From positions 1-41,835 of the forward strand of contig NKIM01000040.1 of the NCBI GenBank assembly GCA_002255955.1: a DNA stretch of 41,835 nucleotides. Direction: 5' to 3'. A program made the position numbers and the translations under genes. Shown here piece by piece: positions 1-41,835 of this stretch (within the stretch, counting starts at the first letter, position 1; every line of letters begins with the position of its first letter). This DNA comes from Burkholderiales bacterium PBB2 (GTDB lineage Bacteria > Pseudomonadota > Gammaproteobacteria > Burkholderiales > Burkholderiaceae_C). Below the pieces are notes generated by a model. That model made no database searches and was not told where the DNA came from. It saw nothing but the letters and a program-made list of their open reading frames with translations.

Positions 1-1492
1 AGGCCTTCCACGGCAGGTCGCGGGTGTAGGTCTCGGGGCTGCCGCCAAAGATGGCGTCGACATCGCCGGTGGCATAGACCTGGCCCGAGAGGCCGGAGCC
101 GACCAGGGTCGGGATGTGCCAGCGGATGTAATCCCAGCTGCTGCTCTGGTCGCCGGTCCAGGTCACGGCATAGCGCTGGATGCCGGCCCAGCCCATCACG
201 GTCCACAAGAACGGCCGCGCGTCAGAGTTGTCGAGAATGCCCTTGAAAGCCGACTGGTTGGCATCCATGGCGAACTGGTAGCCCTGGCCGGTCCAGGCCA
301 CGTCCAGCTTCTGCGCGCGGGAGCCGGCCGTGCCGACTTCCCACTTGATCTTGTCCACACCGTTCTCGGTCCACAAGCCGGTGCGGAAGCCCAGATCGGC
401 CAGGCCCTTCACAACATCGGGCAGATCCGTGTAGCCGCAGCCATAGCCATCGTTGGGCAGGATCCAGCCGCCGGGCATGTCGTGCTCGCGGTATTTGCGG
501 GCCACCGAGTTCAGCACATCAGGTGTCTTGCCGGTCGGGCCATCGCTCCAGCCCTTGGGCACGGTGCCAGGCTTCTTGACGTTGTCGCCGTCGTTGTAGC
601 AATCGGCATCGCCGTACTCGTAGGCCCAGCGCGGCAGCAGGCGGGCGCGGCCGGTCAGCTCGGTGTAGCGGGCCAGCACCTCGCGGATGCTGGGGCCCAC
701 AAAGAAAAAGGCATCGAAGCGGCCCTCCTGGTGCTGCAGCGAGATCTGCTCGGGCGAGCGCAGGTCGTAGCTGCCATCGCTCCAGGTGTTGCGCAACATG
801 CCCCAGCCGCGCGAGCTCATCAAAAAAGGCGCAGGACTGGGCCGATCGCCCTCTTCCCAGCCGCCCGAGTACGAGACCTCGAGCTGCTTGCCCTTGAACT
901 CATACCGGCCATTCTGCTGGCCACCGCCGAAGAAGCGCTCGTCCTTCTGGCTGCTCAAGGTCTGCACGCTGAGCTTGTCGGCGATGTCCAGGCTTTGGGT
1001 TTCCTGCCAGAGCAGGCTGCGGTTGTCGGCCTTGTAGAGGGCCAGGCGCAAGGGCTTCTTGTAAACGCGCAGGGCCAGGGCCTCGGTCTTGAGCAGGTGG
1101 TGGTCGCCCTGATCGCTCCAGCTGTGGGCCACAGGCTGGCTGACGGTCTCGATGACGATGGGCGCCGCCTTGTCCGTGGCCGGCTGCAGCTGGTCCTTGG
1201 CACCGGCCCACAGGCGCAGCACATCGGGCTTGAGCAGGCTGATGCGCAGACGCATCTTGGTGTCGGTGCGCAAGTCCCATTGCTGCAGGCCTTCGCCTGG
1301 CGCAGGCGTGGCGGATGCGGGCACAGCCTGAATCTCGCGCAGCGCACCCAGCGGCGCCGCCGCCACCTCCGCCGCAGCCAGCAGCAGGCCACCGCAGACC
1401 TGGAGCACAGCGAGGGCCAAGGCCGGCGTGCGCAGCGCGGTGCTTGGCGCATGGCTTGGCAGCGTCGGCTGCGGTGAGCGGTTCTTGACCAT
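1..1492 (-). CDS. GH31 glycosidase, probable secreted alpha-N-acetylgalactosaminidase (3' end off window)
   Basis: The frame is open from the ATG at 1492 to the left edge, giving 497 residues; the C-terminal part lies outside the window. An in-frame ATG at 1498 also exists, but AGAGGG lies 8 bases before the ATG at 1492, which favours it. Residues 1-46 look like a long signal peptide ending near AAEVAAA, so the enzyme probably acts in the periplasm or outside. ERFFGGGQQNGRY (about 185-197) matches the GH31 N-terminal signature. WTGDQSSSW holds the likely acid/base Asp448, and KLDVAW places a likely nucleophile Asp397 51 residues earlier. GGWILPNDGYGCGY resembles the GH31 subgroup known to contain alpha-N-acetylgalactosaminidases, as I recall it. 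The divergent GalNAc catabolic genes support that substrate. GH31 membership is fairly sure; the substrate is inferred. Confidence 0.75.
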   Translation of the reverse strand, partial: MVKNRSPQPTLPSHAPSTALRTPALALAVLQVCGGLLLAAAEVAAAPLGALREIQAVPASATPAPGEGLQQWDLRTDTKMRLRISLLKPDVLRLWAGAKDQLQPATDKAAPIVIETVSQPVAHSWSDQGDHHLLKTEALALRVYKKPLRLALYKADNRSLLWQETQSLDIADKLSVQTLSSQKDERFFGGGQQNGRYEFKGKQLEVSYSGGWEEGDRPSPAPFLMSSRGWGMLRNTWSDGSYDLRSPEQISLQHQEGRFDAFFFVGPSIREVLARYTELTGRARLLPRWAYEYGDADCYNDGDNVKKPGTVPKGWSDGPTGKTPDVLNSVARKYREHDMPGGWILPNDGYGCGYTDLPDVVKGLADLGFRTGLWTENGVDKIKWEVGTAGSRAQKLDVAWTGQGYQFAMDANQSAFKGILDNSDARPFLWTVMGWAGIQRYAVTWTGDQSSSWDYIRWHIPTLVGSGLSGQVYATGDVDAIFGGSPETYTRDLPWKA

Positions 1493-1643
1493 CTGCATAT
1501 CCCTCTGAATCAACGACGTCCTGCAATTCCTCGCTGCCGCCTTTGGAACTGGCGCGGCCGGGTTTGCTGTGTGTGTGGGTGAGGCCGCCCGGGTGAACGG
1601 CCCTGTCCGTCTGCGCCGCGAGCCCCTCGCTCGTTTTGCGCAA

Positions 1644-1661
1644 ATCGAAAGCAATGGAAAG
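1644..1661 (-). promoter_or_regulatory. Candidate AgaR operator upstream of the GH31 gene
   Basis: ATCGAAAG (1644-1651) is followed by TGGAAAG (1655-1661), which puts the GAAAG cores 10 bases apart, about one helical turn. The same core recurs before every transcription unit of the island. This copy lies about 150 bases before the GH31 start, so the glycosidase is probably in the same regulon. Confidence 0.5.
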
Positions 1662-1799
1662 ACTCTATGCAGCACAAAGCAAGATGTCAACGAAGAAAAC
1701 CAGCAATACCCCTGCGAAAAAGACAAATTCAGTAGAAACCACTAGCAGAAATTCTTGCCGTACTTGTGAAAAGAAAGATTTTTATTGATACATTCTTGC

Positions 1800-1886
1800 T
1801 TCGAAAGTTTTGTTCCGAGCCGATGTGGCAGCCGCAGGACCGCAGTTGGCCCGCAATTTCGAAAGTTAAAGGTTTCGTTTCGAAAG
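1800..1886 (+). promoter_or_regulatory. Candidate AgaR operator cluster before the ABC transporter operon
   Basis: Three TTCGAAAG copies occur at 1800-1807, 1858-1865 and 1879-1886. The last sits in TTTCGTTTCGAAAG (1873-1886). Repeated TTTC blocks are the pattern described for enterobacterial AgaR sites, as I recall them, and the island encodes an AgaR-like repressor. No convincing -35/-10 pair was assigned. Confidence 0.55.
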
Positions 1887-2075
1887 AAACAAGCACTAAA
1901 CAGAAGCATTGCGGGTGAAGTGCCGGGCGCGGGTCGCAAAAGAGACGAAACTCCGGCCTGCGTGCCAGCCCTCTGCGCCTGCGGCCCCGGCTTGCAGGCG
2001 CCACAGCGCAAGAAGCACCCGCCCCAACCATCCAGACGCCACGGGCCCGCAGGCCCGACCCCGAGGAGACATGCG

Positions 2076-3146
2076 ATGAAACCGACCGCCACACCGAGCC
2101 CTGACGCCGCCACTGCGCTGCCTCTGCCCCCAGCCCGCCGCGCCATCTGCCGCCGCCTGGCCCTGGCGGCCGGCAGCGCCGCCCTGCTCTCTGCGGGCTT
2201 GCTCAGCGGCCCCGCCCTGGCCGCCGAGGCCGCTGCGCCGATCAAGATCGGTTTCATCATCAAGCAGGTCGACGAGCCCTGGTTCCAGGACGAATGGCGC
2301 CATGCCGAGCAGGCCGCCAAGGACAAAGGCTTCACTTTGATCAAGATCGCGGCGCCCGATGGCGACAAGCTGCTCTCCGCCATCGACAACCTGGCCGCGC
2401 AGCGCGCCCAGGGCATGATCGTCTGCGCCCCCGATGTGAAGCTGGGCCCGGCCCTGCAGGCGCGGGCGCGCCAGGCCAATCTCAAGTTGATCAGCGTGGA
2501 CGACCGCCTGGTCAACGGCGCCGGCAAACCGATCGAGGCGATTGCCCATGTCGGCATCTCGGCCAGCGCCATCGGCGCCCAGGTCGGCGAGGCCTTGCTG
2601 GCCGAAGTGAAAAAGCGCGGTTGGAAGCTGGCCGAGGTCGGCGCACTGCGCGTCACCTATGACCAGCTCAGCACCTCCAAGGAGCGCACCGATGGCAGCA
2701 GCGCCGTGCTGACCCAGGCCGGCCTGCCGGCCGCCAACATCGTCAGCGCCCCCATGCCCAAGGCCGACACCGAAAACGCCTTCAACGCCGCCACCGTGGC
2801 CCTGACCCAGAACCCGAAGTTCAAGCAGTGGCTGGTCTTCGGCCCCAATGACGAGGCCGTGCTCGGCGGCGTGCGCGCCAGTGAGGGCAAGGGCTTCAAG
2901 GCCGCCAGCGTGATCGGCGTGGGCATCGGCGGCAGCCAGTCGGCCGTCAACGAGTTCGCCAAGGCCGAGCCCACCGGCTTCGTCGCCATCGTGATGCTGA
3001 GCCCGCGCAAGCATGGCTATGACACAGCGGTCGCCATGTTCGACTGGATCAAGAACGGCAAAGAGCCCCCGAAGCTGACCCTGACCAGCGGCACCCTGGC
3101 GGACCGCGCCAACTTCAAGCAGGTGCGAACCAGCCTGGGCCTGTGA
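2076..3146 (+). CDS. Periplasmic sugar-binding protein of CUT2 ABC transporter (AraF-like)
   Basis: This 356-residue protein starts at the ATG at 2076, with AGGAGA 6 bases upstream; the frame stays open further upstream but without a ribosome site. Residues 1-49 form a twin-arginine-like or long Sec leader ([21 protein letters not shown]) ending near ALAA. The mature part begins [19 protein letters not shown], typical of periplasmic binding protein type I domains of the arabinose-binding (AraF) branch. It would capture the sugar and deliver it to the permease and ATPase encoded next. The family suggests arabinose, but no arabinose enzymes are present and all neighbours handle amino sugars, so I infer GalNAc or galactosamine as ligand. 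The next gene starts 4 bases after its stop. Confidence 0.85.
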
Positions 3147-3150
3147 CGTC

Positions 3151-4689
3151 ATGAAGCAGGACCTGCACATCCGCGCGCTCAGCAAATCCTTCCCCGGCGT
3201 GCGCGCTCTGGGCGGCGTGGACCTCGACATCCCGGCCGGCCAGGTTCATGCCCTGCTGGGCGAGAACGGCGCGGGCAAGAGCACGTTGCTGAAAATCCTC
3301 GGCGGCGAGCTGCGCCCCGATGGCGGCAGCCTGCAGCTCGCCGGCCAGACCCTGCAGTTCAAGAGTGCGGCCGATGCGCTGAACCAGGGCATTGCCGTCA
3401 TCCACCAGGAGCTGCAATACATCCCCGAGATGACGGTGCTGGAGAACCTCTGGCTGGGCCGCCTGCCGCAGCGCTGGGGATTCGTGCGCTTTGCCGAGGC
3501 GCGCGCGCAGATGCGGGCCCAGCTGGCCCGCATCGGCATCGCGCTCGACCTGGACGCCCGCATGATCGAGCTGTCCATCGGCCAGCGCCAGATGGTGGAG
3601 ATCTGCAAGGCGGTGCTGCGCGATGCGCGCGTGATCGCGCTGGACGAGCCGACCAGCTCGCTCTCGCACAGCGAGACCGAGACCCTGTTCCGCCTGGTGC
3701 GCGAGCTGCGCGATCAGGGCAAGGTGCTGATTTACGTGTCGCACCGCCTGGATGAAATCTTCGCCCTCTGCGACGGCGCCAGCGTGCTGCGCGATGGCCG
3801 CTCGGTCGGCCGCTTCGCCAGCCTGCAAGGTGTCAGCCGCGATCAGCTGGTGCAGGCCATGGTGGGCCGCGAGATCCAGGATGTGTTCGGCAGCGGCAAG
3901 AAGAATTCAACAAGGGATAACGCAACAGCTGCACGCAACCCGCGCCTTCAGGTGCACCAGCTGAGCGGCCGCAGCCTGCCCGAGCCGGCCAGCTTCGAGG
4001 TCGCCGCCGGCGAGATCGTCGGTTTCTTCGGCCTGATGGGCGCGGGCCGCAGCGAGCTGATGCGCCTGGTCTTTGGCGCCGACCCGCGCCGTGGCGGCCA
4101 GGTGTGGCTGGACGGCGAGCTGATGCGCAGCGATTCGGTCGCCGGCTCGATCGCCGCCGGTCTGATGTTCTGCCCCGAGGACCGCAAGGAGCAAGGCATC
4201 ATCGGCTGCCGCTCGGTGGCCGAGAACATCAACCTCAGCTGCCGACGCAACACGCCGGGCCTGCTGATCAACGCCCGGCGCGAGGCCGAAGTGGCAGCCG
4301 AGTTCATCGCCCGCCTGCGCATCAAGACACCCAGCCCGGCGCAGGAGATCCGCCTGCTCTCGGGCGGCAACCAGCAAAAAGCCATCCTGGCCCGCTGGCT
4401 GGCCGAGCGCGAGCTCAAGGTGCTGATCATCGACGAGCCGACCCGCGGCATCGACATCGGCGCCAAGAGCGAAATTTACGAGGTGCTGCATGAACTGGCC
4501 GCGCGCGGCGTGGCCATCGTCGTGGTGTCCAGCGAGCTGCCCGAGGTGCTGGGCCTGGCCGACCGCGTGCTGGTCATGCGCCAGGGCCGCATCGCCGGCA
4601 GCCTGGCCCGCGGCGAAGCCAACGAAGCCCGGGTGCTGGCCCTGGCCCTGCCCGATGGCGGCGCCCGCCCAGAAGCTGAGGCGGCCTGA
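3151..4689 (+). CDS. CUT2 sugar ABC transporter, tandem ATP-binding subunit (AraG-like)
   Basis: This 512-residue subunit has two nucleotide-binding domains in one chain, the hallmark of CUT2 (ribose/arabinose-type) importers. The first domain has Walker [10 protein letters not shown] (38-46), Q-loop region HQELQY, signature [11 protein letters not shown], and Walker [11 protein letters not shown]. The second has the degenerate Walker [10 protein letters not shown], the [11 protein letters not shown] segment typical of the family, and signature [15 protein letters not shown] followed by [14 protein letters not shown]. It energises uptake of the sugar bound by the upstream protein. It starts 4 bases after that gene and precedes the permease by 41 bases, so the three are co-transcribed. 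An AT-richer linker ([14 protein letters not shown], around base 3900) joins the two halves. Confidence 0.9.
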
Positions 4690-4730
4690 AGCCCTCTCCT
4701 CGCCTGTCACCGAATCCTGAATCGACCCCG

Positions 4731-5747
4731 ATGAACACGAGCACCGACTCTTTGTCCTCCAAGCCCATGCCAGAGCCCATGCAAGCTGCCGCCGCCTCTT
4801 CCCCCACCCCGCGAAAGACCCTGCTGCGCCTGCTGGACGAGCACAGCCTGCTGCTGATTTTTGCCCTGCTCTTCGGCGTGCTTTCGCTGACGGTGGAGTA
4901 CTTCTTCAGTGTGCCGAACATGATCGGCCTGGCCCTGTCGGTCTCGCAGATCGGCATGGTGGCCTGCGCCATGACCTTCTGCATCGCCTCGCGCGACTTC
5001 GACCTGTCCATCGGCTCCACCGTCGCCCTGGCCGGCGTGCTCTGCGCCACCGTGATCAACCAGACCGAGAGCATCGCCCTGGGCATTGCCGCGGCCCTGG
5101 CGGCCGGCGCCGTGATCGGCTGGGTCAATGGCGTGGTGATCGCGCGTTGGAAGATCAATGCCTTGATCACCACCTTGGCCACCATGGAGATCGTGCGCGG
5201 CCTGGCCTTCATCACCGCGGGCGGCCAGGCGGTGGGCATCTCGGCCGATGCCTTCTTCGAGCTCGGCAATGCCTTCTGGCTGGGCCTGCCGGTGCCGGTC
5301 TGGATCACCATCGCCTGCGTGGCCTTGTTCGCCCTGCTGCTCAACCGCACCATCTACGGCCGCAACACCCTGGCCATCGGCGGCAACCCCGAGGCCGCCC
5401 GCCTGGCCGGCATCAACGTCGCCCGCGTGCGCATCACCATCTTCCTGATCCAGGGCGTGGTGGCGGCGGCGGCCGGCGTCATCCTGGCCGCGCGCATCAC
5501 CAGCGGCCAGCCCAATGCGGCGCAAGGCTTCGAGCTCAATGTGATCTCGGCCTGCGTGCTCGGCGGTGTCTCGCTGATGGGCGGCCGTGCCAGCATCTCG
5601 GGCATGGTGGTGGGCGTGCTCATCATGGGCACGGTGCAGAACGCGATGAACCTGCTCAATATCGACGCCTTCTACCAGTACATGGTGCGCGGCGGCATCT
5701 TGCTGCTGGCCGTGGCCCTGGACCAGCTGCGCCGCAAAGACAGTTAA
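4731..5747 (+). CDS. CUT2 sugar ABC transporter permease (AraH-like)
   Basis: This 338-residue integral membrane protein has about eight to ten hydrophobic segments after a polar N-terminus of about 35 residues. FDLSIGSTVALAGV and GGNPEAARLAGINV are the conserved permease motifs of the ribose/arabinose branch; the second includes the loop that contacts the ATPase. It forms the inner-membrane channel for the binding protein and ATPase encoded just upstream. It is the last gene of the transporter unit. A 117-base region with GAAAG boxes and a candidate promoter follows, so agaS may be transcribed both by read-through and from its own promoter. Confidence 0.9.
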   Translation: MNTSTDSLSSKPMPEPMQAAAASSPTPRKTLLRLLDEHSLLLIFALLFGVLSLTVEYFFSVPNMIGLALSVSQIGMVACAMTFCIASRDFDLSIGSTVALAGVLCATVINQTESIALGIAAALAAGAVIGWVNGVVIARWKINALITTLATMEIVRGLAFITAGGQAVGISADAFFELGNAFWLGLPVPVWITIACVALFALLLNRTIYGRNTLAIGGNPEAARLAGINVARVRITIFLIQGVVAAAAGVILAARITSGQPNAAQGFELNVISACVLGGVSLMGGRASISGMVVGVLIMGTVQNAMNLLNIDAFYQYMVRGGILLLAVALDQLRRKDS

Positions 5748-5751
5748 GCCT

Positions 5752-5857
5752 GTTTCTCGAAAGAAACTTCTTTTGCTTCATCGTAATTTCTTTTCTTTTC
5801 ATCAATTTTCTTGACGAATCGAAAGTTAAAAGATAAATTTACCGACAATCTTTCGAT
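5752..5857 (+). promoter_or_regulatory. Candidate agaS promoter with flanking AgaR boxes
   Basis: TTGACG (5811-5816), a 17-base spacer and TAAATT (5834-5839) form a plausible sigma-70 promoter ending about 25 bases before the agaS ATG. ATCGAAAG (5818-5825) lies inside the spacer. Its exact inverse CTTTCGAT (5850-5857) lies just past the expected start of transcription, so the two arms are separated by 24 bases. Further upstream are GTTTCTCGAAAGAAAC (5752-5767) and a run of TTTC repeats (5787-5810). Repressor bound to these arms would cover the promoter. Confidence 0.55.
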
Positions 5858-5864
5858 CTATCCG

Positions 5865-7067
5865 ATGACTACTCTTCTCAACCGCTCCGCCAGCGACTGG
5901 CAGCACTTGCAAGGCCTGGCCACGGCGGAGGAAATCGCGCAGCAGCCGCGCGTCTGGCGCCAACTGGCCGCCTCGCTGGCCGACCACCAGGCCCAGCTGC
6001 ACGCCTTTCTGGACGCCTGGCTGAAAGAACCCAGTCACCGCGTCATCCTGACCGGCGCTGGCAGCTCGGCCTATGTGGGCCAGACCCTGGCCGACGAGAT
6101 CAACCGCGACTGGCCGGCCGAAGTGCGCGCCGTGGCCACCACCAGCTTGCTGACCCACCCCGAGCTCTATCTGCAGCGCGAGCAGCCCACCTTGCTGGTG
6201 TCCTTCGCACGCAGCGGCAACAGCCCGGAAAGCCTGGCTGCCGTCGAGCTGCTGCGTCAGCAGATCGATGCGCCGCGCTTCCTGAATATCACCTGCAATG
6301 CCGAGGGCGAGCTCTACCGCAACAACGCCGCCCGCGCCGACACCCTGAACCTGCTGATGCCGGCCGCCTCCTGCGACCGCGGTTTTGCCATGACCAGCAG
6401 CTTCAGCAGCATGCAGCTGGCCGCCCTGGCTGCCTTCAGCCGCGCCCCCTGGGCCGAGCGCCTGGCCCGCCTGGAACTGGTGGCGAGCCGTGCCGAGGCC
6501 TTGCTGGCCCAGCATGCGGCCACCCTGGCCGAGCTGGCCGCCCAGCCTTTTGACCGCATCGTCTACCTGGGCAGCGGCCCGCTGGAGGCGCTGGCGCAAG
6601 AGTCGGCGCTCAAGGTGCTGGAGCTGACCAGCGGCCGCGTGCTGGCCTTCTCGAACACCTTGCTGGGCTTCCGCCACGGCCCCAAGTCCATGCTCAATGG
6701 CAAGAGCCTGGTCGTGATCTTCCAGTCGCAAGACGCGCATGCGCGCCGTTATGAGCAAGACCTGCTGAACGAGCTGCTGCGCGACGGCATTGCCGGCCGC
6801 GTGCTGCTGATCGGCGAGGCCGGTGCCGGCGCGCTGCAGGGCGACAACCCTCTGCTGAGCCGCGCCCTGAGCGCCGCGCCCAGCGGCCTGAGCGACAGCT
6901 GGCTGACCACGCTGTGGCTGATCCTGGCGCAGCAGTACGCCCTGCACCGCTCGGTGGCCCTGGGCCTGACGCCGGACAATCCCTTCCCCGATGGCACGGT
7001 CAACCGGGTCGTGCAGGGTGTGGAGATTTATCCCTATGTCGAGTCCGCCCGTGTCCACTGCGACTGA
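5865..7067 (+). CDS. agaS: Galactosamine-6-phosphate deaminase/isomerase, SIS domain (AgaS)
   Basis: This 400-residue protein has two SIS (phosphosugar isomerase) domains. GAGSSAYVGQTLADEI (about 64-79) and FARSGNSPESLAAVELL mark the first; GSGPLEALAQESALKVLEL and FRHGPKSML mark the second. The arrangement matches AgaS (384 residues in E. coli) and the isomerase half of GlmS. AgaS converts galactosamine-6-phosphate to tagatose-6-phosphate plus ammonia. The ATG at 5865 was chosen because the longer frame would start with TTG at 5811 and translate the promoter and operator. Its last 32 bases overlap the kinase gene, which suggests translational coupling. Confidence 0.88.
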   Translation: MTTLLNRSASDWQHLQGLATAEEIAQQPRVWRQLAASLADHQAQLHAFLDAWLKEPSHRVILTGAGSSAYVGQTLADEINRDWPAEVRAVATTSLLTHPELYLQREQPTLLVSFARSGNSPESLAAVELLRQQIDAPRFLNITCNAEGELYRNNAARADTLNLLMPAASCDRGFAMTSSFSSMQLAALAAFSRAPWAERLARLELVASRAEALLAQHAATLAELAAQPFDRIVYLGSGPLEALAQESALKVLELTSGRVLAFSNTLLGFRHGPKSMLNGKSLVVIFQSQDAHARRYEQDLLNELLRDGIAGRVLLIGEAGAGALQGDNPLLSRALSAAPSGLSDSWLTTLWLILAQQYALHRSVALGLTPDNPFPDGTVNRVVQGVEIYPYVESARVHCD

Positions 7068-8013
7068 GTCCAGCCCGCCGGCCGGCGCGCCCTGCTACGG
7101 CCTGGACATCGGCGGCACCAAGATCGAGCTGGTCGCCTTTGACGCGAGTACCCCCGGCTTCGCCGAGCTCTACCGCCGCCGCGTGGCCACGCCCACACAG
7201 GATTTCGAGGCTTTTGTTGAAGCCATCGGCGCGCTGGTGGCAGAAGCCGATCAGACCCTGGCTTGCATCGGCCGTGTGGGCCTGGGCCTGCCCGGCATCA
7301 TCAGCCCGCAGACGGGCTTGCAGCTCAGCTCGAACGTGCCCGCGCTCAGCGGCCGCGCCGTGCCGCAAGCCCTGCGTGAGCGCCTGGGCCGGCCTGTGGC
7401 CATCGGCAATGACTGCCAGTGCTTTGCCCTGTCCGAGGCGCAAGGCGGCGCGGCGGAAGGGTTTGCTTCGATGTTCGGCGCCATTCTCGGCACCGGGGCA
7501 GGCGGCGGCTTTTGCGTCCAGGGCCGGCTGATCGCCGGCTACAACGGACTGGCCGGTGAGTGGGGCCACTGGGCCTTGCCGGCGCTGCTGCAACAGCGCC
7601 ACCGCCTGCCCCTGCTGGCCTGTGCCTGCGGGCTGCAAAGCTGTGTCGAGCGCTACGTCTCGGGCAGCGGCCTGGCGGCCCTGTTCCAGCATTTCGGCGG
7701 CCCGGCGGGCCAGTCCGTGCCCCAGATCGTGGCCGCGGCCGATGCGGGCGAGGCCCACGCGCGCCAGGCCCTGGCCGTGCATCTGGACCTGCTGGGCCAT
7801 GCCCTGGCCGGCCTGATCATGGCCTACGACCCCCATGTGCTGGTGCTGGGCGGGGGGCTGTCCAAGCTGCAAAGCCTCTACGCCGATCTGCCCGAGGCGA
7901 TTCGCCCGCATCTCTTCCAGGGCGTCAGCGTGCCGCCCATCCTGCCGCCGCGCTTCGGCGATGCCGGCGGCGCGCGCGGTGCCGCGCTGCTGGCCCGCCA
8001 GCGTCTGAGCTGA
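7036..8013 (+). CDS. agaK: ROK-family sugar kinase, probable N-acetylgalactosamine kinase
   Basis: This 325-residue ROK kinase begins at the ATG at 7036, inside the end of agaS. The phosphate-binding motif LDIGGTK (Asp24), the catalytic Asp126 in IGNDCQCF, the ATP-binding GTGAGGG, and a zinc site formed by EWGHW (His178) and CACGLQSC (Cys196, Cys198, Cys203) are all present. It would phosphorylate the imported sugar at O6 with ATP. The gene set imports by ABC transporter, which does not phosphorylate, so a dedicated kinase is required; that makes GalNAc the likely substrate. Close relatives act on N-acetylglucosamine or glucose, so the specificity is inferred from context alone. Confidence 0.8.
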   Translation: MSSPPVSTATESSPPAGAPCYGLDIGGTKIELVAFDASTPGFAELYRRRVATPTQDFEAFVEAIGALVAEADQTLACIGRVGLGLPGIISPQTGLQLSSNVPALSGRAVPQALRERLGRPVAIGNDCQCFALSEAQGGAAEGFASMFGAILGTGAGGGFCVQGRLIAGYNGLAGEWGHWALPALLQQRHRLPLLACACGLQSCVERYVSGSGLAALFQHFGGPAGQSVPQIVAAADAGEAHARQALAVHLDLLGHALAGLIMAYDPHVLVLGGGLSKLQSLYADLPEAIRPHLFQGVSVPPILPPRFGDAGGARGAALLARQRLS

Positions 8014-8047
8014 AGCCCGCCGCGTCCCCTCTCTTTCCTTTCTGATC

Positions 8048-9337
8048 ATGTCCCACCTGCTTGCCACCATCACGGCCCACCGCAGCGGCCAGCCTGTCGG
8101 CCTCTACAGCGTCTGCTCGGCCAATCCTTTCGTGCTGCAGGCGGCGATGGAGGTGGCGCGCGCCTACGACACGCCGCTGCTGATCGAATCGACCTCCAAC
8201 CAGGTGGACCAGTTCGGCGGCTACACCGGCATGACGCCGCCGCAGTTCCGCGACTATGTGCAGGCCTTGGCGGCCGAGGCCAACTTCCCGCTCGATCGCA
8301 TCGCCTTGGGCGGTGACCACCTGGGCCCCAATGCCTGGCAGCATCTGCCGGCCGCCGAGGCCATGGGCCATGCCCGCGTGCTGATCGAGGCCTATGTGGC
8401 GGCGGGCTTCGAGAAGATCCACCTCGACTGCAGCATGGCCTGCGCCGACGACGCCCGGCCGCTCAGCGACGCGACCGTGGCCGCGCGCTCGGCCGATCTG
8501 GCCCTGGTGGCCGAGGCCACGACCGCGCGCCTGGGTTTGACGCCGCCGGTCTATGTGATCGGCACCGAGGTGCCGGTGCCGGGCGGCGAGGCCTCGCTGG
8601 GCGGCGGCGTGGCCGTCACCGCGCCGGCCGCGGCGGCCGCCACCTTGGCGGTGCATGAGCAGGCATTTGCGGCCCAGGGCTTGGATGCAGCCTGGCAGCG
8701 CGTGATCGCCATGGTGGTGCAGCCCGGTGTCGATTTCGACCACAGCCAGGTCCAGCATTACCAACCGGCTGCCGCCGCCGCGCTGTCCGCTTTTGTGCAA
8801 GCCCAGCCGCGCCTGGTCTTCGAGGCCCACTCGACCGACTACCAGACCGAGGCCTCGCTGCACGCCCTGGTGCGCGATCACTACGCCATCCTCAAGGTCG
8901 GCCCGGCGGTCACTTTTGCCTTGCGCGAGGCCTGGTTTGCACTCTCGGCCATCGAGCGCGAGCTGCTGCCGACCGAACATCAGGCCGACCTGCCCGGCGT
9001 GCTGGAGCGCTGCATGCTGAACGAGCCCAAGCATTGGGCCAAGCACTATGCCGGCAGCGCGGACGCGCAGCGCCTGCTGCGCCGCTTTGCCTTCAGCGAC
9101 CGCTGCCGCTACTACTGGGGCGAGCCCGAGGTGCAAGCCGCCTTGCAGCGCCTGATCGCCAATCTGAAAGCCAGCAGCATTCCCCTGCCCTTGCTGAGCC
9201 AGCATCTGCCGCAGCAGTTCGAGGCCGTGCTGGCCGGCGAACTGGCGTCCGAGCCCGCAGCCCTGGCCCGCCACAAAGTGGGGCTGGAATTGGCCCGCTA
9301 TGCCCGGGCCTGTGCCCGCAACCGCCACGCCGCCTGA
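8048..9337 (+). CDS. kbaZ: KbaZ/GatZ/AgaZ-family protein (tagatose-phosphate metabolism)
   Basis: This 429-residue protein opens LLATITAHRSGQPVGLYSVCSANPFVLQAA and contains LGGDHLGPNAW, KIHLDCSMACADD and VIGTEVPVPGGE, all characteristic of the KbaZ/GatZ/AgaZ family (PF08013), with length as usual. In E. coli the family member is described as a non-catalytic partner that stabilises the class II tagatose-1,6-bisphosphate aldolase KbaY/GatY. Other members are reported as ketose or ketose-phosphate C4-epimerases or were once annotated as tagatose-6-P kinases. No KbaY/GatY homologue lies in this window, so this copy may act alone on tagatose-6-phosphate. It follows the kinase by 34 bases in the same operon. 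Confidence 0.85.
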   Translation: MSHLLATITAHRSGQPVGLYSVCSANPFVLQAAMEVARAYDTPLLIESTSNQVDQFGGYTGMTPPQFRDYVQALAAEANFPLDRIALGGDHLGPNAWQHLPAAEAMGHARVLIEAYVAAGFEKIHLDCSMACADDARPLSDATVAARSADLALVAEATTARLGLTPPVYVIGTEVPVPGGEASLGGGVAVTAPAAAAATLAVHEQAFAAQGLDAAWQRVIAMVVQPGVDFDHSQVQHYQPAAAAALSAFVQAQPRLVFEAHSTDYQTEASLHALVRDHYAILKVGPAVTFALREAWFALSAIERELLPTEHQADLPGVLERCMLNEPKHWAKHYAGSADAQRLLRRFAFSDRCRYYWGEPEVQAALQRLIANLKASSIPLPLLSQHLPQQFEAVLAGELASEPAALARHKVGLELARYARACARNRHAA

Positions 9338-9360
9338 GTGCCCGACCGAGGCACGGACAC

Positions 9361-9392
9361 ATCGAAAGTACCAATATCTCGATTCTTTCGTT
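9361..9392. promoter_or_regulatory. Candidate AgaR operator between kbaZ and agaR
   Basis: ATCGAAAG (9361-9368) and the near inverse CTTTCGTT (9385-9392) face each other across 16 AT-rich bases, in the 155-bp gap before agaR. The box is the same as at the agaS promoter, with shorter spacing. Confidence 0.5.
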
Positions 9393-9474
9393 CAACTAAG
9401 ATTCATTCCGATCACAAGCTTTGAACCGAGCCCGCCACGAGCCAGCTTGAGTTTGAGCCCATAAAACTTCTTGA

Positions 9475-9482
9475 ATCGAAAG
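9475..9482 (+). promoter_or_regulatory. AgaR box overlapping the agaR leader (autoregulation)
   Basis: ATCGAAAG ends 10 bases before the agaR ATG. Repressor bound here would block transcription or elongation of agaR and nagA, which is consistent with the autoregulation common in the DeoR family. Confidence 0.45.
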
Positions 9483-9492
9483 CCACGAGTCC

Positions 9493-10269
9493 ATGAGGAA
9501 TACCCGAGAGCGGCGCGAACAAATCCTGCAGATGCTGATGGAGCAAGGCAGCGTGCAGGTGGCCGAGCTGGTGCCCATGATGGGCGTGTCGGCCGTGACC
9601 ATTCGTACCGACCTGAGCGTCTTCGAGGACCAGGGCCTGGTCACCCGCAACTACGGCGGCGCCAGCATGAACCGCATGCCACCACAGGAGCAGAACATCC
9701 GCCAGAAGGATGAGCTGAACTCGACGCTGAAAGAGCGCATCGGCGCACGCGCCGCCGCCCTGGTCGAGCCGGGCGACAACATCATCATCGACTCGGGCAC
9801 CACCACCATGCCCCTGGCCCGCCATCTGCGCCACCTGCCGGCCGACGCCCGCGTGACGGTGATGACCAACGGCCTGAACATCGCCTGGGAGCTGGCCGAC
9901 GCCGAGGGTGTGGAGCTGATGCTGACCGGCGGCCTGCTGCGCAAGAAGTCGCTGTCCATCCAGGGCTCGCAGGCCGAGGCCAGCCTGAACGGCTACAACT
10001 TCGACAAGCTCTTCCTCGGCGTGGACGGCCTGGACCTGCAGTTCGGCATCACCACCCACCACGAGGCCGAGGCCAGCATCAACCGCAAGATGGTCGAGCG
10101 CGCCAAAAAGGTCTTCGTCGTCAGCGACGCCTCCAAGTTCGGCCGGGTCAGCCTGCACCGCATCATCCAGATGGACCGCGTGCACACCGTCATCACCGAT
10201 GCGGGCATCAACCAGGAGTACCGCGAAGGCTTGCTGCGCCTCGGCATCGAACTGATCGTGGTCGACTGA
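9493..10269 (+). CDS. agaR: DeoR-family transcriptional repressor of GalNAc catabolism (AgaR-like)
   Basis: This 258-residue regulator has a DeoR winged helix at about 5-58 (RREQILQMLMEQGSV, then VSAVTIRTDLSVFEDQGLV) with the conserved RNYGGA exit. The C-terminal sugar-phosphate-binding domain is related to ribose-phosphate isomerase; DSGTTTMPLARHL and FLGVDGLD are its typical motifs. Family members dissociate from DNA on binding a phosphorylated intermediate, here perhaps galactosamine-6-phosphate or tagatose-6-phosphate (inferred). GAAAG boxes lie upstream of the GH31 gene, the transporter, agaS and agaR itself, so one repressor could control the whole island. nagA follows by 35 bases. Confidence 0.87.
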   Translation: MRNTRERREQILQMLMEQGSVQVAELVPMMGVSAVTIRTDLSVFEDQGLVTRNYGGASMNRMPPQEQNIRQKDELNSTLKERIGARAAALVEPGDNIIIDSGTTTMPLARHLRHLPADARVTVMTNGLNIAWELADAEGVELMLTGGLLRKKSLSIQGSQAEASLNGYNFDKLFLGVDGLDLQFGITTHHEAEASINRKMVERAKKVFVVSDASKFGRVSLHRIIQMDRVHTVITDAGINQEYREGLLRLGIELIVVD

Positions 10270-10304
10270 TGTCGAATCACGTACTTTCCTAACCTGTCAC
10301 TTCC

Positions 10305-11414
10305 ATGAACCCGCAGCAGTCCCTCTCGGGTCGCATCCTCGGCCCGCAGGGCTGGGTGCGCGGCCATCTCGAACTCCAAGCCCACGGGCGCATCGCCGCC
10401 CTGCATGAGGACGCCTGCGCGCCCGAGGACCGGCTGATCCTGCCTGGCTTTGTCGACCTCCATGTGCACGGCGGCCTGGGCGTGGACATCATGGAGGGCG
10501 GCGAGAGCGCCCGCACCGTCGCGCGCGCCCATGCCCGCCACGGCACGACCAGCCTGCTGGCCACCACCATGACCGCGCCGCAAGGCGATATCGAGCGCGC
10601 CCTGCAAGGCATTGGCGCGGTGATGGCCGAGCCGCGAGCCGACGAGGCGCGCATCCTCGGCGTGCATCTGGAAGGCCCTTACCTGAGCTCACGCCGGCTC
10701 GGTGCCCAACCCGACATCGTCAGCCGCGCCACGCTGGAGGCGGTGCAGGCCTTCTCTGCCCTGGCGGCCATCAAGGTGCTGACCCTGGCGCCCGAGATCC
10801 CCGGCCACCTGGCCCTGATCCCCGAGCTCAGCGCCCTGGGCATCCGCGTGCAGATCGGCCACAGCGCCGGCAGCTACGAGGACGGCGTGGCCGCACTCAA
10901 GGCCGGCGTGGCCGGCTTCACCCATCTGTTCAACGGCATGCCGGGGCTCAACCATTACGAGCCCGGCATGGTGGGCGCGGCCCTGGCCCATGCCGAGTAC
11001 GCGGAGCTGATCCCCGATCTGCAGCATGTGCACCCGGGCGCCATGCGCGCGGCCCTGCGCGCCATCCCCAAGCTCTACTGCGTGACTGACGCCACCGCGG
11101 CAACCGGCATGCCGGACGGCGAATACAGCCTGGGCTCGCAGCGCGTGCTCAAGTGCCTGGGCTGCGTGCGCCTGGCCACCGGCTCCCTGGCCGGCAGCGC
11201 CCTGACCATGGATCAGGCCTTGCGCAATCTGGTCGAGGTGGGCCTCAGCGTGGAAGACGCTTCGGCGCGCCTCTCGCGCAACCCGGCCGACTACCTGGGC
11301 CTGGCCGAGCGCGGCCGCCTGCAGGCCGGCGCCTGGGCCGATGTGGTGGTGTTGGATACGGACTTGCAGCTGCAACAGGTCTGGGTGCAAGGCCAGAGCG
11401 TCTCGCTGGATTGA
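10305..11414 (+). CDS. nagA: N-acetylgalactosamine/N-acetylglucosamine-6-phosphate deacetylase
   Basis: This 369-residue amidohydrolase of the NagA/AgaA family is close to the usual 380 residues. His53 and His55 (DLHVHGG), Glu123 in HLEGPYLS, His186 in QIGHSAGSY, His207 in FTHLFNGMPGL and catalytic Asp262 in VTDATAATGM align with the metal ligands and catalytic acid of E. coli NagA (E131, H195, H216, D273). It removes acetate from the 6-phosphorylated sugar, supplying the substrate of AgaS. The neighbourhood suggests GalNAc-6-phosphate, the AgaA role. It is the last gene of the island and is followed by a hairpin terminator. The ATG at 10305 lies 35 bases after agaR. Confidence 0.88.
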   Translation: MNPQQSLSGRILGPQGWVRGHLELQAHGRIAALHEDACAPEDRLILPGFVDLHVHGGLGVDIMEGGESARTVARAHARHGTTSLLATTMTAPQGDIERALQGIGAVMAEPRADEARILGVHLEGPYLSSRRLGAQPDIVSRATLEAVQAFSALAAIKVLTLAPEIPGHLALIPELSALGIRVQIGHSAGSYEDGVAALKAGVAGFTHLFNGMPGLNHYEPGMVGAALAHAEYAELIPDLQHVHPGAMRAALRAIPKLYCVTDATAATGMPDGEYSLGSQRVLKCLGCVRLATGSLAGSALTMDQALRNLVEVGLSVEDASARLSRNPADYLGLAERGRLQAGAWADVVVLDTDLQLQQVWVQGQSVSLD

Positions 11415-11530
11415 ACACAGCCTTGAAGCTCGACTCGGGAAACTCCCGAGCGCTGACTTTCGGCACACCCGGCCATGGCGGGTAGGCTCAGGCCAACCGA
11501 TCTCCACATGCGCGGTCTGCCCCGATTGCC

Positions 11531-11570
11531 AATGCCCGGTTTCGCAGGAAGCCGGGCATTTCCCATTTCT
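11531..11570 (+). terminator. Rho-independent terminator after nagA
   Basis: A 13-bp stem (11531-11543 with 11548-11560, one G-U pair) closes a GCAG loop and is followed by the pyrimidine-rich TCCCATTTCT. It ends the GalNAc island and separates it from the metallopeptidase pair. The run of T is imperfect. Confidence 0.65.
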
Positions 11571-11601
11571 GAACCTGATCTTTGATTTGCGAACTCCCGC
11601 C

Positions 11602-13653
11602 ATGAACGCCTTCCAACACTGCACCCTGGTGGCCCTGCTCCACGTCGCCGGCATCTCGGGCCTGAGCGCGCTGGCCAGCGGCGCGGCCCTGGCCGCGGAC
11701 GCGCCGGCCTCCGGCCTGGACCTGCCCTACTTCGACCGCAAGGTGCGGGTGCAGGACGACCTGTTCCGCGCCACCAACGGCGGCTGGATCAAGGCCACCA
11801 CCATCCCGGCCGACAAGGGCTCCTGGGGCAGCTTTGAAAAACTGGCCGAGCTCAGCGACCAGCGCGTGCGCGCCCTGGCCGAGGGCCTGGCCGCGCAGCC
11901 TCAGGCCGAAGGCAGCAAGGAGGCCAAGATCGGCCAGTTCTACGCTGCCTTTCTGGACATTGCCCGCATCGACCGCGAGGGCCTGAGCGCCCTGCAGCCG
12001 CGCCTGGACGAGATCGCCGCACTGGCCAGCCGCGAGCAGCTGCTGGTCTGGCTGGGCTCGGCGCAAGGCCAGCTGCGCCAGCCCTTCCGCCTGGGCCTGG
12101 GCCCCGACCCCAAGGAGCCCATGGTCAACCGCCTGCAGCTGGCCCAGTCGGGCCTGGGCCTGCCCGAGCGCGACTACTACCTGAACCAGCGCGACCCCAG
12201 CCTGGCCAAGGCACGCAGCGCCTACCTGGCCTACCTGAGCAAGCTGGCGCGCCTGAGCGGCGAAGCCCAGCCGGCCGAAGCCGCACGCCGCGTGCTGGCC
12301 CTGGAAACGCGCATGGCCAAGGCGCATTGGGACGTGGTCAGCAGCCGCGATGTGCAAAAGACCTACAACCCGATGACGCCGGCCGAGCTGAGCGCAGCCG
12401 CGCCGGGCCTGGACTGGAACGCCTTCTTCGCCGCCGCCCAGCTCAAGGCCGTGGACAAGCTGACCGTGGCCCAGCCCAGCGCCATCCGCGGCCTGGCCCA
12501 ATTGCTGGCCGAGGCACCACTGGCCGACTGGAAGCTCTACGCCAAGCTGCACACCCTGGACGCCCACGCTGCCGTGCTGCCCCAGCCCTTCCGCGCCGCC
12601 GCCTTTGCCTTCCACGGCCGCGCCATGAGCGGCACGCAGCAGGAGCTGCCGCGCTGGAAGCAAGGTGTGGATGCGATCAACGAGGCCCTGGGCGAAGCCG
12701 TGGGCGAGCTCTACGTGGCCCAGCATTTCCCGCCGGCGCAAAAGGCGCGCATGCAGGAGCTCGTGGCCAATCTGCTGGCCGCCTACAAGAGCTCGGTCGA
12801 CGGCCTGAGCTGGATGACGCCCGAGACCCAGCTGCAGGCGCAGGACAAGCTGTCCAAATACCTGGTCAAGATCGGCTACCCCGATGTCTGGCGCGACTAC
12901 AGCGCCCTGCAGGTCAGGGCCGGCGACGCGATCGGCAACCAGCAGCGCGCGGCGCAGTTCGCCTGGGCCCGCGAGGCCGCCAAGCTGGGCCAGAAGGTCG
13001 ACCGCAGCGAATGGGGCATGGTGCCGCAGCAGGTCAATGCCTACTACAACGAGACCTTCAACGAGATCGTCTTCCCGGCCGCCATCCTGCAGCCGCCCTT
13101 CTTCGACATGAAGGCCGATGACGCGGTCAACTACGGCGGCATCGGTGCCGTGATCGGCCACGAGATCAGCCACGGCTTCGACGACCAGGGCGCCCAGTAC
13201 GACGGCGACGGCATGCTGCGCGACTGGTGGCAACCGGCCGACCGCAAGGCCTTCGAAGCCCTGGGCCAGCGCCTGGCCCAGCAGTTCAGCGCCTACCAGG
13301 CCCTGCCCGGCAAGCGCGTCAATGGCCAGCTGACCTTGGGCGAGAACATCGCCGACCTGTCGGGCTTGCAGATCGCCTTCAAGGCCTATCAGGCCTCGCT
13401 GGGCGGCAAGCCGGCGCCGGTGCTGGATGGCTACACCGGTGAGCAGCGCTTCTTCCTCGGCTTCGCGCAGATCTGGCGAGAGAAGGTGCGCCCGCCCCTG
13501 CTGTTGCAGCAGCTGATGGCCGACCCGCATTCGCCGGGCCAGTTCCGCGCCAACGGCGGCGTGGTCAACCACGACGCCTTCCACCAAGCCTTCGGCACCC
13601 GCAAGGGCGACCGCCTGTTCAAGCCCGAGGGCGAGCGCATCCGCATCTGGTGA
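11602..13653 (+). CDS. M13 (neprilysin/PepO-type) zinc metallopeptidase, first of tandem pair
   Basis: This 683-residue secreted peptidase starts at the ATG at 11602; the longer open frame would run back into nagA and the terminator. A signal peptide covers about 1-32 (ending ALAADA). The catalytic domain carries GHEISHGFDDQG, with zinc ligands His520 and His524 and catalytic Glu521, and the third ligand Glu581 in LGENIADLSG. NAYYNETFNEIVFPAAILQPPFF-type substrate-binding sequence precedes it. M13 enzymes cleave short peptides in the periplasm or outside. The next gene, 44 bases on, is a paralogue of about 60-65% identity by eye. No link to the upstream sugar island is evident. Confidence 0.92.
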   Translation: MNAFQHCTLVALLHVAGISGLSALASGAALAADAPASGLDLPYFDRKVRVQDDLFRATNGGWIKATTIPADKGSWGSFEKLAELSDQRVRALAEGLAAQPQAEGSKEAKIGQFYAAFLDIARIDREGLSALQPRLDEIAALASREQLLVWLGSAQGQLRQPFRLGLGPDPKEPMVNRLQLAQSGLGLPERDYYLNQRDPSLAKARSAYLAYLSKLARLSGEAQPAEAARRVLALETRMAKAHWDVVSSRDVQKTYNPMTPAELSAAAPGLDWNAFFAAAQLKAVDKLTVAQPSAIRGLAQLLAEAPLADWKLYAKLHTLDAHAAVLPQPFRAAAFAFHGRAMSGTQQELPRWKQGVDAINEALGEAVGELYVAQHFPPAQKARMQELVANLLAAYKSSVDGLSWMTPETQLQAQDKLSKYLVKIGYPDVWRDYSALQVRAGDAIGNQQRAAQFAWAREAAKLGQKVDRSEWGMVPQQVNAYYNETFNEIVFPAAILQPPFFDMKADDAVNYGGIGAVIGHEISHGFDDQGAQYDGDGMLRDWWQPADRKAFEALGQRLAQQFSAYQALPGKRVNGQLTLGENIADLSGLQIAFKAYQASLGGKPAPVLDGYTGEQRFFLGFAQIWREKVRPPLLLQQLMADPHSPGQFRANGGVVNHDAFHQAFGTRKGDRLFKPEGERIRIW

Positions 13654-13697
13654 GCGCCCGCCTTCGACCTCGCCCACTTCTCAGGAAGAAACCGACC

Positions 13698-15740
13698 ATG
13701 TTGAAAACCCCTTTCAAGCTCGCCACCCTGGCCTTGCTGACCCAGCTGGCCTTCGGTGCCGGCCCGACCCTGGCCGCCGAAACTGCCGCGCCCACCATCC
13801 AGGGCCTGGACCGCAGCAGCTTCGACCCCAGCGTACGGCCGCAGGACGATCTGTTCCGCGCCGTCAACGGCCTGTGGCTGAAGAACACCGAGATCCCCGC
13901 TGACAAATCGCGTTATGGCAGCTTTGACCTGCTGATCGACCAGTCCGACGCACGCGTGCGCGCCCTGATCGACGAGCTGGCCCGCGGCCAGCACGCCGCC
14001 GGCAGCAATGCCCAGAAGATCGCCGACTACTACCGCAGCCACCTCGACACCGAGGCGATCGAGCGCGCCGGCCTGGCGCCCATCCAGCCGCTGCTGAAAG
14101 AGATCTCGGCCATCAAGGACCGAACGGCGCTGGCGCAATGGCTGGGCCGCTCACAGCTCTTCGCCGCCTCGCCGGTGCGCGTGGGCGTGACGGCCGAGGC
14201 CAAGAACCCCAAGATGAATGGCGTGCGCATGGGCCAGAGCGGCCTGGGCCTGCCGGATCGCGACTACTACCTGCTCAAGGACGACGCTCGCATGGCCAAG
14301 GCTCACGAGGCCTACCGCGCCTATCTGAGCCAGCTGGCTGGCTTCGCTGGCGAGGCCGAGCCGGCTGCAGCGGCCCAACGCGTGCTGGCCCTGGAAGAGC
14401 GCATCGCCACCGTGCATTGGGACAAGGTCGACAACCGCAACCCGGTCAAGACCAACAACCCGACCCGCGTGGCCGATCTGCGCGAGCAGGCACCCGGCTT
14501 CGACTGGACGGCCTATCTGGAATCGGCCGGCCTGGGCAAGACCACCAGCATCGATGTGGCCCAGCCCAGCGCCATCCGCGCCCTGGCCGGCCTGCTGGCC
14601 GAGCAGCCGCTGGAGGACTGGAAGCTCTACCTGCGCCTGCACGCCCTGAGCCGCAGCGCCGATGTGCTGCCCAAGGCCGTGCGCGAGGCCAACTTTGCCT
14701 TCCGCCAGGCCCTGACCGGCGCCAAGGCCGAGCTGCCGCGCTGGCAACAGTCCATCAACGACACCAACAGCGCGCTCGGCGAGGCGGTGGGCGAGCTCTG
14801 GGTGGCGCGCCACTTCCCGGCCGCCTACAAGGCCCGCATGCAGACGCTTGTGGCCAATTTGATGGCCGCCTACAAGGACTCGATCGATGGCCTGAGCTGG
14901 ATGAGCCCGGCCACCAAGGCGCAGGCCCAGGACAAGCTGTCCAAGTACACGACCAAGATCGGCTACCCCGAGCAGTGGCGCGACTACAGCCGCCTCGAGG
15001 TCAAACCCGGTGATGCCTTCGGCAACAGCCAGCGCGCGGCGCGCTTCGCCTGGGAGCGCATGGTGGCCAAGGCCGGCCAGCCGGTGAACCGCAAGGAATG
15101 GGGCATGACGCCGCAGACCGTCAACGCCTACTACAGCGGCTCGGCCAACGAGATCGTCTTCCCGGCCGCCATCCTGCAGCCGCCCTTCTTCAGCATGGAA
15201 GCGGACGACGCCATCAACTACGGCGCCATCGGTGCTGTGATTGGTCATGAGATCAGCCACGGCTTTGACGACCGCGGCAGCCAGTTCGACGGCGACGGCG
15301 TGCTGCGCGACTGGTGGACCAAGGAAGACCGCGCTGCCTTCGAAGCCATCGCTACCAAGCTGGTGGCGCAGTACGAGGGCTACCAGCCCCTGCCCGGCAA
15401 ACGCATCAACGGCCGCCTGACCCTGGGCGAGAACATCGCCGACTTGTCCGGCCTGCAGATCGCCTACAAGGCCTACTTGCGCTCGCTGGGCGGCAAGCCG
15501 GCGCCGGTGATCGGCGGCACGACGGGCGCCCAGCGCTTCTTCCTCGGCTTCTCGCAGATCTGGCGCAACAAGTACCGCGACGAACGCCTGCTGCAGCAGC
15601 TGACCACGGACAGCCACTCGCCCGGCGAGTTCCGCGCCAACGGCACGGTCAGCAACCACGACGGCTTCCACGAGGCCTTCGGCACCAAGGCTGGTGACGC
15701 CTTGTTCAAGCCGGCCGCCGAGCGCCTGCGCATCTGGTGA
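13698..15740 (+). CDS. M13 (neprilysin/PepO-type) zinc metallopeptidase, second of tandem pair
   Basis: This 680-residue paralogue of the preceding gene starts at the ATG at 13698, behind an AGGAAG ribosome site. A signal peptide runs to about residue 29 (LAAE). The zinc motif GHEISHGFDDRG (His517, Glu518, His521) and GENIADLSG (Glu578) are intact, and both copies end in ERxRIW. Divergence is greatest in the N-terminal lid domain (residues 30-450), where substrate size is normally set, and least around the catalytic site. That suggests a duplication with a changed peptide preference (inferred). The pair is probably one transcript ending at the strong terminator 27 bases downstream. Confidence 0.92.
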   Translation: MLKTPFKLATLALLTQLAFGAGPTLAAETAAPTIQGLDRSSFDPSVRPQDDLFRAVNGLWLKNTEIPADKSRYGSFDLLIDQSDARVRALIDELARGQHAAGSNAQKIADYYRSHLDTEAIERAGLAPIQPLLKEISAIKDRTALAQWLGRSQLFAASPVRVGVTAEAKNPKMNGVRMGQSGLGLPDRDYYLLKDDARMAKAHEAYRAYLSQLAGFAGEAEPAAAAQRVLALEERIATVHWDKVDNRNPVKTNNPTRVADLREQAPGFDWTAYLESAGLGKTTSIDVAQPSAIRALAGLLAEQPLEDWKLYLRLHALSRSADVLPKAVREANFAFRQALTGAKAELPRWQQSINDTNSALGEAVGELWVARHFPAAYKARMQTLVANLMAAYKDSIDGLSWMSPATKAQAQDKLSKYTTKIGYPEQWRDYSRLEVKPGDAFGNSQRAARFAWERMVAKAGQPVNRKEWGMTPQTVNAYYSGSANEIVFPAAILQPPFFSMEADDAINYGAIGAVIGHEISHGFDDRGSQFDGDGVLRDWWTKEDRAAFEAIATKLVAQYEGYQPLPGKRINGRLTLGENIADLSGLQIAYKAYLRSLGGKPAPVIGGTTGAQRFFLGFSQIWRNKYRDERLLQQLTTDSHSPGEFRANGTVSNHDGFHEAFGTKAGDALFKPAAERLRIW

Positions 15741-15766
15741 GCGGCCGCCACCGGGCCTGAAACGAC

Positions 15767-15800
15767 AAAGGGCGGAGCGCCGATGGCGCTCCGCCCTTTT
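15767..15800. terminator. Strong bidirectional terminator between convergent genes
   Basis: A perfect 15-bp stem (15767-15781 with 15785-15799) has a GAT loop, with AAA at one side and TTTT at the other. It therefore works in both directions: for the rightward metallopeptidase pair and for the leftward desaturase operon. Confidence 0.9.
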
Positions 15801-15836
15801 CTCATTCGACCCTCGCTTGGAGGACGCGCGTGCGAA

Positions 15837-16946
15837 TCAGCCCTGCAGGCTGGCCACCGCCGCGCGGCGCGGCCGGCTCGGGAAGCTGTGGCGCAAGATA
15901 CGCCAGATCACCTGGCCGAACTGCTTGGGCAGCGAGCCGGTGTTGTAGTGAACACCGTAGCGGCGGCAGATGTCGCGCACCACCGGCGCCATCTCGACAT
16001 AGCGATTGGCAGGCACATCGGGGAAGAGATGGTGCTCGATCTGGTGGCTCAGATTGCCCGACAGCGTGTTCAGCATAAAGCCACCGGCCAAATTGCTGGA
16101 GCCGCGGATCTGGCGCCAGTACCAATGGGCGCGGGTCTCGTTCTTCAGCACATTGCGGTGGAAGGTCTCGACCTCGGTGGTGAAGTGGCCGCAGAAGATG
16201 ATGGTGTAGGTCCAGACATTGCGCAGCATATTGGCGACCAGATTGCCCGTCAGCACCACCAGGAAACCCGGGCCGGCCAGGGCCGGGAAGATCAGGTAAT
16301 CCTTGATCAGCTGGTGCGAGATCTTGCGGCCGGCCAGCTTGAGCTCGCGGCGCGCGGCGCGGCCGTGCTTGCCGAAATAGCCGCCCTTGGGCAGGTTCTG
16401 GATGGCCACGCCCCACTGGAAAAACAGCGCAAAAAAGACCGCCACGATGGGCTGAATCAGCGCCAGGGGCTGCCACTTCTGCTCAGGGAAGAGGCGCAGC
16501 AGGCCGTAGCCGATGTCGTCGTCGAGGCCGTGGATGTTGGTGTAGGTGTGGTGGCGGAAGTTGTGGGTCTTGCGCCAGTTGTCGCTGGTGCCGACGATGT
16601 CCCACTCGAAGCTCTTGCCCTGGAACTTGGGGTCACCCATCCAGTCGAACTGTCCATGGATGACGTTATGGCCCAGCTCCATATTGTCGAGAATCTTGGA
16701 CAGCGCCAGGCTCAGCGCGCCGACGATCCAGAACCCGATCAGCCAGGGCATGGGCAGGAAGGCCCCGATCATCAGCGCGGCGCGGCCGATCACCTCGGTC
16801 CAGCGCACGGCCTTGAAGATGTTGCGGATGTAGCGCGCGTCGCGCACGCCCAGATCGGCCACGGTGCGGGCACGCAGGGCCTCGATTTCGGCGCCGAAGC
16901 TTTCCAGTTCGGCCGGCGAGAGATTGCGGGTCAGGGACTTGCTCAT
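15837..16946 (-). CDS. Membrane fatty acid desaturase (DesA3-like)
   Basis: This 369-residue di-iron desaturase has the three histidine boxes intact: HNVIH (93-97), HNFRHH (128-133) and HQIEHH (301-306). Hydrophobic segments around 55-85, 160-182 and 215-255 anchor it in the inner membrane. It would insert a cis double bond into acyl chains of lipids or CoA esters using electrons from the reductase encoded 8 bases upstream. The arrangement resembles the mycobacterial DesA3 (Rv3229c)/Rv3230c pair. Start chosen at the ATG at 16946 (MSKSLTRN); the longer frame runs into the end of the reductase gene. The family is certain; delta-9 specificity is inferred. Confidence 0.88.
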   Translation of the reverse strand: MSKSLTRNLSPAELESFGAEIEALRARTVADLGVRDARYIRNIFKAVRWTEVIGRAALMIGAFLPMPWLIGFWIVGALSLALSKILDNMELGHNVIHGQFDWMGDPKFQGKSFEWDIVGTSDNWRKTHNFRHHTYTNIHGLDDDIGYGLLRLFPEQKWQPLALIQPIVAVFFALFFQWGVAIQNLPKGGYFGKHGRAARRELKLAGRKISHQLIKDYLIFPALAGPGFLVVLTGNLVANMLRNVWTYTIIFCGHFTTEVETFHRNVLKNETRAHWYWRQIRGSSNLAGGFMLNTLSGNLSHQIEHHLFPDVPANRYVEMAPVVRDICRRYGVHYNTGSLPKQFGQVIWRILRHSFPSRPRRAAVASLQG

Positions 16947-16954
16947 GAGCTTGT

Positions 16955-18067
16955 TTACAGATCCAAACTGAGGTCGGTACAGGCGCGGCTGACGCAGATG
17001 CGAATCGCGCTGTTGGGCTCGCTGCAACGCTCGCCGGTGTTCATGTCTTCGGCCAGGCCTTCATGCTTCGTGCAGACGCAGCTGTGGCAGATGCCCATGC
17101 GGCAACCCGATTGCGGGCGCAAGCCTTGGGCTTCCAGGGCGGCCAGCAGGGACATGCCCGAGGCCACCTCCAGCGTGCGGCCGGAGCGGCGCAGCTCCAC
17201 CTGCACCTGGTGCTTGCTGTCGGTGTTCAAGGGCACGGCGGGCGTGAAGGCCTCGGCCTTGAAGCTGGCCGCCTGGCCCGCGAGCAGTTCGCGTGCCAGG
17301 GCCGCAAAGCCGCCCGGGCCACAGGCCAGGGCATGGGTCTCGGCGCCCACGCCAGCCAGGCGCGGCGCGAGCAGCTCGGCGTCGATGCGGCGACCGCCCT
17401 GCTGGGTGGCGATCAGCTGAAACTGGAAGTTCGGAAAGCGCTGAGTCAGGGCCTGCAGCTCCGGCACAAAGCAAGCATGGGCGCTGGTCTTGACCCAGTA
17501 CATCAGCGTGACCGGAACCGGCATCTGGCGCGCCGCCAGTTCACGCGCAAGGCTCATCAGCGGCGTGATTCCGCTGCCCGCGGCCAGCAGCAGGTAGCGA
17601 CCTTGCAGCGTGCTGGGCAGCACCAGGTCACCAAAAGCCGGGCCGACGTCCAGCACATCGCCCACGCGGGTGCGCGTGCAAAGATGGGTGGACATCAAAC
17701 CGCCATCGACCTGCTGTACCGTGACGGCGAAGCGACCATCGGCCCGCGGCACATCGCACAGGCTGTAGGAACGGGTGACGCGGCGACCCTCGATCTCGAC
17801 GCCGAGGTTCAGATGCTGACCCGGGATGAAGCCCTGCCAGTGGCGGTTGGGCTGCAGCACCAGGGTGACGGCACCCAGCGCGGCCTCGCGGCGCTCGACC
17901 CCGCGCGCCAAGGGGCGTTCCCAGGTCCACAGGCGGTTGAGATGCCCGGCCCAGTAGTCAAACACGGTGGGATCGACAAAAGCGCCCGCCCAGCGGCGCA
18001 GCAAACGGGGCTGCTGGCGCGGAGAAGAGGCGGACGGGGAAGAAACTGCGGGGGTCAATGCGCTCAC
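16955..18067 (-). CDS. FAD/2Fe-2S oxidoreductase, electron donor to the desaturase
   Basis: This 370-residue protein fuses a ferredoxin-NADP reductase domain to a C-terminal plant-type ferredoxin. FAD binding is marked by TRSYSLCD, NAD(P)H binding by GSGITPLMSL, and the cluster by CRMGICHSC (C-x4-C-x2-C) with a later Cys in RICVSRA. It would pass electrons from NADPH to the di-iron desaturase. GTG at 18067 is chosen as start because GGAG lies 8 bases upstream; the in-frame ATGs further upstream fall in the promoter and operator. It is the first gene of a two-gene operon facing a FabR-like repressor. Confidence 0.88.
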   Translation of the reverse strand: MSALTPAVSSPSASSPRQQPRLLRRWAGAFVDPTVFDYWAGHLNRLWTWERPLARGVERREAALGAVTLVLQPNRHWQGFIPGQHLNLGVEIEGRRVTRSYSLCDVPRADGRFAVTVQQVDGGLMSTHLCTRTRVGDVLDVGPAFGDLVLPSTLQGRYLLLAAGSGITPLMSLARELAARQMPVPVTLMYWVKTSAHACFVPELQALTQRFPNFQFQLIATQQGGRRIDAELLAPRLAGVGAETHALACGPGGFAALARELLAGQAASFKAEAFTPAVPLNTDSKHQVQVELRRSGRTLEVASGMSLLAALEAQGLRPQSGCRMGICHSCVCTKHEGLAEDMNTGERCSEPNSAIRICVSRACTDLSLDL

Positions 18068-18132
18068 GAACAACACTCCGTCCAGGGGGAAACACTGGAC
18101 TGAGACCATTATATGCATGAGCACACAAATTT

Positions 18133-18148
18133 ATATACGCTCGTATAT
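18133..18148. promoter_or_regulatory. Perfect 16-bp palindrome, candidate FabR-like operator
   Basis: ATATACG, CT, CGTATAT forms a perfect palindrome in the 126-bp divergent gap between the reductase-desaturase operon and the TetR/FabR gene. The surrounding bases 18110-18155 are AT-rich and probably hold both promoters. TetR-family dimers bind such palindromes, so the site likely controls both directions. Confidence 0.7.
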
Positions 18149-18193
18149 TAATTAAAGCGTCGGTATGATGCGTGCCTCGCACCGATCGCCTCC

Positions 18194-18928
18194 ATGACCC
18201 CCACGCTCGCGCCCCTGCCCCACGCTGCCGCCCTCGAAACCCCGGTTTCGGTGCTTGCCGTGGACGCGCACGAGGCACCGAGTGTCAGCGGCCCCGGCCG
18301 CAAGGCCCTGATCACCCGCGATGACATCATCCAGGCTGCCCTCAAGCTGGTCGGCCCGCACCGCAGCGTCTCTTCCCTGAGCCTGCGCGAGGTGGCACGC
18401 GAAGCCGGCATTGCGCCCAACAGCTTCTACCGCCAGTTCCGTGACATGGACGAGCTGGCCGTGGCCCTGATCGAGCTGGCCGGCCTCTCTCTGCGCAACA
18501 TCATTGGCGAGGCCCGCCGCCGCTCCATCGGCGGCACCAGCGTGGTTCGCAGCGCGGTGCAGGCTTTCATGGACCAGCTGAGCTCCAACGATGTGCTGCT
18601 GCACATCCTGCTGCGCGAAGGCACGGTGGGCTCGGATGCGTTCAAGCACGCGGTCGACCGACAGCTGAGCTTTTTCGAAGAAGAGCTTCGCCAGGACCTG
18701 ATCCGCCTGGCCGAAGCCAATGGCACAGGCCTCTACGAGCCCGGCCTGACGGCCAAGGCGATCACCCGTCTGGTGTTTGCCATCGGCTCCACCGCCATGG
18801 ACCTGCCTCGCGACAAGCTGCCCGAGCTGACCGAGCAATTGGTAGTGATGGTGCGCATGATCGTCACAGGCACCCAGACCATGTCCGTGGTCGGATCGCC
18901 CGACCAGCCACCTGCTGCGCGCGACTGA
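18194..18928 (+). CDS. fabR: TetR-family repressor of unsaturated fatty acid synthesis (FabR-like)
   Basis: This 244-residue regulator has a 35-residue low-complexity N-terminal extension and then a TetR helix-turn-helix at about 40-85 (SSLSLREVAREAGIAPNSFYRQFRDMDEL). Except for one or two positions this is the signature of E. coli FabR. The C-terminal part follows FabR in its order of segments (LRNII, VVRSAVQAFMDQL, LLREGT). FabR senses the ratio of unsaturated to saturated acyl-ACP/CoA and represses unsaturated fatty acid genes. Here it is divergent from a desaturase operon and separated by a palindrome, so the desaturase is the likely target. It is the DesT-like arrangement known in Pseudomonas. 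Confidence 0.82.
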   Translation: MTPTLAPLPHAAALETPVSVLAVDAHEAPSVSGPGRKALITRDDIIQAALKLVGPHRSVSSLSLREVAREAGIAPNSFYRQFRDMDELAVALIELAGLSLRNIIGEARRRSIGGTSVVRSAVQAFMDQLSSNDVLLHILLREGTVGSDAFKHAVDRQLSFFEEELRQDLIRLAEANGTGLYEPGLTAKAITRLVFAIGSTAMDLPRDKLPELTEQLVVMVRMIVTGTQTMSVVGSPDQPPAARD

Positions 18929-19040
18929 ACCCGATTTGGGCCGCGCGCCTGCGCACCCTTCCCTTTCTCACATCACAACGCCACTTCCGAGCGAGCGTCC
19001 TGCTGAGCGCCTAGGCGGGGCTTCCGCCAAGAGCTTGTGA

Positions 19041-19133
19041 TCACATCACCACTGCATACCGCCCCTGCTGATCAGACACCTTGAAGATCTTTTCAGCAGG
19101 CTTCAGCGCCTTCAACTGCATGTCTGTGAGCAT
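19041..19133 (-). pseudogene. Integrase N-terminus remnant (P4-type tyrosine recombinase, DUF4102)
   Basis: Reading leftward from an ATG at 19133, 30 codons precede a stop at 19041. The peptide begins MLTDMQLKALKPAEKIFKVS, followed by DQQGRYAVVM. This is the N-terminal arm-binding segment of P4-type integrases (x-LTD-x-x-K-x-LKP-x-EK-x-YK-x-xD-x-x-G-x-Y). Such enzymes are normally about 400 residues, so more than 90% of the gene is missing. It reads in the same direction as guaA and starts about 220 bases past the guaA stop, the usual position for an integrase of an element inserted at the guaA 3' end. Confidence 0.72.
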
Positions 19134-19160
19134 CTGGCTCTCCTCGTCTGATACCGCTAG

Positions 19161-19240
19161 CAGTACCGTCAGCGAGCCTGACGGTATCAAAACGAGTCAT
19201 CGAGAACCAGTGCGTCACTACCGCAACCAGTACCGTCAGC
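19161..19240. repeat. 13-bp direct repeat and hairpin upstream of the integrase remnant
   Basis: CAGTACCGTCAGC occurs at 19161-19173 and again at 19228-19240, 67 bases apart. The first copy also forms a perfect 9-bp inverted repeat with CTGACGGTA (19164-19172 and 19178-19186). Short direct repeats between the att core and int are typical integrase arm sites. No second copy of the guaA 3' end was found in the window. Confidence 0.55.
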
Positions 19241-19353
19241 AAATGTCGGTTGAACTGGGAAGACCAAAGACGATCTCGGACACTAAGTCCTTGTCGCGCA
19301 TAGGTTTTTACCGTTGCACCAAATCGTTCTGGACGACCCGGCACAACGATATT

Positions 19354-20958
19354 TCACTCCCACTCGATTGTTGCCGGCGGCTTGCTGGACACATCGTAGG
19401 TGACGCGGTTGATGCCGCGCACTTCGTTGATGATGCGGCCCGAGGTGCGCTTGAGCAGGCTGTAAGGCAGCTCGGCCCAGTCGGCGGTCATGAAGTCGCT
19501 GGTCTGCACGGCGCGAAGGGCCACGACGTAGTCGTAGGTGCGGCCGTCGCCCATCACGCCCACGCTCTTGACCGGCAGGAAGACCGTGAAAGCCTGGCTG
19601 GTCAGCTCGTACCAGCTCTTGCCCGTGGCTTCGTCCTTGGTTTTGCGCAGCTCTTCGATGAAGATGGCGTCGGCACGGCGCAGCAGGTCGGCGTACTCCT
19701 TCTTCACCTCGCCCAGGATGCGCACGCCCAGGCCGGGGCCCGGGAAGGGGTGGCGGTAGACCATTTCGGGCGGCAGGCCCAGGGCCACGCCCAGGGCGCG
19801 CACCTCGTCCTTGAACAACTCACGCAGCGGCTCCAGCAGCTTCAGGCCGAGCTGCTCGGGCAGGCCACCGACGTTGTGGTGGCTCTTGATGGTGGTGGCC
19901 TTCTTGGTCTTGGTGCCGCCGCTTTCCACCACATCGGGGTAGATGGTGCCCTGGGCCAGCCACTTGGCGCCTTTGGCGCCAGCATCGGCCGCCTTGAGCT
20001 TGGCAGCCTCGGCCTTGAAGACATCGACGAACAGGCCGCCGATGATCTTGCGCTTCTTCTCGGGGTCGGTCACACCGGCCAGCTGACCCAGGAACAACTC
20101 TGACGCATCGACGCGGATCACCTTGGCGTGCAGCTTGCCAGCGAACATGTCCATGACCATATCGCCTTCGTTCAGGCGCAGCAGGCCGTGGTCGACGAAG
20201 ACGCAGGTCAGCTGGTCGCCGATGGCGCGGTGGATCAGTGCCGCGGCCACCGAGGAATCGACACCACCGGACAAGCCGAGGATGACTTCTTCATCGCCGA
20301 CCTGCTCGCGGATCTTGGCCACGGCTTCTTCGATGTAGTCGCCCATGATCCAGTCGCCCTTGCAACCAGCGATGTCGCGCACGAAGCGGGTCAGCATTTC
20401 CTGGCCCTTGACGGTGTGCGTCACCTCGGGGTGGAACTGAACGGCGTAATAGCCCTTCTCCTCGTTGGCCATGCCGGCGATGGGGCAGCTGGGCGTGGAG
20501 GCCATCAGCTTGAAGCCCGGCGGCATGGCTGCGACCTTGTCACCGTGGCTCATCCAGACCTTGAGCATGCCGTGGCCTTCGAGGGTGGCGTGGTCCTGGA
20601 TGCCGTCCAGCAGCTTGGTATGGCCATGGGCGCACACTTCGGCGTAGCCGAACTCGCGGTGGTCGCTCCACTCGACCTTGCCGCCCAGCTGCACCGCCAT
20701 GGTCTGCATGCCGTAGCAGATGCCCAGCACCGGCACACCCAGGTCCCAGACGGCCTGCGGTGCGCGCAGTTCGTGGTCCTCATAAGTCGAGGCATGGCTG
20801 CCCGACAAGATGATGGCCTTGGGCGCGAAGCTGCGGATGAACTCGTCCGAAACATCGTTGGGGTGGATTTCGCAGAACACCGCCGCCTCTCGCACGCGGC
20901 GCGCGATCAGTTGGGTCACCTGGGAGCCGAAATCGAGGATCAGGACTTTGTCATGCAT
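19354..20958 (-). CDS. guaA: GMP synthase (glutamine-hydrolysing)
   Basis: This 534-residue enzyme converts XMP, ATP and glutamine to GMP, the last step of guanine nucleotide synthesis. The class I amidotransferase half has nucleophile Cys81 in GICYGMQTM and the HPEVTHT histidine. The ATP-pyrophosphatase half has P-loop LSGGVDSSV, and the C-terminal dimerisation domain ends [18 protein letters not shown]. Start chosen at the ATG at 20958; the longer frame would begin with TTG at 20991. It follows the MFS gene by 33 bases and may be co-transcribed with it. Its 3' end adjoins the integrase remnant. Confidence 0.97.
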
Positions 20959-20991
20959 GGTCGGGCTTTCACTCTCTGTCTGGATTTTCAA

Positions 20992-22272
20992 TCAGGGTCC
21001 GGCTGAGGCGGCAGGTGCGGCCTCCACGGGGCTCTCTTGCGGCACACGGGCAAAGTGCCGCCAGGCGAAGAACAGGGACAGCGCCTGCAGCGCGGCGCAG
21101 AAGTAGAACGGGGCGCCAACTCGCCAGTCGCCCTTGGGCAGCTCGCTGACCAGGTAGATCAGACCCAGGCCCAGCACCGGCGCGATCACGGCCATCAGGC
21201 TGTTCAGCGAGGAGATGGCGCCCATGGTCTCACCCTGGTTGCGGGCATCGGCGGCATTGGAAATCTGGCTTTGCAAAGCCGGGCCGGCGGCATAGCTGAG
21301 AACGCCCACGCCGATGGCGGCGTACATCATCCAGCCGGCGCTGGACAGGCCCCAGATGGTGTTGGTCAGCACGGCCGAAGCCAGGCCCAGCAGCACCAGG
21401 CGCGCAGCCGACACCCGCTTGAGGATGTGCTTGAGCAAGACGCCCTGCACCAGCACCGCCATCACGCCGACAGCGAACAGGGACAGACCGTTGTCCTTGG
21501 GGCCCCAGCCGAATTTGTAGGTGGTGTACATGACCCAGCTGCTCTGCAGAATCATCTGCGCCAGGCCGCTGAGCGCCAGCACATAGACCAGCGGGCCCAC
21601 GCCTTGCAGATCGCGCACACGGCTCAAGGACTTGAAGGGGTTGGCCCGGCGCCAGTCAAAGGCGCGGCGGTTCTCGGGCTGCAGCGACTCGGGCAGCACG
21701 AAGAAGCCATACATCCAGTTCAGCACCGCCATGCTGCCGGCCACATAGAAAGGCAGGTGCAAGTTGATGTCACCGAGCAGGCCGCCCAGCACAGGGCCCA
21801 GGATGAAACCCATGCCGAAGGCGGCGCCCAGCATGCCGAAGCGCTTGGCCCGCTCGGCCGGCGGCGTGATGTCGGCCACATAGGCATTGGCCACGGCCGC
21901 ATTGGCCTGCATGGCGCCCGAGAACAGTCGCACCACGATCAGCATCCACAGCGCATCGGCCATGGCGGTGACAAAAAAGCTCAGGGCCAGGCCCGAGAAG
22001 CCGATCAGCATGACGCGGCGGCGGCCGTAGCGGTCCGACAGGCCGCCCAGAATGGGCGAGCCAAAGAAATTGGCGATACCGAAAGCAAAGGCCACAGCCA
22101 ACTGCGCCAGGGTGTGCTCGGACGGGTTGTGGGTGAAGGTGCCCACCAGCGGCGGCAGCACGGGGATGATCAGGCCGATGGAGATCATGTCGATCAGCAC
22201 GGCAATCAGGATGAAGCCCATGCCGGCCGAGCGGCCCTTGCCGCCTGCTGCTTGACCGCTGCCTTCTGTCAT
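20992..22272 (-). CDS. MFS drug-efflux-type transporter (TetA-like)
   Basis: This 426-residue membrane protein has 12 predicted hydrophobic segments and the major facilitator motif [14 protein letters not shown] after the second segment, as in TetA-type (DHA1) proton-driven exporters. The repeated half-signature is weaker in the second half. It lies between guaB and guaA in the same direction, with a terminator separating it from guaB and only 33 bases to guaA. The substrate is unknown; a link to purine analogues or nucleosides is conceivable from position alone. The ATG at 22272 was preferred over TTG at 22287. Confidence 0.85.
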
Positions 22273-22336
22273 CACTCGCTCGCTCAATCGATGTCCTTGC
22301 TTGCTAGCTAGCTCTCACGGCTTGAAGCCGCATACG

Positions 22337-22362
22337 AAGAAAGGGGCCGCGGCCCCTTTCTT
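22337..22362 (-). terminator. Terminator downstream of guaB
   Basis: AAGAAAGGGGCC and its complement flank a GC centre, giving an 11-bp stem with a CGCG loop ending in CTTT. It lies 65 bases past the guaB stop and before the MFS gene, so guaB forms its own transcript. Confidence 0.8.
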
Positions 22363-22426
22363 GAAGTTCACCGGCGCCCGGCCTTGCCCTCAGGCCTTGG
22401 CTTAGGCGGCGGGACTTCGACCCGCC

Positions 22427-23987
<1,561 letters not shown>

Positions 23988-24038
23988 GACGCAATTTTGT
24001 GAGCTCGGTTTCAGGGTGCCCAGGGCTACACTTTGCCC

Positions 24039-24638
24039 ATGCACACGCCCTGGCCTGCCCCCTCGCTTCGATCGAATTCGGTGCCCTCTGCGCCTCTGCT
24101 CTGGACACGAGCCCTGGGCCTTGCCGCCCTGCTGCTGTGCTGCGCCCTGCCCGCCCACGCGCAATGGAAGTGGCGCGATGCCAGCGGTCGCATGCAGATC
24201 AGCGACCTGCCGCCGCCGAGCGGCACACCGGAGAAAGACATCCTGCAACGCCCCGCGGGCTACAAACCGCCGCCGGTGTTTGTCATGCCCTATGCCAGCA
24301 AGGCGGAGGGCGCCGCCAGCGCAGCGGCCGCAGCCTCGGCCAACGCCCCCAGCAAGGCCGATCTGGACCGCCAGGCGCGCCAGCGCGAGCAAGAAAAGCT
24401 CGAGAAGCAGCAGGAACGCGAGGCGATTGAGAAACACAAGCAGCAAGAGCGCCGCTACGCCGAGCAAAAGCGTGAGAACTGCAGCCGGGCCCAAGAAAAC
24501 CTGCGCATGTTGCAGGACGGCATGCGCATCAGCCGCCGCAATGAGCAAGGCGAAAACATCATCATCGACGACCGCCAACGCGCCGAGGAAATCCAGCGCA
24601 CCCGCGCCATTGTGGCCAGCGACTGCAGCAGCAACTGA
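24039..24638 (+). CDS. DUF4124-domain periplasmic protein
   Basis: This 199-residue protein starts at the ATG at 24039 (the longer frame begins with TTG). It has a signal peptide (about 1-42, ending AHAQ), then a DUF4124 domain (QWKWRDASGRMQISDLPPP). A charged coiled-coil of about 55 residues follows, rich in Glu, Lys, Arg and Gln, and then a short tail with two cysteines. The domain is widespread in betaproteobacteria near guaB and envelope genes; its function is not known. The coiled coil suggests it binds another protein or the cell wall. It is divergent from guaB. Confidence 0.8.
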   Translation: MHTPWPAPSLRSNSVPSAPLLWTRALGLAALLLCCALPAHAQWKWRDASGRMQISDLPPPSGTPEKDILQRPAGYKPPPVFVMPYASKAEGAASAAAAASANAPSKADLDRQARQREQEKLEKQQEREAIEKHKQQERRYAEQKRENCSRAQENLRMLQDGMRISRRNEQGENIIIDDRQRAEEIQRTRAIVASDCSSN

Positions 24639-24674
24639 GAACCGACAGGCGGTCCCAGCACCGCCTCCAAGACA

Positions 24675-25034
24675 TCAACGGCTGGTCTTGCCGGCCAGAG
24701 GCCGGTGGCGAGAGACGATGCGCTCGCCTCGGTCCTTGTAGCGCTGCCGACGCGCTTCCTTCGGGTCCACGGTCAGAGGCCGGTAGACCTCGATGCGATC
24801 CCGCTCACGCAAGACTGTGTCTGCCGGTTGTTGCCGCCCCCAGATACCCAGCTTGAACTCAGACAGCCGCGCCTGCATGGGCTGAAACTCAGCACAGGCT
24901 TGCAAGGCTTGGCCCAGAGTGCTGCCTGCCGGCAGCTGCAGATCAAGGCGGTAAACGGTGCCCGCTTGCGGGCTCCAGACCAGCTCCACGGCGATCAAGG
25001 CCTGTTGACCCTCGACGGGTTCAGCGAGGGCCAT
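24675..25034 (-). CDS. rnfH: RnfH/RatB-family small protein (UPF0125)
   Basis: This 119-residue protein has a ubiquitin-like beta-grasp fold signature (IAVELVWSPQAG, LQLPAGSTLGQAL, GIWGRQQPADTVLRERDRIEVYRPL), followed by the usual basic tail TVDPKEARRQRYKDR. The family is paired with ratA across proteobacteria, but its role is unsettled: an Rnf-linked factor or a RatA antitoxin have both been proposed. Its start overlaps the end of ratA by 14 bases, so the two are translationally coupled. GTG at 25040 is an alternative start. Confidence 0.85.
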   Translation of the reverse strand: MALAEPVEGQQALIAVELVWSPQAGTVYRLDLQLPAGSTLGQALQACAEFQPMQARLSEFKLGIWGRQQPADTVLRERDRIEVYRPLTVDPKEARRQRYKDRGERIVSRHRPLAGKTSR

Positions 25035-25482
25035 AGACACTTTCGGCACGCTGCACAAAGCGATCAACAAAGGTGTTGGCAATGCGGTCGAACACCGGGC
25101 TGACCACCGCCTCCAGCGCTGCGCTGGAGAAGGCGTAGCGCAACTCGAACTCGATCTTGCAGGCCACCGCCTCCAAGCTGTCGCTGCCGGGCTTTTGCAG
25201 GGGGTGGAAATGCCAGACCCCATCGAGCGAGGAGAAGGGGCCGTCGACCAGGGTCATGCCGACGCTGCGATCCGTCTCGTGGGTGTTGCGGGTGGTGAAG
25301 GCGTGGCGCACGCCGGCGTAGGACAGCGACAGGCGGGCCGTCATGGCATCGCCCTGCTGCTCCAGCACCTCGGCGCGCTCGCACCAGGGCAGGAACTCGG
25401 GATAGCGCTCGACACCGACCACCAAGTCATACATCTCGCGCGGCGAGTACCAGAGCAGAACAGACTTCCTAACGTGTTTCAT
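25021..25482 (-). CDS. ratA: RatA/COQ10-type START-domain protein
   Basis: This 153-residue START/polyketide cyclase-fold protein has the hallmark opening KHVRKSVLLWYSPREMYDLVVGVERYPEFLPWC and ends with VSPVFDRIANTFVDRFVQRAESVYG. Eukaryotic and bacterial COQ10 homologues bind ubiquinone and help respiration. In E. coli the protein was also described as RatA, which blocks 70S assembly. The smpB gene, also ribosome-related, is divergent 83 bases away, the conserved arrangement in many proteobacteria. I regard the quinone-binding function as likelier than toxicity. Confidence 0.9.
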   Translation of the reverse strand: MKHVRKSVLLWYSPREMYDLVVGVERYPEFLPWCERAEVLEQQGDAMTARLSLSYAGVRHAFTTRNTHETDRSVGMTLVDGPFSSLDGVWHFHPLQKPGSDSLEAVACKIEFELRYAFSSAALEAVVSPVFDRIANTFVDRFVQRAESVYGPR

Positions 25483-25490
25483 AGCGCTTC

Positions 25491-25510
25491 ATACAATGGG
25501 TGGATTGTAT
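25491..25510. promoter_or_regulatory. Palindromic divergent promoter candidate for ratA and smpB
   Basis: ATACAAT and ATTGTAT are arms of a 7-bp inverted repeat with a GGGTGG centre. Each arm contains TACAAT, one base from the -10 consensus, pointing toward smpB on one strand and ratA on the other. No good -35 was found in either direction, so the call rests on symmetry and position. Confidence 0.4.
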
Positions 25511-25565
25511 TGGCGCGCCCCGGCCCGCCCAAGCCGACCCGGCCGCCCACCCACAAACGAGTTTC

Positions 25566-26096
25566 ATGTCCACTGCTGCCTCTGCCCACCACCACGGTTC
25601 ACGCCCGCCCCCGAAGGCCAAGCCGGCCGTGTCCAGCGCCCCGATCGCCGAAAACCGCCGCGCCCGTTTTGACTACTTCATCGACGAGCGTCATGAATGC
25701 GGCATCGTGCTGGAAGGCTGGGAGGTCAAGGCCATACGCGCCGGCCAGGTGCAGCTGACCGATGGCTATGTGCTGATCAAAAACGGCGAGCTGTTCCTGA
25801 TCGGCTGCCGCATCAACCCGCTGCGCACCGCCTCCACCCATGTCAGCCCCCTGGCCGACCGCACCCGCAAGCTCTTGATGAGCAAGGGCGACATCCGCCG
25901 CCTGATTGGCAAGGTGGAACAGCGCGGCTTCACCCTGGTGCCACTGAACCTGCACTACAAGGGCAGCTTCGTCAAAGCCGAGATCGGCCTCGCCAAGGGC
26001 AAGGCCGAGCACGACAAGCGCGACACCGAGAAAAAGCGGGATTGGGAACGAGAAAAAGGGCAGCTCATGAGACACGCGACAAAGTCGCGAGGCTGA
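25566..26096 (+). CDS. smpB: tmRNA-binding protein SmpB
   Basis: This 176-residue protein has a 35-residue Ala/Ser/Pro-rich N-terminal extension before the SmpB core [34 protein letters not shown]. The oligonucleotide-binding barrel continues to [23 protein letters not shown], then the basic C-terminal helix ([21 protein letters not shown]). The helix tail enters the decoding centre when tmRNA rescues stalled ribosomes. Start chosen at the ATG at 25566. The last 12 codons use rare AGA, ACA and CGA codons and are followed 74 bases on by a second, commoner-codon version of the same 12 codons. Confidence 0.93.
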
Positions 26097-26122
26097 GGCG
26101 CGTAGCGACTCGCTGCCCTTTT
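26054..26122 (+). terminator. Possible long-looped terminator overlapping the smpB end
   Basis: AAAAGGGCAGC (26054-26064) pairs perfectly with GCTGCCCTTTT (26112-26122). The 47-base loop holds a second hairpin (CGCGAC AAA GTCGCG, 26075-26089). The trailing TTTT is compatible with termination, but the first arm lies within coding sequence and the loop is long. Confidence 0.35.
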
Positions 26123-26170
26123 CGCTAAAAGGGACAGCTGATGCGCCACGCGACCAAGTCGCGCAGCTGA
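26061..26170 (+). repeat. Duplicated smpB 3' end (12 codons), candidate attachment-site scar
   Basis: The functional smpB end at 26061-26096 is repeated at 26135-26170 with 30 of 36 bases matching. In the corresponding frame the downstream copy reads [11 protein letters not shown] and then TGA, against [11 protein letters not shown] in the gene. Five of the six substitutions are silent. Both copies contain CGCGAC, three bases, GTCGCG, a small dyad like the core site of a tyrosine recombinase. Confidence 0.65.
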
Positions 26171-26177
26171 AGCCGCC

Positions 26178-27398
26178 TCAGGCTTTCAAGACCTCTAGCG
26201 CCTGCGCCAGATCGGCGCGCAGGTCGGCTTCGGCCTCCAGGCCGATGGCAAAGCGCACCAGATATCCTTCTCGATAGGGCAGGCCCAGCGAGCGGCTGCG
26301 GCTCATGTTGTAGGGCACGGCAAGACTCATAGGCCCTGCCCATGAGTAGCCGATGCCGAAGAACTGCAGCGCATCGACAAAGGCGTCGACCTGGGCCGCG
26401 CTGACCTGCGGCTGGAACACCGCCGAGAACAAACAAGCCGCCCCGCCGCTGCTGACTTCGCGCCAATGCGCATGCCCCGGCGAGCCGGGCAAGGCCGGGT
26501 GCAGCACCTGAGCCACCGCCGGCTGGGCCTGCATCCAGGCGGCCAGCACACGCGTGGTCGCATCCTGGGCGCGGTAGCGCAGTTCCAGCGTCGGCAGGCT
26601 GCGCAGCACCAGCTCCACATCGTTCTGCCCCAGGCCGTAGCCCAGGTGCTCGTGCATATAGTTCATACGCTCATGCAAGGCCAGGTCGCGGGTACTGACC
26701 GAACCCATCAGCACATCGGCGCCACCCGAGGGGTATTTGGTCAGCGCGTGCATGGAGATGTCCACGCCAAAGCCCGGCTCGCTGTCCGGCAACAAATCAA
26801 AGGCCTTGAAGGCGACACCTGCGCCCCAGGTGTTGTCGAGCACCGTGGTGATGCCGCGCTCGCGGCAGACCCGAAGCAGGCCGATCAGATCGGGGAACTC
26901 CAGGGTGATGGAGCCCGCCGCTTCCAGCCAGACCAGCTTGGTCTTTTCACTGATCAGGGCGGCGAATCCAGCCACATCGAGTGGGTCGTAGAAGCGATGC
27001 TGAATGCCGAACTGTGGCAACAGCGATTCGCTCAAATAACGGTTTTGTCCATAGACATTGTCCGGCACCAGCACCTCGTCGCCGGGCCGCAGCAAGCTCA
27101 GCGACACCAGGGTCACGGCCGCCAGGCCGCTGGGCACCAACAAGCAATGTTCGGCGCCTTCCAGGCTGGCGATGCGCGCACCCAAGGTGTAACTGGTCGG
27201 CGTGCCATGCAGGCCGTAGCGGTAGCTCTTGCCGTCACGCGGGCGGTATTGGTGCAAATCAGCGGTGTTCTTGAACAACACCGTCGAGGCCTTGAACACG
27301 CCCACCGGATGAGCCGCCCAGCCTTCAGGCGGCTGGTAAGGATGGTGAATCTGCTGCGTGGCCAGTGCGAGGTCTGGGGCCGGGGCGTGTTTGCTCAC
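26178..27398 (-). CDS. metC: Trans-sulfuration PLP enzyme, probable cystathionine beta-lyase
   Basis: This 406-residue Cys/Met metabolism PLP enzyme carries Lys221 in HALTKYPSGGAD (Schiff base to PLP), Asp188 in VLDNTW, and the family motifs SYRYGLHGTPTSYTLGARIA and EGAEHCLLVPSGLAA. It resembles the branch of proteobacterial beta-lyases that make homocysteine from cystathionine for methionine synthesis. Closely related members act as other carbon-sulfur lyases, so the exact substrate is inferred. GTG at 27398 is the start, preceded by AGGA at 8 bases. It is downstream of rimO in the same direction, but a terminator sits between them. Confidence 0.82.
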   Translation of the reverse strand: MSKHAPAPDLALATQQIHHPYQPPEGWAAHPVGVFKASTVLFKNTADLHQYRPRDGKSYRYGLHGTPTSYTLGARIASLEGAEHCLLVPSGLAAVTLVSLSLLRPGDEVLVPDNVYGQNRYLSESLLPQFGIQHRFYDPLDVAGFAALISEKTKLVWLEAAGSITLEFPDLIGLLRVCRERGITTVLDNTWGAGVAFKAFDLLPDSEPGFGVDISMHALTKYPSGGADVLMGSVSTRDLALHERMNYMHEHLGYGLGQNDVELVLRSLPTLELRYRAQDATTRVLAAWMQAQPAVAQVLHPALPGSPGHAHWREVSSGGAACLFSAVFQPQVSAAQVDAFVDALQFFGIGYSWAGPMSLAVPYNMSRSRSLGLPYREGYLVRFAIGLEAEADLRADLAQALEVLKA

Positions 27399-27421
27399 GA
27401 TGGGGTCCTGAAGAGGCGCTG

Positions 27422-27446
27422 AAAAACAAAGCGGGCCGAAGCCCGC
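27422..27446 (-). terminator. Rho-independent terminator of rimO
   Basis: On the minus strand GCGGGC, a TTCG tetraloop and GCCCGC are followed by TTTGTTTTTC. It is a compact stable hairpin, 29 bases past the rimO stop. Confidence 0.88.
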
Positions 27447-27474
27447 ATTGATTCTGACTCAGATCGAACGACGC

Positions 27475-28896
27475 TCAGATCGGCATGCCGATCAGGTCAT
27501 GGCCCTCCACCGCGACGATGCGCGCGCGGGTGAACTCGCCGACCTTGAGCGTCTTGCTGGCCTTCTCTGGCGGCAACAGGCGCACGGTGCCGTCGATCTC
27601 GGGCGCATCGGCGTAGGTGCGGCCGACACCGCCCTTGCGGCCGAGAGCCGGCGCGGAATCGACCAACACCTGCATGGTGGCGCCGACACGGGCGCGCAGC
27701 TTGTCGATGGACACCGCTTCGGCAATCTGCATGAAACGCGCGCGGCGCTCTTCGCGCACCTCAACCGGCAGCGCACCGGGCAGCTCATTGGCGGTCGCGC
27801 CGGTCACCGGCGAATAGGCAAAGCAGCCGGCGCGGTCGATACGGGCTTCACTCATGAAATCCAGCAGGTACTGGAATTCTTCTTCGGTTTCACCAGGGAA
27901 GCCGGCGATGAAGGTCGAGCGGATGACGATGTCCGGGCAGGTTTCGCGCCAGCGCAGGATGCGCTCCATATTCTTTTCGCCGCTGGCCGGGCGCTTCATG
28001 CGCTTGAGCACATCGGGGTGGGCATGCTGCAGCGGCACATCAAGGTACGGGAGCACCAGGCCTTCGGCCATCAGCGGCAGCACCTCGTCCACATGCGGAT
28101 AGGGATAGACGTAGTGCAGGCGCACCCAGGCGCCGTGCTGCTTGGCCAACTCGCCCATCTGCGCGACCAGGTCCAGCATGCGGGTCTTGACCGGCTTGCC
28201 GTCCCAGAAGCCGGTGCGGTACTTGACGTCCACGCCGTAGGCGCTGGTGTCCTGGCTGACCACCAGCAACTCCTTGACGCCCGACTCGAACAGCGCCCGT
28301 GCCTCGTTCAGCACATCGCCGACCGGGCGCGAGACCAAATCGCCGCGCATGCTGGGGATGATGCAGAAGGTGCAGCGGTGGTTGCAGCCCTCGCTGATCT
28401 TCAAATAAGCGTAGTGCTTGGGCGTCAGCTTGATGCCGGCAATGCCGCGCGACTCGGGCACCAGATCGATGAAGGGGTCGTGCGGCTTGGGCACATGGGT
28501 GTGCACCGCATCCATCACCTCTTGCGTGGCATGCGGGCCAGTTACGGCCAGCACGCTGGGATGCATCTCGCGCACCAAGCTGCCGGCGTCGCTGCTGCTG
28601 GCGCCAGCCTTGGCGCCCAGGCAACCGGTGACGATGACCTTGCCGTTTTCGGCCAGGGCCTCGCCGATGGTGTCCAGGCTTTCCTTGACGGCATCGTCGA
28701 TGAAGCCGCAGGTGTTGACGATCACCAGGTCGGCGCCGGCAAAGGTCTTGGAGGTTTCATAGCCCTCGGCCCGCAGCTGGGTAAGGATCAATTCCGAATC
28801 GGTCAAGGCCTTGGGGCAGCCCAAGGACACAAAGCCGATCTTGGGGGCGGCGCCCGCGGCGGCTGCTGCGGGGCTGGGGGTGATGGTTTCGCTCAT
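27475..28896 (-). CDS. rimO: Ribosomal protein S12 methylthiotransferase
   Basis: This 473-residue radical SAM enzyme adds a methylthio group to an aspartate of ribosomal protein S12. The N-terminal UPF0004 domain has its three cluster cysteines Cys27, Cys63 and Cys92. The radical SAM motif is [18 protein letters not shown] (Cys171, Cys175, Cys178), and a C-terminal TRAM domain begins around residue 400. Relative to MiaB, the fused [16 protein letters not shown] segment and S12-type spacing favour RimO. An Ala-rich 17-residue N-terminus precedes the domain. A hairpin terminator follows. Confidence 0.93.
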
Positions 28897-28950
28897 CCCC
28901 GGATTTTGCCTGAGCCCGGCCCGGCAGGCCGCTCCGGGGCGCTGAGCGCC

Positions 28951-29565
28951 CTACTTCTTGCCGCCAAATCCCGGCATTCCGGGCATGCCTGGCATCACCG
29001 GGAACATGGCTCCGGCCTGCTTGATCTGCTCCTGCATCTGCTCGATCAGGTTCTTGCTCTGCTCGACATAGCCGCCCATCAGGTTCTGCATCACCGGCGC
29101 CTGGGCGCCTAGGAACTGGGCCCAGAGCTCGGGGCTGAAGGCCAGGCCCTGGCTTTGTTCGGTGAACTTGCTCTGCAAGGCCGTGAAGGTCTGGACGTTC
29201 CTTTCGAGATAGTCGCCCATCACGCCCTGCATGGCATGGCCGTAGAAGCGGATGATCTGCTCCAGCGCATTCGTGCTGAACATGGGCACGCCACCGGTTT
29301 CTTCTTCCAGAATGATCTGCAGCAGGATGCTGCGGGTCAGGTCTTCGCCCGTCTTGGCGTCGCGCACCTCGAAGGCCTGGCCGTCCAGCACCATCTTCTT
29401 CACATCGGCCAGCGTGATGTAGCTGCTGGTCTGGGTGTCGTAGAGACGGCGGTTGGGGTATTTCTTGAGCACGCGCAGGGCGGGCGCTTGCGCTTCGCGC
29501 TCGCCGCCGGCCTCGGGAGCCGAGCCGGCTGCTGCTGTCTTGCTGCCTCTGCGGGCCGTCACCAT
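28951..29565 (-). CDS. phaR: Polyhydroxyalkanoate synthesis repressor PhaR
   Basis: This 204-residue protein starts at the ATG at 29565, six bases after AAGGAG. The PHB/PHA accumulation regulator DNA-binding domain is evident in VLKKYPNRRLYDTQTSSYITLADVKKMV (about 33-60), followed by the PHA-binding domain (LTRSILLQIILEEETGGVPMFS and the FYGHAMQ helix). A Met/Pro/Gly-rich tail ends the protein. PhaR represses phasin and its own gene and is released when it binds PHB granules. With hbdH 5 kb away it suggests PHB storage. It stands alone between rimO and a cyclase gene. Confidence 0.92.
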   Translation of the reverse strand: MVTARRGSKTAAAGSAPEAGGEREAQAPALRVLKKYPNRRLYDTQTSSYITLADVKKMVLDGQAFEVRDAKTGEDLTRSILLQIILEEETGGVPMFSTNALEQIIRFYGHAMQGVMGDYLERNVQTFTALQSKFTEQSQGLAFSPELWAQFLGAQAPVMQNLMGGYVEQSKNLIEQMQEQIKQAGAMFPVMPGMPGMPGFGGKK

Positions 29566-29616
29566 GAATGCTCCTTGTCCGACCGGCACAGGGTGTTGTG
29601 CAGGTGCAGCAATATT

Positions 29617-30717
29617 CTAGGAGCCCCCGCGACGTGTTCCGGCGGGGATTTCCCCCGTAAGCGGCCCGGCCGCCGCGACGGCCGACAAATCCAGGCGCAT
29701 GCGACTCATGCTGACCAGGGTCTGGTCGGCATCCGCCGCATGGCAGGGCAGCGGCGCCAGCAGGCGCAGGCTCAAGGCGTTGGCCACATCGATGCGGCAG
29801 CCGACACGGACCGGCACATCGCGACCCTTGGGCGCCGGCTGGCCATCGACCAAGGTGGCACTGTCCGACAAGGCCCGCAAAACCATGCCCTGGGCGCCTC
29901 GGCGCAGCTCGAAATGCCAGCGGCTGATTTGCAGCGCCTGCATGGGATCGGCATGCGAGAGCACCACATCATTGGCCGGCACGCCCTCATGTTCGCGCAA
30001 GCGGCCGAAGCTGATGATGTCCAGCAAGGGCAAGGCTTGCGGTTCCTTGGCATCACCGATCAAGACATGGGTCGGGAACACGCTGCGATCGCGCCAGTCA
30101 AACGCCATCAGCTCAACGGCCGCCGCCACATCCTTGAGCAAAACCGGCGCCAGGGGCCGGCACTGCACGCGCCAGGCGGCCGGCAACTCTTGAAAAGCTT
30201 CGCGACTCAAACGCACCTCGCCCGGTTCGGCCGAGGCCACCACGCGAGCGCAAAAGTTGACGGCATCGCCCGAGACCGACTGCCCATCGCTGAGCACCCG
30301 CCCCCAATGCAGGCCCATGCGCAGCTGCAGCTGATGCGGTCGCGCGCGACCCAAGTTCTGCTCGCTGAGCTGCTCCTGCACTTGCTGGATGGCCCGCAAG
30401 GCCTGGCCACTGTCCTCGAACACCAGGAAGGCCCCATCGCCCGCGGTGTCCACGATGCGCCCGTCATGGGCCAGCACCGCCACCTCCAGCAAATCAAGAT
30501 GCAGCTGCTGCAACTGTCGCCCAGCGGCATCACCGAAACGCTGGAAGTAGGAGGTGGAGCCCACCATGTCTGAAAACAGCAGCACCAGGCTGCGCTCAAA
30601 GCGCCGTTTCAGCTCCTGCTCCAGCTGCGCCTGCAGGCGGATGATGTCCTTCAAGCTCAGCTGGTCGAGCTGGGCAAAGCAGGAGGGAGTGACAAAAGCA
30701 CTGTCAGAAGCACTCAT
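29617..30717 (-). CDS. Class III nucleotide cyclase fused to an FHA domain
   Basis: The 366-residue protein has a short N-terminal coiled helix (residues 14-43), a class III cyclase domain (about 44-200), and a C-terminal forkhead-associated domain (about 255-330; ISRWHFELR). Metal-binding Asp50 (LFSDMVGST) and Asp94 (DTAGDGAFLVF) are present, as are the transition-state residues Asn154 and Arg158 (VNFCARV). The position that selects adenine by lysine in mammalian cyclases is Asp90 here, as in many bacterial homologues. No transmembrane segment is visible, so it is cytosolic, possibly phosphopeptide-controlled through FHA. Cyclic AMP is the likelier product; activity is not certain. Confidence 0.85.
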   Translation of the reverse strand: MSASDSAFVTPSCFAQLDQLSLKDIIRLQAQLEQELKRRFERSLVLLFSDMVGSTSYFQRFGDAAGRQLQQLHLDLLEVAVLAHDGRIVDTAGDGAFLVFEDSGQALRAIQQVQEQLSEQNLGRARPHQLQLRMGLHWGRVLSDGQSVSGDAVNFCARVVASAEPGEVRLSREAFQELPAAWRVQCRPLAPVLLKDVAAAVELMAFDWRDRSVFPTHVLIGDAKEPQALPLLDIISFGRLREHEGVPANDVVLSHADPMQALQISRWHFELRRGAQGMVLRALSDSATLVDGQPAPKGRDVPVRVGCRIDVANALSLRLLAPLPCHAADADQTLVSMSRMRLDLSAVAAAGPLTGEIPAGTRRGGS

Positions 30718-30865
30718 CGGTCGGGCTCAGAAATACGGGGACATCCATGACGATGGCCGCATTGGAGCACAGGACCCGAACATGGCTGCGGCACTGCACG
30801 CTTCGTTACATACGCGCCGCCAGCACCGCCCTCCAAGCCGGGCAACACAAACCTGGCCCGAAAAG

Positions 30866-30900
30866 CAAAAAACCCGGGAGATCTGTGATCTACCGGGTTT
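30866..30900 (-). terminator. Terminator of the tRNA-Val transcript
   Basis: On the minus strand AAACCCGG and CCGGGTTT flank an inner AGATC/GATCT stem with an ACA loop, followed by TTTTTTG. It lies about 50 bases past the tRNA 3' end. Confidence 0.88.
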
Positions 30901-30948
30901 CTGCTTCAACGTTACTTGAGTAACGCCTACCGTCTTACTTACGTATTT

Positions 30949-31025
30949 TGGTAGGCGCGATTGGACTCGAACCAACGACCCCCACCATGTCAAGGTGGTG
31001 CTCTAACCAGCTGAGCTACGCGCCT
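30949..31025 (-). tRNA. tRNA-Val (anticodon GAC), CCA encoded
   Basis: The 77-base minus-strand sequence folds as a cloverleaf. The acceptor stem AGGCGCG pairs with CGCGCCT. The D arm (GCTC...GAGC), anticodon stem CCACC/GGTGG with loop TTGACAT, and the T loop TTCGAGT follow in order. The discriminator is A, followed by encoded CCA (30949-30951). Anticodon GAC reads valine codons GUC and GUU. Confidence 0.97.
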
Positions 31026-31088
31026 CAAGAGCTTCGCAGTATAGAACAGATTTTTAGGGTCTGTCTAGTCTTTGCGAATATTTCTTCA

Positions 31089-33371
31089 TTATTTTCTTCG
31101 CGCGCCCCTCACGCCGCTGACCTGGGCCACGCTGCGCAGCACCTGGGACAGACGGCCGGAGTCGGCCACTTCGACGGTGAAGTTCATCCAGGCCGTGTCG
31201 CTGCGCGCCGATTTGACCGACTGCGTGTTGACGGCGATGACGTTCATCTTCTCCTTGGCGAAGACTTCCAGCACATCGCGCAGCAAGCCCTGGCGGTCGT
31301 TGGACTCGACCACCACATCGACCGGGTACAGAGCCGGGCCCTTGGCGCCACTGCCGGCCGCAGCCGCCCCACCCCACTCGACCTCGATCACCCGCTCGCC
31401 GGCCTGCTGGGCCATCTGGCGGAAGTTGCTGCAGTCCAGGCGGTGGATGGCAACGCCTTTGCCGCGGGTGACATAGCCCCCGATGGCGTCCGGCGGAGCC
31501 GGCCGGCAGCAGCGCGCCAGATTGGTCAGCAAGGAATCAACGCCCACCACCAGCACGCCGCCGCGCGGACCACTGCGGGTGGGCTTGGTGCGGCGCTGAG
31601 CCAGCAGTTCGTCGTTGTCCGGCTCGGGCGCGGGCGGGCGCAGGAGCTGTTCGATATTGCGCAGCGAATACTCGTCCTTGCCCACCACCTCGAACAAGGC
31701 CTCGGCACTCTTGAAGCCCAAGCGCACGGCCAGGTCTTCGAGCTTGACCGCCGTCTTGCCCTCGCGCTGCAGCAGCTTTTCCACCGCCTCACGGCCGCGC
31801 GCCGCCGTCTGCGCCTGAGCCAGAACATTGAACCAGGCGCGCACCTTGGCGCGCGAACGCTGGCTTTGCAGATAGCCCAGTTCGGGGTTGAGCCAGTCCA
31901 GCGAGGGGCCGCCCTCCTTGGCCGCGGTGATCTCCACCGTCTGCCCGCTTTGCAGCGACGTGTTCAGCTGCACCATGGCACCGTCGACCTTGGCGCCACG
32001 GCAGCGGTGGCCCAGATCGGTGTGGACGGCGTAGGCGAAATCCACCGGCGTGGCGCCCGCACTCAGCTCGATGATGGTGGCCTGCGGCGTGAACACATAG
32101 ATGCGGTCGTCGAACAAGGCCTGTCCGCCGCCGGCCTCGGCCGGGGCGTCGTCCTTGTGGCCCTCGACGAAATCACGCTCCCAGGCCAGCAGCTGGCGCA
32201 GCACCGCCTTGCGGGCCTGCGCCACCTGGTCTTCAAACTCGCCTGCTGCGCTGACGCCGGCATAGCCGCGCGCGCCCGCCTCCTTGTAGGCCCAATGCGC
32301 CGCCACGCCATGCTCGGCATGCTCGTGCATGGCTTGCGTGCGAATCTGCACTTCCATGGCCCGACCATCGCTCCCCTGCACCACGGTGTGCAGGGACTGG
32401 TAGCCATTGGGCTTGGGCCGGGCAATGTAGTCGTCGAACTCACCCGCCACGGGTGTGAACTGCTCGTGAAGACGACTCAGCACGGCATAGCAATCGGCCA
32501 CGGTCGGCACCACCACCCGCAGGGCGCGCAGATCGAACACGCGCTCCAGCTGCAGGCTCTTGCCCTGCATCTTCTTGTAGATGCTGTAGAGGTGCTTGGG
32601 CCGCCCCTGCACCTGCGCCTGCAGGCCATGAGCATGCAGATCAGCCTGCAGGGCGGCACGGGTGGCCTCGATGCCTTGCTCGCGCAGCACCCGGGTTTCG
32701 TCCAGAGCCCGCGCAATCTCGCGGTAAGCCTCGGGCTGGGAGAATCGGAAAGACAAATCCTCCAACTCCCATTTGATCTGCCAGATGCCCAAGCGATTGG
32801 CCAGGGGCGCGAACACCTGCTGGGTCTCCTGCGCCAGGCTGGCCGGGCAGGGCCGCTTGGAGGCGGCAAAGTAGCGCAGGGTCTGCAGACGCGAGGCCAG
32901 ACGCAGCAGCACCACGCGCAGATCGCGCGAAAAGGCCAGCAGCATCTTGCGGACCCGCTCGGTCTGTTCGCCGCGGCGCTCATCCTCCACCCGCGCCTCA
33001 CGCGCCGCGCGCTGGATCTGCACCAGGCGCCGGGTGTGCAGCACCAGGCTGGCATAGGACTCGCCAAAAGCCTTGGCGACGATCTCCTCGGGCTTGTGCA
33101 GGTACTCACCGGCATAGACCAGGTAGGAGGCCGCCTGCATGGTCGGCGCCGCGCCGATGCCGGCCAGGATGGCGGCCACGCCATCGGCATGGGCCAGGGC
33201 ATCCTCACCGGTGTCCAGCGGCTGGCCGGCCAGCAAGGGCTCGGCAAAAGCGCGTGCGCGGGCAAAGGGCAAGGCCTCGGAGGGCAGGCCACCCTCGGGC
33301 GCGTCCAGCAAGGCCACGATGGGCGCCGCCTGAGCCAGGGCCGGCGCCTGGGTCGTCAAACCTGTCTTCAT
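31089..33371 (-). CDS. relA: (p)ppGpp synthetase RelA
   Basis: This 760-residue RSH-family protein has its synthetase domain at about 260-370 (RVFDLRALRVVV, ARPKPNGYQSLHT), the TGS domain near 430-490 (DRIYVFTPQATIIELSAGATPVDFAY), a conserved Cys-rich/helical segment, and an ACT/RRM domain at the C-terminus. The N-terminal hydrolase region lacks the HD motif: where bifunctional Rel/SpoT proteins have a HDT/ED core it reads LVYAGEYLHKPEEI. This marks a synthesis-only RelA. It makes (p)ppGpp at stalled ribosomes during amino acid starvation. Its ATG overlaps the stop of the hydrolase gene (ATGA), indicating coupled translation. Confidence 0.93.
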   Translation of the reverse strand: MKTGLTTQAPALAQAAPIVALLDAPEGGLPSEALPFARARAFAEPLLAGQPLDTGEDALAHADGVAAILAGIGAAPTMQAASYLVYAGEYLHKPEEIVAKAFGESYASLVLHTRRLVQIQRAAREARVEDERRGEQTERVRKMLLAFSRDLRVVLLRLASRLQTLRYFAASKRPCPASLAQETQQVFAPLANRLGIWQIKWELEDLSFRFSQPEAYREIARALDETRVLREQGIEATRAALQADLHAHGLQAQVQGRPKHLYSIYKKMQGKSLQLERVFDLRALRVVVPTVADCYAVLSRLHEQFTPVAGEFDDYIARPKPNGYQSLHTVVQGSDGRAMEVQIRTQAMHEHAEHGVAAHWAYKEAGARGYAGVSAAGEFEDQVAQARKAVLRQLLAWERDFVEGHKDDAPAEAGGGQALFDDRIYVFTPQATIIELSAGATPVDFAYAVHTDLGHRCRGAKVDGAMVQLNTSLQSGQTVEITAAKEGGPSLDWLNPELGYLQSQRSRAKVRAWFNVLAQAQTAARGREAVEKLLQREGKTAVKLEDLAVRLGFKSAEALFEVVGKDEYSLRNIEQLLRPPAPEPDNDELLAQRRTKPTRSGPRGGVLVVGVDSLLTNLARCCRPAPPDAIGGYVTRGKGVAIHRLDCSNFRQMAQQAGERVIEVEWGGAAAAGSGAKGPALYPVDVVVESNDRQGLLRDVLEVFAKEKMNVIAVNTQSVKSARSDTAWMNFTVEVADSGRLSQVLRSVAQVSGVRGARRK

Positions 33372-34252
33372 GCCGCCTCGAGAAAGTCCCGCACCCGCGA
33401 GATTTGATCGGGCTGCACCAGGGTCGGCGCATGGCCCACGCCGGCGAACTCATGCAGCTGAGCGCGCGGGCCGCGCTGGGTCATGGCCTGCGCCGTCTCG
33501 GCACTGAGCAAATCCGACGTCGCGCCGCGCAGCAGCAGCGTCGGGCAGCGCAGGGCGTCGTAGGCATACCAGAGCGCGGCCGAGCCCGCCTGGGCCAGCT
33601 CGGGCGTCACGGCATGGAAGGCCTGGGCGATCTGCGGGTCGTAGTGCAGCTTGAAGCCTTCGCCCTCGGGCTTGAACATGGGTGCGGACAAGCGCGCCCA
33701 TTGCTCGGGCGTGTGCGGACCAAAGCTCTCCGAAATGCTCCAGAGGTAGGCCGTGCCCTCTTCCACGCTGGCGAAATGCCGGGGCTGGCCGAGGTAGCTG
33801 CCAATGCGCTGCAAAGCATCAAATTGGATGCTCGGCCCCACATCGTTGAGCACCAGGCGGCGCACCGGGCTGCCGGGCAAGGCGGCCAGGCCCATGCCGA
33901 TCAGGCCGCCCATCGAGGTGCCCACCCAATCGACCTGCTCCACATCAAGCCGGGCCAGCAAGGTCACCATATCGGCCACATAGGCCGGCACCTGATAGCC
34001 GGCCGCCTGGGCCAGCCAGTCCGAGCGGCCACGGCCCACCACATCGGGGCAGATGACGCGGTAGCGCGTACTCAGAACCTCGGCCAAGGCATCGAAATCT
34101 CGCCCCTGGCGCGACAGGCCATGCGCACACACCAGCACCGGCGCCTTTTCGCCCGCCGGCAGGGCGGCACGGCAGGGCCATTCCCAATAGGCCATGCGGT
34201 GCAGGCCACCCTGCCCCAGGCATTTCACGAAATTCAGTTGTGGTTCGGCCAT
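33368..34252 (-). CDS. Alpha/beta hydrolase, esterase-type
   Basis: This 294-residue alpha/beta-hydrolase starts at the ATG at 34252, preceded by GGA at 8 bases; the longer frame reads into a palindromic repeat. The oxyanion region CAHGLSRQGRDF, nucleophile Ser113 in GTSMGG, Asp247 and His274 in GVGHAPTL make a complete triad. It is cytosolic, with no signal peptide. Its stop overlaps the relA start by the ATGA quadruplet, so both are on one transcript. Substrate unknown; the divergent hbdH suggests, but does not show, hydroxybutyrate esters. Confidence 0.82.
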   Translation of the reverse strand: MAEPQLNFVKCLGQGGLHRMAYWEWPCRAALPAGEKAPVLVCAHGLSRQGRDFDALAEVLSTRYRVICPDVVGRGRSDWLAQAAGYQVPAYVADMVTLLARLDVEQVDWVGTSMGGLIGMGLAALPGSPVRRLVLNDVGPSIQFDALQRIGSYLGQPRHFASVEEGTAYLWSISESFGPHTPEQWARLSAPMFKPEGEGFKLHYDPQIAQAFHAVTPELAQAGSAALWYAYDALRCPTLLLRGATSDLLSAETAQAMTQRGPRAQLHEFAGVGHAPTLVQPDQISRVRDFLEAA

Positions 34253-34271
34253 GATTGAGATCCAGAAAAGA

Positions 34272-34370
34272 GGACTTGTGAAAAGCCGTGCCAGCGAGGC
34301 ATGACGCCGCAGGCAGTACGTCGGTACGACAAGGCGTCGAAACGACGCTGGAACGGTTTTTCGCAAGTCC
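34272..34370. repeat. 99-bp imperfect palindrome (REP-like element)
   Basis: The arms begin GGACTTGTGAAAAGCCG and GGACTTGCGAAAAACCG (read inward from the ends, second on the other strand) and match imperfectly over about 37 bases each. The centre is CAGTACGTCGGTACG. It fills the divergent gap between the hydrolase and hbdH genes. A larger element of similar layout lies at 38266-38408. Confidence 0.65.
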
Positions 34371-34409
34371 CACTACAGTCCATCCTAGCAACCCTCGAAA
34401 GGATTCCCG

Positions 34410-35192
34410 ATGCTTCAAGGCAAATGCGCCGTGATTACTGGCTCCACCAGCGGTATTGGTTTGGGCATGGCGCTGGTTCTGGCGCGCCAGGGCGCGAACA
34501 TTGTGCTGAACGGATTTGGCGACCATGAAGGCCCGCGCGCCGAGGTGCTGGCCGCCGGCCAGGCCCACGGCATCCGCGTCGGCTACCACGGCGCCGACAT
34601 GAGCAAGCCGGCCGAGATCGACGCCATGATGGCCTATGCCGATCAAGAGTTCGGCGGCTGCGACATCCTGGTCAACAACGCCGGCATCCAGCATGTGGCG
34701 CCGGTCGAGAGCTTCCCGGTCGAGCGTTGGGACGCCATCATCGCCATCAACCTCAGCTCGGCCTTCCACACCACCCGCCTGGCATTGCCGGGCATGAAGC
34801 GCAAGGGCTGGGGCCGCATCATCAATGTGGCCTCGGTGCACGGCCTGGTGGCCTCGGCGCAGAAGTCGGCCTATGTGGCGGCCAAGCATGGCCTGGTGGG
34901 CTTCACGAAATCGGTGGCCCTGGAGATCGCCACCAGCGGCGTGACAGCCAATGCCATCTGCCCCGGCTGGGTGCTGACCCCGCTGGTGCAAAAGCAGGTG
35001 GACGCCCGTGCGCAGGCGGACGGCGTGGACGGCGAAGAAGCCAAGCGCCGCCTGCTGGCGGAAAAGCAGCCCTCGCTGCAGTTCACCACGCCCGAGCAGC
35101 TGGGCGAGCTGGCCGCGTTCTTGTGCTCGAACGCGGCCAGCAATGTGCAAGGCCAGGCCTGGAGCCTGGACGGTGGCTGGACGGCGCAGTAA
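34410..35192 (+). CDS. hbdH: 3-hydroxybutyrate dehydrogenase
   Basis: This 260-residue short-chain dehydrogenase has a TGSTSGIG (10-17) nucleotide motif, the NNAG strand and catalytic Ser142, Tyr155 and Lys159 (SAYVAAKHG). LTPLVQKQVDARA, EEAKRRLLAEKQPS and the end LDGGWTAQ are characteristic of D-3-hydroxybutyrate dehydrogenases of PHB-forming proteobacteria. It oxidises 3-hydroxybutyrate, released from PHB, to acetoacetate with NAD. The ATG at 34410 has AAGGA about 7 bases upstream. The gene has its own unit, convergent with a SIMPL-domain gene. Confidence 0.92.
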   Translation: MLQGKCAVITGSTSGIGLGMALVLARQGANIVLNGFGDHEGPRAEVLAAGQAHGIRVGYHGADMSKPAEIDAMMAYADQEFGGCDILVNNAGIQHVAPVESFPVERWDAIIAINLSSAFHTTRLALPGMKRKGWGRIINVASVHGLVASAQKSAYVAAKHGLVGFTKSVALEIATSGVTANAICPGWVLTPLVQKQVDARAQADGVDGEEAKRRLLAEKQPSLQFTTPEQLGELAAFLCSNAASNVQGQAWSLDGGWTAQ

Positions 35193-35232
35193 ACCTCAAG
35201 CCTCAGGCCCCGGCGCCCGCCCAGCCCGGCGC

Positions 35233-35970
35233 TCAGCGGTTCACCGCCTCGCGCACCAGCAGCACCGAGCCATTGACCGTGGCGCTGACCGAGGCTTTGC
35301 CCGCCTCGGTCGGCAAGGCCATCTCGGCCGGGGCGGCCATGGCCTTGAAGCGCACCTGTGGCGCGGCCATGGGCTGGGCACCGTTGTCATCGGTGTTGAC
35401 ATTGACCTCGCCGATCTGGAAGCCGGGGTAGCCGAACTGCTTGGCGTAATCGGCGGCGCGGGTCTTGTAGAGCGCAATGGCCTGGGCCACCACGTCCGAT
35501 TCGACCTTCTCGCGCTGGGCCTTGGACAGGCTGTAGCCCACCCGCGCAATGCTCATGCTGCTGATGCGACCGGTCAGCTGGGCAATGGCGGCGCTGTCGC
35601 GCCCCTCCACCACCAGCTCGGCGCTGCCCTGCCAGCCATTGATGCCGCCCTTGGGGGTGTAGCGCGGGTAGAGCGAGAAGTTGCCGGTCTGCACCTCGAC
35701 CTGACCCGGCTTGGCGATCTTGCGCGCCTCGGCCAGGGCACTGTCCAGGGCTTGCTTGAGCGCCTGCTGCACGGCGCCGGCATCACTGCCCTCCTTGCTC
35801 GTGCTGAAGACCACGCCCAGCACATCGCGCTGCACCTCGACGCTGGCCGTGGCCGAAAGGTTGAGGCGATCACGCGGCAGCTGGTCGCCCGGGGCGGCCT
35901 GGGCAGCGGCTTGCAGCAGCAAGCCGCCCAGAGCGGCGGCAACGATCTTGCGGGTCTTTGAGTTCTTCAT
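35233..35970 (-). CDS. SIMPL-domain (DUF541) periplasmic protein
   Basis: This 245-residue protein starts at the ATG at 35970 with AAGGAGA 10 bases before. A signal peptide (1-26, ending AQA) leads to the SIMPL/DUF541 repeat structure: LNLSATASVEVQRDVLGVVFS, QVEVQTGNFSLYPRY, and the AVNGSVLLVRE-like ending. Members are secreted or outer-membrane-linked; their role is not settled, with oxidative-stress protection reported for some. It is divergent from the two-component operon across a short inverted repeat, so it may be a target of that regulator. Confidence 0.8.
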   Translation of the reverse strand: MKNSKTRKIVAAALGGLLLQAAAQAAPGDQLPRDRLNLSATASVEVQRDVLGVVFSTSKEGSDAGAVQQALKQALDSALAEARKIAKPGQVEVQTGNFSLYPRYTPKGGINGWQGSAELVVEGRDSAAIAQLTGRISSMSIARVGYSLSKAQREKVESDVVAQAIALYKTRAADYAKQFGYPGFQIGEVNVNTDDNGAQPMAAPQVRFKAMAAPAEMALPTEAGKASVSATVNGSVLLVREAVNR

Positions 35971-36026
35971 GGGACGGGTTCTCCTTGGGAAAGGCTTGAA
36001 AAGCCGAAACAGCTTAGCGGCTGACC

Positions 36027-36089
36027 TACAGCTGGTCACAACGCAGGAGCTTGCAAGGTGGATGTCTTAAAAATTGTTAACCAGCTGTA
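36027..36089. promoter_or_regulatory. Inverted repeat between the SIMPL gene and ompR-type operon
   Basis: TACAGCTGGT (36027-36036) and its exact inverse ACCAGCTGTA (36080-36089) flank 43 bases that include an AT-rich stretch (36066-36080). The arms sit symmetrically in the divergent promoter region and could be an operator or a loop-forming site. Binding protein unknown. Confidence 0.4.
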
Positions 36090-36172
36090 ACGCTGGCCGC
36101 TGCCGGGCTGCAAGTGCAAAAAACCGGCTGACAATGCCTCTGTTACAAATTCAAAGCTCCCAGGACTTGGCC

Positions 36173-36907
36173 ATGACCAGCACCAGCACCTCCCGGCCCA
36201 ACCGCATCTTGGTCGTCGACGACGACGCCCGCATCCGCGACCTGCTGCGTCGCTACCTGACGCAAGAAGGCTTTGAAGTCCTGCTGGCCGAAGACAGCCG
36301 CTCGCTCAACAAGCACCTGACCCGCGAAACCGTGGACCTGATGGTGCTGGACCTGATGCTGCCGGGCGAAGACGGCCTGACCATCTGTCGCCGCCTGCGC
36401 GCCGCCAGCGACAACACCCCCATCATCATGCTGACCGCCAAGGTCGAAGAGGTCGACCGCATCGTCGGCCTCGAAGTCGGCGCCGATGACTACCTGGCCA
36501 AGCCCTTCAACCCGCGCGAGCTGCTGGCCCGCATCAACGCCGTGCTGCGCCGCCGCCCGGCGCTGGAAGCCCCCGGCGCGCCTTCGAAGGAACCGATGAC
36601 GGTGACCTTCGGCCCCTTCGAGTTCGACCTGGCCCAGCGCCGCCTGGCCCGCGACGGCGAGGTGCTGCCCCTGACCACGGGCGAGTTCTCCATGCTCAAG
36701 GCCCTGGTGCGCCACCCGCGCCAGCCGCTCTCTCGCGACAAGCTGGCGCAGCTGGCCCGTGGCCGCGATTTCGAGCCCTTCGACCGCAGCCTCGATGTGC
36801 AGATCTCGCGCCTGCGCAAGCTGCTGGAGACCGACCCGACCCAGCCGCGCTACATCCAGACCGTCTGGGGCGTGGGCTATGTCTTCGTGCCCGATGAAGC
36901 GAACTGA
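36173..36907 (+). CDS. ompR: OmpR-family response regulator
   Basis: This 244-residue regulator has a receiver domain with phospho-acceptor Asp60 (LMVLDLMLPGEDGL), the acidic pair at Asp16-Asp17 and the switch Lys in AKPFNPRELLARI. A winged-helix DNA-binding domain follows (FEFDLAQRRLARDGEVLPLTTGEF to IQTVWGVGYVF). Length and sequence agree with E. coli OmpR (239 residues), and the RxLxRD-type linker is retained. It is activated by the kinase encoded 36 bases downstream and probably responds to envelope or osmotic conditions. The ATG at 36173 is preceded by AGGA; the longer frame adds an unlikely N-terminus. Confidence 0.88.
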   Translation: MTSTSTSRPNRILVVDDDARIRDLLRRYLTQEGFEVLLAEDSRSLNKHLTRETVDLMVLDLMLPGEDGLTICRRLRAASDNTPIIMLTAKVEEVDRIVGLEVGADDYLAKPFNPRELLARINAVLRRRPALEAPGAPSKEPMTVTFGPFEFDLAQRRLARDGEVLPLTTGEFSMLKALVRHPRQPLSRDKLAQLARGRDFEPFDRSLDVQISRLRKLLETDPTQPRYIQTVWGVGYVFVPDEAN

Positions 36908-36943
36908 TAGCCTGATGCCTTGATCGCCCAGCGACCGGACCTC

Positions 36944-38266
36944 ATGCCCAAACCAGAGTTCGCTCTGAACCTCTTCTGGCGCACCTTTGCCCTGCTGGCC
37001 CTGCTGCTGGCCGGCGGCGTGCTGGCCTGGCAACAGACCTTCAAGGTGCTGGAGGCCGAGCCGCGCGCGCTGCAGGCCGCGCAGCAACTGGCCGGCCTGG
37101 TCAACCTCAGCCGTGTGGCACTCGAGGGCAGCGATGCCATCAACCGCGTCACCACGCTCAAGTCCCTGGCCCGCAGCAACACCGTGCAGGTGCGCGTGGC
37201 CGAGGACACCGACCGCTGGCAGCCCTACGACATCAACACCTTCGCCCGCCGCCTGGTGACCGAGCTGCGCCAGAGCCTGGGCCCGGACACCGTGGTGGCG
37301 CGCAGCGTCAACGAGGATGAAGGCCTGTGGGTGCGCTTCAGCATCGGCCCCGATGCCTACTGGCTCAAGACCAGCGCTGCACCGGTCTCGGTCAGCCTTT
37401 CGGGCAAGGGCTGGTGGCTGGTGATTGCCCTGATCGCCAGCGTGCTCGGCTCGGCCGCCATCACCCGCTTGATCAACCAGCCCCTGCGCGCGCTCAGCGA
37501 GGCAGCCCACCGCATCCGCGAGGGCGAGTACGACTCGCGCCTGGACGAAACCACCCGCACCAGCGAGATCCGCGACGTCAACACCGGCTTCAACCGCATG
37601 GCGCGCGAGCTGGCCAAGGTCGAGGAAGACCGTGCGGTGATGCTGGCCGGCATCTCGCACGACTTGCGCACGCCCCTGGCCCGCCTGCGCCTGGAGGCCG
37701 AGATGAGCGTGCCCGATGAGCAGGCGCGCCAGTTCATGGCCCAGGACATCGACCAGCTCGATGCCATCATTCACAAATTCATGGACTACGCCCGGCCCAA
37801 CGAGCTGCGACGCGAACCGCTCGAGCTGGCCGCCCTGGTGGAGCGCGAGGCCCACGCCTTCCGCTGGCCCGACCAGATCCGCATCGCCGTGGCCCTGCCC
37901 TCGGGCACCAAGGTGTGGGCCGACGAAACCGAGCTGGCGCGTGTGCTGCTCAATCTCTTCGAGAACGCACGCCGCTATGGCCATGCACCCGATGTGCCGG
38001 CCTTGGTGGAGGTGACCTGCACGCAGAGCGGCCCTTGGGTCACCCTGCAGGTGCGCGACCACGGCCCCGGTGTGCCGGCCGACATGCTGGCCCGGCTGAC
38101 CACGCCCTTTTTCCGCGGCGACGCGGCGCGCACGGCGGCCAACGGTGCCGGCCTGGGCCTGGCCATCGTTGAAAAATCGGTGCTGCGCCTGGGCGGGCAG
38201 CTGCGCATCGGCAATGCTGTGGACGGCGGGCTACAAACCCTGATCCGCCTGCAGCGCGCGAGCTGA
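36944..38266 (+). CDS. envZ: EnvZ-like sensor histidine kinase
   Basis: This 440-residue kinase has TM segments at about 12-30 and 157-175 enclosing a periplasmic domain of about 125 residues, followed by a HAMP domain. The phospho-acceptor is His239 in GISHDLRTPLARLRLE, the EnvZ signature. ATP-binding boxes follow: NLFENARRYG (N), VRDHGPGVP (G1) and GAGLGLAI (G2). It phosphorylates and dephosphorylates the OmpR-type regulator in response to an unknown envelope signal. Start at the ATG at 36944; TTG at 36920 would add 8 residues. Its stop codon lies at the edge of a large palindrome. Confidence 0.87.
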   Translation: MPKPEFALNLFWRTFALLALLLAGGVLAWQQTFKVLEAEPRALQAAQQLAGLVNLSRVALEGSDAINRVTTLKSLARSNTVQVRVAEDTDRWQPYDINTFARRLVTELRQSLGPDTVVARSVNEDEGLWVRFSIGPDAYWLKTSAAPVSVSLSGKGWWLVIALIASVLGSAAITRLINQPLRALSEAAHRIREGEYDSRLDETTRTSEIRDVNTGFNRMARELAKVEEDRAVMLAGISHDLRTPLARLRLEAEMSVPDEQARQFMAQDIDQLDAIIHKFMDYARPNELRREPLELAALVEREAHAFRWPDQIRIAVALPSGTKVWADETELARVLLNLFENARRYGHAPDVPALVEVTCTQSGPWVTLQVRDHGPGVPADMLARLTTPFFRGDAARTAANGAGLGLAIVEKSVLRLGGQLRIGNAVDGGLQTLIRLQRAS

Positions 38267-38408
38267 GAGCTTGTGAATTTTCTACTGCGCGGCTGCCATG
38301 CGTCGTTGGTCCGGTGCTCGGAATCCTCACGTACAGCAAGTACGTTCCGGTTCCTGTGCTCCGTCCGCCTAGCCTGACAACCGCTCGCGACAAAAATTCT
38401 CAAGCTCT
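38266..38408. repeat. 143-bp imperfect palindrome between convergent genes
   Basis: Both ends, read inward, begin AGAGCTTG(T/A)GAATTTT. The middle is dominated by ACGTAC, AGCAA, GTACGT and the paired tracts CCGGTGCTCGGAATCC and TTCCGGTTCCTGTGCTCCG. It begins at the kinase stop codon and ends 8 bases from the ispF stop, so it probably folds as a large hairpin at the end of both messages. The shape and the GTACGT centre recall the repeat at 34272. Confidence 0.7.
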
Positions 38409-38415
38409 GAGCCGT

Positions 38416-38937
38416 TCAGCCAGCGGCCAGCAGGCAGACCGCCCGCGTCTCGATCGCCTTGCCCTCACCCACCGGGCCCATTTTCTCGGCCGTCTTGGCC
38501 TTCACATTGACGCGCGCCAGTTCAATGCCCAGCACCTCGGCCAGGCGGCTGCGCATGGCCAGGATGTGCGGCGCCATCTTCGGCGCTTGCGCGACGATGG
38601 TGCTGTCCAGGTTGACGATCTGCCAGCCGGCAGCACGCACCTGCCGGTAGGCCTCGGCCAGCAGCACCATGGAATCGGCACCCTTGAATTCCAGCGCCGT
38701 GTCGGGGAAGAGCTTGCCGATGTCGCCCAGGGCGGCCGCGCCCAGCAAGGCGTCGGTGATGGCATGAGCCAGCGCATCGGCATCCGAGTGGCCGAGCAGG
38801 CCGTGGCTGTGCGGGATGGTCACGCCGCCCAGCACCAGGGGCCGGCCTTCGACCAGGGCATGGGTGTCCCAGCCTTCACCGATGCGCAGCGGCGGCAAGG
38901 TGGCGGGGGACGGGGCGGCAGCAGCATTCAGGGACAT
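38416..38937 (-). CDS. ispF: 2-C-methyl-D-erythritol 2,4-cyclodiphosphate synthase
   Basis: This 173-residue enzyme of the MEP isoprenoid pathway has metal ligands Asp24 and His26 (GEGWDTHAL) and His58 ([10 protein letters not shown]) and the family tract [19 protein letters not shown]. The C-terminal [14 protein letters not shown] is also conserved. It cyclises 4-diphosphocytidyl-methyl-erythritol 2-phosphate, losing CMP. The first motif reads EGWDTH rather than the common HGFDVH, a substitution outside the metal ligands. Its usual partner ispD is not next to it: the downstream side is a repeat and the upstream side a divergent patatin gene. Confidence 0.93.
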
Positions 38938-39125
38938 GACGAGTGGGCACAAGGCCGGCAAAGAGTTCCAATGCGGGCGAGCTTAGCGCATCGCCTGGGC
39001 CGCTTGGCCGGCGTTCCAGCCTGTGCCGCGCCTCCGCACCGCCCCCGGGGCGAGGCTGGCGGCCTGACGCGCTATCGTTCGCCCCGCCGCACGTTTTTCT
39101 TCCAGCTTCGAACGCTCGACCACCC

Positions 39126-41384
39126 ATGCCCTTGCTGCCGCCTCGCCTGATCTGCTTGACCCTGGCCCTGGCTCTGGCCGTCCCGTGCACCGATGCCGGC
39201 GCGCAAACCGTGCTGCCAGGCGACCCGCTGGTCACGCCGCAGCGGCCCGATGGCCAGCGTCCCAAGATCGGCCTGGTGCTGTCCGGAGGCGGTGTGCGCG
39301 GCCTGGCCCATATCGGCGTGCTGAAGGTGTTGCAAGAATTGAAAGTGCCCATCGATCTGGTCGTGGGCACCAGCATGGGCGCCGTGGTCGGCGGGGCCTA
39401 CGCCTCAGGCCGCAGCATCGAGGAGCTGGAGGAGTTTGTCGAGCACACCGACTGGCCCGCCGTGCTGGCCGACCGGCCGCCACGCCAGAACCTCAGCTAC
39501 CGCCGCCGAGAAGAGGACCAACTGATCCCCTCACGCCTGGAGCTGGGTGTGGACCCACGCGGCGGCCGCACCACCCTGCCGCCATCAGCCGCCGGCAACA
39601 GCGCGCTCGAGGCGGCACTGGAAAGCCTGGTGCGCGGCGAGCAGGCCGAAACCCCGATCAGCCGCCTGCGCCTGCCCTTCCGTGCCCTGGCCACCGACCT
39701 GCTCAATGGCGATCTGGTCGAGATGGTGGACACGCCGCTGTTCCTGGCCATGCGGGCCTCGATGGCGGTGCCGGGCGTCTTCTCGCCGGTGCGCGTCAAC
39801 GGACGGGCGGTGGTGGACGGCGGCCTGGTGCGCAATCTGGGCGTCGATGTGGCGCGCAAGATGGGGGCGGACATCATCATTGCGGTCAACGTCGGCTCGC
39901 CCTTGCTGGAAGAACGCGAGATCACCAGTGCGGTCGGCGTGGCCAACCAGATGCTGCAGATCCTGACCAACCAGAACGTCGCCCACTCGCTGCGCGAGCT
40001 CAAAAGCGTGGACGTGCTGATCGATCCGGACATGAGCAACCTCGGCTTCATGGACTTCAGCCGCTTCACGGAGGCCATCTCTTCCGGCCACCGCGCCGCC
40101 CTGGCCGCGCACGAGCGCCTGGAGCCGCTGAGTTTGGATGCCACGCAGTACGCCAGCTTCGAGCGCCAGCGCCTGCGCGTGCCCGAGCCGCTGTCACAGC
40201 TGCCCCTGCCCCTGGCCAGCCTGAGCATCGAGGGCACGCAGCGCAGCAACCCCAAGGCCTTGCGCGAAGAGCTGGGCCTGCAGCTGGGCCGGCCTACCAG
40301 CCCGGACGACATCAAGCGCGCCACCGCCGCCCTCTACGGACTGGGCGACTTCGAGCGCATTGACGCCCAAGTCACCGACAAAGACGAGCAGCGCCACCTG
40401 ACCCTGCATGTGCAAGAGGCCGAGTGGGCGCACAACCGCCTGCGCTTCGGTCTCAGCCTGCAAAGCAATTTCGGCGACACCAACCGTTTCAGCATCAGCG
40501 CCATGCATGTCAGCACCTGGTTGAACAACTGGGGCGCCGAGCTGCGCACCTTCGCCAGCCTGGGCGAAGACCGGGGCCTGTCACTCGATCTGATCCAGCC
40601 GCTCGGCGCCGGCTCGCCCTGGTACCTGAACCTGGGCAATCAATTCGGCGCCAGCAATTTCGACGACTACGACAGCATGGGCCGGCGCCGCCTGCGTGGC
40701 ACCAACGAACATGTGCTGTCGCAGTTGGCGATCGGCCGCCGCCTGTCCAACTGGGGTGATATGCGGCTGGGCCTGGTGCGTTTGTCGGGCAGCAACCGGG
40801 TGCTGATCCCCGAGCCCGAGGTGCCCAGCGCGGTCAAGGTCACGGCCCGCGCAGTCTTGGCCGAACTGAGCGCCGACACGCTCGATTCGCTGGCCTTCCC
40901 CAGCCGCGGCGTGCTGTTCAACGCCAGACTCCAGTACGTGACGGCCAACTCCGTCGGCGACGACCTGACCCTGCGCATGAGCGGGCTGGCGGCCTTCCGC
41001 GCCGGCAGCTGGGCTGGCCATGTCTACAGCGAATGGAGCCACGCGGCGCTGGGCGGCTCGGGCGGTAGCCTGGGCGGCTTCCTGCGCCTGTCCGGCACCA
41101 CCGAAAACTCGCTGAGCGGCCGCACCACTGGCTTCGGGCGCCTGGTGATGGCCCGTCGCATCGGGGAGATGCCGATTGGCCTGGGCGGCACCATCCGGGC
41201 GGGCATGTCGATGGAGCTGGGCGGCATCATCCGCGACCGAGAAAACTTCGATCGCAGTCAGCTCAAACTGGCGGCCAGCGCCTTCATTGCATTCGACACC
41301 CGCTTCGGCCCCTTCTACCTGGGCGCGGGCAGCACGCGACGCGGCGACAGCTCGGCCTACCTCTTCCTCGGCCCGACCTGGTGA
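39126..41384 (+). CDS. plpD: Patatin-like phospholipase autotransporter (type Vd, PlpD-like)
   Basis: This 752-residue protein starts at the ATG at 39126 with a signal peptide to about residue 27 (DAGA). The patatin lipase domain has oxyanion loop GGGVRG (54-59), nucleophile Ser83 in GTSMGA and partner Asp231 in DGGLVRN. A single POTRA-like domain (about 375-440: SLSIEGTQRSNPKALREELGL) joins it to a C-terminal 16-strand-type barrel ending FYLGAGSTRRGDSSAYLFLGPTW. The terminal aromatic Trp is typical of Bam-inserted barrels. Type Vd systems expose or release a phospholipase through their own barrel. The gene is divergent from ispF. Confidence 0.9.
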   Translation: MPLLPPRLICLTLALALAVPCTDAGAQTVLPGDPLVTPQRPDGQRPKIGLVLSGGGVRGLAHIGVLKVLQELKVPIDLVVGTSMGAVVGGAYASGRSIEELEEFVEHTDWPAVLADRPPRQNLSYRRREEDQLIPSRLELGVDPRGGRTTLPPSAAGNSALEAALESLVRGEQAETPISRLRLPFRALATDLLNGDLVEMVDTPLFLAMRASMAVPGVFSPVRVNGRAVVDGGLVRNLGVDVARKMGADIIIAVNVGSPLLEEREITSAVGVANQMLQILTNQNVAHSLRELKSVDVLIDPDMSNLGFMDFSRFTEAISSGHRAALAAHERLEPLSLDATQYASFERQRLRVPEPLSQLPLPLASLSIEGTQRSNPKALREELGLQLGRPTSPDDIKRATAALYGLGDFERIDAQVTDKDEQRHLTLHVQEAEWAHNRLRFGLSLQSNFGDTNRFSISAMHVSTWLNNWGAELRTFASLGEDRGLSLDLIQPLGAGSPWYLNLGNQFGASNFDDYDSMGRRRLRGTNEHVLSQLAIGRRLSNWGDMRLGLVRLSGSNRVLIPEPEVPSAVKVTARAVLAELSADTLDSLAFPSRGVLFNARLQYVTANSVGDDLTLRMSGLAAFRAGSWAGHVYSEWSHAALGGSGGSLGGFLRLSGTTENSLSGRTTGFGRLVMARRIGEMPIGLGGTIRAGMSMELGGIIRDRENFDRSQLKLAASAFIAFDTRFGPFYLGAGSTRRGDSSAYLFLGPTW

Positions 41385-41385
41385 T

Positions 41386-41409
41386 CGGGGCCCGGCGCGC
41401 CGGACCCCG
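41386..41409. terminator. Possible hairpin between convergent genes
   Basis: CGGGGCCCGGCG pairs with CGCCGGACCCCG apart from one C/A mismatch, between the convergent patatin and HTH genes. It has no T run, so it is a hairpin that could assist Rho-dependent or other termination at most. Confidence 0.35.
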
Positions 41410-41417
41410 CTGCAAAA

Positions 41418-41835
41418 TCAGTCGGCCTTGACGCGGCGCATGGCCGTGAACTGCTCGAACTCCCAGGAACGCAGGCCCAGCAGCAAGGTGAAGCCGTCGC
41501 GCTCGGTGGGCTGCAGGCGCTGGTCGTCCTGGTGCAAACGCGCCAGTTCAGCGGCCAGCTGGCGGATCTTCTGCACCAGCTCCTGCGCGCTCGGGTTTGA
41601 CAGACGGCCGTGCACGCACAGCAAGGCCTCGCCCTCGCCGTCAAAGCGGCCGGCGAAATAGTCGTTGACCACGTACTTGCGGAAGAAGTTCTGCACCGGG
41701 CCGTCGGGCAGCCAGTGGAAGGCGATGGACACCCGCATGCGGTAGCGGTTCAGCGGCTTGAGCTCGATCAGCTCCAGGCGATCGAGCTTGACCAGGTAGC
41801 GGATGCACTCGGTCTCGCTGATGGTGTAGGTCTCG
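41418..41835 (-). CDS. C-terminal part of an HTH-type transcriptional regulator (5' end off window)
   Basis: Reading leftward, 138 codons to the stop at 41418 are visible; the start and the DNA-binding part are beyond the right edge. The visible sequence (ETYTISETECIRYLVKLDRL, LELIELKPLNRYRMRV, HWLPDGPVQNFFRKYV, DDQRLQPTERDGFTLLLGLRSWEF) matches the sensor part of a family of HTH (XRE-type) regulators found in proteobacteria beside an N-terminal helix-turn-helix. The ligand is unknown. The assignment rests on similarity of the C-terminal region only. Confidence 0.55.
   Translation of the reverse strand, partial: ETYTISETECIRYLVKLDRLELIELKPLNRYRMRVSIAFHWLPDGPVQNFFRKYVVNDYFAGRFDGEGEALLCVHGRLSNPSAQELVQKIRQLAAELARLHQDDQRLQPTERDGFTLLLGLRSWEFEQFTAMRRVKAD

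Follow-up and report, generated by a model that had tools for sequence, protein, structure and literature searches.

A PF08013 protein of a Burkholderiales N-acetylgalactosamine operon is a probable stand-alone tagatose-6-phosphate 4-epimerase

How tagatose-6-phosphate reaches glycolysis is the question raised by an N-acetylgalactosamine (GalNAc) operon of Burkholderiales bacterium PBB2, which encodes a KbaZ/GatZ-family (PF08013) protein in a genome where no KbaY/GatY aldolase was found. The window, i.e. the whole 41,835-nucleotide stretch analysed (contig NKIM01000040.1), carries five nearly contiguous genes at 5865-11414, all on the + strand: agaS, a ROK-family kinase gene, the PF08013 gene, agaR and a nagA/agaA-type deacetylase gene. 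Profile matches to all five confirmed the island of kinase, deacetylase, AgaS and KbaZ-family protein described in the initial annotation, and the presence together of AgaS, deacetylase, AgaR and kinase identifies a GalNAc (aga) catabolic operon.

AgaS (5865..7067; PF01380), the predicted galactosamine-6-phosphate deaminase/isomerase yielding tagatose-6-phosphate, is 43.8% identical to E. coli AgaS and scores 415.6 bits against TIGR02815, under the 529.2 cut-off. Its PDB matches, 3odp (300.5 bits) and 3c3j (273.1 bits), are both titled tagatose-6-phosphate ketose/aldose isomerase. The ROK-family sugar kinase (about 7036..8013, +; PF00480, 217.7 bits), whose gene, given a start at 7036, would share 32 bp with agaS, exceeds the cut-off of no specific NCBIfam model, reaching 287.3 bits against the N-acetylglucosamine-kinase model NF009835 (cut-off 380); judging from its sequence, it is probably the GalNAc kinase (AgaK). 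Downstream of the PF08013 gene lie the genes of the DeoR-family repressor AgaR (9493..10269, +; NF040755, 329.9 bits, cut-off 260) and of the NagA/AgaA-type N-acetylhexosamine-6-phosphate deacetylase (10305..11414, +; TIGR00221, 236.9 bits, cut-off 225.65; 188.2 bits with PDB NagA 2vhl).

Upstream of the operon are genes for an AraF-like periplasmic sugar-binding protein (2076..3146, +; PF00532, 143.2 bits; L-arabinose-binding protein 4kzk, 412.9 bits), an AraG-like ABC ATPase (3151..4689, +; NF008442, 732.6 bits, cut-off 689) and an AraH-like permease (4731..5747, +; NF008441, 512 bits, cut-off 378). Divergent from the operon is a GH31 glycoside hydrolase gene (2..1498, -; start at 1498 or 1492), of which the contig end leaves only the 5' part, with PF13802 and PF01055 over cut-off. 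The best PDB match of its product is 6m76, named LPXTG-motif protein (219.5 bits), followed by 7f7r (217.5 bits) and 7f7q (216.1 bits), both named GH31 alpha-N-acetylgalactosaminidase, an activity that the product may perhaps share. A GH31 homologue is present at 67 of 80 related loci, the 80 highest-ranking of 562 confirmed stretches.

The motif TCGAAAG forms putative AgaR operators at three places: four sites between the GH31 and transporter genes (1645, 1801, 1859 and 1880; 1645..1886), three TCGAAAG/CTTTCGA sites upstream of agaS (5757..5856) and two upstream of agaR (9362..9482). These three intergenic stretches, 707 bp in all, hold nine of the 11 sites of the window, and the 9064 bp of operon genes hold none. 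The pattern of the inverted pair at 5819-5856 occurs at two places in the genome; paired-site searches of the whole genome returned, besides the operon island, a single inverted pair, located on contig C37. The motif was chosen after reading the window, helped by what we take to be a CTTTC consensus, and the count over 67 other loci with full flanks is a less circular test: TCGAAAG stands upstream of agaS in 62 of them, and before agaR it is kept at the corresponding place in only 17. AgaR probably controls the operon through sites of this type.

The PF08013 protein (8048..9337, +), the proposed tagatose-6-phosphate 4-epimerase, scores 616.3 bits against the family model (cut-off 26.7), with residues 6-422 aligned to positions 3-419 of 420, and 612.4 bits against the broader TIGR02810 (cut-off 568.8). 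It stays under the cut-offs of the subunit-specific models for KbaZ (NF012002, 594.4 of 707 bits) and GatZ (NF011626, 505.5 of 579 bits), being 56% identical to E. coli KbaZ and 49% to GatZ. All seven residues proposed as metal ligands or catalytic residues in GatZ (C20, E44, D87, H88, E171, H257 and K279) are present in the window protein and in 90 of 90 sequences, with or without an aldolase partner. This set includes two probable duplicates (L105 and L106 of L046 and L033) and leaves out L108, only 24.6% identical to KbaZ, and two E. coli loci already included as KbaZ and GatZ; the roles of the residues come from a computed model rather than from mutants, as described in passages of PMC11907403. 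Foldseek and VIA, applied to the predicted fold, place two PF08013 structures on top and class II aldolases right behind, so that the fold does not decide function. In a tree of 33 of the 90 rows, picked for spread, the operon clade (26 rows) is separate from KbaZ with the Photobacterium protein and from three rhizobial proteins, a separation that counts against the epimerase reading. Two long branches, GatZ and L107, join with support of 42/16; given this and a midpoint root, the tree is silent on which arrangement is older. Current labels are at odds with an epimerase: NCBIfam names the protein a non-catalytic aldolase subunit, and the PDB titles of its relatives 2fiq and 3txv read 'tagatose 6-phosphate kinase'.

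Profile searches of the PBB2 genome (90 contigs, 99.99% complete) returned the window gene as the single PF08013 match and a fructose-bisphosphate aldolase (FBA; TIGR01521, 590.6 bits, cut-off 496.35) as the single class II aldolase (PF01116). The catalytic subunit of a KbaYZ/GatYZ complex was not found in this genome: the best match to the KbaY/GatY model TIGR01858 (cut-off 443.55) is FBA, with 164.8 bits in the genome search and 215.6 bits for the whole protein. LacC (TIGR01231) gave no match at E<=0.001, and LacD was not found, the single PF01791 match being a deoxyribose-phosphate aldolase by TIGR00126; a LacC or LacD elsewhere in the genome was rejected on these searches. The initial annotation had noted the absence of KbaY/GatY and of a tagatose-6-phosphate kinase from the island, and the genome-wide search agrees: neither KbaY/GatY nor LacC occurs over cut-off, and none of the seven pfkB-type proteins scanned, out of eight, exceeds a tagatose-kinase cut-off. 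The combination it had named as contrary to its proposal, KbaY/GatY plus a tagatose-6-phosphate kinase in the same regulon, did not appear as far as the DNA can tell.

The same arrangement recurs in related bacteria. Among the best 80 of 562 loci, with flanks of up to 10 kb, some ended by a contig edge (among them L080, L085 and L089), the PF08013 gene has a ROK gene beside it in 79, agaR in 79, agaS in 77 and agaA in 67; AgaS, ROK kinase and AgaR occur together in 76, of which 64 also have AgaA. These counts are not independent, since many of the loci are near-copies from Stenotrophomonas. A tblastn search of the same flanks detected a class II aldolase at 0 of 80 loci, and the same kind of search detects KbaY/GatY in three of three partnered loci (E. 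coli aga, E. coli gat and Photobacterium). On these counts a local degenerate copy of an E. coli-type cluster was rejected. No KbaY/GatY over cut-off was found in the genomes of 49 relatives, nor in a second set of 30 (29 further relatives and PBB2 itself), and in 59 of the 78 relatives the model, which detects FBA elsewhere, matches nothing at E<=0.001; a KbaY/GatY elsewhere in the genome was likewise rejected. By these searches, a KbaY/GatY partner gene is missing from the PBB2 genome, from 80/80 loci (best 80 of 562) and from 78/78 relatives' genomes. Twenty of 50 genomes have LacC matches, all under cut-off, the best with 120.2 of 409.55 bits.

The family is not new to this chemistry. The initial annotation noted that PF08013 members are reported as C4-epimerases, and published activity bears this out: passages of PMC11907403 report C4 epimerisation by E. 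coli GatZ and KbaZ (fructose-6-phosphate to tagatose-6-phosphate in cells) and cite it for Agrobacterium and Sinorhizobium members. The activity was read there from the tagatose output of engineered E. coli cells, and plasmid-borne gatZ restored this output only with a phosphatase alongside (PMC11907403).

The most probable reading, to which we assign a probability of about 0.85, is that the operon takes GalNAc to fructose-6-phosphate and that the PF08013 protein is a stand-alone tagatose-6-phosphate C4-epimerase. The ROK kinase would convert GalNAc to GalNAc-6-phosphate, the deacetylase would release galactosamine-6-phosphate, and AgaS would form tagatose-6-phosphate. The PF08013 protein, as a metal-dependent enzyme, would then yield fructose-6-phosphate, probably by breaking the C3-C4 bond in a retro-aldol step and then closing it again, replacing the branch of tagatose-6-phosphate kinase and KbaY/GatY or LacD aldolase. 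This reading is carried by gene content and order, the absence of KbaY, GatY, LacC and LacD in profile searches, the recurrence of the operon and residue conservation; we infer the substrates and reactions of the PF08013 protein and its neighbours, the metal and the binding of AgaR. The suggestion of a stand-alone epimerase in the initial annotation gains support from the missing aldolase at 80/80 loci (best 80 of 562) and from the epimerase activity published for the family, with the activity of the window protein itself still predicted. Its further point that the route costs no extra ATP holds if fructose-6-phosphate avoids ATP-dependent phosphofructokinase (PFK), and fails if it does not; PBB2 has such a PFK.

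The alternative that survives best, although we consider it unlikely, is that housekeeping enzymes finish the pathway: an ATP-type PFK would phosphorylate tagatose-6-phosphate, FBA would cleave tagatose-1,6-bisphosphate, and the PF08013 protein would stimulate FBA as KbaZ does KbaY. PBB2 exhibits two PFKs (PF00365), one nearest ATP-type models, which could in principle act on tagatose-6-phosphate, and one PPi-type; together with its class II FBA, this means that the tagatose-bisphosphate route could still operate in this genome. Passages of PMC10101011 and PMC3668189 attribute E. coli tagatose-1,6-bisphosphate to the action of pfkA on tagatose-6-phosphate, and describe GatZ/KbaZ as needed for full activity of KbaY/GatY, which are weak without them; the helper role is thus real in E. 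coli. The initial annotation had taken the absent kinase as telling, but the E. coli aga cluster also shows no tagatose-6-phosphate kinase gene, so kinase absence alone proves nothing. What argues against the housekeeping route is that 38 of the 49 relatives have neither a KbaY/GatY-model match (E<=0.001, with a model that also detects FBA) nor a strong ATP-type PFK match, their best PFK match being at most 181 bits, in the range of the PPi-type enzyme of PBB2; strong ATP-type matches are confined to PBB2 and nine of the 49. Moreover, TCGAAAG is absent within about 1.5 kb of FBA and both PFKs, and from the 3.9-4.0 kb loci of FBA and the ATP-type PFK, and every residue of the proposed active site is retained in the PF08013 protein, something that a mere helper could do without.

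It is far less probable that a PfkB-family kinase phosphorylates tagatose-6-phosphate and a class I aldolase cleaves the product. PBB2 has eight PfkB (PF00294) matches, and three of the proteins (L005, L006 and L007), the candidates for this role, have no firm placement, their nearest model being a fructokinase one whose cut-off they miss by a wide margin. However, none of the genes is on the operon's contig; none of the seven proteins scanned with NCBIfam exceeds a tagatose-kinase, LacC or 1-PFK cut-off, the best reaching 58.8 of 420 bits for the tagatose-kinase model and 87.7 of 216.4 bits for the hexose-kinase/1-PFK model; and TCGAAAG is absent within about 1.5 kb of seven of the eight genes, the sole site, at L007, lying within the matched coding stretch. 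Least probable of all is that the PF08013 protein itself ('AgaZ') is the tagatose-6-phosphate kinase, followed by an unlinked aldolase, as suggested by the PDB titles above and by a passage of a review citing Leyn 2012, which gives AgaZ/KbaZ as the proposed kinase (PMC12118421).

If the PF08013 protein is an epimerase, GalNAc pathways that seem broken at tagatose-6-phosphate would be complete in many Stenotrophomonas, Lysobacter, Massilia and Roseateles-type genomes, fructose-6-phosphate would be the entry point of GalNAc carbon, and tagatose production would gain a series of candidate enzymes. Tagatose-6-phosphate epimerase activity is itself already known, and its use in GalNAc breakdown appears under-recognised: a passage of a 2025 review still draws the pathway with a kinase (LacC, or the proposed AgaZ) and tagatose-bisphosphate aldolase (PMC12118421), a term search of PMC11992087 returned no 'tagatose', and no title or abstract opening among the papers listed in the literature searches gives the epimerase as the normal exit, though Leyn 2012 or Wichelecki 2015 may do so. 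Tentatively, and at somewhat less than even odds, the implication may be wider: PF08013 proteins may be C4-epimerases first and 'aldolase subunits' by old annotation only, with the stand-alone route from GalNAc to fructose-6-phosphate standard in operon-bearing Burkholderiales and Xanthomonadales, KbaZ/GatZ a parallel epimerase exit even in E. coli, and the textbook kinase and aldolase ending in need of redrawing.

Three known systems invite comparison. With the Shewanella-type GalNAc pathway, the window operon has in common the logic of kinase, deacetylase, AgaS and AgaR; that pathway as drawn ends in kinase and aldolase, whereas no dedicated aldolase was found for the window operon. The AgaK/AgaA(II)/AgaS pathway of Shewanella and other proteobacteria was reportedly described by Leyn in 2012. 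E. coli KbaZ and GatZ exhibit the same active-site residues as the window protein, and the KbaZ gene likewise lies in a GalNAc cluster that includes agaS and agaR. In contrast, the E. coli aga and gat clusters also encode a class II aldolase (KbaY or GatY), and have PTS genes where the window operon has a sugar kinase.

The Agrobacterium and Sinorhizobium epimerases share with the window protein the PF08013 family and the proposed reaction. Tagatose-6-phosphate 4-epimerases of PF08013 were reportedly described in Agrobacterium tumefaciens C58 (Wichelecki, 2015) and Sinorhizobium meliloti (Kohlmeier, 2019); we know of no member of the operon-type clade with a measured activity. At three rhizobial loci, the PF08013 gene likewise stands without KbaY/GatY beside it and encodes the same active-site residues, the S. 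meliloti locus protein being 48.7% identical to the window protein. In Rhizobium (L102) and Aureimonas (L103) the gene lies next to one for a sugar kinase, with dehydrogenases also annotated beside it in Aureimonas, and in Sinorhizobium (L101) it has a ribokinase-like match beside it; a search of these three loci returned no class II aldolase. The rhizobial epimerases serve the breakdown of galactitol, altritol and tagatose with a PfkB-type kinase, whereas in the window operon tagatose-6-phosphate would come from GalNAc via AgaS.

The five-gene block at 5865-11414 (+ strand) comprises, from family matches and in this order, agaS, a ROK kinase gene, the PF08013 gene (8048-9337), agaR and a nagA/agaA-type deacetylase gene, with intergenic gaps of -32 to 155 bp. 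Upstream lie an AraFGH-like ABC transporter, also assigned from family matches (2076-5747, + strand), and a divergent GH31 gene cut by the contig end (2-1498, - strand), which resembles alpha-N-acetylgalactosaminidase: its top three PDB matches reach 216-220 bits, and two are named GH31 alpha-N-acetylgalactosaminidase. The gene set fits GalNAc release, uptake, phosphorylation, deacetylation and deamination down to tagatose-6-phosphate, with substrates predicted from the families. The conserved operon, the absent partner aldolase and the published activity of the family make a stand-alone tagatose-6-phosphate 4-epimerase, the role suggested in the initial annotation, the best reading of the PF08013 protein in this conserved GalNAc operon, with a probability of about 0.85.

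The own genome (5,481,661 bases, 90 contigs, 99.99% complete) contains a single PF01116 gene, a fructose-bisphosphate aldolase (TIGR01521, 590.6 bits, above the cut-off) that is not KbaY/GatY (215.6 bits against a cut-off of 443.55). Its sole PF01791 (DeoC/LacD) gene encodes deoxyribose-phosphate aldolase, which rules out LacD, and LacC has no match at E<=0.001. Eight PfkB-family matches are present, and none of the seven proteins scanned with NCBIfam reaches the tagatose-kinase, LacC or 1-PFK cut-offs. The closest models of the two PFKs are ATP-type for one and PPi-type for the other.

PF08013 is uncommon: a sample of 369 genomes from the class yielded it in six, counting the own genome. The related loci, the best 80 of 562 confirmed stretches, are labelled mostly Burkholderiales and Xanthomonadales and span at most 10 kb per side, some being shortened by contig ends. 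They carry AgaR (79/80), ROK (79/80), AgaS (77/80), AgaA (67/80) and a GH31 homologue (67/80); within these flanks, none of the 80 has a class II aldolase. The same kind of search detected KbaY/GatY in the E. coli aga, E. coli gat and Photobacterium clusters. TIGR01858 exceeded its cut-off in none of 49 relatives' whole genomes and in none of a second set of 30 that includes the own genome (any match at E<=0.001: 11/49 and 9/30). A PFK match is found in all 50 genomes (own plus 49 relatives), and is strong (>=290 bits) in ten, the own genome and nine relatives; in the remaining 40 it is at most 181 bits, the range of the own PPi-type PFK. From these match counts and bit scores, 38 of the 49 relatives lack both a TIGR01858 match and a strong PFK match, and profile searches reveal no ATP-PFK plus class II aldolase route in them. 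Absence of the partner aldolase is the rule in this group. The lack of KbaY/GatY, noted initially and seen in the own genome, all 80 best related loci and the relatives' genomes searched, does count as evidence.

Three further loci were observed. In L107 (G149:C1:1428000-1446000, in a 2.0 Mb genome), a divergent PF08013 gene has agaS and an AgaR-like gene as neighbours; the 18 kb of this locus yield no class II aldolase match, and it may represent a further stand-alone instance beyond the main clade. L108 (G132:C1:1748000-1764000) holds a very distant homologue (24.6% identity to KbaZ, 35.5 bits). L091, labelled Bacillus subtilis SK7B5, has a Stenotrophomonas-type operon with a PF08013 protein 68% identical to that of the window, which suggests a mislabelled or contaminated record.

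Among the best 80 of 562 loci, the AraFGH-like binding protein and permease occur only in the sibling locus L018, as does an M13 match; the window has two tandem M13-family metallopeptidase genes downstream of the deacetylase (11446-15740). An MFS sugar transporter located after agaA in the related locus L022 has homologues in 63. The window and L018 binding proteins exhibit a glycine at the position of Asn232, a sugar-binding residue of the E. coli arabinose-binding protein. This hints at an altered sugar specificity, perhaps for GalNAc.

The window contains 11 copies of TCGAAAG (2.93 expected), nine of them in three island intergenic stretches totalling 707 bp and none in the island genes (9064 bp). 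Among the 67 related loci with full flanks (from the best 80 of 562), the motif lies upstream of agaS in 62 and of agaR in 17; its density before agaS is 4.5 per kb, compared with 0.03 per kb for the coding core. Close pairs occur at one further place in the own genome, L110 (G000:C37:166-195), an inverted pair near the contig start. As the motif is absent from the FBA and PFK loci and occurs in the PfkB locus L007 only once, within the matched coding stretch, neither enzyme of a tagatose-bisphosphate route, kinase or aldolase, is visibly part of the AgaR regulon.

The absence of a tagatose-6-phosphate kinase gene, also advanced initially, is not evidence, because the E. coli aga cluster shows none either and pfkA is said to supply this phosphorylation (PMC10101011). 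The claim that no extra ATP is needed holds for the epimerase step itself, but not if fructose-6-phosphate enters glycolysis, which costs ATP or PPi again. Entry into the Entner-Doudoroff pathway would avoid this cost.

In engineered E. coli, gatZ was reported to be the only deletable candidate whose deletion abolished tagatose production, fbaA not being deletable; plasmid gatZ rescued production only together with the phosphatase gene hxpA, kbaZ plus hxpA did likewise, and fbaA, kbaY and gatY did not (PMC11907403). Against a stand-alone role, full KbaY/GatY aldolase activity is taken to need KbaZ/GatZ in two papers (PMC10101011, PMC3668189). Class II FbaA also 4-epimerises fructose-6-phosphate, an activity normally repressed in vivo according to PMC5434028. 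No prior description of an epimerase ending for the GalNAc pathway was found in the literature searched. Given the E. coli results and the Agrobacterium and Sinorhizobium members cited as epimerases in PMC11907403, the family of the PF08013 enzyme and the activity reported for that family are already known, and a GalNAc pathway ending at the proposed epimerase would be a variant.
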